Program-made: the position numbers and the translations under genes
Source of the DNA: Martinezella lusitana
GTDB taxonomy: Bacteria; Pseudomonadota; Alphaproteobacteria; Rhizobiales; Rhizobiaceae
Length of the DNA: 64,000 bases
Assembly (NCBI RefSeq): GCF_014207095.1
Contig: NZ_JACHBG010000003.1
Coordinates: 310,001-374,000, forward strand
Direction: 5' to 3'
The notes under the pieces: model-generated
Database searches by the model: none
Told to the model about the DNA's origin: nothing
What the model saw: only the letters and a program-made list of their open reading frames with translations
In this document: piece by piece, positions 1 to 64,000 of the stretch
How positions within the stretch are numbered: position 1 is the stretch's first letter
Layout: each line of letters opens with the position of its first letter

Positions 1-662
1 GACGGACATCGGGCGGCAATGTAACAACCCATTTGTTGAGACGGCCACGTGCCTGGTTGCTGATGGCCTGTTTCGGCCTCGTCAATGGCGGTTATTCTTC
101 CGCGGTCGCCTGGTTGTCACCCTATTATCAGGGACAGGGATGGAGCGGGGCGGCAACGGGGGACCTTCTCGCCGTCATGGCTATCTGTCAGGCGACATTC
201 GCCCTTGTCCTGCCGCTGTTGATCGGTCGCGAGGGCGATCGCCGAGCCTGGCTATGGTTGACGCTGCTCTTTCAAGCGGCAGGCTTTGCCGGTCTCGCCT
301 TCTGGCCGCTGCTCGCTCCCTTTGCCTGGGCCGGGCTGGTGGGCGCCGGATTGGGAGGCTGCTTTGCCTTGTCGCTGGTGGTGGCGCTCGATCATCTGTC
401 CGATGCCGGACACGCCGGTGCGCTGTCGGCACTAATGCAGGGCGGAGGCTTCCTGATCGCTGCCGTTCCGCCATGGATCGTCGCCGTCCTGCACGACCTG
501 ACGGGTGGTTTTCAGGCCGGCTGGCTGCTTCACCTGACATGCGTGGTCATCGTCGTAGCCCTGGCGCAGCGTCTCGCTTCCCACAACTACCACAAGGCGA
601 TGCCACCGATGCATCACGCACCGCTGGCAGATCAGGATGCCTCCGCGCGCTCCAGCGCTTAA
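1..662 (+). CDS. MFS transporter, C-terminal half (cut by window edge)
   Basis: The reading frame is open to the left edge of the window with no stop codon, so this is the C-terminal part of a longer gene and the TTG at 33 should not be read as a true start. About 210 residues are visible with roughly six hydrophobic segments, a short basic loop GREGDRR typical of the motif-A-like loop in the second half of Major Facilitator proteins, and a Gly/Ala-rich helix (LVGAGLGGCFALSLV). It resembles the CynX/NimT branch (cyanate or nitroimidazole-type transporters), which would place it in the inner membrane as a secondary transporter. Substrate cannot be assigned. The tail (about 30 residues, His/Ser rich) is hydrophilic and cytoplasmic by prediction. 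Confidence 0.75.
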   Translation, partial: RTSGGNVTTHLLRRPRAWLLMACFGLVNGGYSSAVAWLSPYYQGQGWSGAATGDLLAVMAICQATFALVLPLLIGREGDRRAWLWLTLLFQAAGFAGLAFWPLLAPFAWAGLVGAGLGGCFALSLVVALDHLSDAGHAGALSALMQGGGFLIAAVPPWIVAVLHDLTGGFQAGWLLHLTCVVIVVALAQRLASHNYHKAMPPMHHAPLADQDASARSSA

Positions 663-1156
663 TGTCACGCAGCCTCGCGGTTGTGGATATATCCCATGAC
701 GGCAGCTGACACATGAGACAGCACAATTCTCGATCAACTGCACCAGACTGAAGGCGACGTCCGAAATCCTCGGGCGTCGCCAATTATATTGTCAGAGCCG
801 GGATGAACTCCGAAATCCATTCCCCGCGCCCGCGCTGCTTCGCAGCAAGATTTCTACGCAAATAAAGCGTGCCGGCCAGCTCATTTGCGGGGAATGCTCC
901 ACCCGCCGACGCGGTCAAGGCTGGGCTAACGGCACTATCCTGCCCTCCGGGCCAATACAACCGGTGATATTCCGGAACCATTATCCCCAAATTGACCTTT
1001 CGTATGTCAAACGAGTTCACGGAAGTGTGCTGGTGCTCATTTTGAACAAAAAGCCGTCTCATGCTTTTCTGGAACGATCCAGTTGCCAAAGAACCATAAT
1101 TGTTCCACGAACATCACACATCAAACACTCAACGTTGAGAATCGGATCAGAGCTTA
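663..1156. other. Intergenic region, no supported gene
   Basis: About 490 bases between the MFS gene and the protease gene. Short open frames exist on both strands but they lack ribosome binding sites and recognisable protein features. The 3' part (about 1000-1150) is more AT rich than the flanks and is the likely promoter region of the downstream protease gene. I see no RNA gene or repeat. Confidence 0.5.
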
Positions 1157-3277
1157 ATGCGTATACAACTTGGTTTCCTCGGCATCTTCCTGGCAATTGC
1201 CCCCTCGGCATATGCTCTGGAAGCAGCCGCACCGCCAGTTCTGGCGCCGCTGCAGCAGCAGGCGCAGGCAGCGCATTTGAGCGCGCAGTTTCTCGAGCGT
1301 TTCCACTATAGGCCGCTCCCGCTCGACGATGCCCTGTCGGTCAAGGTCATGGACCGGTTTATCAAATCGCTGGATCCGGATCGCGTACTCTTCATGCAGT
1401 CGGATATCGACAAGTTCATGGCTGACAACACCAAGATCGACGACGCCATCAACAAGGAAGACTTGCGGATCCCGTTTTCGATTTTCAACGTGTATGAGCA
1501 GCGCGTTGTCGATCGCATGACCTATGCCCGGAGCCTGCTCAAGCAGAACTTCGATTTCAATGTGAAGGAAAGCTACTCGCTCCAGCGCGACAAGGCACCT
1601 TGGCCGCAAACCGACGCGGAAAGCAACGATCTGTGGCGCAAGCGCGTCAAGAGCGATTGGCTGCGGCTGAAGCTGGCGGGCAAGACCGACGACGCCATCC
1701 GCACGACGCTCGACAAGCGCTACCAGAATTCGCTGGAACGCGCCTACAAATACAAGAACGACGACGTGTTCGAGACGTTCATGGACGCCTACACGAAGTC
1801 GATCGACCCTCACACCGACTATTTCGGTACGCGCGCTTCAGCCGAATTCGATATTTCCATGAAGCTGTCACTCGTCGGTATCGGCGCGGTTCTGCAGGAA
1901 AGAGACGACTACACGACCATCCGCGAACTCGTGCCGGGCGGCCCGGCGCAGTCTTCCGGCAAGCTTGCCGTCGGCGACCGCATCGCCGGCGTCGGCCAGG
2001 ACGCCGAAGGCCCCATCAAGGAAGTTGTGGGAACCCGCCTCGATGAAGTCGTGCAGATGATACGAGGCACCAAAGGCTCCGTCGTGCGTCTCGACATTCT
2101 ACCGGCCGATGCCGGACCAGATGGCAAACATAAGATCATCAGCCTGGTGCGCGACAAGATCAGCCTCGATAAGCAGGCGGCCAAGAAAACCCTCCTTTCC
2201 GTGAAGGACGGCGAGGCCACGCGCAAGATCGGCGTGATCACGCTGCCGGCCTTCTATGAAGACTTCGAGGGGCGGCGCAAGGGCGACAAGGATTATCGAA
2301 GCGCGAGCCGCGATGTCGCAAAACTGCTGAGCGAGCTGAAGCAGGATAAGGTCGACGGCGTTCTCGTCGACTTGCGCAACAATGGCGGCGGCTCGCTCTC
2401 CGAAGCGATCGACATGACGGGTCTCTTTGTCGGCAAGGGCCCTGTCGTTCAGCAGCGCGACGCGGGCGGCAAGGTGGAAGTCGAAAGCGATGACCTTTCC
2501 ACGCCTGCCTGGACTGGCCCGGTCGGCGTACTGATCAATCGCGGCTCCGCATCTGCCTCCGAGATTTTCGCCGCGGCGATCCAGGATTATGGTCGCGGCG
2601 TGATCATCGGTGAGCCGAGCTTTGGCAAAGGCAGCGTCCAGACCGTGGTCAATCTCGATCAGATCGCCCATAACAGCAAACCGAAGTTCGGTGAGCTGAA
2701 ACTGACGGTTGCCCAGTTTTTCCGCGTGAATGGCGGCACGACGCAGCTGCGCGGCGTGACCCCCGATATCAACCTGCCGGGCCTTTCGGATCCGAAGACT
2801 TTCGGGGAAGCAAGCTTCGACAATGCCCTGCCATGGACGGAGGTCAAGCCGGCTAAGTATACACCCTCAGCCAACCTCCCGGCGTTGCTACCGGAACTGC
2901 AGAAGCTCCACGATGCTCGCGTGAAGGGTGACCGCGATTTCCAGCGTTTCGTTGAGGACGTTGCAGTACTCAAACAACAGCGCGAAAAGCAGTCTCTCTC
3001 CCTCAATGAAACCGAGCGCCGCGATGAAATGAATGCTCAAGCGAAACGCTTGAAGTCGCGCGAACAGATAAACGACGGCGTTGATAACAACGAAGACGAC
3101 GGCCTGCAGGCGAACGAGCGCAGCCTGAGTGACGATATCGCTCTGGAAAAGGCACGCAAGAACGCCAAGGACGTCCTTTTGAACGAGGCTGCCGCCATCG
3201 TTGCCGACGAGGCAAATCTGCAGTCGAGCGTGCCGAAGACCGCTGCACAGCGATCAGGCGCTAGCGACGGAAAATAA
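1157..3277 (+). CDS. prc: Carboxy-terminal processing protease (Prc/Tsp, peptidase S41A)
   Basis: Periplasmic tail-specific protease that degrades or trims proteins at their C-terminus, in other bacteria acting on lipoproteins and cell-wall hydrolases. The 706-residue protein is close to E. coli Tsp length. It has an N-terminal signal peptide (about residues 1-20, ending AYA), an N-terminal helical domain, a PDZ domain (about 235-330, with SLVGIGAVLQ) and the S41 core. The catalytic Ser is the Ser466 of GSASASEI and the catalytic Lys is Lys491 of SFGKGSVQT, 25 residues apart exactly as in E. coli Tsp. A charged helical C-terminal region of the DUF3340 type follows. It stands alone with its own terminator. 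Some rhizobia carry the long Tsp form in addition to the short CtpA form, so this may be a second S41 protease on the accessory replicon. Confidence 0.93.
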   Translation: MRIQLGFLGIFLAIAPSAYALEAAAPPVLAPLQQQAQAAHLSAQFLERFHYRPLPLDDALSVKVMDRFIKSLDPDRVLFMQSDIDKFMADNTKIDDAINKEDLRIPFSIFNVYEQRVVDRMTYARSLLKQNFDFNVKESYSLQRDKAPWPQTDAESNDLWRKRVKSDWLRLKLAGKTDDAIRTTLDKRYQNSLERAYKYKNDDVFETFMDAYTKSIDPHTDYFGTRASAEFDISMKLSLVGIGAVLQERDDYTTIRELVPGGPAQSSGKLAVGDRIAGVGQDAEGPIKEVVGTRLDEVVQMIRGTKGSVVRLDILPADAGPDGKHKIISLVRDKISLDKQAAKKTLLSVKDGEATRKIGVITLPAFYEDFEGRRKGDKDYRSASRDVAKLLSELKQDKVDGVLVDLRNNGGGSLSEAIDMTGLFVGKGPVVQQRDAGGKVEVESDDLSTPAWTGPVGVLINRGSASASEIFAAAIQDYGRGVIIGEPSFGKGSVQTVVNLDQIAHNSKPKFGELKLTVAQFFRVNGGTTQLRGVTPDINLPGLSDPKTFGEASFDNALPWTEVKPAKYTPSANLPALLPELQKLHDARVKGDRDFQRFVEDVAVLKQQREKQSLSLNETERRDEMNAQAKRLKSREQINDGVDNNEDDGLQANERSLSDDIALEKARKNAKDVLLNEAAAIVADEANLQSSVPKTAAQRSGASDGK

Positions 3278-3302
3278 CCTTTCCTCGGAATTTCTACTTG
3301 CG

Positions 3303-3336
3303 CGGCCCCGGTCCACCAACCAGGGCCGTCTTGTTT
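3303..3336 (+). terminator. Probable intrinsic terminator of prc
   Basis: CGGCCC at 3303-3308 pairs with GGGCCG at 3323-3328, extended inward by GGT/ACC with one mismatch, and is followed by the T-rich stretch TCTTGTTT. It lies 26 bases after the prc stop. Confidence 0.55.
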
Positions 3337-3541
3337 GGGCGTAGCGTCGCGGAACCGTATGGTTGATTGAAGCGCCGCTGCCAAAGTTCGACGGCACCGG
3401 TTCCTGCGGGGCGCCCCTGCTGCCGCCGCCGCTGGACGGACGATCTGCGGGCACCTCGACCGGCCAGGCGAATTTCCTTATAGTTTCGGCATCCTGATCA
3501 CCTCAGACCTTGAGGGATGGGCTTGGTTGGAACGGGAAGTC

Positions 3542-4399
3542 ATGGATCATCTCAGCAGTTCGACCGCCACTCTCCTTTCCAGCAGGGATCGCGGCTGGAA
3601 GGGCTTGGGCGCCGAGTTTCTTCATATCCGTGCCGGCCGCACGCATGTCCCTGGAACGGAAAGCCATCGCCTGGGTATCCATTTCGGTCGCGCCGTAAAC
3701 GCGCATTGCCAATGCGATGGCCGGGATCTTCGCCGTCAGCAAAAGCACGGCGATATCGACATCGTTCCAGCCGGAATGGATGGCTGGTGGGAAGACGATC
3801 GCGATTGCACCATTCTGCGACTGACCGTCCGGCCGGAACTCCTGCAGGCAGCCGCCCGGGAGCTTGGGCAAGACCCCGAAACCGTTTCTCTTGCTCCGCG
3901 GTTCCAGCTCCGCGATGCCCGGCTCGAGTCGATCGCCTGGGCCATCAAGGCGGAAATCGAGGCAACCGTACCATCCGACATCACCTATGCCGAGACCTTG
4001 GGCATGGCCCTGGCAATCCGTCTGGTCGATAATAATGGGCAGAGGCTGTCGGCCACCAACAATGATCGTGCGGCGCTGAGCAGCCGGCAACAGCGTCGTC
4101 TGACCGACTTCATTGAGGATCATATCGATCAATCCCTGTCACTGGCCGATCTTGCCATCGTCGCCGGCCTTAGCGTCTCGCACCTAAAGCCGCTGTTTCA
4201 TACCACCTTCGGTATGCCGGTTCACAAATATGTCCTGACGCGCCGTGTCGAGCGCGCCAAAGCGCTCCTCCTGACGGCGGATATGCCGCTCGCCCAGATC
4301 GCGCTGGCCGCCGGTTTTGCTCATCAAAGCCATATGACGCATTGGATGCGGCGGCTTCTCGGGCTCACGCCCGGCATGATCATGCGAATGCATTCCTGA
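3542..4399 (+). CDS. AraC-family transcriptional regulator
   Basis: A 285-residue activator-type protein with an unassigned N-terminal sensing half and a C-terminal AraC/XylS DNA-binding domain (last about 100 residues). The two helix-turn-helix units are visible: LSLADLAIVAGLSVSHLKPLF for the first, and PLAQIALAAGFAHQSHMTHW for the second, with the usual family ending LGLTPGM. An in-frame TTG lies 15 bases upstream, but the ATG at 3542 has the better spaced purine-rich site AACGGGAAG. The next gene on the same strand, 100 bases downstream, is an NmrA-like oxidoreductase that is the likely regulatory target, a common pairing for one-component regulators. The inducer is unknown. Confidence 0.85.
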   Translation: MDHLSSSTATLLSSRDRGWKGLGAEFLHIRAGRTHVPGTESHRLGIHFGRAVNAHCQCDGRDLRRQQKHGDIDIVPAGMDGWWEDDRDCTILRLTVRPELLQAAARELGQDPETVSLAPRFQLRDARLESIAWAIKAEIEATVPSDITYAETLGMALAIRLVDNNGQRLSATNNDRAALSSRQQRRLTDFIEDHIDQSLSLADLAIVAGLSVSHLKPLFHTTFGMPVHKYVLTRRVERAKALLLTADMPLAQIALAAGFAHQSHMTHWMRRLLGLTPGMIMRMHS

Positions 4400-4499
4400 C
4401 ATCGATTATCGTCCGAACCTGCGATCAATCGTCCAAACCTGTGCGAACCGCTGCACGCCGACGGCTAACGTTGCGGGCAGACGAACAGGAGAAGAGACG

Positions 4500-5372
4500 A
4501 TGCATGTCATTCTAGGCGCCAGCGGGAAGGTTGGTCGCACCACCATCAACGCCCTGCGTAAACAGGGGATACCGGTACGCGCTGTGCTTCGCGACCCGAC
4601 GAAGGCGCAGGCATTTTCAGACCTCGGCTGCGAGATTGCCATCGCCGACCTGAACGATCGCGGCACCCTCGTTGAAGCAATGAGCGGTGCCCGCGCCGTC
4701 CAGGTCATCTGCCCGGTCAACGTTCGCGCCGAGCGGGCGCAAGCGAACATGCTGCAAACGATTGAAACGATCGCCGAAGCTTTGACGGCTGCCAATCCAC
4801 GGCAAGTCCTCGCCATCTCCGACTATGGCGCCCAGCATAGTTCCGGAACCGGCGTTACCTTGATTTTTCATGCTTTGGAGGCGCGTCTGCGCAAGCTGGA
4901 CTCGAAACTGATCTTCCTGCGGTCGGCCGAGCATATGCAAAACTGGGCACGATTGACCAAGGTGGCAGCCGAAACCGGCCAGTTGCCAAGCTTCTATCAC
5001 AATCAGGCTAAGCTGCTTCCCATCATCTCCGCTTTCGATGTCGGCTCAATTGCAGCCGAACTGCTTTTGGAGAGCAATGATGCAAAGCTGCGTATCGTCC
5101 ATGCCGAGGGTCCGCAGCGCTACACACCGAACGACATTGCCGCAGCCATAGGCCTGCTCGCCGGTCGAAACGTCACCGCCCTCCCCTTGCCCGAAACGGA
5201 ATGGCAGAACGTGCTGTTGCGCGCAGGTCTTTCGGAAGACTATGCGCGACTGCTGGTGGAGCTCTACACCGCTCACAATGCCGGCAGGATAGATGTAGAA
5301 AGCGATGTGGGTGAACTCCGCCGCGGCGGCACTGAGCTGGTAGATGCATTGAGGCCGCTTCTTCTCGCATGA
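4500..5372 (+). CDS. NmrA-like NAD(P)-binding oxidoreductase
   Basis: Atypical short-chain dehydrogenase/NmrA family protein of 290 residues. The N-terminal Rossmann fingerprint GASGKVG (residues 6-12) and an Arg at the end of beta-2 (VLRDPTK) suggest NADP(H) preference. There is no YxxxK catalytic pair in the usual SDR position, so it may be a redox sensor or a quinone/isoflavone-reductase-like enzyme rather than a classical dehydrogenase. A good site AGGAGAAGAG precedes the ATG. It follows the AraC regulator in the same direction and is probably controlled by it. Substrate unknown. Confidence 0.8.
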   Translation: MHVILGASGKVGRTTINALRKQGIPVRAVLRDPTKAQAFSDLGCEIAIADLNDRGTLVEAMSGARAVQVICPVNVRAERAQANMLQTIETIAEALTAANPRQVLAISDYGAQHSSGTGVTLIFHALEARLRKLDSKLIFLRSAEHMQNWARLTKVAAETGQLPSFYHNQAKLLPIISAFDVGSIAAELLLESNDAKLRIVHAEGPQRYTPNDIAAAIGLLAGRNVTALPLPETEWQNVLLRAGLSEDYARLLVELYTAHNAGRIDVESDVGELRRGGTELVDALRPLLLA

Positions 5373-5581
5373 GCAAGTGCCAAGTTATCTGAAAGACTGC
5401 TTCCATTGCAGGCATTATGGCCGGGCAAGTCGTCCACATCGCGGCCCAGGGGGGCGAGGCGGCTTGTCATACAAGCTATCATTGCAATGACGGGCGAAAC
5501 CTCTATTATCGGGCGCAATTGAACTGCAGTGCGGCAATCGACGGGAGATCGGGAGCGCTGCAGATCTGGAGGCAGCCGGTC

Positions 5582-6379
5582 ATGTCGTCCATAACCTCAG
5601 GCAATGACAAGCAGTACGCGGATAGCAAAAAGCTCGCCGCCCGAGCTCGTCTCAACAGCGAATATACTATTGCCGAAATCGGCTGGTTTCCATGGGTGGC
5701 GCAACAGCTACCACTGAAATCAGGCGATCACATTCTTGATATCGGCTGCGGCCCCGGCTGGTTCTGGGTAGCGGCTGCAGCGTCGTTGCCAGACAAACTG
5801 AGCCTGATGCTTTGCGATCTTTCCCCAGGCATGGTTCAGGAAGCCATTGAACGATGCAGCCCCCTGCTCTTTGGCAGCATCGCGGGCCGACAGGCGGATG
5901 CCGCGGCTTTGCCCTACGCCGATGGCTCCCTGGACGCCGTCGTCGCGATGCATATGTTCTATCACCTACCGGAACCGGCTAAGTGCGCGGCGGAAATGTA
6001 TCGCGTCTTGAAGCCGGGCGGCTTTCTTGCGGTGACGACCAATGGCGCTGACAACATGCGTAAGATGTATGAGCTGACCGCCGTATTCGGCAGCCCTCCC
6101 CACGATCCCGCCGGCGCCGCCTTCGGCTACGACGCTGCGAAACGGCTGATGCAAGCCCAATTCGGAAATGTCGCCATGACCGAATACCCGGCGCGCGTGC
6201 GAGTGACCGAGCCCGAAGACATATTCCTCGCCCTCACCTCCTACCCTCCGGGCGAAGGCGCCAGCGAAGCACAGCTCTCCGAGTTCCACACGGCGATAGC
6301 CGACGCATTTCGAGCCGGCAACGGCGTGCTGGAAATCGAAAAGCAAACCGCCCTTTTCGTCAGCCGAAAGGTTGCGTGA
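5582..6379 (+). CDS. SAM-dependent class I methyltransferase
   Basis: Cytosolic methyltransferase of 265 residues. Motif I is ILDIGCGPGWFWVAAA, followed by the acidic CDLSPGMVQ, then QADAAALPYADGSLDAVVAMHMFYHL and the post-motif RVLKPGGFLAVTTNG, a complete Methyltransf_11/25 core. A longer frame begins at 5417, but ATG 5582 is preceded by GGAGG at 5568-5572 with ideal spacing, so I use it. The acceptor molecule cannot be inferred. It stands alone apart from a small downstream membrane protein gene. Confidence 0.85.
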   Translation: MSSITSGNDKQYADSKKLAARARLNSEYTIAEIGWFPWVAQQLPLKSGDHILDIGCGPGWFWVAAAASLPDKLSLMLCDLSPGMVQEAIERCSPLLFGSIAGRQADAAALPYADGSLDAVVAMHMFYHLPEPAKCAAEMYRVLKPGGFLAVTTNGADNMRKMYELTAVFGSPPHDPAGAAFGYDAAKRLMQAQFGNVAMTEYPARVRVTEPEDIFLALTSYPPGEGASEAQLSEFHTAIADAFRAGNGVLEIEKQTALFVSRKVA

Positions 6380-6417
6380 ACAGTTCGCCTTTCCGAGGAG
6401 AAACCGGAGACCCAATA

Positions 6418-6606
6418 TTGCAGAAAGAAACCGAACAGCATTTCAGGACACGCGATCTTGATGGAGACGCGGAGAAGATTCGGACAGGAGCGTATCAAGT
6501 CATTTCCAAAGAGGACGCCAAGCGCGCCTTCCAGGAGCGCTTGTGGTTGTGGCTGGCGCTCGTCTCCATCCTCGTGCTTCTAGCTTGGTTGTTCGGTGCA
6601 ATCTAG
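6418..6606 (+). CDS. Small single-pass membrane protein
   Basis: A 62-residue protein if read from TTG 6418, which follows GGAGA by about seven bases; an alternative GTG at 6376 overlaps the methyltransferase stop and gives 76 residues. The N-terminal 40 residues are charged and the C-terminal 20 (LWLALVSILVLLAWLFGAI) form one transmembrane helix with a very short periplasmic end. No family is recognised. The tight spacing to the upstream methyltransferase suggests co-transcription. Confidence 0.5.
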   Translation: MQKETEQHFRTRDLDGDAEKIRTGAYQVISKEDAKRAFQERLWLWLALVSILVLLAWLFGAI

Positions 6607-6817
6607 TTGCGACTAGAACACGTGGCGGAGGTCGGTTCGCAAAGGTCGGCCTCATTGTCATCGGCGGGTTCTGAACTGGAGTGACGCCGGATCCGCAAGT
6701 GGGTAAGTGGGCAAATTTGGAGGCACAAACGCGTGTTCCAGATTATTCCACATAACTCGTAAGACGGAGCCACCCCGCGCATTCAGAATGCCTCTTCGCG
6801 TTTAGCAACTCTACCTA

Positions 6818-7054
6818 TTAGGCAAAGTGAACTATCCACACTATGAGGAGCATGTCTATTAGCAATACAATCACCAGAAGGAGGCTTATGAGCTTTCGCC
6901 GCTCTACCGTCTCCTTGGATTCAATTTCGAAAGCCGCTTTGTAAGCGTTTTTGGTGTCTCGATCACTCACTGGTCTAATAGAGTTTCGAGGGCGTGTCAT
7001 ATTGACGAGGCCGCATATGACGAAGATGAGAAATAATAGCAGATAGGGGGCCAT
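6818..7054 (-). CDS. Small two-pass membrane protein, unknown function
   Basis: About 78 residues read from the ATG at 7054; a TTG at 7090 would add 12. Two clear hydrophobic helices (APYLLLFLIFVICGLV and LISLLLVIVLLIDMLLIVWIV) flank a basic and acidic loop of about 35 residues. The local base composition is lower in GC than the neighbours, which fits a horizontally gained or fast-evolving small gene. No family recognised. Confidence 0.4.
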   Translation of the reverse strand: MAPYLLLFLIFVICGLVNMTRPRNSIRPVSDRDTKNAYKAAFEIESKETVERRKLISLLLVIVLLIDMLLIVWIVHFA

Positions 7055-7202
7055 CTCAAACGCAGCCTTTTGCTGTCCAGCCACTTGCAACTATCTGATT
7101 AGATAAACAGGTTTCACTGTCCATCGCAATTGAAAGCCGCTTGCGCAATGCCAGGCGGTTCTACATTGCCAGAAAATCTGTCGCGCTTACGCCGGGGGGC
7201 AA

Positions 7203-7405
7203 GCGGGGCAAGCCGGTGGCAGCACGTTTGTCGTTGAAGACGACGGTGTGATTGTAGGGATGTACTACATCCGCGTTAATCGGACGGGCGGAGGAAAACA
7301 TGTTTGCAACTGCGCCTACCTGACGGACACGGCGGGGCAAGTGGTCGAGGCATGGCTCGTCAGATGCACGAGGATTCGCTAGTTCACGTAGTGCTTATTG
7401 ATTAA
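7203..7405 (+). pseudogene. GNAT N-acetyltransferase relic, frameshifted
   Basis: In one frame from about 7203 the translation contains FVVEDDGVIVGMYYIR followed by GGGKHVCNCAYLTDTA, which is the central beta-sheet region of a GNAT acetyltransferase. The frame then leaves the family, but from about 7333 a different frame continues with GASGRGMARQMHEDSL, the acetyl-CoA pyrophosphate-binding motif A (Q/R-x-x-G-x-G/A), ending at TAA 7403-7405. The N-terminal third and the C-terminal Tyr-containing half are missing. A single frameshift plus truncation at both ends marks it as a dead gene. Confidence 0.7.
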
Positions 7406-7552
7406 TTGCAGGACATCGCAAAGAGCTCTATTTTCCCTTGCAGGGTGCCTCGACGAGACGAGATGGGACTGGGCTTGCCAGGCCGGACCACTTCGGTTTC
7501 CGCATCAATCCCAGATTGTCGTTCGACGATACGATCCAGGAGGAGACGTACG

Positions 7553-8566
7553 ATGAGCGAAACGACGCCGGACAATATCATGCAGCTCGGCATGGGGTTC
7601 TGGGCCTCCAAAACCATGCTCAGCGCGGTCGAGCTCGGCGTCTTCACCGCGCTCGCAGCCGGCCCGGCCAACCTGACCGACCTGCAGGCAAGGCTGCAAC
7701 TGCATCCCCGCTCTGCCCGCGACTTCTTCGACACCCTAGTGGCTCTTAAACTGCTCGAACGCGAGGACGGCCGCTATCGCAATGCCCCTGATACAGATCT
7801 CTTCCTCGACAAAGGCAAGCCCTCCTATATCGGCGGCATGCTTGAAATGGCCAATGCCCGGCTCTACGGTTTCTGGGGCTCGCTGACCGAAGCCCTGCGC
7901 ACCGGGGAGCCGCAGAATGAAGCTAAGCACAGCGAAGACTTCTTCGCCGCGATCTATGCGGAGCCGGCGCGCCTGCGCGGGTTCCTCGAGGCGATGAGCG
8001 GGATCAGCGCCGGTGCTGCGCAGGCGATCGCCGCCCGGTTCGACTGGTCGAAATACACGACCTTCGTCGATGTGGGCGCGGCGCAGGGCATGGTGCCGGT
8101 GGTTATCGCGCAAGCGCATCCGCATCTTCAGGCCATCGGCTTCGATCTGCCCGCGGTGCAGCCAATATTCGACGAGTTCGTCGCTCGGCAGGGTCTCTCT
8201 GACCGTATCCGCTTCCAAAGCGGCAACTTCTTTGACGGCCCGATGCCGAATGCGGATGTGATCTTGATGGGGCACATCCTGCACGACTGGGATCTTGCCG
8301 AGAAGAGGATGCTACTGGAGAAGGCCTTTGCCGCGCTGCCGAACGGCGGGGCCGTGATCGTCTACGATGCCGTCATCGATGACGAGCGCCGCTTGAACGC
8401 TTTCGGCCTGCTGATGAGCCTGAATATGCTGATCGAGACCCGCGGCGGGTTCGACTACACCGGCGGCGACTGCCAGGCTTGGATGCGCGACGCCGGGTTC
8501 GTGGCCACGCGCGTCGAACCGTTGGTGGGGCCAGACTCGATGGTGATAGGCTTCAAGCCCGACTGA
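7553..8566 (+). CDS. O-methyltransferase (acetylserotonin/hydroxyneurosporene OMT-like)
   Basis: A 337-residue SAM-dependent O-methyltransferase of the plant-COMT-like family. It has an N-terminal winged-helix dimerisation domain (about 1-95, including [20 protein letters not shown]), then the Rossmann domain with [16 protein letters not shown], the acidic GFDLPAV, and the family motif [11 protein letters not shown] containing the His-Asp pair expected at the catalytic position. The reading frame extends upstream to 7406, but ATG 7553 follows AGGAGGAGACG and is clearly the start. Family members methylate phenolic or polyketide hydroxyls; the substrate here is unknown. Confidence 0.85.
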
Positions 8567-9044
8567 GCCGAAACCGCGACAGCGGCCGGTGTTCCGCAAG
8601 ATCGACCGAGGATGCAATGTCGATCGCCTGGTGCCTATATGGTCGATGGCGCCGCTTCGCTCTTGAATTGAACAAAGCTCTCGATGAAGGGATACCAAGC
8701 GGGCCGCCAGCGCATAGCAACTGGACGCCGGCTTGGCCGCATTCAGCGACGTTGTCCAACGAACCGGCAGTGCCACACAATCTGCCCCACTTACCCCCAA
8801 TCGCCGTCGACATCGCCTGATCGCGCGATGACTATCCCTCTGGAATCATGCCGGCAATAAGTCATAATGAAGCTATTTTACGTCTTACTTCCGCAAGGCT
8901 CGGCAATGCCTCTTCAGTCATTGCCGAGCCGCATCAGTTGTCCGCGGACAACCAGCGACTTTTAATATTCGGCCGAGGCGGCGGCGCGCTAGTTTTCGCG
9001 CGTCCGCATATCAATGCAGGTACTCATCGCATGTATGGTTGACA
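8567..9044. other. Intergenic region containing a parS-like palindrome
   Basis: About 480 bases with no convincing gene on either strand. It holds the 16-bp palindrome at 8937-8952 described separately. Open frames here lack family features and ribosome binding sites. Confidence 0.5.
8937..8952. promoter_or_regulatory. parS: parS-like centromere palindrome GTTGTCCGCGGACAAC
   Basis: Perfect 16-bp palindrome matching the repABC-family parS consensus GTTNNCNGCNGNNAAC. The identical sequence is found inside repB at 13125-13140. It lies about 2.2 kb upstream of repA and is probably a RepB binding site used in partition. Confidence 0.7.
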
Positions 9045-9575
9045 TCACTTCGTCTGCAACTGTTTCATCGCCTCAAGATCCTCGTTGCTGACGAATTCGC
9101 AGGCGAGAAGGGTTTTACCCGGAAAGGCGGAGGACTCGCGGGCAACCACAGAGACCACCCCCATGTCAGCGGCGGGCTGCTCGGCCTTCGGTAACGCACG
9201 GCCATAGGACTTTGTCGCCGTCCCGAGCACATTGCCGAGGCCGTCCGACTTCAATTGATAGGCTTTGGCAAGGTCATCGGCGCGCAAGCCTTCCACCAGG
9301 ACACCGAAGCTGGTGCCGGCAAACATAAGCTCGCTTGTCTTGAAACCCCGATGGCCAAAGTCGGCAGGCAATTTATAGACGGCAGCCGCCAGCAACGATG
9401 TATCCGCCTTCGCAAGCTTCTCGGCTTCATTGTACATCTTCGTTGCCGACTTCGTGGAATAGGCCGGCTTGCAAAGTGCTGCATCGAAGAAGGCAGCCTT
9501 GTCGAAAGCAAACGCATTCGAGCCAAGCGAGAGTGAGAGGACGATGCTCAGCGACAGGAATGTCTTAACGTTCAA
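9045..9575 (-). CDS. Exported hypothetical protein
   Basis: A 177-residue protein if started at TTG 9575, which follows CCGGAG by about eight bases; the open frame extends further upstream without a site. The N-terminus NVKTFLSLSIVLSLSLGSNAFA is a clean Sec signal peptide, so the mature protein (from FDKAAFF) is periplasmic or secreted. Two cysteines (CKPAY and ACEF) could form a disulphide. No family recognised. It is monocistronic and points away from the replication region. Confidence 0.6.
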   Translation of the reverse strand: MNVKTFLSLSIVLSLSLGSNAFAFDKAAFFDAALCKPAYSTKSATKMYNEAEKLAKADTSLLAAAVYKLPADFGHRGFKTSELMFAGTSFGVLVEGLRADDLAKAYQLKSDGLGNVLGTATKSYGRALPKAEQPAADMGVVSVVARESSAFPGKTLLACEFVSNEDLEAMKQLQTK

Positions 9576-10286
9576 GGCAGATCTCCGGAAAGCAGGCAAT
9601 CGATTCGAATTCAGGTTGGCACTTGTATTCACCACGTATGTATCGCCAAGCCGCCAATGCGCCAACCCTACTTTGTTAAGGCTTGAACAGATATTTGCAG
9701 GTCTTCGAGGGCTACGCCGAAATAGCACTTAACGCGAACCAGGTTGAGCTGAGTGGCACTTCCGATAACGAAACAAGACGGCTTGGGAGGCTCAGCCTTC
9801 AACCGATATGGCAAGGCGCTCCTCTATTGTTTAATCGGATGAGCCGGTGCGGGAGGACGCGGCCGCGAGACATGACATCGCTACGCAATCCTCCCTACCC
9901 CAGTAGCCGGATCGGCCGAGGCCGTTCGTCGCGAAGCCGGACAACCCGATATCACCGCCGAGACGGAATGAAGGATCACGAGGTTTCCGGTCGGAATATA
10001 GAGCGCAACAACCGAGCATTTCGCGGCGCCGCTCGATGAGGCACAGATCAGTCGACGTCGTCGGAGAAGGAGAGGCGCCGCGCACTCGATACCTTTCGCG
10101 GCCAGACGCAAGCTATGCGCCAACTATAAAAATCTGGTTAACCAAAACTTGCTGTTGGTGCCGCGGTTGCATATATCGACAACGACTTGTCGAACCCATC
10201 AGCAGCCGAAGACGGATTCTTTGCCGTTCCGTCAAAATCGCTTCACAATCAGTTCGTAATGGATTTCAAGGCAGAGGAACGATTTC
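9576..10286. other. Intergenic region upstream of the ProQ/FinO gene
   Basis: About 710 bases without a supportable gene. Overlapping short frames on both strands look like shadows (Arg/Ser rich, no site). The 3' end should contain the promoter of the ProQ/FinO-domain gene. No RNA gene is recognised by eye, but the length leaves room for one. Confidence 0.4.
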
Positions 10287-10775
10287 ATGGAAGAACCCTG
10301 GACGACCAATCGCGGGCCAATCGTGGCAACGGCGCTCGACGTCAAGAAGGCAGAGGCAATCAATTCACTTCTGGTTCACGCCATCGATATTCTGCCATCG
10401 AAACCCGGCGATATCATTCGCCCTTTCGCGCTCGGTCTCTGGAACGAAATTCGGCCGCTTCTGAAGCCTGACATGTCCGTGATGTCGCTTCGCCGCGCTA
10501 CGAGTTCCTTTCTCCACTCCAAGCAATATTACTTTGCCTGCGCCCAGCCGGATTCCATGCGTCATGACATCGCCGGCAATCCGATTGAACAATTGTCGGA
10601 CGAGGACAGGCTTGCGGCCCAAAAGCGCCTTACGGCATTGCGGCAGGTGCAAGCCAAGCCTGCTGCACCCGTTGCTGAACCGAAATCGCCACCGCCGCCT
10701 GCCCTCAACAAGGCTGAGTTGATCCGGGCTTCACTTCTCGGCGGCCGCAAACTCTCTGACCGCGTGGCCCGTTAA
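10287..10775 (+). CDS. ProQ/FinO-domain RNA-binding protein
   Basis: A 162-residue protein. Residues about 20-115 fit the ProQ/FinO fold: a helical start (AINSLLVHAIDILPSKPGD), FALGLWNEIRPLLKPDMS, the segment LRRATSSFLHSKQYYFACAQ, then R-x-D-x-x-GNP followed by LSDEDRLAAQKRL. The R(Y/H)D-GNP block is the most diagnostic part. A Pro/Ala-rich linker and basic tail (about 125-162) follow, as in ProQ proteins with flexible extensions. Family members bind structured RNAs, act as RNA chaperones, and in FinO stabilise an antisense RNA that controls plasmid transfer. Its position directly upstream of repABC, whose RepC level is set by an antisense RNA, suggests a role in that control; this is inference. 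Confidence 0.75.
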   Translation: MEEPWTTNRGPIVATALDVKKAEAINSLLVHAIDILPSKPGDIIRPFALGLWNEIRPLLKPDMSVMSLRRATSSFLHSKQYYFACAQPDSMRHDIAGNPIEQLSDEDRLAAQKRLTALRQVQAKPAAPVAEPKSPPPPALNKAELIRASLLGGRKLSDRVAR

Positions 10776-10937
10776 AATCCGAGACGGCTTGATCGTCTGC
10801 AAGGCAGCGTTCGCACTGCTGCGGGCCCGCGCGTAAGCTCCGATACGAAGAAAACGCGGAATGCGGAGCCTTAGCAAGTGACGGCCTCGCTCGAAGCGCT
10901 GTGACTAGTCCTATCCCGTGAGGCGACCCTTCATGCG

Positions 10938-10953
10938 GTAGTCCGCGGACTAC
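10938..10953. promoter_or_regulatory. Variant parS-like palindrome GTAGTCCGCGGACTAC
   Basis: Perfect 16-bp palindrome sharing the core GTCCGCGGAC with the two GTTGTCCGCGGACAAC sites, but with a symmetric T-to-A change in each arm. It lies 230 bases upstream of the repA start, so it could be a lower-affinity RepB site involved in promoter control as well as partition. Confidence 0.6.
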
Positions 10954-11124
10954 CCTCTCCATGAGCGATCACGGCGGACACGACCCCCTCCCTGATCCAC
11001 AGCCATCACGTTGCACAACGCGGCGATCCCTCTCAGCGAGCCTCGTGCATTTCTCGAGCAAAACCCGCTAAAATCTGCCGAATGTTTAAGCATTTGTAAA
11101 ACGGCAACGAATCGGAGCATATTA

Positions 11125-11167
11125 TAACTGCGTAGTTCCGCGGTATTCCGTCACAATTGCGCAGTTA
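11125..11167. promoter_or_regulatory. Inverted repeat in the repA promoter region, candidate RepA operator
   Basis: TAACTGCG at 11125-11132 and CGCAGTTA at 11160-11167 are exact inverted repeats separated by 27 bases, ending 15 bases before the repA ATG. RepA with RepB represses its own operon in characterised repABC plasmids, and operators are found at this position. Assignment is by position and symmetry only. Confidence 0.45.
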
Positions 11168-11182
11168 ATTGGGAAAACGACT

Positions 11183-12376
11183 ATGCAACCGAGTCTCGCA
11201 CTCAAGGACGATCAAGAGCATCTTCCGACGCTTCTGGCAACAGACGCGCAAGAGCTGTCATATCAGCTGCAGCAACATCAGGCAAAGCTCTTCCCGCCTC
11301 AGTCTCAAAAGACGATGCGGATGTTTTCGCCGGCCGAAGCTGCTGCCTTCATTGGTATAGGCGAGGGCTACCTCCGCCAGATCGCAGCTGAAGGTCACGG
11401 CCCGGATCCGCTTTCCAACGGACGCCGACTTTATTCGGCCGAAGATATGGACCGCATCCGCCGGGTTCTCGACGAACGAAACGGTACACCCAAATACGTG
11501 CCTGGGCGCAGGGGCTCTGAGAAGCTGCAGATCATCTCGGTGATGAACTTTAAAGGCGGCTCCGGCAAGACCACGACATCTGCCCATCTGGCCCAATACT
11601 TGGCGCTCAGGGGATACCGGGTGCTGGCCGTCGATCTCGACCCGCAGGCTTCCTTGTCCGCTCTGTTCGGACATCAGCCGGAACTTGATGTCGGGGAGGG
11701 CGAAACGCTCTACGGCGCCATTCGCTACGATGCGCCGCGGCCGATCTCCGACATCGTTCGTTCGACCTATACGCCGAACCTGCATCTCATTCCTGGAAAT
11801 CTCGAGCTCATGGAGTTCGAGCATGAGACGCCAAGGGTGATGGCCGCCGGTAGAGCCGAAACCATGTTTTTCGCCCGCATCGGCGAAGCCTTGACCGAGA
11901 TCGAGGGCTTCTATGATATCGTCGTTATCGATTGCCCACCGCAGCTCGGCTTCCTGACAATGTCGGCGCTGTGTGCAGCAACATCCATTCTGATTACCGT
12001 CCATCCGCAAATGCTAGACGTCATGTCGATGTCGCAGTTTTTGACCATGACGAGCGAGCTCATGACCGTGGTCGAGAATGCCGGAGGACGTACCAGTTAC
12101 GATTGGATGCGCTACCTCGTCACGCGCTTTGAGCCGAATGACGGGCCGCAGAGCCAGATGACAGGTTTCATGCGAGCCATCTTCGGCAATCGCATGCTTC
12201 AAAATGCGATGGTCAAGTCCACGGCCGTTGCCGATGCCGGCGTTACCAAACAGACCCTCTACGAGGTAGAACGTGCCCAATTCACCAGGGGCACCTACGA
12301 CCGCGCTTTGGATTCGCTCAATCTCGTGAATAGCGAGATCGAGACGCATATCCGCACAACGTGGGGAAGGAAATAG
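11183..12376 (+). CDS. repA: Plasmid partitioning ATPase RepA (ParA family)
   Basis: A 397-residue ParA-type ATPase that with RepB and parS segregates the replicon and autorepresses the operon. The N-terminal region has a winged HTH (about 45-90, AAAFIGIGEGYLRQIA). The deviant Walker A motif is FKGGSGKTTTSAHLAQ (about 121-136), the A' motif is VLAVDLDPQASLSALFG and Walker B is IVVIDCPPQLGFLT. Length and order match RepA proteins of rhizobial repABC plasmids. The ATG at 11183 follows GGGAAAAC; family N-termini start at the equivalent position. First gene of the repABC operon, 5 bases before repB. Confidence 0.97.
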   Translation: MQPSLALKDDQEHLPTLLATDAQELSYQLQQHQAKLFPPQSQKTMRMFSPAEAAAFIGIGEGYLRQIAAEGHGPDPLSNGRRLYSAEDMDRIRRVLDERNGTPKYVPGRRGSEKLQIISVMNFKGGSGKTTTSAHLAQYLALRGYRVLAVDLDPQASLSALFGHQPELDVGEGETLYGAIRYDAPRPISDIVRSTYTPNLHLIPGNLELMEFEHETPRVMAAGRAETMFFARIGEALTEIEGFYDIVVIDCPPQLGFLTMSALCAATSILITVHPQMLDVMSMSQFLTMTSELMTVVENAGGRTSYDWMRYLVTRFEPNDGPQSQMTGFMRAIFGNRMLQNAMVKSTAVADAGVTKQTLYEVERAQFTRGTYDRALDSLNLVNSEIETHIRTTWGRK

Positions 12377-12381
12377 AATAG

Positions 12382-13383
12382 ATGGCGCGCAAAAACCTGC
12401 TTGAAATCTCCGCTCCGAATACGGTGCGCACAGATGCTTCTGCATCGAAGGATAACCGCCCCATAGCCGGCTTTCTGCCGCAAGCGAGGGCCGGCGGCCC
12501 CGTGGGCGGGATCACTAGAACACTTGGCAACATCACCGAGAAGATGGAGCGGGCAAACGATCTTGAACGACAGCTGGCCGAGGGCCAGACCATCGTTGAA
12601 CTCGACACCGATCTGATTGATGGATCCTTCGTTACCGATCGCCTTGAGATCGATCCCGTCGAGCTTGGCCAACTTGTCGAGCAGATCCGCGAGCATGGTC
12701 AGCAGGTTCCCATTCTGGTGCGACCGCATCCGGAAACCAAGGGGCGTTATCAGGTTGCCTACGGCCATCGCCGTCTCGCTGCCACGAAAGAGCTTGGCAT
12801 CAAGGTTCGTGCCGTCATTCGGCAGCTGACCGATGATCAGCTTGTCGTAAGCCAGGGGCAGGAAAACAGCGCACGTACGAACCTTTCGTACATCGAGCGA
12901 GCGCTTTTCGCGTTGCGGCTGGAGCAGCGTGATTTCGGCCGGGATATCATCATGGCATCGCTGGGTGTCGATAAGGCTGCACTGTCGAAAATGCTTATCG
13001 TGATGAGACAGGTGCCATTGGCGCTGATCAGCGCAATTGGCCCGGCTCCGGATATCGGTCGCAGGCGTTGGCTTGAATTGGGAGAACGCCTCGAAGGCGT
13101 CGCCCATGAGCCGATCATCGTCGAGTTGTCCGCGGACAACAGCCGTAAGCTGTCGAGCGATGAGCGCTTCCAGCAGGCCATGGTTCTGGCGATCGGCAAG
13201 CCCGCTTCAGTGAAGCCTGAGACCGTTCCGTCGACCATATCTGGCGTGCCTGTGACATTTAAGAGAACGCCGGCTCGTGCCACCTTTGTCTTCGACAGTA
13301 AGGCGGCTCCTGGCTTCGATCAGTTTGTGCAGGAGAGACTGCAATCTCTCTTCAACGAATTCCAACAAGGAAAGGAAACGTAA
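12382..13383 (+). CDS. repB: Plasmid partitioning protein RepB (ParB family)
   Basis: A 333-residue ParB-like centromere-binding protein. The ParB N-terminal domain (about 80-180) contains LGQLVEQIREHGQQVPILVR and YGHRRLAATKELG, where the GHRR box is the CTPase/clamp motif; the NSARTNLSYIERALFAL segment and the following HTH (DIIMASLGVDKAALSKMLIV) complete the DNA-binding core. It overlaps a perfect parS-like palindrome within its own coding sequence. Start is five bases after repA, indicating translational coupling. Confidence 0.97.
   Translation: MARKNLLEISAPNTVRTDASASKDNRPIAGFLPQARAGGPVGGITRTLGNITEKMERANDLERQLAEGQTIVELDTDLIDGSFVTDRLEIDPVELGQLVEQIREHGQQVPILVRPHPETKGRYQVAYGHRRLAATKELGIKVRAVIRQLTDDQLVVSQGQENSARTNLSYIERALFALRLEQRDFGRDIIMASLGVDKAALSKMLIVMRQVPLALISAIGPAPDIGRRRWLELGERLEGVAHEPIIVELSADNSRKLSSDERFQQAMVLAIGKPASVKPETVPSTISGVPVTFKRTPARATFVFDSKAAPGFDQFVQERLQSLFNEFQQGKET
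13125..13140. promoter_or_regulatory. parS: parS-like palindrome inside repB, GTTGTCCGCGGACAAC
   Basis: Perfect 16-bp palindrome identical to the site at 8937-8952 and matching the repABC parS consensus. It encodes part of RepB near the C-terminal third, so it is conserved as both protein and DNA signal. Confidence 0.75.
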
Positions 13384-13392
13384 GCAGCAAAA

Positions 13393-13443
13393 GAAAAAGG
13401 CCCCCAAGCGACGTCGTCGTGGAAGCCCTTCTCGATCTTAAGC
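13393..13443 (-). ncRNA. Counter-transcribed RNA (ctRNA, incA/RepE type)
   Basis: Small antisense RNA in the 154-bp repB-repC gap, the conserved location in repABC replicons, where it base-pairs with the repABC mRNA leader of repC and reduces RepC synthesis, setting copy number and incompatibility. The predicted transcript is about 50 nt. Its 3' part is an intrinsic terminator: on the minus strand GGCTTCCA (13427-13420) pairs with TGGGGGCC (13406-13399) using two G-U pairs, followed by a T-run with TTTTTCTTTT. Because the stem relies on G-U pairs it is stable only in the minus-strand RNA, which supports the orientation. Boundaries are inferred from the promoter and terminator. Confidence 0.8.
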
Positions 13444-13449
13444 ACATCC

Positions 13450-13478
13450 AGAATCGCATTTCCACGAATCACAGTCAA
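13450..13478 (-). promoter_or_regulatory. Promoter of the antisense ctRNA
   Basis: Read on the minus strand: -35 TTGACT (13478-13473), a 17-bp spacer and -10 GATTCT (13455-13450). This is a near-consensus sigma-70 arrangement and predicts a start near 13443. A strong constitutive promoter is expected for a copy-number antisense RNA. Confidence 0.7.
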
Positions 13479-13537
13479 GAGTCTTTGGCATCGTTTTGGT
13501 GAGCAGATTTCTTTTGCCTCAACGTAGGTGAAAGAAA

Positions 13538-14851
13538 ATGGAAGCTGAATATGTGACGACGCCCTTCGGGCGGCGGCCGATGACGCTTGCCATGTTGGTA
13601 GCTCAAAGAAGGGCCCGGCATGATGAGCCAGTCAAATCGGTCGACAAGTGGAAGATTTATCGTGCGCTCTGCGAAGCCAAGCCTCATCTCGGTATCACTG
13701 ATCGAGCGCTTGCCGTTCTCAACGCGCTTTTGAGCTTCTATCCGAAGATAGAGCTTTCGGATGATGCTAACCTCGTCGTGTTCCCTTCGAACGCGCAATT
13801 GTCTCTTCGCGCGCACGGCATGGCGGAGCAAACCATCCGGCGCCACCTTGCGGCTCTTGTCGAGGCTGGACTCATCGTCCGTCGCGACAGTCCCAACGGC
13901 AAGCGTTATGCGCGCAGAACCCGGGCAGGGGATCTTCACCAGGCGTACGGCTTCTCGCTTGCACCTCTTCTTTCGCGCGCCGACGAGATCGAACATCTCG
14001 CTGCTGAGGTGGTGGCCGAACGCCTGCACGTCCAGGCGCTTCGCGAACGCATCAGCCTGCTCCGGCGGGATGTCGCCAAGCTTATCGAAACTGCGATCAT
14101 CGAAGCCGTCACCGGCGACTGGAACGCTGTTCATTGCGGTTTCCGTCATCTCATCGACAGCCTTCCACGTTCACCCAGCATGGCCGAACTCGAGCTCTTG
14201 CTCCAAAAGCTGGATCTGCTGCATCTCGAAATCGTCAACCGACTGGAAAAGCACGCAAAAACAAAATTTCTGAGCGCCAATCACTATCAAAATGAGCGGC
14301 ACATACAGAATTCAGACTCCGAATCCATAATTGAATCTGAAGCCCAACCGGTAGAACAACACGCAACGTTGTCCACGGCCGACAGACCGAGCAAAACCCA
14401 AGTAATCCATCCATCCGAAAACAAGCTCATTCAGCGGAATGGAGAGCAGGAGCCAGGCAACCAAGTCCGTGGAAAAGATGTAAGCGAAGGGTACTCGTCG
14501 CTAAAAACCTTCCCCCTGGATCTTGTCATCCGCGCTTGCCCGGAAATCACCGCCTACAGTCCCAGCGGCCAGATCACCAATTGGCGCGACCTTACGGCTG
14601 CTTCGATCATTGTCCGAACCATGCTTGAGATTGGCCCTGGAGCGCACCAGAAAGCGTGTGAGGTGATGGGCGTCGAGAACACGGCAACGGTGATCGCCTG
14701 TATCCTGCAACGAACCTCACAGATCAAATCTGCCGGCGCCTATCTTCGCGATCTGACGCGGCGGACGAAGAAAGGAGAGTTCGCGATTGGACCCATGTTG
14801 ATGTCTCTTCTGCGGGCTAACGCAGAGGCCGACACAAGAAAATCAGCCTAG
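13538..14851 (+). CDS. repC: Replication initiator RepC
   Basis: A 437-residue initiator of repABC replicons, the only protein essential for replication in this class. The N-terminus YVTTPFGRRPMTLAML is characteristic of RepC, followed by a winged-helix DNA-binding region (about 75-125, NAQLSLRAHGMAEQTIRRHLAALVEAGLI). The central part is hydrophilic with an AT-rich coding stretch that is the likely origin. The C-terminal globular part (about 325-430, ASIIVRTMLEIGPGAHQKACEVMG) is intact. The TAG stop (14849-14851) lies in a CTAG that is the target site of the adjacent insertion element, so the protein is not truncated. Confidence 0.97.
   Translation: MEAEYVTTPFGRRPMTLAMLVAQRRARHDEPVKSVDKWKIYRALCEAKPHLGITDRALAVLNALLSFYPKIELSDDANLVVFPSNAQLSLRAHGMAEQTIRRHLAALVEAGLIVRRDSPNGKRYARRTRAGDLHQAYGFSLAPLLSRADEIEHLAAEVVAERLHVQALRERISLLRRDVAKLIETAIIEAVTGDWNAVHCGFRHLIDSLPRSPSMAELELLLQKLDLLHLEIVNRLEKHAKTKFLSANHYQNERHIQNSDSESIIESEAQPVEQHATLSTADRPSKTQVIHPSENKLIQRNGEQEPGNQVRGKDVSEGYSSLKTFPLDLVIRACPEITAYSPSGQITNWRDLTAASIIVRTMLEIGPGAHQKACEVMGVENTATVIACILQRTSQIKSAGAYLRDLTRRTKKGEFAIGPMLMSLLRANAEADTRKSA
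14255..14345. other. AT-rich segment within repC, candidate oriV
   Basis: A stretch of about 90 bases inside repC (codons about 240-270) is clearly richer in A and T than its surroundings (for example AAAACAAAATTT and CCATAATTGAAT). In characterised repABC plasmids the replication origin lies within repC at such an AT-rich region. Position and composition support the assignment; no iteron set is seen. Confidence 0.5.
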
Positions 14852-15629
14852 GCCGCGTGGACAAATTTGAGCCAATATCTGGCGGTGGCGAGATGGACCA
14901 TGCCGAGGAAGCTGTTGGCCAGTTGATCATAGCGAGTGGCGATGGCGCGGTTGATCTTGAGGTGGCCAAACATGCGTTCGATGCGGTTGCGCTGCTTGTA
15001 TAGCGTCCGATTATGCTCGATTTTCACGCGGCGGTTTGACCGGCCAGGAATGACGGCCTCGATATTCCGCTCGGCAAGGTCGGCACGGATTGCGTCGGCG
15101 TCATAGCCCTTGTCGGCGAGCAAAGCGTCAGGTGCACGCTCGGGCAGGCCGATCAGGGCGCTATAGGCTTTGCAAGCTGCCGCTTCGCCGACCGTCAGTT
15201 GGAAAGCGAGTGGTCTTCCGAGTGCATCAGCCAGGCAGTGAAGCTTACTGGTGAACCCGCCCCGCGAGCGGCCAAGAGCGCGTTGATGAGTCCCCCTTTT
15301 CCGCCCGCTGCCGAGACGTGGGCGCGAACGGTGGTGCTGTCGATGCTGTAGTGGCCGCTGTCCGCCATGATCTCGGCCAGCGTCACGGCAACGGTCTCCC
15401 AGACCCCAGCCTCACACCATCGCCGGAACCGCCGGTAGATGGTATTCCAGCTCCCATACTTGGGCGGAACGTCGCGCCATGGCGCTCCGCACCGGAGGCG
15501 CCAAAGGATTCCGTTGATGACAGCGCGGTTCTGCTCCGGGCGCCTGCCTCGGCCACGGTTCTCGGGCTCGATTGGCAGCAAGCTTTTCAAAATGCGCCAT
15601 TCTGCTTCGGTGAGATCGCCCCGGCTCAA
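14848..15629 (-). CDS. IS5-family transposase (two overlapping frames, probable programmed -1 frameshift)
   Basis: DDE transposase of the IS5 family, IS427-like. The first frame (15629 to 15195) begins at a TTG after GGAGG and encodes LTEAEWRILKSLLPIEPENRG, the helical N-domain and the first catalytic Asp in SIDSTTVRAH. The second frame, ending at the TAG 14848-14850, encodes the second Asp in LLADKGYDADAIR and the Glu region in YKQRNRIERMFGHLK, and finishes KFVHAA. The two frames differ by -1 and meet at AAAAGGGGG (minus strand, 15300-15292), a slippery run as used by many IS elements to make the fused transposase. All catalytic parts are present, so the element may be active. Confidence 0.85.
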
Positions 15630-16144
15630 TCCTGCCTCCAAAAGATAGCCTTGAATCAACCCTTTTCGGGTGCGTCAATGATGGGGTCTCTTTTCTACTG
15701 GGTCGGGTGCCGTGCGATGGATCAGGCGGCCCAGTGTGCTATATTCGTCCCAAGGGGTTCATATGCACATCACTGAACGAGACGGCACCTTCACCGCGCA
15801 GCATATCACCGGCCCAACACACAACATGCTTCGCCTGACTGTTGGGCGGGGAAGCCCGCAGGAATTTGCGGTCACTGTGCTTCCTCCGGTTGGCGAGTGT
15901 CGGCATCACGAGCGCTTGACTGCTGAAGAGGTCATACCCGCAATCCAAGCCGGCCTTGCCGACGCCAATGCCGCTCTGAAAGCAAACTATGTCATTAAAG
16001 CCGCCGAGATCGTCGAGAACGACAGTCGGCAGCGTGGCATCTACGAGTATTTGACACGAAAGATCATCGAGAAGGCAGCAGAGGCCCCATCGGCTTGAGC
16101 GTCACCGGTGGGTCTCGCCCCTCATCGGAATTTGTCCACGCCGC
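14852..16144. mobile_element. IS5-family insertion element with passenger gene, about 1.29 kb
   Basis: The left end GCCGCGTGGACAAATT (14852-14867) and the right end, read inward on the minus strand as GCGGCGTGGACAAATT (16144-16129), match at 15 of 16 positions as terminal inverted repeats. Both ends abut CTAG (14848-14851 and 16145-16148), a 4-bp target duplication typical for IS5-type transposition. The element contains a two-frame IS5-family transposase on the minus strand and a divergent small gene at 15763-16098. Related IS5/IS427 elements are usually about 0.85 kb, so the extra 0.45 kb carrying the passenger is unusual. Insertion at CTAG regenerated the repC stop codon. Confidence 0.65.
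15763..16098 (+). CDS. Small hypothetical protein, passenger of the IS5-type element
   Basis: A 111-residue protein. The ATG 15763 follows AAGGGG with a five-base gap, and a TATATT -10-like box lies about 25 bases upstream. The sequence is mixed alpha/beta: beta-rich first 50 residues (MHITERDGTFTAQHITG...), then a long helix (LTAEEVIPAIQAGLADANAALKANY is alanine rich). No family recognised. It reads outward, away from the transposase, and lies wholly within the terminal inverted repeats. It could be a cargo gene or genomic sequence captured by the element. Confidence 0.55.
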   Translation: MHITERDGTFTAQHITGPTHNMLRLTVGRGSPQEFAVTVLPPVGECRHHERLTAEEVIPAIQAGLADANAALKANYVIKAAEIVENDSRQRGIYEYLTRKIIEKAAEAPSA

Positions 16145-16148
16145 CTAG

Positions 16149-16596
16149 TCCACTCGTATTCCAGGTTTTTGCGGCTTCGTAACAGAGTAAGCCTCAGCCT
16201 TAACCTGGCGGACCGATTAGGTTTGGTACACAGCGATGTATGACCGCTCATACGACAAAATAGTTGTTTGGCGAACGAGCGTCCGCACCTTGCATAGACC
16301 TGATGGAAGAGAAGTATCGAATAACTTCCGCTTAGGAATGTTACTGTAAGAAAATCAATCAGATGGAGGATGGCTAAAATTCGCCAGAAAGGCGCAAAAC
16401 AGAGGTGAAAAACCCCTTATCCCTCTGTAAATCTTGCATTCTTATCGCAGATTTACGTCAGAAAGTCCATGCGAGGACGCGCATTTGATCATGGGGGTTT
16501 GCGTAACGCTGTCGCTTGCCCGCGGATCATCCGAAGATAACGTCGCCGCTTTGCAGCGGCATCCAATAAATAGATCCGATGCGGTTGCCACAGTTC
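16149..16596. other. Intergenic region, nothing recognised
   Basis: About 450 bases downstream of the insertion element. AT content is higher than the surroundings. Short open frames lack ribosome sites and family features. This lies between the plasmid maintenance region and a convergent exported-protein gene. Confidence 0.4.
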
Positions 16597-17589
16597 CTAT
16601 TCGCAAATCGGTATGGGACGGGCAGGTGGCGCCGGGTGATCCTTCTTATATTGCACGATGACCGGCTCCAGCGTTTCCTTCGACCAGAACTTCGGCGCCC
16701 GGATTTGCTTCATGCAGGTATCGTTCCAGTACAAACCAGCCTGCGACGGCGACCGGCCAGCAGCGGCAGCCTTTGCGACGGCACTGATGTCCTTGGACTC
16801 CGGATAAATGTAGAGCGTCGTCGGATTGTCCTTGACCATGGAGATGATCTGATTGGCGTCGGAGGCCGACCAGCTGGTGCAACCATCGCTGCGCCCCCCG
16901 GCATATTCCACCAGCTTGCCCAGGGGAACATACCCCTCGCGATTGGCATAGGGGCTTTGTGGGTCCTTCTTCATGCACACACCGGCAACTTTCGCTGCCG
17001 CATGGCCGCCGATCGCACGTTGGCGCGCGTTCGCGGTCTCGCCCTCGCCATCGAACTGTAAGAAGGTCCGAAGATAGGCCGTATCCTTCGTTTGTGAGCC
17101 CCGATAATAGCCCTTGAAGGTCGTTTTCGTTTCCTCGGTCAGATAGGAGCCGCCTGTCGTCAGGTTTGAATCCATCGCATTGCCGAAATTCTTGGCGCAC
17201 ATCCGACCGTTGCCGAAGTCGGCGACGCCCTTGAGATCGCGGCCGCTGCCGTGGCCAGACGAGACAACGCGGAATGTCTGCGTGGCCTCGCAGACGATGT
17301 AGAACCTGCCTCCGTCAGCCGGATCATTCGGGCGCGTCGCATCCATCGCAAAGTAACAGGGGTTTCTGACTGTGCCCTCGCTCACCTTCCGCATGTAGAG
17401 GGAACGGGCTCTTTGCAGAACCGGGCGCGCAATCTGACCGTCTGCCTGGCCGACATGTGTCGTGAGCCATGTCGGAATATCCGGCAGCTGCTCTGTGGCA
17501 AGGGCAGGGGGCGCGTTTGCGACGATGATGGCGACAGAGCAAAGGCTGAGCATCCTGACGATGCTTAGAGGGGCATATTTCAACCGCAC
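16597..17589 (-). CDS. Exported protein with YkuD_2-type L,D-transpeptidase-like domain
   Basis: A 331-residue protein from GTG 17589, which follows AGGAGATC; the longer open frame upstream has no site. A Sec signal peptide (LCSVAIIVANAPPALA) is visible. The C-terminal half resembles the murein L,D-transpeptidase catalytic domain PF13645: an FGN motif, a TGGSYLTEET segment, IGGHAA supplying a His, and GRSDGCTSW supplying the S-x-GC cysteine nucleophile in the usual order. It would act in the periplasm on peptidoglycan peptides or as a related cysteine acyltransferase. Family assignment is by motif order only and the spacing between His and Cys is longer than in YkuD proteins. Confidence 0.6.
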   Translation of the reverse strand: MRLKYAPLSIVRMLSLCSVAIIVANAPPALATEQLPDIPTWLTTHVGQADGQIARPVLQRARSLYMRKVSEGTVRNPCYFAMDATRPNDPADGGRFYIVCEATQTFRVVSSGHGSGRDLKGVADFGNGRMCAKNFGNAMDSNLTTGGSYLTEETKTTFKGYYRGSQTKDTAYLRTFLQFDGEGETANARQRAIGGHAAAKVAGVCMKKDPQSPYANREGYVPLGKLVEYAGGRSDGCTSWSASDANQIISMVKDNPTTLYIYPESKDISAVAKAAAAGRSPSQAGLYWNDTCMKQIRAPKFWSKETLEPVIVQYKKDHPAPPARPIPICE

Positions 17590-17950
17590 GGAATTCGATC
17601 TCCTGTTAGACGCTTGGGACCGGTGCCGCAAAGAACGGCGGTCGACGGTATGCTTGCCCCACAAGCTCGGCTGTCGTGTGGCCGTATCCAGAAATCATAG
17701 TTGTGCTCTGTTTTGCTGAACGAGATCCTAACGGCCATGGAAAATGTCGACGGCCACGATAGACATCGTGTGTTTGTCATCAGGTCGCGTCCAGTTTCCC
17801 TGCCAACAATTCCGAGCGCATAGCGGCGCAAATGTGGCTAACTCTCGACCAGAAAGGCGATTGATGTTCGTATGGCCGCGTTACAGCTTTAAACGGCAAT
17901 ACCGGCCCTCCAGATAGCCATGAGAGTTCCAAACCTATCGGCCGCGAAGA

Positions 17951-18523
17951 CTAACCCTGCAGCGAGCGCAGTCGGCCATTGCCTCCGGAACCAGTTCGAG
18001 GAGTTCCTGAGAAGCAGGGCGTCCGGCAGGGTGAATGAAAATCGGCCTTGGCTTGCGTGATCGTCAGATAAGTCGACTCCAGCGGACGTTTGCCAGACCA
18101 TGAGGAATCGTGACCGAGGACCGTTTTCAGTTGGTGGCGATCGAGCCGATACTTGCCTGGAAAAGGACTGATGCAACTGGTTTCAACGATCGAGGTGGAA
18201 CCCGGAAAAACGGCCGTTGTTGTTCGCAGATGGGCGCATACCGCCGAGACCACGAGAAATATGGCTGACCGTACGATGTAAACGATGAGCCGTCTGCGCG
18301 TGAAGAGCGGCCGCTCTTCGATTGTCTTGATAGCGGGACCGTACCGATTGGGTTTGAGAGCCCGGATAGCCAGCATTGCGACGAAACCGATCTGTGCAAG
18401 CAAGATGGCGAGAAGCACAGCCCCGGAGTCTGCGCGACGTTGACATATTCCGTCCGAATGATTGGTTATTGTCCTTTGCGCCCGTGGCGGCAACAACTGC
18501 GAGGCATGTTGACCGGCGAGCAA
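17951..18523 (-). CDS. Doubtful hypothetical membrane protein
   Basis: Open frame of up to 190 residues with two plausible hydrophobic helices (AVLLAILLAQIGFVAMLAI and LIVYIVRSAIFLVVSAV) separated by a basic loop. There is no convincing ribosome site at the first ATG; a GTG at the first helix is another possible start. The C-terminal half is Ser/Arg rich and looks non-coding. It may be a remnant. No family recognised. Confidence 0.25.
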   Translation of the reverse strand: MLAGQHASQLLPPRAQRTITNHSDGICQRRADSGAVLLAILLAQIGFVAMLAIRALKPNRYGPAIKTIEERPLFTRRRLIVYIVRSAIFLVVSAVCAHLRTTTAVFPGSTSIVETSCISPFPGKYRLDRHQLKTVLGHDSSWSGKRPLESTYLTITQAKADFHSPCRTPCFSGTPRTGSGGNGRLRSLQG

Positions 18524-18555
18524 GCCATTGGCGAACGCCCGCTATAGTGCAAAAC

Positions 18556-18577
18556 AAAAAAGGGCCCCTCGGGGCCC
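18556..18577 (-). terminator. Intrinsic terminator of flgE
   Basis: GGGCCCC (18562-18568), a 2-base centre, GGGGCCC (18571-18577), with a run of six T on the minus strand at 18561-18556. It lies 24 bases after the flgE stop. Confidence 0.8.
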
Positions 18578-18600
18578 TCTCTTCTTGATCGATGGAAAGA

Positions 18601-19905
18601 TCAGCGTGCAAGGTTCACGAGGACGTCCAGCAGGTCGGCGCCCGACTGGAAGACCTTGGAATTGGCCGTGTAGCTCTTCTGCGCCTGGATCATATCAGTA
18701 AGCTGGCCGGCGAGGTCGACGTTGGAGGCTTCCAGCGAATTGGACTGGATGTAGCCAAGGCCGTTGCTGTTGGCGAAGCTCGTAACCGTGACGCCGGATT
18801 CGGCGCTTGGCTGATAGACGTTGCCGCTGAGAGGTTCGAGCTTGTCCGGGCTTGAGACGGTTGCCAGCGGGATCTGGTAGATCGCCTTCGGATCGCCGGT
18901 CTTGTAGTTGGCGTAGACGACGCCGTTCTTGTCGATGGTAACGCCGGTGACCGGGCTTGCCGCCTGGCCGTTGGTCGAGCCCTTCGAGCTGAAGTCGCTG
19001 GCCTTCTGCGTCATCTTGGTCAGATCCATCGCGATCGATCCGGCGGTCTTCGGATCGGTGATCGTGAAGTTGCCACCACCCGTCATGTTGCCGTTTGCAT
19101 CGAACGTCAGCGTGCTGGTGGCAACGGGGCCAGACGAGTAGGGGAAGGACGAGCCGGTACCCGTCGCCGCGTCGGCATTGCGGTAGACGGCAACTTCCCA
19201 CTTGTCCTGTGTTGCCGGGACCGGTGGGGTGGCACTGGGGTTGCCGGGGCTGGCAGCCGAGGTCTTGGTATAATAGATGTCATACATAACGGTGTTGCCG
19301 AGCTTATCATAGCCGACAACCGAGCTCTTTTGGGTATTGGCGGTCACCGGCGCGGTGTTCGCGCTCGGCAGTCCCGAGGACACAACCGTCGCATTCGAGT
19401 TGAGGTTGCCGGTAAAGCTGCCCGATGTCGACGGAGAATTGGCAAGGCCGCTTTGGTTGACGTTGATCGGAATAAGGCCATCGAAACCGTTGACCACGAC
19501 TGCCGGTGCACCCGACGCATAGGAATAGCCCATCAGCGTGTAACCGGAGGAATTCTTGAGATTGCCGTTCGCATCGGGGGTGAAGTCGCCCGCACGCGTC
19601 AAAACGGTTTTGCCGTCGGCACCCTGCACCACAAAGAAACCAGCACCCTGGATAGACAGATTGCTGTTCGACGAGCTCGATATGGTATCGCCCTGCTTCG
19701 ACACGGAATAGCTGATATTCGTCTCTACGCTGCCGGAATTGTAGTTGCCGCCGCCCGAGGGCAGAATCAATGACGAAAAACTGGCGCTCGCCGACTTATA
19801 GCCCGTTGTGTTGACGTTGGCGATGTTGTCGGACACGGTGCTGAGGCGATTCGCCTGCGCATTCATGCCTGAAATCGCCGTTTTCATGCTACCAAAGATG
19901 CTCAT
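18601..19905 (-). CDS. flgE: Flagellar hook protein FlgE
   Basis: A 434-residue hook protein, exported through the flagellar type III pathway and polymerised into the hook. The N-terminal MSIFGSMKTAISGMNAQA with DNIANVNTTGYK is the conserved rod/hook D0 signature; the C-terminus EASNVDLAGQLTDMIQAQ with YTANSKVFQ and LLDVLVNLAR is the matching D0 half. The middle is Ser/Thr/Gly rich as in the variable D1-D2 domains. Translation from ATG 19905 removes a 27-residue extension with no family support. No other flagellar gene is nearby, so it is a solitary copy apart from the chromosomal flagellar cluster expected in rhizobia. Confidence 0.92.
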   Translation of the reverse strand: MSIFGSMKTAISGMNAQANRLSTVSDNIANVNTTGYKSASASFSSLILPSGGGNYNSGSVETNISYSVSKQGDTISSSSNSNLSIQGAGFFVVQGADGKTVLTRAGDFTPDANGNLKNSSGYTLMGYSYASGAPAVVVNGFDGLIPINVNQSGLANSPSTSGSFTGNLNSNATVVSSGLPSANTAPVTANTQKSSVVGYDKLGNTVMYDIYYTKTSAASPGNPSATPPVPATQDKWEVAVYRNADAATGTGSSFPYSSGPVATSTLTFDANGNMTGGGNFTITDPKTAGSIAMDLTKMTQKASDFSSKGSTNGQAASPVTGVTIDKNGVVYANYKTGDPKAIYQIPLATVSSPDKLEPLSGNVYQPSAESGVTVTSFANSNGLGYIQSNSLEASNVDLAGQLTDMIQAQKSYTANSKVFQSGADLLDVLVNLAR

Positions 19906-20061
19906 TGGTTCCTCGCACGTTGCTGATGCCGCCACGATAACCGGAGTGACTTGTGTGAAGCTGGTTTTTTTCCCGGTGCGGCGCAAGCTTGAGGCAATCT
20001 CGCACAGCCATGGCGTGCGTTGTGGCGAGACGGCTCCTGCCGTCAGGATCTGAAGACAACC

Positions 20062-20775
20062 CTATTGCCGCAGCGTAGGCGCCGGAAAATCCAGCACGCT
20101 TCGCGTGTAGCTCTCGACCAATGTACTGAAGGGCGTGCCGTCCGGCAACTTCAGCACCGCGTGATGTTCAAGAAGGAGCGGCGGCAAGGCGAGGGATGCT
20201 GTCGTGGATGCCGAAAAGTCCGTTGCCATCTCCCAACCCTCCGGAAGCGGATGCCAGAGCAGTTTGGCCGACAGATTCGTGCGGGTAAAGTTAAGAGATT
20301 GTACTGCCCGCCCAAAGGCGACGTCGCTTGAGTTCAGCGCCTCGTTCATGTCGGCAGTCAATCTGGACGGCACATACCAGTTGTCTGCTTCCGACAGGAC
20401 ACGGTCGCCGCAGGCGAGGCGAACGCGGCGATAAGCGACCGGCTCATCGGGTTTGACCGCCAGAGTTTCACGAATTTGGGCGTCGGCCGGTTTGTCCTGT
20501 CCGCGCACGCGCTGCGCCACTATCTTCGCTCCAGCTGGTGCCAGCTTGTGGGTCGCGCACCAACGGTCGAGCGTTAGCGTGGCGCTGGCATTGCTGAGAA
20601 GGTCGGCATTCAGCGTCTGGAGAACGGCAAGGGCTTCGACGCGTGCCGTCGCGGTATCGGGCCATTGTGAGGCAGCAGGCAGATCCTGTGCCATCGAAGG
20701 CTGCGCACCCAGCGCCACTCCCGCCACGCTGGTAAGAGTTATAGCTCGAATGAGTGTCGAAGCGCGGAAGGTCAT
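20062..20775 (-). CDS. Exported protein with chorismate-lyase-like (UbiC-type) fold
   Basis: A 237-residue protein with a Sec signal peptide (cleavage after PSMAQ, residue about 29). The mature part resembles the UbiC/UTRA fold: an early helix-strand region (LNADLLSNASATLTLDRWC), a central VAYRRVRLACGDRVLSEADNW strand pair that matches the [20 protein letters not shown] region of E. coli UbiC in pattern, and VPSRL followed by a helix. Classical chorismate lyase is cytosolic and makes 4-hydroxybenzoate; an exported version must do something else or bind a related ligand. Monocistronic. Family call is by pattern and moderately certain. Confidence 0.5.
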   Translation of the reverse strand: MTFRASTLIRAITLTSVAGVALGAQPSMAQDLPAASQWPDTATARVEALAVLQTLNADLLSNASATLTLDRWCATHKLAPAGAKIVAQRVRGQDKPADAQIRETLAVKPDEPVAYRRVRLACGDRVLSEADNWYVPSRLTADMNEALNSSDVAFGRAVQSLNFTRTNLSAKLLWHPLPEGWEMATDFSASTTASLALPPLLLEHHAVLKLPDGTPFSTLVESYTRSVLDFPAPTLRQ

Positions 20776-21010
20776 GAGCGATAAGTCCTTTGTGCGGGAA
20801 GCTCTATGGAAGCAGGATGCGAGGCTCCGGTCTTGCGGAGTCTCTGTCGGCCATGTCGATGATCAAAATGGAGAAAACCTGGCGGACGGCAAGCCCGGAT
20901 CGCTCCTCTCACACACCTAAGTGGCAATTGGGCTTGATGTAATGTGTTGCCGTCGGCGAGCTGGATGGGTTTTCGAGCACTCCTTGCCAGGAAACTGCTC
21001 ACCTATGCCG

Positions 21011-21730
21011 TTACCAATTTTCCATCCGGCCGATATGGATGCTGTGGACGCTTGCTTTCTCCTGGGCGACGAATTCGGTGAGCGCCGAAGGAATATCAAC
21101 GCTCGAGCTGTGTCGTCCGAGAATGCGAAAGCCTCGCGGAAGGCAGTTGGCGACGCGGTCGATGATCTTCTCATAGTCGACAACAAGCATTTCTCTGCCG
21201 ACCATGAGATCGAACAGCACGGGATCGAGAATGACGTGCTCGTTCTCACAAAACCAGTAGGAGGAGATCGTGAGATCGGGAAGGTAGCCGATCTGTGTGG
21301 GCAGGTTCCGCCGTTCGAACTCGATCCGTCCAGGAAGCCTCGCGGCTGACATGAGTTGCTCACCGAGCGAGAGTTGGATTTCCGACGCGTCCAATCCGTG
21401 AAGCTCAAGATTGGGATTGTCTGCGAGATAGGCAAAGGCGAGGCTGAATGCACCTGAGCCGCAGCCAAGGTCACATACTCTGCGATAGCCGTGGATTCTG
21501 CCTCCAAGATTGGCCAGTGCCCGGAGACATTTCAGCGTATTTCGCATTCCGAAAGCGCGCGTGAATGCATCCGCCGAATTGACGTAGTCGAACACCTCGA
21601 TCTGACGCCGGCTTTCGACCGCATTGCGTAGCGCGATGGACGCCATACTTGGGCGATACACGTGGTGGCATCGGAGCAAGACGTCGGCAAATCCGTCAAA
21701 ATATCGTATCCGTTCTTCTGCATATGCCAT
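21011..21730 (-). CDS. SAM-dependent class I methyltransferase
   Basis: A 239-residue protein with motif I VCDLGCGSGAFSLAFAYL, an acidic strand-2 end (LHGLDASEIQ) and the downstream segment YLPDLTISSYWFCENEH. The region before motif I (about 75 residues) is helical and could form a lid. The closing part IDRVANCLPRGFRILGRHSSS fits the last core strands. Substrate unknown. It ends about 235 bases from the exported UbiC-like gene and shares its orientation, but co-transcription is not evident. Confidence 0.75.
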   Translation of the reverse strand: MAYAEERIRYFDGFADVLLRCHHVYRPSMASIALRNAVESRRQIEVFDYVNSADAFTRAFGMRNTLKCLRALANLGGRIHGYRRVCDLGCGSGAFSLAFAYLADNPNLELHGLDASEIQLSLGEQLMSAARLPGRIEFERRNLPTQIGYLPDLTISSYWFCENEHVILDPVLFDLMVGREMLVVDYEKIIDRVANCLPRGFRILGRHSSSVDIPSALTEFVAQEKASVHSIHIGRMENW

Positions 21731-21895
21731 GAGATCCCATCCTCACCCGTCCGTGCGAAGGAAGGCTTCCTTCAAGCACGATTGAAGAGGGATTGGTAGG
21801 GATACGCCTCCATGGTGGCCGGCGCAGGGTCTAAAAAAGTCATGTGGCCGCCGGCGTTGATGTCCAATGCAGGCCCGACATCGAGCCGCTTGCGA

Positions 21896-22399
21896 CTATG
21901 ATCGCACGCCATCGCCGTGCCAGCCGTGTGAGGCCGGCACCGGAAAACCTTCGAAGGTCTTGAGCGTATCGAGGACGATCGATGTCTTGACATGCTGTAC
22001 GGACTCGTGAGGCAACAGCACATCGTTGACGAACCTCGACAGACCGGCGAGCCCGCGGGTTGCGACCTTCAGATGATAGTCCATCTCGCCCGTCAGCGCG
22101 TAGGCTTCCAGCACCTCAGGCAGCCCGTTGATCAGCTGGGAAAAACGGCGGGCATTGTCTCTATTGTGAGTGGCAAGCGTCACCGATATGACCACAAGCA
22201 TGTCCAGGCCCAGCTTCTGACGGTCGAGGTTGGCCTGATAGCTGCGGATATAGCCTTCGGCCTCCAACCGCGTGCGTCGCCGGGAACATTGCGACGGAGA
22301 GAGGGCGATGCGATCGCCCAGTTCATTGTTGGTCAGTCTGCCATCTTTCTGGAGTTCCTCCAGCAGCCGCAGATCCAGTTTGTCGAGTTGTTCATCCAT
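21896..22399 (-). CDS. Lrp/AsnC-family transcriptional regulator
   Basis: A 167-residue feast/famine regulator. N-terminal HTH (LDLRLLEELQKDGRLTNNELGDRIALSPSQCSRRRTRLEAEG) and C-terminal RAM ligand-binding domain (VLEAYALTGEMDYHLKVATRGL) are both complete, at the usual family length. It is divergent from hppD with 130 bases between the starts and most likely controls the homogentisate genes in response to an aromatic amino acid; this arrangement is common in rhizobia. DNA site not identified by eye. Confidence 0.93.
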   Translation of the reverse strand: MDEQLDKLDLRLLEELQKDGRLTNNELGDRIALSPSQCSRRRTRLEAEGYIRSYQANLDRQKLGLDMLVVISVTLATHNRDNARRFSQLINGLPEVLEAYALTGEMDYHLKVATRGLAGLSRFVNDVLLPHESVQHVKTSIVLDTLKTFEGFPVPASHGWHGDGVRS

Positions 22400-22529
22400 T
22401 GCGTAAAACTTCCAAAACTCTCACAGATCGTGTATAATATTTGCGCCTCGCACCAAGAATGCAAGCACATTGCGCGCGTTTGGAGCCATACTTTGCATCA
22501 TCAAGGTTTGGCCTTCCGAGGAGGAAAAG

Positions 22530-23639
22530 ATGGGTCCTTTCCCGCATGACGCACCGCCGTCCGAAATCACCGCCGACAACCCGGCAGGCACCGACGGTTT
22601 CGAGTTCGTCGAATTCGCTCATCCCGAGCCCGAGAAGCTGCGCGAACTCTTCACGCGCATGGGATATGCTCCGGTCGCCAAGCACAAGACCAAGGACATC
22701 ACTGTCTGGCGTCAGGGCGACATCAACTACATCCTGAATGCCGAGCCTGGCAGCCATGCGGCTTGCTTCATCGCAGACCATGGTCCGGCCGCCCCTTCTA
22801 TGGCCTGGCGCGTCGTCGACGCAAAGCACGCCTTCGACCATGCCGTCTCGAAGGGTGCCGTTCCCTATGAAGGAAGCGACAAGGCACTTGATGTTCCGGC
22901 AATCGTCGGCATTGGCGGCTCGCTGCTTTATTTCGTCGAGACCTACGGCAAGAAGGGCTCGGCCTACGAAGCCGAATTCGATTGGATCGGCGAGCACGAT
23001 CCGCGTCCCGAAGGCGTCGGCTTCTATTATCTCGACCATCTCACGCACAATGTCTTCCGCGGCAATATGGACAAGTGGTGGGACTTCTACCGCGATCTGT
23101 TCAATTTCAAGCAGATCCACTTCTTCGACATCGACGGCCGCATTACCGGTCTGGTCAGCCGCGCGATCACCTCGCCCTGCGGCAAGATCCGTATTCCGCT
23201 GAATGAATCGAAGGACGATACCAGCCAGATCGAGGAATTCCTGAAGAAATACAAGGGCGAGGGCATCCAGCACATCGCCGTTGGCACTGACGATATCTAT
23301 CAGGCGACCGATACACTTGCCGACAATGGTCTGCGTTTCATGCCCGGCCCGCCGGAGACCTATTACGATATGTCCTTTGCGCGCGTGAATGGGCACGAAG
23401 AACCCATCGAACGCATGAAGAAGCATGGTATTCTGATCGACGGCGAAGGCGTGGTGAATGGCGGCATGACGAAGATCCTGTTGCAGATCTTCTCCAAGAC
23501 CGTCATCGGCCCCATCTTCTTCGAGTTCATTCAGCGCAAGGGCGACGAAGGCTTCGGCGAAGGCAATTTCCGGGCTCTCTTCGAGTCGATCGAAGCCGAC
23601 CAGATCAAGCGCGGCGTCATCGGCACTGCGGCCGAGTGA
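22530..23639 (+). CDS. hpd: 4-Hydroxyphenylpyruvate dioxygenase
   Basis: Fe(II) enzyme converting 4-hydroxyphenylpyruvate, the transamination product of tyrosine, to homogentisate with loss of CO2. The 369-residue protein has two VOC-fold halves; the iron ligands are in the second: His of YLDHLTHNVF, His of IQHIAVG, and Glu of FFEFIQRKG. The conserved C-terminal helix GFGEGNFRALFESIE is present. The start ATG 22530 follows GGAGGAAAAG; an upstream in-frame start lacks a site. First of four genes completing tyrosine degradation, and the likely target of the divergent Lrp regulator. Confidence 0.96.
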   Translation: MGPFPHDAPPSEITADNPAGTDGFEFVEFAHPEPEKLRELFTRMGYAPVAKHKTKDITVWRQGDINYILNAEPGSHAACFIADHGPAAPSMAWRVVDAKHAFDHAVSKGAVPYEGSDKALDVPAIVGIGGSLLYFVETYGKKGSAYEAEFDWIGEHDPRPEGVGFYYLDHLTHNVFRGNMDKWWDFYRDLFNFKQIHFFDIDGRITGLVSRAITSPCGKIRIPLNESKDDTSQIEEFLKKYKGEGIQHIAVGTDDIYQATDTLADNGLRFMPGPPETYYDMSFARVNGHEEPIERMKKHGILIDGEGVVNGGMTKILLQIFSKTVIGPIFFEFIQRKGDEGFGEGNFRALFESIEADQIKRGVIGTAAE

Positions 23640-23646
23640 TCCTTAT

Positions 23647-23672
23647 GCGACCCGGTGCGTGCACCGGGTCGC
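23647..23672. other. Perfect hairpin between hpd and hmgA
   Basis: GCGACCCGGTGC (23647-23658) and GCACCGGGTCGC (23661-23672) are exact inverted repeats of 12 bases around a GT centre. There is no T-run, so it is unlikely to be a terminator; it may stabilise the upstream mRNA or attenuate expression between hpd and hmgA. Confidence 0.6.
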
Positions 23673-23697
23673 CAGCATTTCCGGGAGGAGTTGAGCG

Positions 23698-25059
23698 ATG
23701 GACCAAACGATACCGAAGGCTTCCGACCGCCAGGCAACGGCGACGGAAAAGCTGCAATACATGCCCGGCTTCGGCAATGACTTCGAGACGGAGTCGCTGC
23801 CCGGTGCACTGCCGCAGGGTCAGAACAGCCCGCAGAAGTGCAATTATGGTCTTTATGCCGAACAGCTCTCCGGCTCGCCGTTCACGGCACCGCGCGGAAC
23901 GAACGAACGTTCCTGGCTCTATCGCATCCGTCCCAGCGTGCGCCACACACGACGCTTTTCGAACGCCTCCTATCCGCTTTGGAAAACCGCGCCCTGCCTC
24001 GACGACCACTCGCTTCCGCTCGGCCAGCTTCGCTGGGATCCGCTGCCGGCACCCGCAGAGCGGCTGACCTTCCTTGAAGGGATCCGTACGATCACGACTG
24101 CCGGCGATGTGTTGACGCAGACCGGCATGGCTGCCCACGCTTATGTCTTCAATGAGGACATGGTCGACGATTATTTCTTCAATGCAGACGGCGAGCTGCT
24201 CGTCGTTCCCCAAGTCGGCGCCATCAGGGTGTTCACCGAGATGGGCATCATCGACGTCGAACCCTCTGAAATCTGCATCGTCCCGCGCGGGATGATGTTC
24301 AAGGTCTCGCGCCTCGGCGATGAAAAGGTCTGGCGCGGCTATATATGCGAGAACTACGGAGCCAAGTTCACATTGCCGGATCGCGGGCCGATCGGCGCGA
24401 ACTGCCTGGCCAATCCGCGTGATTTCAAGACGCCCGTTGCCGCCTTCGAAGACAAGGAGACGGCTTGCCGCGTGCACGTCAAATGGTGTGGAAAATTCTA
24501 TGTCACCGAGATCGGCCACTCGCCACTCGATGTGGTGGCGTGGCACGGCAACTACACACCTTATAAATACGACCTGCAGACCTTCTCTCCCGTGGGTGCC
24601 ATCCTGTTTGACCATCCGGATCCGTCGATCTTCACCGTGCTGACGGCTCCGACCGAAAGTGTCGGCACGGCGAATGTCGATTTCGTCATCTTCCCGCCGC
24701 GCTGGCTGGTGGCCGAACATACATTCCGTCCGCCCTGGTATCATCGCAACATCATGAGCGAGTTCATGGGCCTTATCCATGGCCAGTATGATGCGAAGGA
24801 AAAGGGCTTCGTGCCTGGTGGTATGAGCCTGCATAATATGATGCTTCCGCATGGACCGGACGCTTTCGGCTTCGAAAAAGCATCCAATTCGGAGCTGAAG
24901 CCCGTGAAGCTGGATCACACCATGGCCTTCATGTTCGAGACCCGGTTTCCGCAGCAGCTGACAAAATACGCGGCCGAGCTCGAAACGCTGCAGGACGATT
25001 ATCTGGAGTGCTGGGACAAGCTGGAGCGGAGATTTGACGGCACGCCGGGTATCAAGTGA
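23698..25059 (+). CDS. hmgA: Homogentisate 1,2-dioxygenase
   Basis: Cleaves the homogentisate ring to 4-maleylacetoacetate using Fe(II). The 453-residue length is normal for the bacterial enzyme. Visible signatures: N-terminal [30 protein letters not shown], the C-terminal cupin with the iron-ligand region [16 protein letters not shown] (His and Glu) and the [13 protein letters not shown] segment. The ATG follows GGGAGGAG with good spacing, so it is efficiently translated although 58 bases and a hairpin separate it from hpd. Confidence 0.97.
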
Positions 25060-25061
25060 AG

Positions 25062-25151
25062 ACAGAGCATGTCGCGCAAAAGTGTGAAGCGGTCTTGCGG
25101 CAACGACATGCGAAAAATTAGGGGCCTAAAGCGCGTTTGGCTCTTTAGGCC
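25062..25151. repeat. Rhizobium-type intergenic palindromic repeat (RIME-like), two hairpins
   Basis: Between hmgA and fahA. First hairpin: GCATGTCG (25067-25074) pairs with CGACATGC (25104-25111) around a CGCAAAAGTGTGAAGCGG core, a sequence familiar from intergenic repeats of Rhizobium genomes. Second hairpin: GGCCTAAAG (25123-25131) with CTTTAGGCC (25143-25151). Recognition of the first as a RIME-like family is from memory of its core sequence. Confidence 0.55.
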
Positions 25152-25181
25152 TGCCGCATTCTCTGACAGTGGAACCGGAAC

Positions 25182-26207
25182 ATGAAGCTTGCGACTTTGA
25201 AAGACTCCACCAGAGACGGCCGGCTCGTCGTCGTCTCGCGCGATCTCACCCTCTGCTCCGAGGTCGGTCATATCGCCCGCACCCTGCAAGCAGCGCTCGA
25301 TGACTGGGAGCATGTGGCGCCGAGGCTCGCGCGTGTTGCCGAAGGGATCGAAACGGGTGCCCAGCCGACGATCCGGTTTCATGAGCACGATGCCGCATCG
25401 CCGCTGCCGCGCGCCTATCAATGGGCCGACGGCTCGGCCTACGTCAACCATGTGGAACTGGTGCGCAAAGCACGTAACGCCGAGATGCCCGAGAGTTTCT
25501 GGGTCGATCCGCTAATGTATCAAGGCGGCTCGGATGGCTTCCTTGCGCCGCGCGATCCGATTGCCGCTGCCGACGAAGCCTATGGGATCGACATGGAAGG
25601 CGAGGTGGCTGTCATCGTCGGCGATGTCGCCATGGGCTCCAGCCCCGAAGTTGCCCGACGGGCAATCCGCTTGGTGATGCTCGTCAACGACGTGTCGCTG
25701 CGCGGCCTGATCCCGCAGGAACTGGCAAAGGGTTTCGGCTTCTTCCAGTCGAAGCCGGCTTCAACTTTCTCCCCGGTCGCGGTTACGCCCAACGAGTTGG
25801 GAGACGCATGGGATGGCGGCAAGCTGCACCTGCCGCTGCGCGTCGTGTTGAACGACAAGCTCTTCGGCAGGGCGAATGCCGGCGTCGACATGACATTCGA
25901 TTTCGGGCAACTGGTTGCGCATGCGGCCAAGACCCGCAACCTTGTTGCCGGTACGATCATCGGCTCGGGGACTGTGTCCAACAAGCTTGATGGCGGGCCG
26001 GGCAAACCGGTCGAAAATGGTGGCGACGGCTATTCCTGCATAGCCGAGATCCGCATGATCGAGACGATCGAGACCGGAGCTGCGAAGACGCCCTTCATGC
26101 GCTTCGGCGATCAAGTTCGCATCGAAATGCTCGATCGCGCCGGCCATTCGATCTTCGGTGCGATCGAACAGACCGTGCAGAAATACGAAGGGTCTTCGCC
26201 GAGATGA
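25182..26207 (+). CDS. fahA: Fumarylacetoacetase (FAA hydrolase family)
   Basis: Final step of the pathway, hydrolysing fumarylacetoacetate to fumarate and acetoacetate. The 341-residue protein has the C-terminal FAH domain with the metal-binding acidic residues in YGIDMEGEVAVIVGDV (E-x-E type) and the segment MLVNDVSLRGLIPQELAKGFGFFQSKP, and ends with GTIIGSGTVSNK and GDQVRIEMLD, all family hallmarks. The shorter proteobacterial form lacks the animal N-terminal SH3-like domain. It overlaps maiA by four bases (ATGA), so the two are translationally coupled. Confidence 0.93.
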   Translation: MKLATLKDSTRDGRLVVVSRDLTLCSEVGHIARTLQAALDDWEHVAPRLARVAEGIETGAQPTIRFHEHDAASPLPRAYQWADGSAYVNHVELVRKARNAEMPESFWVDPLMYQGGSDGFLAPRDPIAAADEAYGIDMEGEVAVIVGDVAMGSSPEVARRAIRLVMLVNDVSLRGLIPQELAKGFGFFQSKPASTFSPVAVTPNELGDAWDGGKLHLPLRVVLNDKLFGRANAGVDMTFDFGQLVAHAAKTRNLVAGTIIGSGTVSNKLDGGPGKPVENGGDGYSCIAEIRMIETIETGAAKTPFMRFGDQVRIEMLDRAGHSIFGAIEQTVQKYEGSSPR

Positions 26208-26839
26208 ACGACGTCGTTCTTTACGACTACTGGAGGTCATCGGCGAGCTATCGTGTTCGCATCGCGCTCAACATGCTCGGGATCGGCTACAGGACGGTGC
26301 CGATCAACCTGCTGGAAGGCAAGCAAACGAGCGCCGAATATCTGGAGCTTAACCCGCAGGGCTTTGTTCCGACGCTGGTGATCGATGGGCAGGTGATGAC
26401 GCAGTCGCTCTCCATCATTGAGTATCTTGCGGAGCTTCGGCCGGAGCGCAGGCTGTTGCCGGCAGGTATTGCAGACCGCCAGCATGTGCGGGCGCTTGCC
26501 TATGCTGTTGCCATGGACATTCATCCCATCTGCAATATGCACGTCGCAGCCTATGTCGCGACTTTGACGGAAAAGGCAGAGGCTCGCGAAGAATGGATGA
26601 GGCATTTCATCGCCGATGGACTTCGCAAGCTCGAGCATATGTTGAGCAAGTTTGACGGTGCCTTCAGTTATGGTGATACGCCGACCATGGCGGATATCTG
26701 CCTCGTCCCTCAAGTCTATAATGCTCGCCGCTGGGGAGTTGATCTGACCGACCTCGGGCGCATCGTCGAGATCGACGGCAGATGCGCCAAACTGTCTGGC
26801 TTTCAGGCGGCGCATCCGGACCGCGCCAAGCCTGAGTGA
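26204..26839 (+). CDS. maiA: Maleylacetoacetate isomerase (zeta-class GST)
   Basis: Glutathione-dependent cis-trans isomerase converting 4-maleylacetoacetate to 4-fumarylacetoacetate. The 211-residue protein has an N-terminal thioredoxin-fold half starting LYDYWRSSASYRVRIALN, which contains the zeta-class SSxSxRVR catalytic motif, and LEGKQTSAEYLELNPQGFVPTL, followed by the glutathione-binding QSLSIIEYL and the helical C-terminal domain (DIHPICNM). Its start overlaps the fahA stop. With hpd, hmgA and fahA this completes the pathway. Confidence 0.96.
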   Translation: MNDVVLYDYWRSSASYRVRIALNMLGIGYRTVPINLLEGKQTSAEYLELNPQGFVPTLVIDGQVMTQSLSIIEYLAELRPERRLLPAGIADRQHVRALAYAVAMDIHPICNMHVAAYVATLTEKAEAREEWMRHFIADGLRKLEHMLSKFDGAFSYGDTPTMADICLVPQVYNARRWGVDLTDLGRIVEIDGRCAKLSGFQAAHPDRAKPE

Positions 26840-26989
26840 AGGATCTCGGGCATATCTGCTGCCGTCCCATGGTCGGCAGCAACTGTCGATTCATTCCACC
26901 ATTTTGGGTGCTGCCCATACAATCAGCATTCCTTAGCAAGTTTCCATTTGGAATTGCTGGTTGCAGAAAGTCGCCCGTTTTTTATGCGA

Positions 26990-27007
26990 TTGTCATACGG
27001 CTTTTAT
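26990..27007 (+). promoter_or_regulatory. Candidate PHO box upstream of phoA
   Basis: TTGTCAT, ACGG, CTTTTAT: two 7-bp half repeats spaced by four bases, 40 bases ahead of the alkaline phosphatase start. The first repeat matches CTGTCAT at 6 of 7 and the second at 5 of 7. PhoB control is expected for this enzyme, but the match is weak. Confidence 0.35.
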
Positions 27008-27046
27008 AAGGGAGAGGAGGAAGTAACCAAGACGCGGGGGTATTCA

Positions 27047-28804
27047 ATGCGTAGACTTCTTCTTTCCATGCTGGCGGCGACCGTGCTGTCGGGGGCGGCC
27101 AATGCCACGACGATCTATCCGTTGGACCGGGCAACGGTACTGGTCGGCTCGCCCTTTGATTTCAAGGTTGAATTCAGCAAGGTCGTCAAGCCGGAAGACG
27201 TGAAAGTCACGATCAACGGCGAGAGCTACGACGCCGTACTCGGCAAGACGGCCAATTTCGTCGTCGAGGAAAAGGGTGCGGAGGACAAGGTCCTCGGATC
27301 GGCACTGATCCTGCGTGGCATCAAGATCGCCAAGCCTGGCCAGTACAAGGTTGAGGTTACAGCCGGCGACGAGAAGAAGTCGGTCAACTGGGAAGTCTAC
27401 GGCACGTCGGCCGCGCCCAAGGCCAAAAACATCATCTTCCTGCTCGGCGACGGTCTGTCGGTTGCGCATCGCACCGGCGCCCGCATCATGTCCAAGGGCA
27501 TGACCGAAGGCAAGGCCAACGGCCGTCTCGCCATGGACGACGTTCCGCCGGTCGCCTTCATCGGCACCTCCTCGACGTCCGCCATCGCGACCGACAGCGC
27601 CAACACCATGTCGGCCTACATGACCGGTCACAAGTCCGCCGTAAACGCGCTCGGCGTCTATGCCGACCGTACGCCGGCGAGCCTTGACGATCCGAAGGTC
27701 GAAACTATCGGCGAAGCACTGCGCCGCACCGGCAAGAAGTCGCTCGGCATCGTAACCACTGCCGAAGTCGAAGACGCGACGCCGGCAGCGCTCGTCTCCC
27801 ACACCCGCAAGCGCGGCGACAAGGCTGAGATCGTTGGCATGATGTACGACGTCAAGCCGGACGTCCTGCTCGGCGGCGGCTCGGCCTACTTCCTGGCCAA
27901 GAGCGTACCCGGTTCCAAGCGTAAGGACGACAAGGACTACATCGCGCTCTTCAAGGATGCCGGCTACGCCATTGCCACCGACAAGAACGAACTGGCTGCC
28001 GCCGCAGGCTCCAACCAGGACAAGCTGCTCGGTCTTTTCCACACCGGCAACCTCGACGTGACGCTTGACCGCGAGTTCCTCAAGAAGGGCACCGTCGACA
28101 AGTTCCCGAACCAGCCGGGCCTCGTCGACATGACCAAGGTTGCGCTCGACAAGCTCGCCAAGAACCCGGAAGGCTTCCTCCTGATGGTCGAAGGCGCATC
28201 CATCGACAAGATGAGCCATCCGCTCGATTGGGATCGCGCCTTGTTTGACACGATCGAGTTCGACAAGGCCGTAGCTGTTGCGCGCGAATTCCAGGCCAAG
28301 AACCCGGATACGCTCGTCGTCGTCACCGGCGATCATACGCATGGCGTCTCCATCATCGGCACCGTCGACGATAACAAGCCGGGTACGGAAATGCGCGAGA
28401 AGGTCGGCACTTATGCTGCCGCCGGTTTCCCCAACTACGAAGACAAGGATGGCGATGGCTATCCGGATCGCGTCGACGTTTCCCGCCGCCTGTTCCTCGC
28501 CGCCAACAACGGCCCGGATCACTACGAGACCTTCCGTCCGAAGCTCGACGGCCCGTTCGTTCCGGCGATCCAGAACGAGAAGAAGGAATATGTTGCGAAC
28601 GAGGCTTACAAGGACGTGCCCGGTGCCGTCTTCGTTCAGGGCAACCTTCCGAAGGATGAAGATAGCGGCGTTCACGCTGTAGACGATATCGTTCTGCAGG
28701 CTGCCGGCCCCGGTGCCGACGGTTTCCGCGGCTACATGGAACAGAGCGACGTCTATCGCGTGCTGGCCGACACCTTCGCGTTCGGCGCCGAGAAGAAGAT
28801 GTAA
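27047..28804 (+). CDS. Alkaline phosphatase, PhoA-type, exported
   Basis: Periplasmic phosphomonoesterase with two zinc ions and magnesium. The 585-residue protein has a signal peptide (cleavage near SGAANA), an N-terminal beta domain of about 110 residues, then the phosphatase core with IIFLLGDGLS (first metal Asp), the nucleophile Ser184 in ATDSANTMSAY, MVEGASIDKMSH, and VTGDHTHGVS with metal-binding Asp and His. An EF-hand-like acidic loop EDKDGDGYPDRVD sits between the core and the C-terminus. ATG 27047 follows GGGGG; the longer frame from 26948 has no signal peptide at its start. It probably scavenges phosphate from organic phosphates. Confidence 0.92.
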   Translation: MRRLLLSMLAATVLSGAANATTIYPLDRATVLVGSPFDFKVEFSKVVKPEDVKVTINGESYDAVLGKTANFVVEEKGAEDKVLGSALILRGIKIAKPGQYKVEVTAGDEKKSVNWEVYGTSAAPKAKNIIFLLGDGLSVAHRTGARIMSKGMTEGKANGRLAMDDVPPVAFIGTSSTSAIATDSANTMSAYMTGHKSAVNALGVYADRTPASLDDPKVETIGEALRRTGKKSLGIVTTAEVEDATPAALVSHTRKRGDKAEIVGMMYDVKPDVLLGGGSAYFLAKSVPGSKRKDDKDYIALFKDAGYAIATDKNELAAAAGSNQDKLLGLFHTGNLDVTLDREFLKKGTVDKFPNQPGLVDMTKVALDKLAKNPEGFLLMVEGASIDKMSHPLDWDRALFDTIEFDKAVAVAREFQAKNPDTLVVVTGDHTHGVSIIGTVDDNKPGTEMREKVGTYAAAGFPNYEDKDGDGYPDRVDVSRRLFLAANNGPDHYETFRPKLDGPFVPAIQNEKKEYVANEAYKDVPGAVFVQGNLPKDEDSGVHAVDDIVLQAAGPGADGFRGYMEQSDVYRVLADTFAFGAEKKM

Positions 28805-28865
28805 GCCTGCCGATATCGGCGAATTGGGACAGGCGGCGCAAAGGCCGCCTGTCCCTCGACAGTTT

Positions 28866-29342
28866 ATGGGGGGTCTCTTGTCTCAGAAAAAGACCGTAGG
28901 CATCAGCCGCCGGGCGTTGCTGACCGCCGCTGCCGCGCTGCCGATGATGGGACCTGCCATCAGCCTGAAGGCCGCCGAGAAGCTGGGCTTTGGCGAGCTC
29001 TACAAAAGCTTCGGACCGCTTGGTCTCGAATTCTCCGACAAGGTGAAGCAGTTGAAAGGCAAGGATGTCGCGATCAGCGGCTTCATGGCGCCGCCGTTGA
29101 AGGCGGAGGCTGCCTTCTTCGTGCTGACGGAAATTCCGATGTCGCTTTGCCCATTCTGCTCGTCCGATGCCGATTGGCCCGACAATATCATGGTGGTCTA
29201 TCTCTCGGCCAAGCAGACCTTCGTACAATACAACGCGCCGATCGTGGCGCGGGGCGTGTTGGAGTTCGGCTCGTGGACGGATCCGGAGACCGGCTTCATC
29301 AGCCAATTGCGCCTCAGGGAAGCATCTTTCAGGACTGTCTGA
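28866..29342 (+). CDS. Exported DUF3299-like protein with CPFC motif and Tat-type signal
   Basis: A 158-residue protein (ATG 28866; TTG 28878 after GGGGGG is an alternative). The N-terminus ISRRALLTAAAALPMMGP has the SRRxLL Tat signal pattern. The mature domain carries Cys95 and Cys98 in SLCPFCSSDADWPDNIMVVY, a motif seen in small exported partners of Zur-regulated FtsX-type ABC systems in Pseudomonas (PA4063-PA4066 type), from memory of that family. It is 5 bases ahead of the ABC ATPase gene and therefore in its operon. A role in binding or delivering a metal is inferred. Confidence 0.6.
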   Translation: MGGLLSQKKTVGISRRALLTAAAALPMMGPAISLKAAEKLGFGELYKSFGPLGLEFSDKVKQLKGKDVAISGFMAPPLKAEAAFFVLTEIPMSLCPFCSSDADWPDNIMVVYLSAKQTFVQYNAPIVARGVLEFGSWTDPETGFISQLRLREASFRTV

Positions 29343-29347
29343 CGCCT

Positions 29348-30034
29348 ATGCTTGCACTCGATATTTCCGCGCTTGAAATGCAGTTTCCAGGCTTGGCCGA
29401 GCCGGTGCTGGCCATCGAAAGGTTTCACCTGCCGGCGGGTGGCCGGCTTGCGATCACCGGCGCTTCGGGCTCCGGCAAGAGTACCTTCGTCAATGCCATA
29501 ACCGGCCTCGAGACCATCACGCGGGGGAATATTCGCTGGAACGACCATGAGATGGCGCGTCTTTCCTCCGGAAAGCGCGATGCGTTCCGCGCCCGCAACA
29601 TCGGCCTCGTAATGCAGGATTTTCATCTGTTCCCAGGCCTTTCCGCTTTCGAGAATGTGGTGCTTCCGATTCGCCTCTCCCACCGTCTGACATCGGCCGA
29701 GCGCGACCGCGCCTCCTATCTGCTGGCTGCGACAGGCATTGTCCGTTCGTCGCAGAGGATTGAAACCATGTCGCGGGGAGAGATGCAGCGCGTTGCCGTT
29801 GCGCGCGCCCTTTTGCAGCGTCCGGGCGTCGTGATTGCGGACGAGCCGACGGCTAGTCTCGATCGCCAGGCGGGGGGCGAGGTTGCGGAGCTTCTGCTGA
29901 AGCTTGCCGCCGAAGAGGGAGCGACACTCATCGTCGTTACGCATGACGACGCGCTTGCAGAGCGTCTGGGACGCCGGATCAAACTGACAAGTGGTCGCAT
30001 CGAGGAAGACAGCCGAGAGGTTGCCGCGCAATGA
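29348..30034 (+). CDS. ABC transporter ATPase (LolD/MacB type)
   Basis: A 228-residue ATP-binding subunit. Walker A is GASGSGKSTFV, the Q-loop is VMQDFHLFPGLS, the signature motif is the variant SRGEMQRVAVARALL in place of LSGGQ, Walker B is VVIADEPTASLD and the switch His is in VTHDD. This is the MacB/LolD subfamily that powers FtsX-type permeases by mechanotransmission rather than by a membrane channel. It overlaps the permease start by four bases (ATGA), giving a coupled pair. Confidence 0.9.
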   Translation: MLALDISALEMQFPGLAEPVLAIERFHLPAGGRLAITGASGSGKSTFVNAITGLETITRGNIRWNDHEMARLSSGKRDAFRARNIGLVMQDFHLFPGLSAFENVVLPIRLSHRLTSAERDRASYLLAATGIVRSSQRIETMSRGEMQRVAVARALLQRPGVVIADEPTASLDRQAGGEVAELLLKLAAEEGATLIVVTHDDALAERLGRRIKLTSGRIEEDSREVAAQ

Positions 30035-31308
30035 TGACTTTCATTCTCGCCGATCTGCGCCGCTTCTGGAGCGGGGCACTTGCCGTCGTGGTGCTGATCG
30101 CCTTGTCGATTGCGCTGAGCGTTACCGTGACACTCCAGGAACGCGCCGTCCGTCTTGGAAGTGCGCGGGCCGCCGAGAAGTTCGACCTGCTTATCGGAGC
30201 GGCCGGAAGCGAGATCCAGCTGGCGCTCTCTGCCGTGTTTCTGCAGCCTGCGCCGTTGCCGCTGATGGAGGGCGCCGTTCTCGCGCGCCTCGCCGGTGAT
30301 CCGCGTGTCGAACTGGCGGCGCCCGTTGGCTTCGGCGATTCCGCCTATGGCTTCCCGATCGTCGGCACCACGACGAAGCTGATTTCAGCGCTGTCACCGT
30401 CTCTGACGCAGGGCGTGCTTTTCGCGCGTCTCGGCGAGGCGGTCGTCGGTTCGGATGTTAGCTTGCCGGTCGGGGCTGCAATCAAGCCAATGCATGGCAC
30501 GGCCGAAACCGGCGGCGAAACCCATACGGCGATTGCCTACAAGGTTACCGGCCGCATGGGGCCGACGGGCACAGCCTGGGATCGGGCGATCCTCGTGCCG
30601 ATCCGCGCCGTCTGGCAATTGCACGGCATGCATGCGCAGGAGCATCATGACCACGAGCATGACGAGGCTGAGCAGCATGGAGCTGTATCGCAGGAGCAAG
30701 GTCACGGTCACGACCATGCCCACGGCCATGTGGATGCCGATGCGCCGCTTGACGAGCATTTCGATGCGCGGGCGCCCGGTGTGCCGGCCGTTCTCGTCAA
30801 ACCGAAAACGATTGCCGACGCTTACCGGCTTCGGCAGGAATATCGAACGGGAGCCACGCTCGGTGTCTTTCCTGGCGAAGTACTGACAAGGCTCTATGCG
30901 ACATTGGGCGATGCCCGTAGCCTGTTGCTGGCAATCGCGCTTGGTACGCAGGGGATCGTGATCGCCGCCATCGTGCTGGTCACGGTCATGCATGTCGGTG
31001 CACGGCGGCGACAGATCGGCGCATTGCGCGCGCTCGGCGCGCCTGTCCGTTCGATCGTGGGAATCGTTTGGGGCGAACTGTTCATTCTGTTTACGGCAGG
31101 TATCGCATTGGGAATCGCGCTTGGCTACGTCGCAGCACTGGCTATCTCGGCGCGGCTGGCTGCCTCGACTGCTGTCCGCTTGCCGGTCTGCTTCGCGCTT
31201 GACGATGTGTGGCTCATCGGCGGCTTTCTGGCGGTTGCCGCCCTCATCTCCATTGTGCCTGCTTTCAGCGCCTTGCGCGCCAGCCCCGCCGCTGCGTTGC
31301 GCGCATGA
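30031..31308 (+). CDS. FtsX-type ABC permease with His-rich periplasmic loop
   Basis: A 425-residue FtsX/MacB-family membrane protein: one N-terminal helix, a large periplasmic domain (about 40-285) and three C-terminal helices ending LRASPAAALRA, the family signature. Residues about 201-245 form an insert rich in His, Asp and Glu (roughly a dozen His, with HDHEHDEAEQHG and HGHDHAHGH), which is a classical zinc or nickel binding run and unlike ordinary MacB proteins. The neighbours (Tat-exported CPFC protein, ATPase, zinc-dependent alkaline phosphatase) fit a zinc-handling system in the envelope. Direction of transport is not known. Confidence 0.85.
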   Translation: MMTFILADLRRFWSGALAVVVLIALSIALSVTVTLQERAVRLGSARAAEKFDLLIGAAGSEIQLALSAVFLQPAPLPLMEGAVLARLAGDPRVELAAPVGFGDSAYGFPIVGTTTKLISALSPSLTQGVLFARLGEAVVGSDVSLPVGAAIKPMHGTAETGGETHTAIAYKVTGRMGPTGTAWDRAILVPIRAVWQLHGMHAQEHHDHEHDEAEQHGAVSQEQGHGHDHAHGHVDADAPLDEHFDARAPGVPAVLVKPKTIADAYRLRQEYRTGATLGVFPGEVLTRLYATLGDARSLLLAIALGTQGIVIAAIVLVTVMHVGARRRQIGALRALGAPVRSIVGIVWGELFILFTAGIALGIALGYVAALAISARLAASTAVRLPVCFALDDVWLIGGFLAVAALISIVPAFSALRASPAAALRA

Positions 31309-31422
31309 CGACCAAGCGCGTCGCGTGCCGCGGCTTCATGAAGAGTAGCGAAAATAAACTGGATTGCAAAACTCTTCTTTATTGACTAAAGCCATCTCGC
31401 GCATCTGATAGAGGATCCCGTG

Positions 31423-32391
31423 ATGGCGAACAGCGCCCGTAAAATCGCAACAATTTTCGGTCTGCTCGCCGTAATGGCAGCCAGTTCCGCTGTAGCAGAG
31501 GATGAAAAAACCGTTTCGGTGACGGACGATCGCGGTGTCAAGGTCGAGGTGCCTGCACAGCCGAAGCGGATCGCCGCAATCTCCTATTTTGCCGATGATG
31601 TTGCGCTCGCCCTTGGCATCAAGCCGGTCGCCAGCACCTATATGACGGCGGGCCGGCAGCCGGATTTCCTCCTCGGCCTGACTTCGCAGATGGCGCAGAT
31701 CGGCCAGCGTGCCAAACCCAATCTGGAACTGCTGTCGCAGGCCAAACCGGATCTCATCGTCGCGATCCGCCGCTATACGGTCGGCAACGCGCCACAGCTG
31801 GAAAAGATCGCGTCTTATGTTGCCTACAACATGGAGCTCCTGACCGAGAGCGATAAGGAAATCGCCGAATTCTCGAAGATCCTCGGCAAGCCAGAGCGTG
31901 GGTTGCAGCTCAACGCCGATTTCCACAAGCACCTCGATGAGATCTCGGCCAAGGCGCCGAAGAATGTGCATCCACGCTTTGCGATCATGTGGGGCGGCGA
32001 GACGCCCTTCGCCTTCCATACGGAGAACACCGCTGCCTCGATCGTTGCCGCCATCGGCGGCGACAACATTGCCGGGCCAAAGACGCCAAGCGGCCCCTTC
32101 GGCATCGATTTGAGCCTCGAAACCATGCTGGAAAAGGACCCCGAAGTCCTGTTCATCTACGACTCCGGTCCGGATCGCCCGCATGAGAACAACCCGATCT
32201 GGCATGAGCTGACCGCCGTCAAGAACAAGCGGGTTTTCTATGTCGGGGATCAGTGGGTCGAGACCAATGGTCCGATCGCACGCGAAATCGTGCTGCGCGA
32301 GGCCGCGCATTATCTCTATCCGGATGCTTTCCCGGCCGTCGATGTAAGGGCGGAAGCCGCCAAGATCATTCCTGCCGAAATTCAGAAGTAA
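31423..32391 (+). CDS. FecB/FepB-type substrate-binding protein
   Basis: A 322-residue class III periplasmic binding protein with a signal peptide (to SSAVAED). Family features: the N-terminal VTDDRGVKVEVPAQPKRI, the PDLIV segment, a long helix between the two lobes, and WHELTAVKNKRVFYVGDQW. The GTG at 31420 and ATG at 31423 are adjacent; ATG is used, after GAGGATCC. It heads a binding protein, two-permease, ATPase operon for a metal chelate such as a ferric siderophore. No cobalamin riboswitch or recognised iron box is seen in the 114-base leader. Confidence 0.88.
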   Translation: MANSARKIATIFGLLAVMAASSAVAEDEKTVSVTDDRGVKVEVPAQPKRIAAISYFADDVALALGIKPVASTYMTAGRQPDFLLGLTSQMAQIGQRAKPNLELLSQAKPDLIVAIRRYTVGNAPQLEKIASYVAYNMELLTESDKEIAEFSKILGKPERGLQLNADFHKHLDEISAKAPKNVHPRFAIMWGGETPFAFHTENTAASIVAAIGGDNIAGPKTPSGPFGIDLSLETMLEKDPEVLFIYDSGPDRPHENNPIWHELTAVKNKRVFYVGDQWVETNGPIAREIVLREAAHYLYPDAFPAVDVRAEAAKIIPAEIQK

Positions 32392-32392
32392 A

Positions 32393-33418
32393 ATGCTTCG
32401 GGCCGTGGCGGCGATGGATACCCGCAAATCACTGGTGGTGATCGCACTCCTCGCTGCCGCGACCCTGCTCATCGTCTTCATCGGCCTGCTGCCCGGCGCG
32501 AAAGTCCTGACGGGTTCGGATGCCATTCGCGTTCTTCTAAACCCGGATGGCAAGGTCGATTCCATTCTTGTCTGGACACTGCGGCTGCCGCGAAGTCTTG
32601 CCGCAGCCGTTGCCGGCGCCGGGCTTGCGGTCTCGGGCTATCTCCTGCAGACCTTGACCCGAAATCCCCTTGCCGATCCCGGAATTACCGGCGTCACGGC
32701 CGGCGCGATTACCCCGATCGTCTGCTGTTTCGTTTTCCTCCCCTGGCTGTCCTCCGCCCTCTATCCCTTCGTCGGCCTTGCGGGCGGCTTGGCGGCAGCG
32801 GCCGTCACCTTCTGGGTCTCCAAGGGCGGGCAGGGGCGGCCATTGCATTTGGCGCTCGGCGGCGTCAGCCTCTCGCTGTTCCTCGGTGCAATCACGATCT
32901 ACGTGCTGCTTCTGACCGGGCCGCAATCGTCATCGCTTCTGTTTTGGCTCTCCGGCGGTTTTCAGGGACGCTCCTGGTCGCATCTTAGCTATATGCTTCC
33001 CTGGGTTGTCATCGGCGTTGGGGGCGCCTTGGCGCTGCATCGTGTGATCGGCATGTTCGCACTCAGCGATCACGCCGCCGCCAGCATGGGTGTGCAGCTC
33101 ACTCTCTGGAAACCGGTGCTGCTCGTGCTCGGCATCTGTCCCGTCGCCGGCGTTGCACCGGTTGCCGGGCCGGTCGCCTTCGTCGGGCTTTCGGCGCCGC
33201 ATATCGCGCGTATGCTGAAGCCGCGCGGTGCGGCATGGGAAATCGTGCTTTGCGCCGCCATCGGAGCGCTGATCGTGACGGTCGCCGACCTCATCGCCCG
33301 CACGGTCGCCATCCCGAAGGAACTGCCCGTCGGCATCATTACCGCGCTGATCGGCGGCCCTGTTTTCATCTACCTCATCCAGCGCGGCCGCCTGCAAGTC
33401 AGGGGGCATGGTCTATGA
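32393..33418 (+). CDS. FecCD-type ABC permease (first)
   Basis: A 341-residue permease with about ten transmembrane helices. Signature regions: VWTLRLPRSLAAAVAGAGLAVSGYLLQ, TRNPLADPGITGVTAGA and the cytoplasmic-loop motif GPVAFVGLSAPHIARML that contacts the ATPase, followed by ELPVGIITALIGGPVFIYL. An internal ATG at 32414 is an alternative start. The stop overlaps the next permease start (ATGA). Confidence 0.92.
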   Translation: MLRAVAAMDTRKSLVVIALLAAATLLIVFIGLLPGAKVLTGSDAIRVLLNPDGKVDSILVWTLRLPRSLAAAVAGAGLAVSGYLLQTLTRNPLADPGITGVTAGAITPIVCCFVFLPWLSSALYPFVGLAGGLAAAAVTFWVSKGGQGRPLHLALGGVSLSLFLGAITIYVLLLTGPQSSSLLFWLSGGFQGRSWSHLSYMLPWVVIGVGGALALHRVIGMFALSDHAAASMGVQLTLWKPVLLVLGICPVAGVAPVAGPVAFVGLSAPHIARMLKPRGAAWEIVLCAAIGALIVTVADLIARTVAIPKELPVGIITALIGGPVFIYLIQRGRLQVRGHGL

Positions 33419-34449
33419 CTGTTGACGCTCACCTCCCCCATATGCCGCGAAGAGGCATACTGCCGGTCGTCATCATCATCGCGCTTCTGTCCCTGATTGC
33501 CGCGACCTTCCTCGGTGTCGTCGATCTGCCGGCGGCCGATGTGCTTGCTGTCTTGAGCGGCAGGGGCTCGCCCGAGGCACAATCGATCATTCTCGATATC
33601 CGGCTGCCACGCATCGTCACCGGTATCCTTGCCGGCGTTCAGTTCGGCGTCGCCGGTCTGCTCTTGCAGACAATTACGCGAAATCCGCTCGCTGATCCCT
33701 CGTTGATGGGGGTGTCTCAAGGTGCGACGTTGACCGTCACGTTGTTCCTGCTGTTTACGGTCTATATCTTCAATCCTGGCGAGAACACGGTGGCGGAGCT
33801 GCCGATCGCGTGGCTTCCGGTTGCGGGGCTTGCTGGCGGAATGATCGCCGGCGGCATCATCTATCTGCTCGCCTTCCGGCTTGAACTCAGCCCCCTGCGG
33901 ATCACGCTCTGCGGCATTGCCATCGGCGCGGTCCTGCATGCGCTTGCCGTCGGCCTTATCGCCGGCTGGGGATCGGCCCGCATCGAGATCATTCTCGAAT
34001 GGCTTTCGGGCAGTCTTTACGCACGCACTTGGGATCATGCGCTGTTTCTACTGCCATTCACCATTGCAGGCCTGCTTGTTCTGCCGGTGATCTATCGGCC
34101 CGTAGTCATGCTGCAATTCGATGCGCAGGTCGCCCGTTCGTTCGGCCTTGCCTATCGCCGGCAGTTCTCCGCTGTCTTGTTGGTTTCCTGCGCCCTTGCG
34201 GCAAGCGCGGTCGGTGCCGTCGGGCCGATCGTCTTCGTCGGGCTTGTCGTTCCACATCTCGCCCGGTTCCTTGCCGGCCGGCATTTTCCGTTGGTTCTGC
34301 CTTTGACGGTCGTCCTCGGTGCCATCTTCGTCACTCTGGGCGACCTGATCGGCCGTCTCGTTGGGCGGGCGGAGGAAGTGCCGATCGGCGTGGTTACCGC
34401 GATTGTCGGTGTGCCCGTGCTGCTTGTCCTCTTAAGAAAAATTCCCTGA
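33415..34449 (+). CDS. FecCD-type ABC permease (second)
   Basis: A 344-residue partner of the preceding permease, forming a heterodimeric channel. Features: LDIRLPRIVTGILAGVQFGVAG, TRNPLADPSLMGVSQGA, GPIVFVGLVVPHLARFL and VPIGVVTAIVGVPVLLVLL. Start chosen at ATG 33415, which overlaps the upstream stop, instead of the longer frame from 33235 that lies within the previous gene. Confidence 0.92.
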   Translation: MTVDAHLPHMPRRGILPVVIIIALLSLIAATFLGVVDLPAADVLAVLSGRGSPEAQSIILDIRLPRIVTGILAGVQFGVAGLLLQTITRNPLADPSLMGVSQGATLTVTLFLLFTVYIFNPGENTVAELPIAWLPVAGLAGGMIAGGIIYLLAFRLELSPLRITLCGIAIGAVLHALAVGLIAGWGSARIEIILEWLSGSLYARTWDHALFLLPFTIAGLLVLPVIYRPVVMLQFDAQVARSFGLAYRRQFSAVLLVSCALAASAVGAVGPIVFVGLVVPHLARFLAGRHFPLVLPLTVVLGAIFVTLGDLIGRLVGRAEEVPIGVVTAIVGVPVLLVLLRKIP

Positions 34450-34457
34450 GGTCGCCG

Positions 34458-35255
34458 ATGCCGCTGTCTTGTTCGCAACTCTCAGTCTTCTATGGTCGTC
34501 GCAAAGCTCTCGACGGCTTCAGGCTCTCGATGAAAACAGGAGAGATCCGGGCGTTGATCGGCCCGAACGGTTCGGGCAAGAGCACGGCCTTGCAGGCACT
34601 TGCCGGCCTGATTGTCCCGTCAGAGGGACAGGTGGCGATCGAGGAAGTCTTAATCGCATCCATGTCGCGGCGCGCGATCGCCAAGAAGCTTGCCTTCCTG
34701 CCGCAGCAGCCGTCGGCACCCGATGAGATGACGATTGCGCAGCTGGTGCGGCAGGGCCGCTTCGCCCATGTCGGACTGTTCAGCCGCTATGATCGGCGGG
34801 ACGAAGAGGCGATTGATTGGGCGCTGGAAAGCACCGGGCTCTCAAGCCTTGCCGACCGAATTCTGCGGGAACTTTCCGGTGGCGAGCGGCAGCGAGCCTG
34901 GATCTCAGCAGCACTTGCACAGGAAGCTGGCATATTGCTGCTCGACGAGCCGACCTCGTTCCTCGATATCGGCTACCAGGTCGAGGTTCTGGATCTCGTC
35001 CATAGCTTGAGCCGGGAGAGGGGTGTCACCATCATCATGGCGATCCACGACATCAATCAGGCGATTGCCGTCAGCGATCGCATCTCACTGCTGGAAAAAG
35101 GCGAGCTGCGTTTCGATGGCGAGCCGAGAGCACTCGCCGAAAGCGGACTGATCGAAAGGACTTTCCGGGTGAAGGGGCGGTTTGTCCAGGTGAGCCCGGA
35201 CGCGCCGCCGCATTTCGATGTCGAGCTGACGCGGCTCAGCCAGCCAGAGGCTTGA
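34458..35255 (+). CDS. FecE/FepC-type ABC ATPase
   Basis: A 265-residue ATPase: Walker A GPNGSGKSTALQ, Q-loop FLPQQ, signature LSGGERQRAWISAALAQ, Walker B ILLLDEPTSFLD, switch His in AIHDINQ. The ATG 34458 is used although the frame is open for 450 bases upstream, because the family begins here. Last gene of the uptake operon; its 3' end overlaps the convergent methyltransferase gene by 20 bases. Confidence 0.93.
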   Translation: MPLSCSQLSVFYGRRKALDGFRLSMKTGEIRALIGPNGSGKSTALQALAGLIVPSEGQVAIEEVLIASMSRRAIAKKLAFLPQQPSAPDEMTIAQLVRQGRFAHVGLFSRYDRRDEEAIDWALESTGLSSLADRILRELSGGERQRAWISAALAQEAGILLLDEPTSFLDIGYQVEVLDLVHSLSRERGVTIIMAIHDINQAIAVSDRISLLEKGELRFDGEPRALAESGLIERTFRVKGRFVQVSPDAPPHFDVELTRLSQPEA

Positions 35256-35928
35256 TGAGCCGGAAGACAATTTTCGTCTGCGTGTAATAGTCGAGCGCAT
35301 CCGCGAAGTCGGGGGTCCAGCCATCTTCAACGAAGGGTATGAAGCCGTCATACTCAAGCTTGCGGCCGGAGACCGCGAAACCTGCCTTGGCAAAGGCGCG
35401 TCCGTAATCGGAAATCGAGCGATCCTGGACGACGGTGTTCGTGCGCTTGGCGACGAGATCGCGCCACTTCGGCCAAAGCGGATTATCCGTGTGGCAGCCG
35501 GTGACGGCGTAATAGACACCGCCGGGCTTCAACGCCTTCCAGATATCCGCGGCATGCGCATCGATATTCTCGACGAGATAGATGACCTCGTGGCTGATGG
35601 CCAGATCGAACTCTTCCGCCCAGCCCTCGAGCGTTCCACCCACCGCATGCTGGACCGGCAGGTTGCCCTTGAAGGCTTCGGCCTTGGCGATTGATTGCTC
35701 GGCGATATCGATGCCTAGAGCCTTGTGAAAGGGTCTGATGGCATAGAGATGACGCAGAAGGCCTCCCTGATTGCAGCCGAAGTCGACCACGCTCTTGGCG
35801 GAGAGATCGCGCTCGACGATCAGGTCGATCAGATGTCTCCAGATCGGCGCATGACCATCCGACATTCTGTCCTCCGCGTCCGGATCCACATACCAGGTGG
35901 CAATCGTCTTCTGGCCTTCTTGGCTCAT
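35236..35928 (-). CDS. SAM-dependent methyltransferase
   Basis: A 230-residue protein from ATG 35928, preceded by GGAGAGAAAG. Motif I is VVDFGCNQGGLLRHLYAI (Gly and Asn variant), then LGIDIAEQSIAKAEAF, and ISHEVIYLVENID with ALKPGGVYYAVTG as later motifs. It lies tail-to-tail with the FecE-type ATPase, overlapping by 20 bases, so antisense interference is possible. Substrate unknown. Confidence 0.8.
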   Translation of the reverse strand: MSQEGQKTIATWYVDPDAEDRMSDGHAPIWRHLIDLIVERDLSAKSVVDFGCNQGGLLRHLYAIRPFHKALGIDIAEQSIAKAEAFKGNLPVQHAVGGTLEGWAEEFDLAISHEVIYLVENIDAHAADIWKALKPGGVYYAVTGCHTDNPLWPKWRDLVAKRTNTVVQDRSISDYGRAFAKAGFAVSGRKLEYDGFIPFVEDGWTPDFADALDYYTQTKIVFRLIKPLAG

Positions 35929-36088
35929 CAGCTTTCTCTCCAGGCTAAGCAAACGCGCCCTGTCTTTAAAGCGGACTCCGAACCGTGACTAGGTTTTGAA
36001 ACCCAAAAGCCGTGCCGATAGAGGATTTTATCTGAGGCGGTTGCGCTAGGAGTAAAAGCCTGCGGTCAATGCAGACGCTCTCCTTCCA

Positions 36089-36292
36089 ATCGATCCACAG
36101 ATGCGCCTTCGCGGGGTCGATCCTGAACTGGATCGGCTGACCGGCGGACACCGGTGGGCGATCCCTGACGGCAGCCACGATCGATTGATCGCCGGCCTGC
36201 AATTGCAGATGCGTCTCCGAATCCGTCGGTTCTATAATGATGACGTTGGCCCGCACGCCGGCGGCTTCGTCGCCGATCCGCTTGCGCAAGGC
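36089..36292 (-). pseudogene. Relic of a sugar-type ABC ATPase (C-terminal TOBE domain)
   Basis: A minus-strand segment translates to GVRANVIIIEPTDSETHLQL, then SIVAAVRDRPPVSAGQPIQF and DPAKAHLWID, which is the TOBE_2 beta-barrel at the C-terminus of MalK/UgpC-type ATPases. Nothing of the Walker A, signature or Walker B region precedes it in frame, so this is a 68-residue relic. The rest of the 490-base gap (35929-36419) shows no gene. Confidence 0.65.
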
Positions 36293-36419
36293 CTGACGCC
36301 TGGGCGCCGCCGCAAGATTTTGTGCTGACGCCGAAATTCGTCCCCGGCAATTCCTGTCGGCGGATTTAGCTCCTCGCTCTCGTCTCTTGCAGCCGCGGCA
36401 AGCCGGCTGTGAGAGATGG

Positions 36420-37574
36420 TCACGCCCGCTGAGCGAGCCGGCGTCTGCTTCGGCTTTCGAGAAGGATCGCGATGATTGTGTAGAGCGCGGCCAGGATCCA
36501 GAGGGTGAGGAAGGGCAGCCGCACATCGTAGAGCGGCGCGCCGAGCTGTGCGGTTGCGACAATGCCATTGATGGCAGACGTGCTGGGCAGAACGGTCGCG
36601 ATGGCGTGCAGGAAGGGTGGTATTGCTTCGGTCGGCCAGGAGAAGCCAGCAAGGAAGAGGAAGGGTATGCCGAGTGCGGCCGAGACGAGCTGCACCGTCA
36701 GCGGGCTGCGAAAGAGGCTGGCTATCACCAGCCCCAGAGCACTGACGGCCAGTACGAACGGCAGAGCGAATATGAATATCGACAGCGGCGTGCCGAGGCG
36801 GGGGATGTTGTAGAGATAGGGAACGACGATCAGATAGAACGGCGCGATGACGACTTCCATAATCAGATAGGCGAGCAGCTTTCCCATGACGACAGCCACC
36901 GGCCCGATCGAGGCTGCAGGCCCGGTCCCGATCGCATCGTTCTTGTAGGTGCCGAGCAGGCCGACACCGATGAGCAGCGTCTGCTGCATGATCAGGATGA
37001 AGGCGGCGGGCAGGATATAGGTCGCATAGCCACCCTGCGGATTGAACAGCGGCACCGCCGTGAAAGGCATCGGATCCGCGGCGGCCGCCGCCATGCGGGG
37101 ATCGACATCGGCGGCGACGAGCCGGGCCGTCTCGACCGTCGCGCCCATGGTCTTTGCGACCGCGGAAACGCCGCCGGAGATGCGTTGATAGATCAGGAAG
37201 TAGCTGGCGTCGGCATAGAGCGCGATTGGCGACTGCCGGCCGTGCAGCAGGTCGCGCTCGAAATATTTGGGAATGACGAGAAGGCCGGAGAGGTTGCGGG
37301 CATAGACCTCGCGCTCGGCGCTTGGTCGGTCGGGAAAGACGCCGCCGACTGCGACATCGGGCGATGCATCGATCCGGCGTGCAAGATCCCGGCTGCTATC
37401 CGTGCCATCGAGATCGACGATGGCGACCGGCACGTGGCGCAGGGCCTCGGTGCGATAAGGTTGCGGGTAGAGCACGGCATAGATGATCGCCGCGACAAAA
37501 AGCACGGAAAAGGCTGGCTTCAGGGTCAGCACGCGCTTCAGTTCGATGCGGCAGATCGTCAATATATCCTTCAT
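36420..37574 (-). CDS. ABC-2 type permease (second of pair)
   Basis: A 384-residue membrane protein: one N-terminal helix, a periplasmic domain of about 150 residues (VAIVDLDGTDSSRDLARRIDAS is the conserved start of the YhgE/Pip-like or ABC2_membrane_3 domain) and five to six C-terminal helices. It resembles YhhJ/YbhR exporters. Last gene of an HlyD, permease, permease operon; it overlaps the upstream gene stop by four bases. No dedicated ATPase is adjacent. Confidence 0.88.
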   Translation of the reverse strand: MKDILTICRIELKRVLTLKPAFSVLFVAAIIYAVLYPQPYRTEALRHVPVAIVDLDGTDSSRDLARRIDASPDVAVGGVFPDRPSAEREVYARNLSGLLVIPKYFERDLLHGRQSPIALYADASYFLIYQRISGGVSAVAKTMGATVETARLVAADVDPRMAAAAADPMPFTAVPLFNPQGGYATYILPAAFILIMQQTLLIGVGLLGTYKNDAIGTGPAASIGPVAVVMGKLLAYLIMEVVIAPFYLIVVPYLYNIPRLGTPLSIFIFALPFVLAVSALGLVIASLFRSPLTVQLVSAALGIPFLFLAGFSWPTEAIPPFLHAIATVLPSTSAINGIVATAQLGAPLYDVRLPFLTLWILAALYTIIAILLESRSRRRLAQRA

Positions 37575-38803
37575 CCGGCCGCTCTCCCAGACGTGTTCGG
37601 TTCAGGTGCGGTCGGCTGCTCGCGTTCGCGTAGCCGCCGCGCCCGCATCGCCTCCAGCCGCAAGGCCGTCAGGCCTGCCAACAGCACAACCATGAACAGC
37701 AACACGGCAACCGGCTTTAGGGACAGATAGACGGGTGTGCCGCGCAGTGTCTGATCGATGCGCGCCGTCATGTACCAGGTGCCGGGGATAATCTCACCCC
37801 AGGAATAGGCAAAGGCATTCATGCCGATCCTCGGAAAGCCGATCCCCATGAAGCCGAAGGCGGGCGCCATCAACAGCGTGCCGATGCTGATGGCGCTGGC
37901 CATCGGCTTCAGCAGCAGTGCCAGCAGCGTGCCGATAAGCTGGTTGGCCAGCACGAACAGGATGCCGCACGCCAGCAGCAGGTAGCGGTCGCCGCGAAGC
38001 GGCATGCCCAAGAGGCTGAAGAGAACCCAGTCGGCAATGCCGAGCACCACCAGGAACAGCAGCGTATAGGGGAGGATCTTTCCCGCAATCGCCGGCCACA
38101 ATCCGCCGCCGAGGCGTCTCAAGATGCGCAGTCGATGGCCGGTTTCGACGTCGAGGCCGACTGCATAGGCCATGGTGGTGACGATGATGACCTGCAGCAC
38201 GCTCGGCAAAAGGGCGGCGAGCAGGAAATGCGCATAGTTGAGCGTCGGGTTGAACAGGGGATTGACCTGCACCGGGATCGGCGCCAGCTGCTCTTCGGCC
38301 TCGTCGAGAGGCTGGCCCTGCGAGGTGCGCAACGACAGCCGGACGCCGGCGGCGACGGTCTGGACGGCAGCGCTGACGCCGCGCAGCGTCAGATTGCCCG
38401 TCGTCATCGTCTGGGTATTGTAGAAGAAGACGACCTCGGGGCGGCGCCCTGAAAAGACGTCACGCTCAAGGTTGCGCGGCAGCATCAAAAGCCCGTGGAC
38501 GCTGCCGGACAGGATCAGCTGCCGCCCTTCGGCGAGATCGCTGACATTGCGGGCGACGGCTGCATCCGGCGTGGCGTCGACCGTCCGGATGATCGTCCTT
38601 GACAGATCGGTGTTGTCGAGGTCGAGGACGGCGATCGGCAGCTTCGTGGCAAGGCCGGCGCTGAAGACGGCGGCAAGCACGGCCATGAGCAGGAGCGGCA
38701 GCACGGTCGTCAGGAACAGCAGGAACGGGCGCCGCCGGAAATGGTCGAATTCCCGTCTGAAGACTGTCAGGAAACCGGGGCGTAACCGCCCTTTCGCCAT
38801 CAT
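37571..38803 (-). CDS. ABC-2 type permease (first of pair)
   Basis: A 410-residue permease with the same architecture as its downstream partner: N-terminal helix, large extracytoplasmic domain starting IAVLDLDNTDLSRTIIRTVD, and a cluster of C-terminal helices. The start is one of two adjacent ATGs (38803, 38800) next to the stop of the HlyD gene. The pair probably forms a heterodimeric exporter of the YbhS/YbhR or YhhJ kind. Confidence 0.88.
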   Translation of the reverse strand: MMAKGRLRPGFLTVFRREFDHFRRRPFLLFLTTVLPLLLMAVLAAVFSAGLATKLPIAVLDLDNTDLSRTIIRTVDATPDAAVARNVSDLAEGRQLILSGSVHGLLMLPRNLERDVFSGRRPEVVFFYNTQTMTTGNLTLRGVSAAVQTVAAGVRLSLRTSQGQPLDEAEEQLAPIPVQVNPLFNPTLNYAHFLLAALLPSVLQVIIVTTMAYAVGLDVETGHRLRILRRLGGGLWPAIAGKILPYTLLFLVVLGIADWVLFSLLGMPLRGDRYLLLACGILFVLANQLIGTLLALLLKPMASAISIGTLLMAPAFGFMGIGFPRIGMNAFAYSWGEIIPGTWYMTARIDQTLRGTPVYLSLKPVAVLLFMVVLLAGLTALRLEAMRARRLREREQPTAPEPNTSGRAAG

Positions 38804-38804
38804 C

Positions 38805-39785
38805 TCAGTGCCCTGCCGGCGGCCAGGATGCAATGACGCTCATGCCGGGACGCAGACCTTGAACCGGCTTTACCGGGGTAGCGCGGACCTCGAAGGTGCG
38901 CAGATCGAAATCGCCCGTCGCCCGTGTCGCCCGCCAGGTGGCATACTGCCCCTGGGCATTGATCATGGTCACCTTCACCGGGATCTTGTCTTCGCCGAGT
39001 GCGGGCACGGTGACGTCGAAACCGTCACCGACCTTCAGGCCTTTCAGCAGATCTTCGCGAAGATTGAAAGTGAACCACGGGTTCTGCAGGTCGATCAGCG
39101 AGAAGATCGGGGCGCCTGCGGAAAAGTTCTCGCCGAGCTCTGCGACGCGCGTCGTCACCTGGCCGGAAATCGGCGCGACGATGGTCAGCTCATGGACGTT
39201 GGTCTGCTGCTGGCCAAGCGAGGCCTTCGCCTGCTCCACCTGCGCGGCGGCGAGGGCCTTTTCCTCCTTGCTCGCGCCGGCGACGGCCAGCTGGAGATTG
39301 GCTTCAGCCGACTCGCGCTTGCGGATGGCGGCCTCGAGGTTGCGGGCCGTTTCGTCGACGCGCGCCTGGGTCGACGCCCCTGTCGTGATCAACCTGCCCT
39401 GACGGCCAGCATCCTCCTGATAGAGTGTCACATCCGCATCCGCAGCGGCCAGCTCTGCCTTACGGGCTGCGATCGTCTCCGGCCGGGTGCTGTTGACCCT
39501 GACGAGATCGGCCTCAGCGACCGACAGTGCCGCCTCGGACATGTGAAGGGCGGCGGTCAGCTGCGGGCTCTCCAGCTCGGCGATGACGGCGCCGCGCTCG
39601 ACATTGTCGCCGACATCGGCATTGAGTTTGGTAACCCGCCCCGAAACCCGCGGGCTGATATCAACACGATTGGCTGAAACTTCACCCTGTACAATAAGTG
39701 GCGGAGGCTTCGTGGCAAACCATAACAGGACACCGAGTACTCCAACGATCACGATGCCAATCACAACACGAAGCGTTCGCAACAT
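38805..39785 (-). CDS. HlyD-family membrane fusion protein
   Basis: A 326-residue periplasmic adaptor with an N-terminal anchor helix (VVIGIVIVGVLGVLLWF). It has the biotinyl-lipoyl half-motifs (VSPRVSGRVTKLNADVGDNVERG and the later LTIVAPISGQVTTRVAELGE), separated by a long alpha-helical coiled-coil hairpin (about 85-185). ATG 39785 follows GGAGGCGACTGT. With two ABC-2 permeases downstream it forms an EmrA/YhiI-like export system reaching the outer membrane; the ATPase must come from elsewhere or the system is incomplete. Confidence 0.9.
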   Translation of the reverse strand: MLRTLRVVIGIVIVGVLGVLLWFATKPPPLIVQGEVSANRVDISPRVSGRVTKLNADVGDNVERGAVIAELESPQLTAALHMSEAALSVAEADLVRVNSTRPETIAARKAELAAADADVTLYQEDAGRQGRLITTGASTQARVDETARNLEAAIRKRESAEANLQLAVAGASKEEKALAAAQVEQAKASLGQQQTNVHELTIVAPISGQVTTRVAELGENFSAGAPIFSLIDLQNPWFTFNLREDLLKGLKVGDGFDVTVPALGEDKIPVKVTMINAQGQYATWRATRATGDFDLRTFEVRATPVKPVQGLRPGMSVIASWPPAGH

Positions 39786-40482
39786 ACAGTCGCCTCCTGA
39801 GTTCCCCTTGGAGGCTTGCGCCTCCCAACAGCTGACGGCAGGCGCATGGCTCATGAACTGGCCGGGGTTGCGGCGATAGCGAGACAAGATGCGTATCCGC
39901 GCCAGTCCGCGTCATCGTCGCTGCGTCGGCCGACCGTCCCTGTGCCGGCGATTGCCATGTTTCCATGCGGACTGTAGCAGAGGAAAATAACAAAAGCACT
40001 TACCGCCAAGCAACTTAACGCCTCTCCGCCCTTGAATTGCCAGCCACCCGTTCCCGTCGAGCGCGGATCGTGTCGTTCGACCTCTTAATTGAGCGGGGGT
40101 GCTTGACCATCCTGCGTAAAACTCCAGATAGGCTTGGTCGCCGCCGCTTTCAAAAAGGTCAATCATCCACCTCAACCAACTCTTCGTCTGTTTTCCATAA
40201 GCTTGTTTGTTCTTTCTAGGCGCCGTGTCTGGGAAATCCGTGGCCTTGGGTGCTACAGGTCGCACGCGCTGATTGCCGGGATACCGGAGGTGCTCCTTTT
40301 GAAAATTCTGTCATCGCGATGATCATCATTTCCTGTAGCAATCCAAAAGGCTCAGCCGTTTCTTGGGCAGGCGAGAGGCGTGATAAACCATCTCGTAGAG
40401 ATTTTTTGGTATTTCATTCTGACTTCGACTATGGCGTGGCCGGGCCGTTCGCTTTGGCCCCGCGCGAGGATTGGGAACGTTG
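39786..40482. other. Intergenic region, nothing firmly recognised
   Basis: About 700 bases between the divergent HlyD and diguanylate cyclase genes. A 117-residue minus-strand frame (39912-40265) contains a compositionally ordinary stretch but no site or family. Promoters of both flanking genes must lie here. Confidence 0.4.
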
Positions 40483-41577
40483 ATGGAAATTCAAACGCAC
40501 TTGCCTTCCCTGGTGCGTGTTCTGGGGCAGGTAGCGATCATCGTCTACGCCTATTCTTTGGTTACCCGGACTATTGAGCGCGGCATTCTGAAATCTGTCG
40601 CTGTCGGACTGCTCTTCGGTCTCGGCGGTATTCTATCGATGAGCGATCCCATTCGATTCATGCCCGGTGTTATTCAGGATGGGCGTTCGATCCTGCTCGT
40701 TCTCACGCCTATTTATGGCGGTATCGTCGGCACTGTCGTTGCCGCCTTCATGATGGCCATCTTTCGCTATTTGGTCGGTGGTCTGGGAGCCGTAAGCGGG
40801 GTTGCCGGCATTTTGATCGTCGCGACCGCAGGATATGTTCTGACGCTTCTGCCGCGACAGTTGACCGGCACCGGATGGAGGCGCTCGGCTCTGTTCGGCC
40901 TTGCGACGACGACGTCTCTCGTCGTTCTCGTTTTCCTGCCATGGTCCGTCGCGCGCGAACTTTTGATCTCGGCGGCGCTGCCGGTGACGATCGTCAACAT
41001 TCTCGGCGTCATGTTGCTGTCGGACTTGCTTGAGAAAGAAAGCTACCGCATCGGTATTCAGCGCGCGCTCGAAAACGAAGCCACGCTCGATCCGCTGACG
41101 CAACTTCCGAACCGCCGTGTCCTGCAGCGGGAAGGCGATCGCTGCAGCAAGGAAGCCGGGATGCGGCGGGTTCCTTTTTCGATCATCATGCTCGACATCG
41201 ATCATTTCAAGAAGATCAACGACAATTGGGGCCACACTTTCGGCGATACCGTCCTGGCCCGGGTGGCGGACGTGATCCGGCGGACGGTGCGCAAGACCGA
41301 CATAGCCGCCCGCTATGGCGGCGAGGAAATTGTCGTGCTGCTGCCGAATACGGATATGCGCGCCGCCGGCATCGTTGCCGAGAAGATCCGCAACGATATC
41401 GAGGCAACGGTTCTGATGTTCGGGCAGGAGACTGTCCATGTCACCGCCAGCATCGGCATTGCCTGCTCCTTTGAGCCATCGACGGATTTCAAATATGTTC
41501 TCGAAGCAGCCGACAAAGCGCTTTACCGCGCAAAGGCCGGTGGAAGAAACCGCGTTGAACTCGCGGAAACCGCATAG
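40483..41577 (+). CDS. Membrane-bound diguanylate cyclase
   Basis: A 364-residue protein that makes cyclic di-GMP from two GTP. The N-terminal 180 residues form five to six transmembrane helices of the 5TMR-LYT type. The C-terminal GGDEF domain is complete: DPLTQLPNRRVLQRE, LDIDHFKKINDNWGH, and the active-site loop GGEEI (residues 279-283), a functional GGEEF variant. The product-inhibition I-site RKTD is at residues 270-273, exactly five residues before the active loop, so the enzyme should be feedback-inhibited. Start ATG 40483; TTG codons just upstream are possible alternatives. The signal sensed is unknown. Confidence 0.93.
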   Translation: MEIQTHLPSLVRVLGQVAIIVYAYSLVTRTIERGILKSVAVGLLFGLGGILSMSDPIRFMPGVIQDGRSILLVLTPIYGGIVGTVVAAFMMAIFRYLVGGLGAVSGVAGILIVATAGYVLTLLPRQLTGTGWRRSALFGLATTTSLVVLVFLPWSVARELLISAALPVTIVNILGVMLLSDLLEKESYRIGIQRALENEATLDPLTQLPNRRVLQREGDRCSKEAGMRRVPFSIIMLDIDHFKKINDNWGHTFGDTVLARVADVIRRTVRKTDIAARYGGEEIVVLLPNTDMRAAGIVAEKIRNDIEATVLMFGQETVHVTASIGIACSFEPSTDFKYVLEAADKALYRAKAGGRNRVELAETA

Positions 41578-41648
41578 GGCTGTATCTGAGCGTCCTTCCG
41601 CCAACTTCGCCGTGTCGCGTTCCCGGCTTTGTTTCTACCGCTGTCTTC

Positions 41649-41677
41649 TTGACGGAACTGGTCGTCCGGCTTAACTG
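41649..41677 (+). promoter_or_regulatory. Candidate promoter of the B12 uptake operon
   Basis: TTGACG (41649-41654), a 17-bp spacer and TAACTG (41672-41677), or TTAACT with 16 bp, just ahead of the first cobalamin riboswitch. Sigma-70-like; the -10 is weak. Confidence 0.4.
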
Positions 41678-41683
41678 GACACG

Positions 41684-41913
41684 ACGGTTCCCCAAGGAAG
41701 ACTCCGCGGGGATTAATAGGGAACACGGTGAGGACGACCCAAAAGGGACCTAGACCGTGGCTGCCCCCGCAACTGTAAGCGGATTGCCGATCATCCGGAC
41801 GTGAACAGGGTTCTGTTCATCTTCGAAGGCTTGAGGGCCGTGCCACTGCGACCACAATCGCGGGAAGGCAGATGATCGTCAGATATTCGCAAGCCAGGAG
41901 ACCTGCCGTCGAT
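41684..41913 (+). promoter_or_regulatory. Cobalamin riboswitch (upstream of the B12 uptake genes)
   Basis: Conserved aptamer landmarks occur in order: AATAGGGAACACGGTG (about 41713-41730), GGCTGCCCCCGCAACTGTAA (about 41759-41778), GTGCCACTG (about 41839), GGGAAGGCAGATGATCG (about 41860-41876) and the B12 box AGCCAGGAGACCTGCC (41892-41907). Binding of adenosylcobalamin or a related form should shut down the downstream transporter genes, most likely at translation initiation or by premature termination. The leader continues for about 170 bases before the first start codon. Confidence 0.95.
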
Positions 41914-42084
41914 CACGATCCAATCACCCGGGCGGGGATGCCCGGAAAGGACAGAGAATGATTGACCTGAACCCTCGACATTACCAGGCGTTTTTCGGCC
42001 TTGATTGGAATCTCCCCAACGGGCGGTCCGTCTGAGCGCAATCGCGCCGCCGCCGCCAATTTCCCATTCCGATCGAGACCTTTC

Positions 42085-43101
42085 ATGCGCCATTTTTTGA
42101 CGACCTTTATTTTTGCACTTGGATTGACCGGCTTTGCCGCCTCCGGCTTGGCGGCTACCCAATATCCGCTCACGCTCGCCAATTGCGGCCAGCAAGTTAC
42201 CTTTCAGAAAGCCCCCGCCAAGCTCGTATCCATCGGTCAGGGCATGACCGAGATCCTGCTGTCGCTTGGCCTTGCTGACAAGATCGCCGGAACCGCCGTA
42301 TGGGTCGGTCCTGTGTTGCCGCAATATGCGGAGGCCAACGGCAAGATCCCGCGTCTTGCGGATAATGACCCTAGTTTCGAATCCGTCGTCGGCAAGGAGC
42401 CGGACCTTGTCGCTGCCGAATTCGAATGGCATGTCGGCGCACAGGGCTCTGTCGGCAAGCGCGATCAATTCTCCAAGCTTGGCATCAATACTTATGTTGC
42501 GCCAACCGATTGCGCCGCCAAGGTCAACACCGATGGCGGCGACGGTGTCCGCAAGGAGCTGTTCACGATGGATCTCGTCTATCAGGAGATCAACGAACTC
42601 GCGCAGATCTTCGACGTCAAGGATCGCGGCGACGCGTTGATTGCCGATCTGAAGAAGCGCGAGGCGGATGCTGCCGCATCGATTGCCGGCGCCAAGGCCA
42701 AGGACCTTCCGATCGTGTTCTGGTTCTCCAGCAAGGAAGTCAGCGGCGATGCCTATATCGCCGGCAAGAACAGCGCACCCGCCTACATCCTCAAAACGCT
42801 CGGCGCGAAGAATGTCGTGACGACGGAAGAGGAATGGCCACTGGTCGGGTGGGAAACCATCACACAGGCCAATCCTGCCGTGATCGTCATCGCGACGATG
42901 GACCGTCGCCGCTATGCCGCCGACGATCCGAAAGTCAAGCTCGCCTTCCTTGAGAAGGACCCGGTCACAAGCCAGCTCGACGCCGTCAAGAACAAGCATT
43001 TCGTCATGATGGATGCGCAATCGATGAACCCGACCATCCGGACCATCGACGGCATTGAGATACTGGCCAAGGGCATCAAGTCCTTCGGTCTGGCGCGTTA
43101 A
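42085..43101 (+). CDS. Cobalamin-type substrate-binding protein (BtuF-like)
   Basis: A 338-residue class III periplasmic binding protein with a signal peptide (ending SGLAA). The mature start TQYPLTLANCGQQVTFQKAP and VSIGQGMTEILLSLGLADKI are typical of the FecB/BtuF group. ATG 42085 is used; the frame is open further upstream into the riboswitch leader. The cobalamin riboswitch directly upstream is the main evidence for a corrinoid substrate. Confidence 0.88.
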   Translation: MRHFLTTFIFALGLTGFAASGLAATQYPLTLANCGQQVTFQKAPAKLVSIGQGMTEILLSLGLADKIAGTAVWVGPVLPQYAEANGKIPRLADNDPSFESVVGKEPDLVAAEFEWHVGAQGSVGKRDQFSKLGINTYVAPTDCAAKVNTDGGDGVRKELFTMDLVYQEINELAQIFDVKDRGDALIADLKKREADAAASIAGAKAKDLPIVFWFSSKEVSGDAYIAGKNSAPAYILKTLGAKNVVTTEEEWPLVGWETITQANPAVIVIATMDRRRYAADDPKVKLAFLEKDPVTSQLDAVKNKHFVMMDAQSMNPTIRTIDGIEILAKGIKSFGLAR

Positions 43102-43103
43102 AC

Positions 43104-44141
43104 ATGCGTCTGATCGCGGAGCGGCGAGACAGGTGGGCGCTATCGGCGCTCACCATGGCTGCATTCTTCCTTTTGGCCTTCATGATCAGCCTTGCGGTCT
43201 CGATCGGCGAGATTTCCATTCCGCTGTCGACGACGGCCAAGGTCGTATCGAACCGGTTGTTCGGGACGGCATTCGAGCTGAGCCTGATACATCAGGGCAT
43301 CGTTTGGGACTATCGGCTCAGCCGTGCGCTCGTTGCGGCAAGCGCCGGGGCGTCGCTGGCGCTGAGCGGTGTGATCCTGCAGGCCCTGCTGCGCAATCCG
43401 CTTGCGGAACCCTATGTGCTTGGCATTTCCGCAGGCGCCTCCACCGGCGCGGTCTGCATCATGATCCTCGGGCTCGGCTACGGCGTTTTGGGGCTTTCAG
43501 GCGGCGCCTTCATTGGCGCTGTTGCCGCGTTCCTGTTTGTCGGCTTGCTCGCAGCCGGTGTCGGCGGAACAAGTGAGCGTATCATCCTGTGCGGAGTTGC
43601 AGGCTCGCAGCTCTTCAATGCACTCACATCCTACATCGTCACGACGTCCGCGAACGCGGAGCAGGCGAGGGGTGTCATGTTCTGGCTTCTCGGCTCGATG
43701 AGCGGCGTGCGCTGGTCGGATGTCTATCTCTCCGGGCCGATCGCCATTATCGGCTTCATAGTCTGCATGGCGCATGTCCGCGTGCTCGATGCCTTCGTTT
43801 TTGGGACCGATGCTGCGGCATCGCTCGGTATTGCGGTGCGTCGTGCTCAGATCGTTCTTCTGGGGACGACGGCTTTCATGACTGCTGCAGTCGTCAGCGT
43901 CGTCGGCTCGATCGGCTTCGTTGGGCTCGTCATTCCGCATGCAGCCCGTTTCATGGTCGGTCCTAATCATGACCGGCTGTTGCCGGCGTCGGCGCTTGGC
44001 GGCGCGATCTTCATGGTCGCCGCCGATATCATCTCCCGGATCATCATTCCCCAGCAGATCCTGCCGATCGGCGTGGTGACCGCACTGTTCGGGGCTCCGG
44101 CCTTCGCAATCATTCTCTATCGCGCCCGGAGGACGGCATGA
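43104..44141 (+). CDS. BtuC-type ABC permease
   Basis: A 345-residue permease with about ten helices. It contains the family segments WDYRLSRALVAASAGASLALSG, LLRNPLAEPYVLGISAGASTGA, GFVGLVIPHAARFMVG and LPIGVVTALFGAPAFAIIL. Two bases separate it from the binding protein stop and its end overlaps the ATPase start (ATGA). Only one permease gene is present, so the channel is a homodimer as for BtuC. Confidence 0.92.
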   Translation: MRLIAERRDRWALSALTMAAFFLLAFMISLAVSIGEISIPLSTTAKVVSNRLFGTAFELSLIHQGIVWDYRLSRALVAASAGASLALSGVILQALLRNPLAEPYVLGISAGASTGAVCIMILGLGYGVLGLSGGAFIGAVAAFLFVGLLAAGVGGTSERIILCGVAGSQLFNALTSYIVTTSANAEQARGVMFWLLGSMSGVRWSDVYLSGPIAIIGFIVCMAHVRVLDAFVFGTDAAASLGIAVRRAQIVLLGTTAFMTAAVVSVVGSIGFVGLVIPHAARFMVGPNHDRLLPASALGGAIFMVAADIISRIIIPQQILPIGVVTALFGAPAFAIILYRARRTA

Positions 44142-44902
44142 GCATCGCGGTCGACAACGTCACCTTTGCTGCCGGCAATACGCTCATCGTCAACGGCATC
44201 AGCCTCTCGGTGGAAAAGGGCAAGGTGCTCGGTCTGCTGGGGCCGAATGGTTCCGGCAAGTCGAGCCTGTTGCGGCTGATCTGCCGGCTGCGAAAGGTGA
44301 GGAGTGGCGTTGTCAGGCTTGGCGGCAGCGACATTGCGTTGATCTCGCGCGGTGATATTGCCCGCCGCATCGCATTGGTGGAACAGCAGGCAACGACTGA
44401 TACACAGGTGACCGTCATTGATGTTGTTCGCCTTGGGCGCACTCCGCATCGCGGTCCGCTCTCGTCCTGGAGTGTCCGCGATGATGCGGCGGTTCTGGAT
44501 GCGCTCACCCGTGTCGGCATGCAGGATCGGGCGGGGCAGCTATGGCAGACTTTATCCGGCGGCGAGCGGCAGCGTGTCCACATCGCGAGAGCACTGGCGC
44601 AGACACCGAGCGAATTGCTGCTCGACGAACCGACGAACCATCTCGATATCCAGCATCAGCTGGACATTCTCGGCCTGATTTCCAAGCTCGATGTCACATC
44701 GGTCGTCGCCCTGCACGATCTCAATTTGGCGGCGATGTTCTGCGACAGTCTGGCGGTTCTGCAGAAGGGTGAGGTGGTCGCGGCCGGTTCACCGGAAGAG
44801 GTGCTGACGCAAGAGCTGATCGAACGGGTTTTCGGCGTGCGCGCGCATGTTCAGAAATCGTCGGTCCATGGCCGCTGCAACATTCAATATATGGCAGGCT
44901 GA
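44138..44902 (+). CDS. BtuD-type ABC ATPase
   Basis: A 254-residue ATPase with Walker A GPNGSGKSSLLRL, Q-loop residue in LVEQQATTD, signature LSGGERQRVHIARALAQ, Walker B LLLDEPTNHLD and switch His in ALHDLN. Completes a BtuFCD-like importer controlled by the upstream riboswitch. Confidence 0.93.
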   Translation: MSIAVDNVTFAAGNTLIVNGISLSVEKGKVLGLLGPNGSGKSSLLRLICRLRKVRSGVVRLGGSDIALISRGDIARRIALVEQQATTDTQVTVIDVVRLGRTPHRGPLSSWSVRDDAAVLDALTRVGMQDRAGQLWQTLSGGERQRVHIARALAQTPSELLLDEPTNHLDIQHQLDILGLISKLDVTSVVALHDLNLAAMFCDSLAVLQKGEVVAAGSPEEVLTQELIERVFGVRAHVQKSSVHGRCNIQYMAG

Positions 44903-44906
44903 CCTC

Positions 44907-45686
44907 ATGGATGGCGCAAATTTCGATCTCAAGGAAGAAATCCGCGATTATTGGTCGAAGCGATCGAAGACCTTCGACCTCGCCTTCGGCCACAAGATCG
45001 CTCCCGGCGCGGAGGCCGACGCCTGGCAGAAGCCCATCCGTGCGGCCCTCGGCTTGCAGCCAAAGCAGGTCCTGGAGCTTGCCTGCGGCACCGGCGAGGT
45101 AACACAGCTTATCCACGATCTCGGCCATGACGTGACCGCATTGGATTTTTCCGAGGCGATGCTTGCTGTTGCGCGCAGGAAACACGCGGGCAAGGCGCGC
45201 CTTCGCTTTCTGCTGGCCGATGCAGAGCATACGATGGAGCCGGATGAGGCCTATGATGCAATCGTCTGTCGCCACCTTGTCTGGACGCTGACGCGGCCGG
45301 AAGAGACGTTCAGAGAATGGTTCCGATTGTTGAAGCCGGGAGGGCATCTGGTCATTTTCGATGGCGATTGGGCGCAGCCGAAACCGGGCGGCCGGATCGC
45401 CATGATGTTGATTGCGCTGATCGATCGCATCTGCGGCGCCGACAGGAATTACGACGGCGCACTCAGCAGCCGCCATGCACGTATCATGGAGGCACTGCCC
45501 TTTGGCGACGGCCTGCATGCAGACGTGCTTGCGCCGATTTTGGAAACTGTTGGCTTTGCCGAGATTGAATTGCAGTCGCATTCACCCATCGCGAAGGCAC
45601 AGCGGAAGAACGCAAATCTGAGAAACAAGCTGCGGACCTTCGTCTACGGCAGGTTTATCCTTGTTTGCACGCGCCCGACGACCTAG
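44907..45686 (+). CDS. SAM-dependent methyltransferase in the B12 uptake operon
   Basis: A 259-residue class I methyltransferase. Motif I VLELACGTGEVTQLIHDLG (Ala in place of Gly), acidic TALDFSEAMLAVARRK, LADAEHTMEPDEAYDAIVCRHL, and RLLKPGGHLVIFDGDW are all present. It starts five bases after the ATPase stop and is thus under cobalamin riboswitch control. That suggests action on a corrinoid or on a product linked to methionine metabolism; the true substrate is unknown. Confidence 0.85.
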   Translation: MDGANFDLKEEIRDYWSKRSKTFDLAFGHKIAPGAEADAWQKPIRAALGLQPKQVLELACGTGEVTQLIHDLGHDVTALDFSEAMLAVARRKHAGKARLRFLLADAEHTMEPDEAYDAIVCRHLVWTLTRPEETFREWFRLLKPGGHLVIFDGDWAQPKPGGRIAMMLIALIDRICGADRNYDGALSSRHARIMEALPFGDGLHADVLAPILETVGFAEIELQSHSPIAKAQRKNANLRNKLRTFVYGRFILVCTRPTT

Positions 45687-45695
45687 TCAGATAAA

Positions 45696-45748
45696 CATAT
45701 AAAGATTTGTTTATGTCTCTTGACTTTGAGGCGCCATTGTTGAGTATT
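45696..45748 (+). promoter_or_regulatory. Promoter region of metE with upstream AT-rich dyad
   Basis: An AT-rich imperfect dyad CATATAAAGATTTGTTTATG (45696-45715) lies directly upstream of a candidate promoter TTGACT (45720-45725), 17 bp, AGTATT (45743-45748), just ahead of the second cobalamin riboswitch. The dyad resembles ATAAAGAT-type operators of methionine/SAH regulators, an inference from memory. It also follows the preceding methyltransferase gene and could be part of its terminator. Confidence 0.4.
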
Positions 45749-45754
45749 GGCGTG

Positions 45755-45944
45755 TCATGGTTCTCTGGGGTGGCTTGCCCGCTTCAGAGCTAAGAGGGAA
45801 TCCGGTGCGCCGAGAGTTCGGCAATACCGGGGCTGCCCCCGCAACTGTAAACGGCGAGCTACTGTCCACCGATGTCACTAAGGCGATGAGCCTTGGGAAG
45901 ACGGACAAGGGCGACGACCCGTGAGCCAGGAGACCTGCCAGGAC
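45755..45944 (+). promoter_or_regulatory. Cobalamin riboswitch (upstream of metE)
   Basis: Landmarks in order: AAGAGGGAATCCGGTG (about 45791-45806), GGCTGCCCCCGCAACTGTAA (about 45831-45850), a short GATGTCACTAAGG region, CTTGGGAAGACGG (about 45892-45904) and the B12 box GAGCCAGGAGACCTGCC (45923-45939). The aptamer is shorter than the one at 41.7 kb. It should repress metE when B12 is available and the B12-dependent methionine synthase can work. Confidence 0.95.
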
Positions 45945-46051
45945 AAAATAACGTCCACGGGCGGGGTGTCCCGGTGGTTGCTGCGGAGGTCTCGAAGGGA
46001 CTGTACCCGCACGCGTCCGCTTAACCCATGCCCCCACCAACCAAATGGGGT

Positions 46052-48397
46052 ATGACAGTGTCACAGAACAGCATTCCAGTCGCATCACTTGGCTTTCCAA
46101 GGATTGGTCTTCATCGTGAACTCAAGTTCGCGCTCGAAGGCTTCTGGTCTGGAAAGATTCCCGAATCCGAGCTGCTTGAGACCGCCAGGAAGCTCCGGGC
46201 GAGCAATTGGTTGCTCCAGCGCGATCGCGGCATCAGCCGCATCCCTTCCAACGATTTCTCTTTCTACGACCACGTGCTCGACACGGCGGTCATGGTCGGA
46301 GCGATCCCGTCCATCTACGGCTGGAGGGGCGGCGATGTTCCCCTGTCGACCTATTTCGCGATGGCGCGCGGCAGTGAGGGCGACGGCCCAGCCGATTGCG
46401 GCCACACCCATGACGGCCAAGGCATGCCGGCGCTCGAAATGACCAAGTGGTTCGATACCAACTATCACTTCATGGTGCCCGAGGTTTCGGAGGAGCAGGA
46501 CTTCGCGCTGACGTCGCAGAAGCCCGTCGATCATTTTCTCGAGGCAAAGGCGCTCGGTATTCACACGCGCCCCGTCATTCTCGGTCCCGTTACCTTCCTG
46601 AAGCTCGCTAAGGCTCGCCACGGAACATTCAAGCCGCTTGGCTTGCTGTCAAAACTGCTGCCGGTCTATGAAGAGTTGCTTCGCCGCCTTGTAGCTGCCG
46701 GCGCCGATTGGGTCCAGCTCGACGAGCCGATCGCCGTCCTCGACCTGACCGAAGGCGAGCGCCATGCCTTCTCGGTTGCCTACAAGGCGCTTACGAAGGC
46801 CGTGCCGGATCTGAAGATCATGCTGACCACCTATTTCGGCGCTCTTGCGGATAATCTCACCGCGCTCGCCGATCTGCCGGTGGCCGGACTTCATGTCGAT
46901 CTGACCCGCGCACCCGGCCAGCTCGATGATGTCGCAAAGGCCGTTCGCAAGGATCAGGTGTTGTCGCTCGGCATCATCGACGGACGTAACATATGGCGCG
47001 CTGATCTTGCCGCGATTGTCGACAAGCTTGCGCCGATTGTTGCCGTGCGCGGCGCGGACGGTATCGAAATTGCGTCGTCCTCGTCCCTGCTACATGTTCC
47101 GATCGATCTGGAGCTGGAGACGGGTCTTGATGCGGATCTGAAGAGTTGGCTAGCCTTCGCCACGCAGAAGCTTTCCGAACTTTCCGTGCTTGGCAAGGCG
47201 CTTGGAGGTGACAAGGCTGTGGTGGCTTCGGAAATCGAAGCCGTATCGAAGGCGATCGCAGCCCGGGCCTCCTCGTCGAAGGTGACGAATGCGTCGGTGC
47301 AGAGCCGAATTACAACGATCGGCAACGATCAAAAGAAGCGCGCCAGCGCGTTTGCCGATCGCCAGAAGATCCAGTCGGAAGCAATCAAGCTCCCGCTGTT
47401 CCCAACGACAACAATTGGCTCCTTCCCGCAGACTTCCGAGGTCCGCAAGGCTCGCTCGGCGCATTCGAAGGGCGCGCTGACGGACGCGCAGTATGAAGCC
47501 TTCCTGAGACAAGAAACCGAAGCCGCCATTCGCTGGCAGGAAGAAATCGGCCTCGACGTGCTTGTTCACGGCGAGTTCGAGCGTAACGACATGGTGCAGT
47601 TTTTCGGCGAGCAGCTGTGCGGCTTCGCCTTCACCCAGCATGCCTGGGTGCAGAGCTACGGTTCGCGTTATGTCCGTCCGCCGATCATCTTCGGCGACGT
47701 GTCGCGCCCGAAGCCGATGACCGTGCGCTGGTGGGAATATTCGCAGTCGCTCACCGACAAGCCGGTCAAGGGCATGCTGACGGGACCGGTGACGATTCTC
47801 AACTGGTCGTTCGTCCGCGACGATATCCCGCGCAGCGAGGCATGCCGGCAGATTGCGCTCGCCATTCGCGATGAGGTGAACGATCTCGAGGCGGCAGGTG
47901 CAAAGATGATTCAGATCGACGAAGCCGCCCTTCGTGAGGGGTTGCCGCTCAAGCACAAGGATTGGAAGCACTATCTCGATTGGGCCGTGGAAAGCTTCCG
48001 CATTTGCTCAAGCGGCGTTGGCGACAGGACGCAGGTGCACACCCATATGTGCTACTCGGAGTTCAATCAGATCATCGATGCCATTGCCGCGATGGATGCC
48101 GACGTCATCTCGATCGAGACATCCAGATCGAAGATGGAGCTGCTGGATGCTTTCCGGCACTTCAAGTACCCGAACGAGATCGGCCCCGGTGTCTACGATA
48201 TTCATTCGCCGCGTGTTCCCGAGGTCAAGGAGATGATGGACCTTCTGTCGCTGGCACGTCAGCGGTTGCAAGATCGGCAGATCTGGGTCAACCCGGATTG
48301 CGGATTGAAAACCCGCAAGTGGGAAGAGGTGAAGCCGGCGCTCGTCAACATGGTCGAAGCTGCTCGCAGCTTGCGACGGGAGCACGTCAAGGCCTAA
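46052..48397 (+). CDS. metE: Cobalamin-independent methionine synthase
   Basis: Transfers a methyl group from 5-methyltetrahydropteroyltriglutamate to homocysteine. The 781-residue protein has the duplicated barrel architecture: N-terminal half starting SLGFPRIGLHRELKFALEGFW and C-terminal catalytic half (TTTIGSFPQTSEVRKARSAH). Zinc ligands are visible in VHTHMCYSEFN (His and Cys), the ETSRSKMELL Glu segment and WVNPDCGLKTRKW (Cys). An ATG at 46028 in the same frame is an alternative start adding eight residues. The cobalamin riboswitch upstream is the standard control for metE. Confidence 0.97.
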   Translation: MTVSQNSIPVASLGFPRIGLHRELKFALEGFWSGKIPESELLETARKLRASNWLLQRDRGISRIPSNDFSFYDHVLDTAVMVGAIPSIYGWRGGDVPLSTYFAMARGSEGDGPADCGHTHDGQGMPALEMTKWFDTNYHFMVPEVSEEQDFALTSQKPVDHFLEAKALGIHTRPVILGPVTFLKLAKARHGTFKPLGLLSKLLPVYEELLRRLVAAGADWVQLDEPIAVLDLTEGERHAFSVAYKALTKAVPDLKIMLTTYFGALADNLTALADLPVAGLHVDLTRAPGQLDDVAKAVRKDQVLSLGIIDGRNIWRADLAAIVDKLAPIVAVRGADGIEIASSSSLLHVPIDLELETGLDADLKSWLAFATQKLSELSVLGKALGGDKAVVASEIEAVSKAIAARASSSKVTNASVQSRITTIGNDQKKRASAFADRQKIQSEAIKLPLFPTTTIGSFPQTSEVRKARSAHSKGALTDAQYEAFLRQETEAAIRWQEEIGLDVLVHGEFERNDMVQFFGEQLCGFAFTQHAWVQSYGSRYVRPPIIFGDVSRPKPMTVRWWEYSQSLTDKPVKGMLTGPVTILNWSFVRDDIPRSEACRQIALAIRDEVNDLEAAGAKMIQIDEAALREGLPLKHKDWKHYLDWAVESFRICSSGVGDRTQVHTHMCYSEFNQIIDAIAAMDADVISIETSRSKMELLDAFRHFKYPNEIGPGVYDIHSPRVPEVKEMMDLLSLARQRLQDRQIWVNPDCGLKTRKWEEVKPALVNMVEAARSLRREHVKA

Positions 48398-48528
48398 GCC
48401 GTGTCGCGATCTCCAAGACCCGCTCTGCAGGGTGGGTCTTCGATCCCGCCTATGCGGCATGCCATCGCCAAGACGTTGAGAGCCGGCTTCCTGGAGCTGG
48501 CTCTCGGCGTACGGTTTCAAATGGCCTC

Positions 48529-48933
48529 TCAGGCGAGATTGATCTGCCAGGAGACGCCGTAGCGGTCGTTCAACCAGCAGAAGCGGCGGCTGAAGCCATA
48601 GTCGCCAGGCGGCATCAACTCCTGCCCACCGTCCGACAAGGCGGCGTGCAACTGGTCGATTTCCTGCTCCGTCTCGCATTCGACGAAGAGCGACATCGAC
48701 GGCGTGAAATTGAAGGCATGCGGCGCAGCGCTATCGATCGCCATGTAGCGGCGTCCATTCAGGGTGAACCACACGGTCTTGACCGCGCCTTCCGGCTGGC
48801 CTTTGCCCGGACCGTAGAGGTCGAGCCGCTCGATGTGGGATTGGGGAAAGAGCGAAACATAGAAATCGATCGCCGCCCTCGCCTGACCGTGATTGTCACC
48901 CGAAAACATGAGGAAGGTAAGGATATCCTTCAA
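48529..48933 (-). CDS. VOC-family protein (PhnB-like)
   Basis: A 134-residue single-domain glyoxalase/bleomycin-resistance-fold protein of the PhnB type: ILTFLMFSGDNHGQARAAIDFY at the start, VWFTLNGRRYMAIDSA, SMSLFVECETEQEIDQLHAAL and the typical end RFCWLNDRYGVSWQINL. Metal-dependent enzymes and binding proteins share this fold and the activity cannot be assigned. It is 62 bases downstream of the ArsR gene on the same strand and probably in its operon. Confidence 0.85.
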   Translation of the reverse strand: MKDILTFLMFSGDNHGQARAAIDFYVSLFPQSHIERLDLYGPGKGQPEGAVKTVWFTLNGRRYMAIDSAAPHAFNFTPSMSLFVECETEQEIDQLHAALSDGGQELMPPGDYGFSRRFCWLNDRYGVSWQINLA

Positions 48934-48994
48934 GGTCGGTCTCCATTAGCTGGTGTACGGTTTTCAGTCTTTCATGTGGTCCGGGGAGGCGAGC

Positions 48995-49324
48995 TCATGT
49001 TGACTCGACTAGTGACTTGAGGCGGCCGAGCGCCTGGTCCCAACCGGACGAAATCGCATCGAGGAACGCTCGCGCCTCGGCGATACGGCTGCCATCGAGT
49101 GCGTAAAGCACTTCCTTGCCCCGGCGTTGGTGCATCACCAGCGCGGCTGCTTCCAGCACCTGCAGATGCTTCACGATCGCCTGCCGGCTGATCGCCTGTC
49201 CTTCCGCCAGATTGGTGGCCGACAGCGCGCCGACGGCGAGAAGATGCATCACGAGGGCGAGCCGTGTGGTATCCCCCAATGCAGCAAAGACATCGGCCAG
49301 TTCGCGCTCACGCCCGTTCGACAT
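48995..49324 (-). CDS. ArsR-family transcriptional regulator
   Basis: A 109-residue winged-helix repressor: LADVFAALGDTTRLALVMHLL and the recognition-helix segment ISRQAIVKHLQVLEAAALV with the wing RRGKEVLYAL. No metal-binding CxC motif is seen, so it belongs to the ArsR group paired with SRPBCC proteins. It overlaps the SRPBCC gene by 17 bases. A strong palindrome about 50 bases upstream of the operon is the probable operator. Confidence 0.92.
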   Translation of the reverse strand: MSNGRERELADVFAALGDTTRLALVMHLLAVGALSATNLAEGQAISRQAIVKHLQVLEAAALVMHQRRGKEVLYALDGSRIAEARAFLDAISSGWDQALGRLKSLVEST

Positions 49325-49820
49325 GGCGCTTCAGGTTTTCGGCCTGTGCGGCCCAGCCTCCGTCGTTCATCAGGAAGGCGCGTTGGCGCCGATGGGCTGG
49401 TATGCCCTCGAAGCCGGATTCGGTGATCGTCAGCCGGGTTCCTTCAGTTACGGGCTCCAGCCGGAACTCAACCAGCGTCGGCGTTTCCTTTGCCGGATCG
49501 CAGTCGATATCGATACCGTAGGGGATCCAGCGGAAGCTGAAGGATCGGGGTACCTCCATTTGTTCGACGGTGCAGAAGACGATATTCCGCGGCATCTGCC
49601 GGATGCCGGTAGGTTCTAGGCCAAGCGAGGCCTGATATTGCCGCAGGGCCTGCTCGTCGAACTCTCCTTCGAAGGTGCCCGTTATGGCCCGTCCGGGAAC
49701 AAAGGGCTCGTTCAGCTTGACGCCGAACCATTGCGAAAATTCTTCGATATCGGTGATGGCGCGCCAGACACGCTCGATCGGCGCACGCAGCACGACCTGT
49801 TTCTCGATGCGGTCAAACAT
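49308..49820 (-). CDS. SRPBCC-domain (AHSA1-like) protein
   Basis: A 170-residue START/Bet v1-fold protein: IEKQVVLRAPIERVWRAITDIEEFSQWFG is the standard AHSA1 start and the end GWAAQAENLKRHVE is the closing helix. ATG 49820 follows GGAGACATGTC. The fold binds hydrophobic ligands. It is the first gene of an SRPBCC, ArsR, VOC operon; in most genomes the ArsR gene comes first. Confidence 0.9.
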   Translation of the reverse strand: MFDRIEKQVVLRAPIERVWRAITDIEEFSQWFGVKLNEPFVPGRAITGTFEGEFDEQALRQYQASLGLEPTGIRQMPRNIVFCTVEQMEVPRSFSFRWIPYGIDIDCDPAKETPTLVEFRLEPVTEGTRLTITESGFEGIPAHRRQRAFLMNDGGWAAQAENLKRHVERA

Positions 49821-49868
49821 GCTGACATGTCTCCTTTTGGGCAATTGTCGGAGACAGCATAACATTGA

Positions 49869-49910
49869 GAAGACACAACGTGCAACAATTCAGTTGCACG
49901 TTGTGTCTTC
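49869..49910. promoter_or_regulatory. Perfect 18-bp inverted repeat, candidate ArsR operator
   Basis: GAAGACACAACGTGCAAC (49869-49886) and GTTGCACGTTGTGTCTTC (49893-49910) are exact inverted repeats around the 6-base centre AATTCA. It lies 49 bases upstream of the SRPBCC-ArsR operon start. The inner part GTGCAAC-N6-GTTGCAC looks like an ArsR operator; the total length also permits a stable hairpin. Confidence 0.6.
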
Positions 49911-50003
49911 AAAAGCGTCTGCGGAAAGTCGCTGCCCTTCTGATGGGGGCGTGCCGCCAAGCATCGAGCTGATCACCTTCGCGGATACAAGGCGGCGCAT
50001 GGC

Positions 50004-50489
50004 TTATGCAGCGAATTTCAGCACCAATTCGATCTCATCTTCAAAAACCTCGCCTGTCGGCACGAAGCCGAGACGCTTGTAGAAGCCTTCAGGGCTGTCT
50101 TCGCCGACGACATAACAGGTGAACAATTCGGCAAATCCGCGCGCTTTCATCTCGCGCACGACAAGTGCGATCGCCTTTTCGCCGAAGCCCATGCGCTGAT
50201 AAGGTCCGGCGATCATCAGGCGCCAAAGGAAAGCGCCTGGACAATCGATGACATCGTAGTCCGAGCCGATATGCAGCATCACGAAGCCCACCGGCGTGTC
50301 ATCCGCGTAGATTGCGCGGAACCAGGCATTTTCGGAGAAATGCGCTTCAGCGATGGAGACGCTGTTGTCCGCGACCTTGTCGCGCTGGACTGCAGTCAGC
50401 GTCAGGCTCAAGTCGCAGATATCGCCGACGGTTGCCATGGTAACGCGGCGCAGGGAGATTTCTGAGGCCGAAGTTGGCTGTTCGGTCAT
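50004..50489 (-). CDS. GNAT N-acetyltransferase, PaiA/BltD-like (polyamine type)
   Basis: A 161-residue GNAT protein from ATG 50489 (after GGAAAACGATC). The segment IAEAHFSENAWFRAIYADDTPVGFVML matches the diamine/spermidine acetyltransferase subgroup; motif A is LWRLMIAGPYQRMGFGEKAIALVV, and the C-terminal FYKRLGFVPTGEV is present. Members acetylate spermidine, spermine or similar amines with acetyl-CoA. It lies 306 bases downstream of the PPTase and NRPS genes on the same strand, so a tailoring or self-protection role for a polyamine-like product is possible but unproved. Confidence 0.8.
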   Translation of the reverse strand: MTEQPTSASEISLRRVTMATVGDICDLSLTLTAVQRDKVADNSVSIAEAHFSENAWFRAIYADDTPVGFVMLHIGSDYDVIDCPGAFLWRLMIAGPYQRMGFGEKAIALVVREMKARGFAELFTCYVVGEDSPEGFYKRLGFVPTGEVFEDEIELVLKFAA

Positions 50490-50795
50490 GATCGTTTTCC
50501 AATTTGCGATAGCTGATCCGGCAATAGCGCCGTAGTTCGTCTCGTTCGCTGGCGATCTGAGAGCCACTTCCGGGACCCGACAATCGCGCTAGCGAGCATC
50601 ATTATTGAAATAAAACCGTAAGGCGAAATTGCGGCGCTATATTGGGCCGATCCAAAAGTTCAACCTCTCCGCAGTAGGTGGCGGCTTTCCGAGCCGAGCC
50701 CCAAGCCTCTCCAATCCTATTCAATGTTCTGGCGATCATGCCATCCCAGTGCTGCCAGTTCATGACATCGGGAATGGAGCGATCGTCGGCTCCTG
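50490..50795. other. Intergenic gap between the PPTase and acetyltransferase genes
   Basis: About 306 bases without a supported gene. No clear T-run terminator was seen, so read-through from the NRPS operon into the acetyltransferase gene cannot be excluded. Confidence 0.35.
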
Positions 50796-51446
50796 CTATG
50801 GAAGCGGCACGTCGGCAAGAACGACGATCCGGGGGAAAAGGCAGAACGAAAACCGCACCTTGCGGCCGCTCGTGGTGACCGCATTGCGGGCCTTGAGGTC
50901 GACGGCGATATGCTCATAGCCGAGAACGATGCGATCAAGCGGATAGCTGGCTTTGTAGACGGCCTCCTTGACACTGAACAGCAGGCGAGACGCAAGGCGC
51001 TCATCGACGCCGACAAGGGCGTCATCAGCGGTCTGCACGATCGCGGCGACCTCCTCGGGCAGGGGTTCTGCGGGCTCGACATCGATCCCAAGCGAGAGAA
51101 CCTCGGTCCTTCGCCCCACTGCAGCGACGGCAATCACGTCGTCATGGGCGAGGGAGCCGACGAAACCGGGCGGCCAGAGGGGCGCGCCCGAAGTCGCGCG
51201 CTTGATGACGGCGTTCTCGATCCCCTCTTGCGCCAGCAATTGTCGGGCAATCACGCGTGCAGCGCCGCTCGCACGTCGCGCTTCAAGTTGGCGCGACAGG
51301 ATGCTGCGCGACTCCTCCGGCAGCAGCAGATTTTCATCGCCGTTTCGGATCGAACGGCAACCGATGCTGACGCCAGATGGTGCCAGCTTCGTCAGTTCTA
51401 CGAGCAGCGCCACTTCCGCCGCGCGGAGGGGCGCTTCGCCGCTCAT
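50796..51446 (-). CDS. 4'-Phosphopantetheinyl transferase (EntD/Sfp superfamily)
   Basis: A 216-residue enzyme that loads the phosphopantetheine arm of coenzyme A onto carrier domains. Motifs: LWPPGFVGSLAHDD (P-loop-like WPxGxxGSLAH), LGIDVEPAE (the Mg-binding D-x-E) and the P3 motif LLFSVKEAVYKASYP, in the order of the EntD group. It overlaps the NRPS stop by four bases (ATGA), so it is translated with the enzyme it must activate. Confidence 0.92.
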   Translation of the reverse strand: MSGEAPLRAAEVALLVELTKLAPSGVSIGCRSIRNGDENLLLPEESRSILSRQLEARRASGAARVIARQLLAQEGIENAVIKRATSGAPLWPPGFVGSLAHDDVIAVAAVGRRTEVLSLGIDVEPAEPLPEEVAAIVQTADDALVGVDERLASRLLFSVKEAVYKASYPLDRIVLGYEHIAVDLKARNAVTTSGRKVRFSFCLFPRIVVLADVPLP

Positions 51447-54400
51447 GCGTCGGCGACCGGCCTGACGAAGGAATGCAGCTTGGCAGGGTTGCCGCGCCAG
51501 ATCGAGTACGGCTCGAGGATTTCGCCCTTCATGACGAAGCAGTCGACATCGGCGATCGAGCCGTCACCCATGGTCACGCCATAGTGGATGAAGGCGGCGG
51601 GGCTGAGCGTGCAGCCGTTGCCGATGCGGATGTAGTCCGACTTGAAGGCGCCTTCCTCCAAGGAATGCGCCTGGATGACGCAGCCTTCGTTGAGCGTCGC
51701 ATCGTCGCCGATTTCCACCAGCGAGCGTTCCGTCAGGTTTGAGCCGCCGTCATAGACGCGCCGGCCGACCTTGACGCCGAGCGCGCGCAGGATCATCGGG
51801 CGGAAAGGCGTGCCGGCAAACAGGCGCACGATCGGGGAATCGGCCAGCTTCCAATGGCGCTCGTGCCGCCAGAAGGTGATGTCATAGATGGTCGTCATCT
51901 GCGGCCGAAGGCGACGGAAGCCAAGGCTCGCCCATTCCACAAAAATATAGAAGGGTATCGTCAGGCTCGCCGTCAGCACGACTGCGACGAAGAGCGCCGT
52001 CTGTGCCCATTCCGTATAGTAATTCAGCGCCCGGTCCCAGATCGTCAGCGTCACAAACAGCGCTACCCACTGGGTGGCGACGAACATCAGCGCGGTCGCG
52101 AAATTGTGGCGATTCTTGTGGGGCAGACGAGCGCGGCGATCCTCGTCACTGACCCCCTGGATCAGTTCCATATCGCGCTTGACCATACGCGGAATCTCGA
52201 AGGGCGGGGAGCCGAGCAGGCCGACATTTTCGCGCAGCACGCCGTCGACGGGCACCATGACCTTCGTGCCGAGCAGGCAGTTCTCGCCGGTCTTGCCATC
52301 CGGCGGATAGAAGATATTGTTGCCGAAATAGTTGCGTTCGCCGACCTTGGTGTGTTCCAGCCGGAACGTGGAGGCCGATTTGTGGATGTTGATCATGTAG
52401 AGGCCGTCCGACACCATCGTGCCGCTACCGATCTCGCACATCAACGGATTGTCCTGCTGCTGGTTGCTGCCGAAGTTCGAGCCTGTCTGCACGACTTCAT
52501 TGAGATTCCAGCCGAGCGCCCGGATATAGTGGACGACAGCCGAACTGTCGCCGAACAGCAAGTTGACGAGGCGTATGTTGGTGCACACTTCGACGATCGA
52601 CTGCAGCCAGAAATGGAAGCCATAGAGCCTGTAGGTGCGTCCGGGCTTAAGGACGAGGCTGAACAGACGCGGCACAGCCAGCGCGGCTATGATTGCCAGC
52701 GCGATGGCGCCGAAGAGCGTGATGGTCGTGCCGATGGCGACGATACCGATCGTTTCCTGGTAGTCGTCGCTGACATTCTGCCAATAGGTCTGGAACAGCA
52801 ACGGAAATGGCGTGACGAGCGCGAACATGGTGATGAGCTGCACGGTATCGTAGAGAATACGACGCGTTCTCGAAAGCGTGACGCCATGAACCTTGCAATA
52901 GTCCGCCGAGGTCGAGACCGCGGGCGAGCCGTGCCAGTGGTCGTCGTCGGGAATATGCTGGCCGCGCCGCAGCGACGAGGCGTGACCGAGCTGGGCACGA
53001 TCACCGATCGACGTGTCGATATCGATGACGCAGCCGAGGCCGACGAAAGCATCGCGGCCGATGGCGATCGAACCGGTGTGGATATAGCCGGCTTGGGCGT
53101 GGTAGCCGAGAAGCGTCGATTCCTTGCGCAGGATCGAGTTCTCGCCGACCGAGATCAGGTCGGTGCAAACCGGAATGGTGCGGCATTCGATGGTGGTGTT
53201 GCGGCCCAGCCGCGCGCCGAGCATACGCAGATAGAGGCTGTAGAGCGGGCTGCCGCGGAACAGCACCACCGGTGCCGTGCGGATAAGCGTCTGTACCACC
53301 CAGAAGCGATAATAGCGCAAGCCCCAGATCGGGAAGCTCTCCGCCTTCCAGCGCCCGATCAGCAGCCATTTCATGAGCACGGCAAAGCCGGACATGCCGA
53401 AGAAGACGGCAGCCGATAGGATCGCGCAGCGCAGATAGAGTTGCACCGGATCGTCGAGCATCTCGTAGACCCAGTTGAGACCGTAATTCAGCAGCCAAAG
53501 GCTGAAATAGCTGTAGAGGCCATAGAAGGCGAGCTGCCCTATGCCGCAGGTCCAATAGGCGAAGTTCGAGGCGCGATGCGTGAGGCATGTCTCTTCGACG
53601 GCCACCACTTCTTCCTCGGGCCCGTGCAGATGCTGCGCGAGGGCCGCGACAGTTGGATGCATATAGATGTCGCGCATCGAGGTGGTTGCCCACTCCTTGC
53701 GCGTGCGCAATTTGGCGCAGAAGCGGGCCATCAGCAGCGAATTGGCGCCGAGATCGTCGAAGAAGTGATCTTCGACATAGATGTCGTCTATCTTCAGAAC
53801 TTCTCGAAGCGCGTCCGTCATGAAACGCTGGTCGTCGGTTGACGGCAGAATTTCATTGCGTTCCGTGCCGAGCCTCAGGCTGGCGGGCTTCGGAAGCTTG
53901 CGCGTGTCCACCTTGTCGGAAACCGTCATCGGCAGCGCCGGCAACTCTTCCAGGAACGAAGGGACCATATAGTCGGGCAGGCGGCGGCGCAGTTCCCTGG
54001 CAAGATCGCCGCGGGCGATCGCATCGGCGCCGATCTTCAGCGCATAGTAGCCGACGAGCTCAACGCGACCGGGCTCGATCTCCCACGTGGTGACTGCGGC
54101 CTGGGCAATGCCGGGCTGGTCGAGCAGAACCGCCTCGATCTCGCCGAGCTCGATGCGGTAGCCGCGGATCTTGACCTGCGTGTCGATGCGGCCGTGATAT
54201 TCGATTTCCCCGTCGCTGTTGATACGGCCGAGATCACCGGTGCGGTAGATCCGCTGCGAGGGATTGTTGGGCAGGCCGACGAAGTCAGGGATGAATTTCT
54301 GTTCGGTCAGATCGGGGCGGTTGAGATAGCCGACGGCAAGGCCGATGCCGGCGATGCCGATCTCGCCGAGTTCACCTGGTTCCGAAAGCTTTGGCGACTG

Positions 54401-55462
54401 CGCGTCGAGAATGACGATGGAGTAGGTCGGCAATGGCGCGCCGATGGTCACCGGGCGCTCCGGCGTCAGGTATCCCATGGTCGCAGTAACGGTTGCTTCC
54501 GTCGGGCCATAGGTGTTGAGGATCTGCCGCCCTTCTTTCGACCAGCGCGTCACGAGATTGTGCGGACAGGCCTCACCACCCACGAGGATGGCGCGGAGCG
54601 TCGGCACGTCGCTTTCGATCGAAGACAGCAGCGTTGGCGAACAGGCCATGCAGGTGATGGCATTTGCGCGCAGGAAATCTCCCAGCTCCTCGCCAACCAG
54701 GGTCATGCGACCAGGCGCAGGCACCACGGTAGCGCCTGCGGCGAAAGGTACCCATATCTCCTCGGTCGAGAAGTCGAAGGCGATGGTCATGCCCTGATAG
54801 ACACGGTCACCCGGACGGTAGCCATAGGCCTCTGCGGCGATGCGCACGAAGTTGCAGATGCTCTGGTGGCGTACGGCAACGCCCTTCGGCCGGCCGGTCG
54901 TACCCGAGGTATAGAGGATATAGCAGGTTTCGTCGTCCGTCGCTGCCACGTCCGGTAACGTGTCGGCATATCCGGCGATCTCGGAATAGTTCCCGTCGAT
55001 GACGACGTGCGGCACGGAAAGTCCCGCCGCGCGCGTTGCATAGTCGGGAACGGTGATGACGAGGCTGACGCCTGCATCCTCGACGATCAGCGCCATGCGC
55101 TCTTCCGGGAAGGCGGGCGCAAGCGGCACGAAGGCGGCGCCGGCCTTCATTACGGCCAGGATGGTAATATAGGTCTCGGCGGAACGATCGAGAAGCAGCG
55201 CCACGCGGTCGCCCGGCTTGACGCCACGTTCGATGATCAGTCGAGCGAAACGGTTGGCTTGAGCGTCCATTTCCCGATAGGTCCAGACGCGGCCATTGTC
55301 GATGACGGCAGGAGAAGGGCCATGGACATCGACCAGCATTTCGAAGACGCGGGAGAGCCGCTCGTCGGGGCGGCCTTTAAGGATTGAATCGGGGCCGCGC
55401 AGGATCTGCGGCGCGCGGCCTTTCCCGACTATTTCAATAACGTCCTGAGCCTGGCCGTGCAT
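51443..55462 (-). CDS. Pls/PosA-type non-ribosomal peptide synthetase with membrane-embedded beta-helix domains
   Basis: A 1,339-residue single-module NRPS from ATG 55462 (after CAGGGACCG); TTG 55489 would add nine residues. Adenylation domain about 40-530: core motifs YILYTSGTTGRPKG (A3), NTYGPTEATV (A5), YRTGDLG (A7), IRGYRIELGEIE (A8) and a Lys in SDKVDTRKLP (A10). Carrier domain with pantetheine Ser575 in DDLGANSLLMARF. The remaining 700 residues have about six transmembrane helices in three pairs, each followed by a left-handed beta-helix acyltransferase-like domain (about 745-860, 955-1100, 1205-1330). No condensation or thioesterase domain is present. This architecture is that of epsilon-poly-L-lysine synthetase, which makes an amino-acid homopolymer at the inner membrane. 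Product here unknown. Confidence 0.93.
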   Translation of the reverse strand: MHGQAQDVIEIVGKGRAPQILRGPDSILKGRPDERLSRVFEMLVDVHGPSPAVIDNGRVWTYREMDAQANRFARLIIERGVKPGDRVALLLDRSAETYITILAVMKAGAAFVPLAPAFPEERMALIVEDAGVSLVITVPDYATRAAGLSVPHVVIDGNYSEIAGYADTLPDVAATDDETCYILYTSGTTGRPKGVAVRHQSICNFVRIAAEAYGYRPGDRVYQGMTIAFDFSTEEIWVPFAAGATVVPAPGRMTLVGEELGDFLRANAITCMACSPTLLSSIESDVPTLRAILVGGEACPHNLVTRWSKEGRQILNTYGPTEATVTATMGYLTPERPVTIGAPLPTYSIVILDAQSPKLSEPGELGEIGIAGIGLAVGYLNRPDLTEQKFIPDFVGLPNNPSQRIYRTGDLGRINSDGEIEYHGRIDTQVKIRGYRIELGEIEAVLLDQPGIAQAAVTTWEIEPGRVELVGYYALKIGADAIARGDLARELRRRLPDYMVPSFLEELPALPMTVSDKVDTRKLPKPASLRLGTERNEILPSTDDQRFMTDALREVLKIDDIYVEDHFFDDLGANSLLMARFCAKLRTRKEWATTSMRDIYMHPTVAALAQHLHGPEEEVVAVEETCLTHRASNFAYWTCGIGQLAFYGLYSYFSLWLLNYGLNWVYEMLDDPVQLYLRCAILSAAVFFGMSGFAVLMKWLLIGRWKAESFPIWGLRYYRFWVVQTLIRTAPVVLFRGSPLYSLYLRMLGARLGRNTTIECRTIPVCTDLISVGENSILRKESTLLGYHAQAGYIHTGSIAIGRDAFVGLGCVIDIDTSIGDRAQLGHASSLRRGQHIPDDDHWHGSPAVSTSADYCKVHGVTLSRTRRILYDTVQLITMFALVTPFPLLFQTYWQNVSDDYQETIGIVAIGTTITLFGAIALAIIAALAVPRLFSLVLKPGRTYRLYGFHFWLQSIVEVCTNIRLVNLLFGDSSAVVHYIRALGWNLNEVVQTGSNFGSNQQQDNPLMCEIGSGTMVSDGLYMINIHKSASTFRLEHTKVGERNYFGNNIFYPPDGKTGENCLLGTKVMVPVDGVLRENVGLLGSPPFEIPRMVKRDMELIQGVSDEDRRARLPHKNRHNFATALMFVATQWVALFVTLTIWDRALNYYTEWAQTALFVAVVLTASLTIPFYIFVEWASLGFRRLRPQMTTIYDITFWRHERHWKLADSPIVRLFAGTPFRPMILRALGVKVGRRVYDGGSNLTERSLVEIGDDATLNEGCVIQAHSLEEGAFKSDYIRIGNGCTLSPAAFIHYGVTMGDGSIADVDCFVMKGEILEPYSIWRGNPAKLHSFVRPVADA

Positions 55463-55902
55463 TTCGGTCCCTGATTCACTGATTTCCAAAATTGCGTCTG
55501 CTTGCCGTTTTCGGCGGTGCCAAAGGCAGCTGCAGTTGCCGCGCAGGCGGCTTACGAGCTACCCAGGCAAAAGGAAAGTGGATTTTGCGGCATATTAAAA
55601 AAAAGTAACCTTTTGTGCCGTGTAGTGGCGCGAACGCTTCGGGCAGGCGCGCAGGACCGGCTCTTTGCGGCCATCGCGTGGGTATAAATCTACCGCTGAG
55701 GACCATGTCGCTCATCGTTCAGGTTCCCGGATCCTAGTGCCCGCGACGATACTTTCCCCACCGCAACCTAACTTAGATTGGGATCGTGCAGGCACCCGAT
55801 ACAATCTGGCGTTTTCGGCCCATCGTCAAGCAAAACGAGAACGCGATCGCTTTTCCGACGCGCGCTACGCAAAATGTTTGGATTTTGCAATCCCATCGGG
55901 AA
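55463..55902. other. Promoter region of the NRPS operon
   Basis: About 440 bases without a gene. It includes an A-run region (around 55598-55615) that lowers local GC and may hold the NRPS promoter. The upstream aminotransferase gene ends at 55903, in the same direction; no strong terminator was recognised. Confidence 0.4.
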
Positions 55903-57219
55903 CTACCAGGCGGCAAAGCCCTCGGTGATCGAATCCGGGACGAGTCCATTGGAGATGTCGGCAAAAGCCTGATCGAGGATATTGATCGCCCGGTCGATTT
56001 CGTCTTCGGTAATCGTCAGCGGCGGCGTGATTTCGAGAACATTGCCGCTCATCCCGACGTAGTAGAGCACGAGCCCCAGCTCGTAGGCGCGATAGATGAG
56101 CTTTGCCGTTTCGCGCTTTACCGGAACGCGGCTTCCTCCCTGCTTAACGAGCTCGACGCCGCAGGCGAGCCCGCGGCCCCGAACATCACCGATGAGAGCG
56201 TGCTTGTCGGCAAGCTGCAACAATTTTCGGTGCAGGACTTGCCCCTTCTGCCCGGCCGCGTCGGAAAGGCCTTCTTTCTCGATCGTGTCGAGGACGGCAA
56301 GACCGGCCGCCGCGCAGATGGGATTTCCTTGCAGGGTCTGCATGGCAAAGGCGCTTGCACAGTCCAGGATCCTTTTTGGAGCGATCACCGCCGATAGCGG
56401 CAGACCTCCACCCAGACCTTTGCCAAGGACCAGAATGTCCGGAACGAAGCCCTCATGCTCGAAGCAATGCAGCTTGCCGCTGCGGCCGAGGCCGACCTTC
56501 ACCTCGTCGCAGACAACGAGGATATCGTGTTCCCGGCATAGGGCTGCAAATTTTTGGAGGAAGCCCTCGGGCGGCACGATCACGCCGCCATCCGAGAGGA
56601 TCGGTTCGATGAAGGCCGCAGCAAAGGATTTGGGCTCGGCCTCCCTCAGCTTCGCTCGGAAAAGCTTGAGAACCGCATCACCGCTCGGGTCGTCGCGGTA
56701 GGGGCGATAGGGATCAGGGTAAGGAAGCTGCAGCAAACCTTCTGCCTTTGCGGCTCCCGCCTGCACGGTATGGCCGGAAAATGCCATAGAGCCGATGGTG
56801 CAGCCGTGATAGGCACCGGTGAAGGAGACGAGGCCGGTGCGGCCGGTCGCCTCCATCACGGCCCGAGAGACTGCTTCGTTGGCGTCCGAACCGGAGTGGC
56901 CGAACCAAATCTTATGTGTGCCCTTGCCAGGAAAGGACGCCAGCAGCTTTTCGGCCAGCGCCACAGCCGGCTCGTTCGAAGCCGACAGAATGCTGGCGCC
57001 TGCGGGATTGGCAACTGCGCGGGAGACCGCTTCGACAATCGCAGGGTGACCGTAACCAAGACTTGCTGCGCCCCATGCTCCGGAAAAATCGATGAGTTCC
57101 CGACCGCTTTCCTCGATCAGCGTCGCGCCTTTGCCGCCCGCGACAGCGAGAGGAAAAAAGCGTAGCTTCTGCAAGGAGCCGATGGCCTTGCCATCGCGCT
57201 CGTAGAGCGCTTCCGTCAT
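55903..57219 (-). CDS. Class III PLP-dependent aminotransferase
   Basis: A 438-residue enzyme. PLP-binding features: SGSDANEAVSRA, YHGCTIGSMAFSG, the Asp of ILVVCDEVKVGLGRSG and the Schiff-base Lys in LVLGKGLGGGLPLSA. ATG 57219 overlaps the upstream amidohydrolase stop (ATGA), after GGAGGAGTGCC. It resembles omega-amino acid or amine:pyruvate-type aminotransferases of amine catabolism. Although next to the NRPS gene, its coupling upstream places it in the RpiR-associated catabolic operon. Confidence 0.9.
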   Translation of the reverse strand: MTEALYERDGKAIGSLQKLRFFPLAVAGGKGATLIEESGRELIDFSGAWGAASLGYGHPAIVEAVSRAVANPAGASILSASNEPAVALAEKLLASFPGKGTHKIWFGHSGSDANEAVSRAVMEATGRTGLVSFTGAYHGCTIGSMAFSGHTVQAGAAKAEGLLQLPYPDPYRPYRDDPSGDAVLKLFRAKLREAEPKSFAAAFIEPILSDGGVIVPPEGFLQKFAALCREHDILVVCDEVKVGLGRSGKLHCFEHEGFVPDILVLGKGLGGGLPLSAVIAPKRILDCASAFAMQTLQGNPICAAAGLAVLDTIEKEGLSDAAGQKGQVLHRKLLQLADKHALIGDVRGRGLACGVELVKQGGSRVPVKRETAKLIYRAYELGLVLYYVGMSGNVLEITPPLTITEDEIDRAINILDQAFADISNGLVPDSITEGFAAW

Positions 57220-58037
57220 TCCGGGCACTCCTCCAGCGCGGTTTCAAGGCAGCGGGTGAGGCAGGCTCCCCAATGATTTACGCCGGCGAGCGTGTCGATC
57301 AGATCGTGGCGCACTTCGATCAAAGCTCCGGGGAGCCCCCGCCCATCCGCATGCACCGGCACCGTGTAGTCTTCGTCCGGATGAATGTTATAGGGCTCAT
57401 TGTCGCCGATGGTGAGATCGGGATCCGCGCTCAGCGAGCGGATCAGCGACCGGGCGAAGGCTTCGGCATCCCGATAGAGGATACCAGCCTGCCAGGGGCG
57501 CGTGTTGCCGAAGTAGACCGGCGTGAAGCTGTGGATGCCGACGACCAGGGTGCGCCTGCCTTCGGCCTGCCTCAGATCCAGCCGCCTGGAAATCGCATCG
57601 GCGAAGGGCTTGAACAGGCTGTCGACGCGATTTGCCTTCTCGGCGTCGCTCAGATCGAGATTGCCCGGCACCATGGTGGTCTCGCTGACCTCCGGAATGG
57701 CGGTGGGTGCGCCCAGGGGGCGATTGCAATCGATCACAAGGCGCGAGTAGTTGGCCATGAACAGGGGGGCGTCGAGTCTCCGGCTCAAATATTGAGCAAG
57801 AGCTGAGACGCCGATGTCCCAGGCAATATGACGCCGGCGCTCGCTTTCCGGCAGGCCGAGGTCACCGAGCGCCCGGGGGATGCGATTGGATGCGTGTTCG
57901 CACAAAAGCAGGTAGGGCGAGCGGCCGTCAGGGTTGACGACCGCATAAGGCGGCGGCTCGTCGATCGCAAGCAATGGCAGCTGCGGGTCGTGTCGCCACC
58001 GGTTTTCCGGGCGTTTGATGGCTGTGGTCGAAGTCAT
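57216..58037 (-). CDS. N-formylglutamate amidohydrolase family protein
   Basis: A 273-residue zinc amidohydrolase of PF05013. Visible motifs: LLLCEHASNRIPRAL (metal Glu and His), HIAWDIGVSALAQYLS, NYSRLVIDCNRP, and VVGIHSFTPVYFG (metal His). In histidine catabolism this family (HutG) removes the formyl or formimino group of glutamate; here the neighbours are not hut genes, so another N-acyl or gamma-glutamyl substrate is likely. It is 10 bases after the glutamine-synthetase-like gene. Confidence 0.88.
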   Translation of the reverse strand: MTSTTAIKRPENRWRHDPQLPLLAIDEPPPYAVVNPDGRSPYLLLCEHASNRIPRALGDLGLPESERRRHIAWDIGVSALAQYLSRRLDAPLFMANYSRLVIDCNRPLGAPTAIPEVSETTMVPGNLDLSDAEKANRVDSLFKPFADAISRRLDLRQAEGRRTLVVGIHSFTPVYFGNTRPWQAGILYRDAEAFARSLIRSLSADPDLTIGDNEPYNIHPDEDYTVPVHADGRGLPGALIEVRHDLIDTLAGVNHWGACLTRCLETALEECPE

Positions 58038-58047
58038 GATCCATCCA

Positions 58048-59394
58048 TCAATATACGGAGGCGTAACGGGCGCAGAGCACTTCGGGAGAAAGGTCTGCGA
58101 CGATCTCGATCTCCTTGCGCTTCATGGCAAAGTAGCAATCGAGGAAGTCCTTGGAGAACCAGCCTGTCACGGTTTTGTCCGCGGCAAGCGTGTCGAGGGC
58201 CTCGGAAAGGCTCGACGGCAGGCGGTGAACACCAAGTTTTACCTGTTCTTCCGCCGAGAAGTTCGAAGGGTCCGAATTGATCAATGGCGGCTGCTCGAGC
58301 CCCGCCCTTATGCCCTCGAGGCCGGCCTTGAGGACGACGGCCAGGGATAGGTGCGGACTGGCGCAGGCGTCTGCGGCGCGATACTCCATGTTGAATTGCC
58401 TGGCCGGATCGCTTCCCGGCAGGTCCAGTGTCGGGCAGATGCGCAGGGTGGCCTCGCGGTTCTTTTCGCCGAGGCAGGTAAAGGCGGCGCTCCAGTGATG
58501 CGGCACGAGGCGCATATAGGAGAGCACTGAGGGCGCCGTAAATGCCGCAAGTGCCGGCAGATGCTTGATGACGCCGGCGGCAAACGAGCCGGCCACCTTG
58601 GAAAGCCGGCCAGGTCGTGACGCATCGAAAGTGACAGGCTTGCCCTCAAGGTCGGTGAAGCTCACATGCAGGTGCACGCCGTTGCCGACGCCGTTCGGGT
58701 CGGTTTTCGGCGCGAAGCTCGCATTCCAGCCGAAGAGCGCTGCCACTTCCTTGGTGACGGCGCGAATGGTCGCGCCCCTGTCGGCGGCGGCGAGCGCGGG
58801 TGCAGGGCGGCAGGTGATTTCGAATTGATCCTTGCCATATTCCGGCAGGAACATTTCCGGCTCCGCGCCGGCTTCCTTCAGCGCTGTCATCAGCAGCGGG
58901 CCGAAGGGTTCGGCGCGGCGCTGCGCGCGCAGACCGAAGGAGGGAGCGGCCGGCCAGTCGACGCCAAGAAGCTGGAACTCCTGTTCGACTGCCGCGACGA
59001 CCTTGAGCCCCGCCTCGCGTTCGAATTCCGAAATCGTTGCCTTGAGGAAACTGCGCACGCAGCATTCCCAGGGCTCGCCCTTCAGATTGGTGATATCGGA
59101 GTGATAAAAATGCAACGGTGTGACGTCGGGCAGGCAGGTGACGCGCGCCTTGCTGTCGGGATCCGCTATCAGCCTGAGGTCGCCGGATGAGCCCCATGGG
59201 TTGGGATCGGCAATCAGGTCGAATGGCGTCAGTGCCAGGTTGGCGGGCACCCAGCCGACCCCTTTGCGCAGGTAGCTGTCGATTTCGGATGCGGCGAAGC
59301 TGCGGCCTCTTGTGATGCCGGCGATATCGGTTGTGACGAAGGTGGCAAGCTCCATCAGGTCGGAGGTTGCCTTGCCGTTGCTGTTGTCGCTCAT
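58048..59394 (-). CDS. Glutamine synthetase family protein (gamma-glutamyl-amine ligase-like)
   Basis: A 448-residue class III/PuuA-like GS. The catalytic domain shows AAVEQEFQL (first metal Glu), FEITCRPAPALAAADRG, GNGVHLHVSF, NREATLRICP and FNMEYRAADACASPHLSLAVVLKAG, which corresponds to the conserved NxExRxxDxxxNPYL region with differences. These enzymes ligate glutamate to an amine instead of ammonia. Together with an amidohydrolase and aminotransferase it suggests catabolism of an amine through a gamma-glutamyl intermediate. Confidence 0.88.
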   Translation of the reverse strand: MSDNSNGKATSDLMELATFVTTDIAGITRGRSFAASEIDSYLRKGVGWVPANLALTPFDLIADPNPWGSSGDLRLIADPDSKARVTCLPDVTPLHFYHSDITNLKGEPWECCVRSFLKATISEFEREAGLKVVAAVEQEFQLLGVDWPAAPSFGLRAQRRAEPFGPLLMTALKEAGAEPEMFLPEYGKDQFEITCRPAPALAAADRGATIRAVTKEVAALFGWNASFAPKTDPNGVGNGVHLHVSFTDLEGKPVTFDASRPGRLSKVAGSFAAGVIKHLPALAAFTAPSVLSYMRLVPHHWSAAFTCLGEKNREATLRICPTLDLPGSDPARQFNMEYRAADACASPHLSLAVVLKAGLEGIRAGLEQPPLINSDPSNFSAEEQVKLGVHRLPSSLSEALDTLAADKTVTGWFSKDFLDCYFAMKRKEIEIVADLSPEVLCARYASVY

Positions 59395-59441
59395 GAGTTC
59401 CCCTTGTTTCGTGTCTGCCTATGGAGCTGCGCCGGCGGAGA

Positions 59442-60104
59442 TCACGCTGCGGCGAGGCCTTTCAGGCGGTCGACAACGGTTTCGGTATCTGTGGTCCAGC
59501 AATAGCCGGAATAGGCGCGAAGAGCGCCTTCATGGCGTTCCTGGCTGTAGGTGGCGCAGGCATCCGCGACCACGGTCACCAGATAGCCGCGGTCGGCAGC
59601 ATCGCGCACGGCCATGTCGACGCACTGATCTGTCACGACGCCGGCAATGATAAGATAGCGGGTGTTGAGGTTGCGCAGCACGTAGTCGATGTTGGTCGAA
59701 TTGAAGACACCGGAGGATGTCTTCGGCAGGATGATCTCGTTGTCGATCGGCTTCAGTGCGTCGATTACCTGGCCTTCCGGCGAGCCCTTCGGTACGTGCA
59801 TGTCGGAAAGCTTGTGATCGAGCGAACGGTCGCGGCCGTCGAGCGTCAGGCTCTCGATGATCGTATGCAGTACGTTGCAGCCGGCCGTGCGCGCTGCTTC
59901 GAGGATACGAACCTGGTTCGGGATCACCGTATCGCGCAGGCGACGGTGATAGTAGCTGTCGGCATCCTGTGGATGCGTCGGATCAAGGTTCGGCTCGCAC
60001 CAGATGCGCTGCATATCGACAAAAAGCACGCTAGTCGTGCCGGGTTCGTAGGCGCTGTCGCGCCGCAGCAGATCCTTGCCGTACTGTACTTCAATCATGC
60101 CCAT
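59442..60104 (-). CDS. Isochorismatase-like cysteine hydrolase
   Basis: A 220-residue protein of the isochorismatase superfamily. The catalytic triad is visible: Asp in VLFVDMQRIW, Lys in IILPKTSSGVFNST and Cys in GVVTDQCVDMAVRDAADRGY. Family members include N-carbamoylsarcosine, nicotinamide and ureidoacrylate amidases, so an amide or ureide is a likely substrate. ATG 60104 follows GGAGGACAGAC. It sits between the GS-like and RpiR genes. Confidence 0.9.
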   Translation of the reverse strand: MGMIEVQYGKDLLRRDSAYEPGTTSVLFVDMQRIWCEPNLDPTHPQDADSYYHRRLRDTVIPNQVRILEAARTAGCNVLHTIIESLTLDGRDRSLDHKLSDMHVPKGSPEGQVIDALKPIDNEIILPKTSSGVFNSTNIDYVLRNLNTRYLIIAGVVTDQCVDMAVRDAADRGYLVTVVADACATYSQERHEGALRAYSGYCWTTDTETVVDRLKGLAAA

Positions 60105-60149
60105 GTCTGTCCTCCAGAGGAAATCTCGTTTCGTCGTTGTCGCGGGATC

Positions 60150-61031
60150 TCACGTCCCGCTGCCGACTGCTGTGGTGTAGGCGTCTTCGGTAATGGCGTA
60201 GCTGCGGCGCAACTCTTCCATGCGTTCGATCCGCTGGCGGGATTGCGTTGCAAGCCGCGCGGTAAGGCCGGCAATCAAGGCTTCGGTCTGCGCGATAGCC
60301 GGGACCATCGTGTCGTAGGGCGACACCGTGTCGACGGTCGACGTCAGAGTGACGGAGGCGAACTGCCCAATGGGCGAGAGCCATCGATCGGTGAACAGCA
60401 CGATCTTTGCACCCTGTTTTGCCGCCTGCCGGGCAAAACGGATCGTATCGTTCTGATAGCGCCGATAGTCGTAAACGAAGAGGACGTCGCGCTTGCCGAA
60501 GTCGACCAGGTGGTCGACCTGATCGGCCTGTGAACCGTTGATCCAGCGAGTGTCCGGACGTAGTTGCTTCATGTGGGACCAGAGAAGGCCGGCCATGAAG
60601 CCGCTGAAGCGGCCGCCGAGACAGTGAACCCTGAGATTGAGATCGGCGGCGGCATCGATTGCTGCCTCGAAATCGTCAGGCGGCAGCATATGCATCGAGG
60701 ATTCCAGCGCGTGAACGCTGGCGCGCAAGAAATACTGATAGAAATTTTCCTGTTCGAGCGAGGGCTTGCGGGTGTCGAGCATGGACAGCGGCGAACTCAT
60801 GCGTTCCTGCACTTCGTCGAGCAACGCGGCCTGGAATTCCGCATAGCCCTCATACCCCAGCTTGTTGGCGAAACGCACAACCGTCGGGTTGCTGACGTCG
60901 GCTGCCGTGGCGAGATTGGCCACGGTGTTGAGGGCCGCCGCCGGATAGTTCGACAGCAGCTGCCGGACGATCTTGAGTTCGGCGCGGGTAAAATCGATGC
61001 CCCCTTCGGTGAGGCGATCTCGAATGGTCAC
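60150..61031 (-). CDS. MurR/RpiR-family transcriptional regulator
   Basis: A 293-residue regulator: N-terminal HTH_6 domain (LNTVANLATAADVSNPTVVRFANKLGYEGYAEFQ) and C-terminal SIS domain (about 120-260, VHCLGGRFSGFMAGLLW and GAKIVLFTDRWLSPI) that usually binds a phosphosugar or related ligand. It heads the catabolic operon and is divergent from the Liv-type transporter, and probably controls both. Confidence 0.93.
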   Translation of the reverse strand: MTIRDRLTEGGIDFTRAELKIVRQLLSNYPAAALNTVANLATAADVSNPTVVRFANKLGYEGYAEFQAALLDEVQERMSSPLSMLDTRKPSLEQENFYQYFLRASVHALESSMHMLPPDDFEAAIDAAADLNLRVHCLGGRFSGFMAGLLWSHMKQLRPDTRWINGSQADQVDHLVDFGKRDVLFVYDYRRYQNDTIRFARQAAKQGAKIVLFTDRWLSPIGQFASVTLTSTVDTVSPYDTMVPAIAQTEALIAGLTARLATQSRQRIERMEELRRSYAITEDAYTTAVGSGT

Positions 61032-61199
61032 TTCCTATCTCCCCCTGCGATCGGCGTTGGTCCGCTGATCTTCATTTTGTTACATTATTGCTATCAGTCA
61101 ACAGAAATTGAAACAAGATTGACATATTGATTTTCTCGACTAACGTTTGTTGCGGGAACGGCCCAAAAAACCTGGGTCTAAAAAATCGGGAGAATTCTG

Positions 61200-63080
61200 A
61201 TGGTGCGCATAAGGCGTGGGACCGTCGCCGGGATCATTGCGACGGTGCTCCCTCTGGTCATTGCGACCCTCGTGGCGGCAGGCCTCTTTCCGGGAGGCGG
61301 CGAACGGCTGGTAACGCTGTTCCTGATCTACGTCGTCGCCGTGATTGGTACATCCGTCTATAGCGGCAATTCCGGTATCATCTCGTTCGGCAATACCGGC
61401 TTCATGGCGATAGGCGCCTATGCTGCCGGGCTACTGACCATCAGCCCGATCATACAGAAAACGGCCCTGCCGCATCTGCCGGTTTGGCTGACGGGATGGG
61501 GTCTACCGTTCATTCCAGCCCTTCTCGTCGCTCTCGTCGTCGTGGCGCTGGTGGCGATTGCGATTGGTATTCCAGTGGCGCGGCTTGCCGGATCGTCTGC
61601 CTCGATCTGCACGCTCGGCTTTCTGGTGATCGTCCATGTCGTGCTTGTCGCGTCGAGCGATTTCACCCGCGGCAGCCAGACCTTCTTCGGCATACCGCGT
61701 GCGGTAAATATCTGGATGGCGTTGCCCTTTGCGATCGTTGCCGTGGCGATTGCGCGCATCTACCGCGATTCAAGTGCGGGCATGAAGCTGCGCGCTTCGC
61801 GTGAAGACGAAATCGCCTCCACCGCTGTCGGCGTGAATGTGCGGCTGCATCGTTTCCTTGCCTGGGTTCTCGGCGCCGTTCTGTCCGGCGCGGCCGGGGT
61901 GCTGCTCGGTCATTTCATCGGTGCCTTCTCGCCGAAAGATTTCTACTTCAACCTGACCTTCCTGTTGCTCGCCATGTTGATCCTCGGCGGCATCACCACC
62001 GTTTCCGGTGCTGTCATCGGTACTGCGGTCATCATGGTGATCGTCGAATTGCTCAGGAAGCTCGAAGGCGGTGTCGATCTTGGCTTCTTTTCCTTGCCGA
62101 CTGTCTTCGGCCTGACCGATATCGGCATTGGTTTGGCGATCCTGCTTGTGATGTATCGCCTGCAGGACGGTCTTCTCGGGGTGCGCGAGATCGACGAGCA
62201 GCTGCCGTTCTTAAAACGCCTGGCTGCCGGGAAGGCGCAGTCGTCTGCGAAGCCCGACACAACGGAAGCAGCCAGCATTGAAGGCGACGTGCTGCGGGTG
62301 GAAAATGTCGGCAAGCGGTTTTCCGGGCTCGTTGCGCTCGAGGATGCCAATTTCGAAGTTCGTCCGGGCCTCGTCACCGGCCTGATCGGCCCGAACGGCG
62401 CCGGCAAATCGACACTGATCAACAGCATCTCTGGCGTCGTGCCGCCATCGACCGGACGGGTGACCGTCGGCGGCGTCGATGTCGCCTCGCTGCCGGTTCA
62501 TCGCGTGCCGATCGCCGGCCTTGCGCGTACCTTCCAGAATATCCGCCTCTTCAAGAACCTGACGGCGCTGGAAAATGTCACGGTTGCCGCAAGCGCTGTC
62601 GCGCGCGATGGCGCGGATCCCGTCGATCTTGCCCGCGATGCGCTTTTCGAGGTTGGCCTCGGCGACGTCGCCGACCAGCTGGCGGGGACACTCTCTTATG
62701 GTGCGCAGCGCCGTCTCGAAATCGCCCGCGCCCTGGCGCTGAAGCCCCGCTATCTGCTGCTCGACGAGCCGGCCGCCGGCATGAACCCTGCGGAGACGAT
62801 GGAATTGATGGCTGTGCTGGACCGGATCCGCACGAAATATCGCCTCGGCCTCCTCGTGGTCGAGCACGACCTCAAGCTCATCATGCGCCTGTGCGATGTC
62901 GTCGTGGTCCTGAACAAGGGGCAGCAGATCGCCATCGGTACGCCAGCCGAGATCCAGTCGAATCCCGCTGTCATCGAGGCCTATATCGGCCGCCGCCGCT
63001 CAACGGCAAAGCACGAGCTACCCAAAGCCGAGGCACCTTTACTCAATCTCGATCCGCATACGAGCGGCAAGACAGCATAA
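61200..63080 (+). CDS. Branched-chain amino acid-type ABC permease fused to its ATPase (LivM-LivG)
   Basis: A 626-residue fusion. Residues 1-330 are a LivM-type permease with about nine helices (IISFGNTGFMAIGAYAAG is the conserved early segment). After a linker of about 35 residues, residues about 365-600 are a LivG-type ATPase: Walker A GPNGAGKSTLINS, TFQNIRLFKNLTALENV (Q-loop and LivG signature), signature region LSYGAQRRLEIARAL, Walker B YLLLDEPAAGMNP and switch His VEHDLKLIM. The start ATG at 61200 is 168 bases from the divergent regulator. The separate LivH and LivF partners are not seen and may lie beyond the window. Confidence 0.93.
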   Translation: MVRIRRGTVAGIIATVLPLVIATLVAAGLFPGGGERLVTLFLIYVVAVIGTSVYSGNSGIISFGNTGFMAIGAYAAGLLTISPIIQKTALPHLPVWLTGWGLPFIPALLVALVVVALVAIAIGIPVARLAGSSASICTLGFLVIVHVVLVASSDFTRGSQTFFGIPRAVNIWMALPFAIVAVAIARIYRDSSAGMKLRASREDEIASTAVGVNVRLHRFLAWVLGAVLSGAAGVLLGHFIGAFSPKDFYFNLTFLLLAMLILGGITTVSGAVIGTAVIMVIVELLRKLEGGVDLGFFSLPTVFGLTDIGIGLAILLVMYRLQDGLLGVREIDEQLPFLKRLAAGKAQSSAKPDTTEAASIEGDVLRVENVGKRFSGLVALEDANFEVRPGLVTGLIGPNGAGKSTLINSISGVVPPSTGRVTVGGVDVASLPVHRVPIAGLARTFQNIRLFKNLTALENVTVAASAVARDGADPVDLARDALFEVGLGDVADQLAGTLSYGAQRRLEIARALALKPRYLLLDEPAAGMNPAETMELMAVLDRIRTKYRLGLLVVEHDLKLIMRLCDVVVVLNKGQQIAIGTPAEIQSNPAVIEAYIGRRRSTAKHELPKAEAPLLNLDPHTSGKTA

Positions 63081-63100
63081 CAATCCAGAGGAGAATAATA

Positions 63101-64000
63101 ATGAAGTCGACATTGAAGGTTCTTTTCCTGTCAAGCGCGCTTGGCGCCATGGCTGTTCCGGCTTTGGCAGACGATCTCGTGGTCGGCCTGGCTACGGCGC
63201 AGACCGGCACTCTCGCCCCTTACGACCAGCCGTCGCTCAAGGGTCTGCAGATGGCGGTTGACGAGATCAATGCGGCGGGCGGTATCGCGGGCAAGTTTCC
63301 GATCAAGCTCGTCGCCAAGGACACACGCTCGGATGCCGGGCAGACCGCTCTCGTTGCGCAGGAACTTGTCGATCAGGGCATCGGCATCCTGATCACGCCT
63401 TGCGATGCCGATCCTTCGATCGCAGCCGGCCAGATCACCCAGGCGGCACATATCCCAGCCTTCTCGTTCTGTGCGACGACACCGACCATGCCGCTGGCGG
63501 TCGGCGACTACATGTTCGGAAACTATCCCGCGGATAACGTGCAGGCCGCCGTTCTCGCCGGCTACGCCAAGGATAAGGGCTTCAAGAAGGCCTATATTCT
63601 GAAGTCTCCCGACACTGCCTATACGCTGAAACTGCCGGAATATTTCGCCACGAGCTTCAAGGCAAAGGGTGGCGAGCTGGTTGGCGAGGGCACTTTCGCC
63701 ATGGGCCAGCAGGACTTCAGCGCCGAGGTGACGAAGATCAAGGCTCTGAACCCGGCACCCGACGTCATCATGACGGCTGCCTATGAGCCAGATTTCCCGG
63801 CCTTCATCCGTCAGCTGCGTGGTGCAGGCGTCAACACGCCGATCCTCGGCAGCGATGGAATCGATTCACCTACGACATTCGGCCTTGGCGCACTTGTCGA
63901 CGGTGTCGTCTTCACCACCGCCGGCTTTGCTGTCGACGGCAGTCCGCTCGCCGCCTTCAACGCGAAATACAAGGCGAAGTTCGGACAGGACCCGGATACG
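63101..64000 (+). CDS. Liv-type periplasmic substrate-binding protein, N-terminal part (runs off window)
   Basis: Open from ATG 63101, preceded by GAGGAG, to the window end with no stop, giving 300 residues of a longer protein. A signal peptide (LFLSSALGAMAVPALA) precedes a Peripla_BP_6 domain: VVGLATAQTGTLAPYDQPSL, KGLQMAVDEINAAGGIAGK, VAKDTRSDAGQTALVAQELV and the AFSFCATTPTMPLAVGDY hinge segment. It is 20 bases after the permease-ATPase gene and belongs to the same importer. Ligand unknown; the neighbouring operon suggests an amide, ureide or amine-containing compound. Confidence 0.92.
   Translation, partial: MKSTLKVLFLSSALGAMAVPALADDLVVGLATAQTGTLAPYDQPSLKGLQMAVDEINAAGGIAGKFPIKLVAKDTRSDAGQTALVAQELVDQGIGILITPCDADPSIAAGQITQAAHIPAFSFCATTPTMPLAVGDYMFGNYPADNVQAAVLAGYAKDKGFKKAYILKSPDTAYTLKLPEYFATSFKAKGGELVGEGTFAMGQQDFSAEVTKIKALNPAPDVIMTAAYEPDFPAFIRQLRGAGVNTPILGSDGIDSPTTFGLGALVDGVVFTTAGFAVDGSPLAAFNAKYKAKFGQDPDT

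Follow-up and report, generated by a model that had tools for sequence, protein, structure and literature searches.

The window analysed here is a 64,000-nucleotide stretch of the Martinezella lusitana genome (contig NZ_JACHBG010000003.1). Its minus strand carries a gene for a large synthetase assigned to the Pls/PosA family, a 4'-phosphopantetheinyl transferase (PPTase) gene overlapping its 3' end, and a GNAT acetyltransferase gene beyond these two (Table 1). The coordinates of the first two ORFs and the length of their overlap agreed with the initial annotation.

Table 1. Features of the synthetase locus (positions in the window)
Feature	Coordinates	Strand	Evidence
Synthetase, Pls/PosA-family, single-module, 1,339 aa	51443..55462	-	TIGR02353, 846 bits (cut-off 423.1); Pfam; dN/dS
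Adenylation domain, residues about 46-517, code DFEALGTVTK	53912..55327	-	PF00501 and PF13193; code reading
Carrier domain, residues 549-612, attachment Ser575	53627..53818	-	PF00550; Ser in 71/71 aligned sequences
Membrane polymerisation region, residues 639-1327, three helix pairs and three beta-helix acyltransferase-like modules (predicted)	51482..53548	-	TIGR02353, hydropathy, AlphaFold2 model, Foldseek
4'-Phosphopantetheinyl transferase, 216 aa, 4-base overlap with synthetase	50796..51446	-	PF17837 and PF01648 over cut-off
GNAT acetyltransferase, 187 aa from first start codon, possible third locus member	50004..50567	-	PF00583 over cut-off

In the ORF list, the synthetase gene (55462..51443) opens with an ATG codon; an alternative TTG start at 55489, 5' of this ATG, would give a protein of 1,348 aa. 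The Pfam matches comprised AMP-binding (46-380), AMP-binding_C (441-517) and PP-binding (549-612). Condensation and thioesterase families were absent from the matches at E <= 0.001, which bears out the domain content originally claimed. NCBIfam model TIGR02353 ('Pls/PosA family non-ribosomal peptide synthetase'), against which the family assignment was to be checked, covered residues 639-1327 with 846.1 bits, twice its cut-off. Membership of the Pls/PosA family is therefore secure at the sequence level. No other protein of the genome exceeded the cut-off of this model (eight further matches, <= 27.7 bits). The dN/dS ratio was 0.03-0.15 in comparisons with five relatives that are 98-82% identical (loci L039, L043, L038, L040, L042) and 0.225 in comparison with L048 (70% identical). 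The values for the five relatives exclude a chance ORF, and the synthetase is under strong purifying selection.

Hydropathy averaged over 68 relatives revealed six hydrophobic segments in the polymerisation region (about 640-662, 679-697, 866-897, 912-930, 1124-1142 and 1157-1175). An AlphaFold2 model of residues 615-1339, built from a 23-sequence alignment (mean pLDDT 85.5, pTM 0.88), placed them in three helix pairs with a beta-rich module after each. In a Foldseek search, parts of this model resembled hexapeptide-repeat acetyltransferases (best E 3.8e-5 among the matches listed); none of the 50 matches listed covered the region in full length, TM-scores by query length being <= 0.18, and a sequence search of solved structures likewise gave no full-length match for it. 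The predicted fold is thus in line with the six membrane helices and three beta-helix acyltransferase-like domains initially described, and the same predicted layout, membrane helices around three tandem domains, is given for PosA in PMC10522769.

The overall architecture is shared with PosA, the delta-poly-L-ornithine synthetase of Acinetobacter baumannii (PMC10522769), and with Pls, the epsilon-poly-L-lysine synthetase of Streptomyces. The adenylation domain matched the structures of both (PosA, 8g95, E 5e-77; Pls, 7wew, E 9e-78). The resemblance of the three modules to acetyltransferases that act once might suggest that the membrane region performs a single acyl transfer, i.e. aminoacylation of a lipid or surface group, and makes no polymer. 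This is very unlikely, given that PMC10522769, PMC4668381 and PMC8117764 describe the similarly built members for which a product has been identified as polymer synthetases.

The specificity code of the adenylation domain was read at the Stachelhaus positions of GrsA, for which motifs of the window synthetase served as anchors. The code obtained was DFEALGTVTK. Two checks indicate that the anchors hold. Five sequences of another type found in the genus (the code was read in five of 22) gave DLEDIGTVVK, which is among the codes that PMC10522769 lists for rhizobia. Locus L021 (8349-12359, minus strand; genome G038), a family member from another family of the order, gave DGESVSVVNK, one letter off DGESISVVNK, the code published for epsilon-poly-beta-lysine synthetase (PMC10522769).

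The code of the window synthetase is identical to that of PosA (DMEHNGTVSK) at positions 1, 3, 6, 7, 8 and 10, and with D and E at positions 1 and 3 and T at both 7 and 9 it is in line with the PosA contact residues D, E, T and S. It thus contains the Asp and Glu at positions 1 and 3 that are the rule for the family (PMC10522769). In the same study position 2 is tied to the length of the substrate chain, with Ala in lysine enzymes, Met in ornithine enzymes such as PosA, and Phe in the PDAP and PDAB synthetases. The window synthetase has neither the Ala expected for epsilon-poly-lysine nor the Met expected for delta-poly-ornithine; its residue is Phe, as expected for gamma-poly-diaminobutyrate and likewise given for PDAP synthetase, which by this rule counts against lysine and ornithine. 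The rhizobial type with the code DLEDIGTV(T/V/I)K (PMC10522769) occurs in the same family and in further species of the same genus, and at L022 it is followed by a PPTase gene as in the window; however, it is only 29-33% identical to the window synthetase and differs at three or four code positions. DFEALGTVTK coincides with no lysine, ornithine or published rhizobial code and so identifies no monomer, and a plain transfer of the label 'polylysine' or 'poly-diaminobutyrate' is not supported. The cationic isopeptide product proposed in the initial annotation is a fair inference by analogy with the family and from the Asp/Glu pair, while a code match to lysine or ornithine enzymes was not obtained.

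One scan of genome contigs yielded 61 loci, which were divided into 43 of the window type (synthetases with a DFEA code) and 18 of a sister clade (DFEC codes). DFEALGTVTK was found in 41 of the window-type loci, and DFEAMGTVTK and DFEALGTITK in one each; 17 sister loci had DFEC codes, and in L079 the adenylation domain fell outside the ORF read. A quick tree of 64 sequences, computed without L019, L020, L023-L025, L076 and L079 (short or redundant), placed all 45 DFEA rows together with 99% SH-aLRT support. The 16 DFEC rows were also grouped (89%), in a part of the tree drawn open with long branches flagged. The nearest clade consists of the gamma-poly-diaminobutyrate synthetases (PldA/PddA) and the DFEC sister clade, which are 42-48% identical to the window synthetase and share its Phe at position 2.

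In the sample of 148 genomes of the genus, 30 contained a match at E <= 1e-100. Six of these (own genome counted) were of the window type, at 75-100% identity, 22 were 31-33% identical, and the remaining two aligned only over the A-T part within much longer ORFs. There was one match per matching genome, so the window type and the other genus type were never observed together in this sample. The sample of 394 genomes of the family, which overlaps with the genus and locus samples, gave 35 matches, 23 of them at least 69% identical. Carriers include Rhizobium freirei, R. miluonense, R. straminoryzae, Shinella, Neorhizobium, Phyllobacterium, Pleomorphomonas and many Mesorhizobium. Judged by sequence, the window synthetase is a member of a conserved, uncharacterised Hyphomicrobiales clade marked by DFEALGTVTK. 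Our literature search found no study of this clade; the code may yet appear in Supplementary Table 2 of PMC10522769.

A divergent family relative was observed at L019 (11102-14452, minus strand; genome G047), in which the Pls-type polymerisation region is preceded by four carrier domains in tandem and lacks an adenylation domain ahead of it. OCD-family and PALP genes, of the kind involved in diaminopropionate synthesis, lie upstream in the same orientation, and downstream an NRPS gene with condensation, adenylation and carrier domains. L019 looks like a variant whose monomer would be loaded by a separate protein.

The protein encoded next to the window synthetase contains the Pfam domains 4PPT_N and ACPS, which confirms it as a PPTase. 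The label 'EntD-type' proved loose, as the EntD profile scored only 26.9 bits (cut-off 169), and the Npt/PptT profiles scored better (93.8 and 89.6 bits), though also far under their cut-offs. A related PPTase gene lies 3' of the synthetase in 42 of the 43 window-type loci, L087 being the exception, and all 42 proteins contain the G-D-E and KE---K motifs. In 14 loci the PPTase gene adjoins or overlaps the synthetase gene and in 28 it follows after a gap of 437-502 bases, counts that depend on mechanically chosen ORF starts (at L049 an early start hides the gap). The linkage differs from the situation in A. baumannii, where posA is reported to form a single-gene operon (PMC10522769). PPTase-like genes were also present near the synthetase in sister loci L062, L065, L067, L068 and L070. 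Over the same six relatives the PPTase evolves faster than the synthetase (dN/dS 0.17-0.36). The description of this enzyme as the synthetase's own holds as regards genetic linkage; it need not be exclusive, because the genome encodes three further members of the PPTase superfamily that score over cut-off. At L036 (genome G094, 75% identical) no PPTase gene was seen, and its place at the contig end is occupied by a transposase-domain ORF (DUF772; 11817-12503, plus strand) that starts at the 3' end of the synthetase gene.

The gap between the synthetase and PPTase genes corresponds to a GNAT gene, which directly follows the synthetase in 30 of the 43 window-type loci, L087 included. The GNAT of the window, located past the PPTase gene, is 30-34% identical to those of the 30 loci, and its close relatives lie past the PPTase gene in L038, L039 and L043. 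No GNAT gene was found in the other 10 window-type loci; the sequence of L037 ends at the PPTase gene. The GNAT gene is a possible third member of the locus. One GNAT had EctA as its best NCBIfam match, at 31.7 bits against a cut-off of 120.6, and identification as EctA was rejected; three others were nearest to RimI, and the window GNAT had no NCBIfam match. A scan of positions 49900-56000 gave two promoter-like and three terminator-like sites (means in shuffled sequences, 1.7 and 5.1); these sites were discarded. Elsewhere in the window, genes for a FecCD-type permease, an ABC ATPase and a methyltransferase lie in a row on the plus strand (43104-45686), near a gene for cobalamin-independent methionine synthase (46028-48397).

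The published gene set of poly-diaminobutyrate synthetases comprises dat and an aspartate kinase gene (PMC8117764, PMC8225329). Three Dat proteins, all confirmed, and an aspartate kinase served as tblastn queries against the 61 loci. Dat was detected at 52-100% identity in 12 of the 18 sister loci (L062, L063, L065, L067-L072, L076, L078, L092), and aspartate kinase in six (L069, L071, L072, L076, L078, L085). An earlier clustering of mechanically chosen ORFs had missed genes and found Dat at seven sister loci; the tblastn counts are used here. Of seven of the 12 Dat genes that were profiled, six exceeded the cut-off of TIGR00709; the seventh, a fragment truncated by the contig end at L062, exceeded only that of PRK09264. 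In contrast, neither gene of the sister type was found by tblastn at any of the 43 window-type loci, where the Dat queries detected only 28-30% identical aminotransferases (L037, L039, L043).

The class III aminotransferase gene ending 440 bases 5' of the window synthetase (57228..55903) was considered as a monomer supplier and rejected as a conserved partner. Its product scored 229.7 bits (Dat cut-off, 401.6) and is only 29% identical to sister-clade Dat, and the gene was found adjoining the synthetase gene only in the two closest relatives, L037 and L039. It belongs to a same-strand run (55903-61031, minus strand) with genes for an RpiR-type regulator and isochorismatase-like, glutamine-synthetase-like and N-formylglutamate-amidohydrolase-like (FGase) proteins, which is probably a catabolic operon.

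Genome-wide, the search for supply enzymes covered 50 of the 61 loci (all but seven of the window type and four of the sister clade), in 49 genomes, of which 36 were window-type and 13 sister. Among the 36 window-type genomes, Dat exceeded its cut-off in 10 and SbnB (diaminopropionate) in none; among the 13 sister genomes, Dat did so in all 13 (Fisher p 4e-6 for Dat) and SbnB in six. Taxonomy adds to these contrasts, as the sister genomes are mostly of other families and phyla. Weaker matches to the SbnB superfamily occurred in 31 of the 36 window-type genomes; the M. lusitana genome has three, none over cut-off. With Dat at none of 43 loci and in 10 of 36 genomes, and SbnB in none of 36, the products implied by the nearest relatives are poorly supported for the window type. 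The monomer could not be derived from co-occurrence either, since neither Dat/EctB nor SbnB tracks the window type: Dat was present in 4/23 window-type versus 46/371 other genomes of the family sample (p 0.51), while in the genus sample EctB leaned the opposite way (3/6 versus 22/142, p 0.06).

The last figure, together with Phe at position 2, the Dat genes near the sister synthetases and the single EctB/Dat gene over cut-off in the M. lusitana genome, away from the synthetase locus, could be taken to mean that the window synthetase makes gamma-poly-diaminobutyrate, the diaminobutyrate coming from an EctB/Dat gene elsewhere or from another source. Diaminobutyrate is a possible monomer in this strain, but most carriers have no known enzyme for it, and code positions 4, 6 and 7 are not those of the sister clade, so we regard this product as rather unlikely. 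The EctB/Dat gene itself sits on a short contig (L113, G000:C50; 5,071 bases), between an IS66 transposase gene and a gene for a LuxR-type autoinducer-binding regulator; no ectA or ectC was noticed among the ORFs of this contig.

A diamino acid of primary metabolism, most likely ornithine, would need no dedicated supply gene, which fits the absence of such genes from most carriers, and six code positions are shared with PosA. The smaller residue at position 4 would then change the shape of the pocket around Phe at position 2. However, the position 2 residue of PosA touches the chain of ornithine, and bulkier residues at this site go with shorter substrates (PMC10522769). We put a monomer of this kind forward as a tentative possibility, somewhat better placed than diaminobutyrate.

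Taken as a whole, the window synthetase is very probably a cationic homopoly-amino-acid synthetase of the Pls/PosA family, representing an uncharacterised Hyphomicrobiales subgroup and working as follows. The linked PPTase would load Ser575 of the carrier domain with phosphopantetheine. The adenylation domain would activate a single alpha-amino acid whose side chain provides a second, basic group, with Asp230 and Glu234, which align with the PosA residues holding the two amines, as their likely counterparts. By analogy with studied members, the membrane region and the three beta-helix modules would link the monomers at the side-chain amine, giving a polycationic isopeptide of short length. Phe at position 2 suggests a short side chain, as in diaminobutyrate or diaminopropionate; because most carriers lack the known supply enzymes, the monomer may also be ornithine or some other common diamino acid, or may come from a supply route that is not recognised. 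The GNAT often encoded at the locus might modify or detoxify the monomer or polymer. It is conceivable, though doubtful, that the DFEALGTVTK subgroup makes a homopolymer new to bacteria, without the diaminobutyrate or diaminopropionate pathways of its nearest relatives; such a product could, with the same doubt, contain a new monomer or be a polymer partly N-acetylated by the GNAT of the locus.

In the literature surveyed, PosA is the sole Gram-negative family member with an identified product. For the proposed polymer the initial annotation named attachment, biofilm, competition and symbiosis as candidate roles; a knockout of the Gram-negative member studied in PMC10522769 slightly increased biofilm. 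The clade described here is kept in Rhizobium, Mesorhizobium, Shinella and their relatives, mostly with a linked activating enzyme, and its pocket falls outside the published code assignments examined. It is a compact case in which to study how the residues of the pocket determine the monomer, and what a predicted polycation may do for root-associated bacteria.
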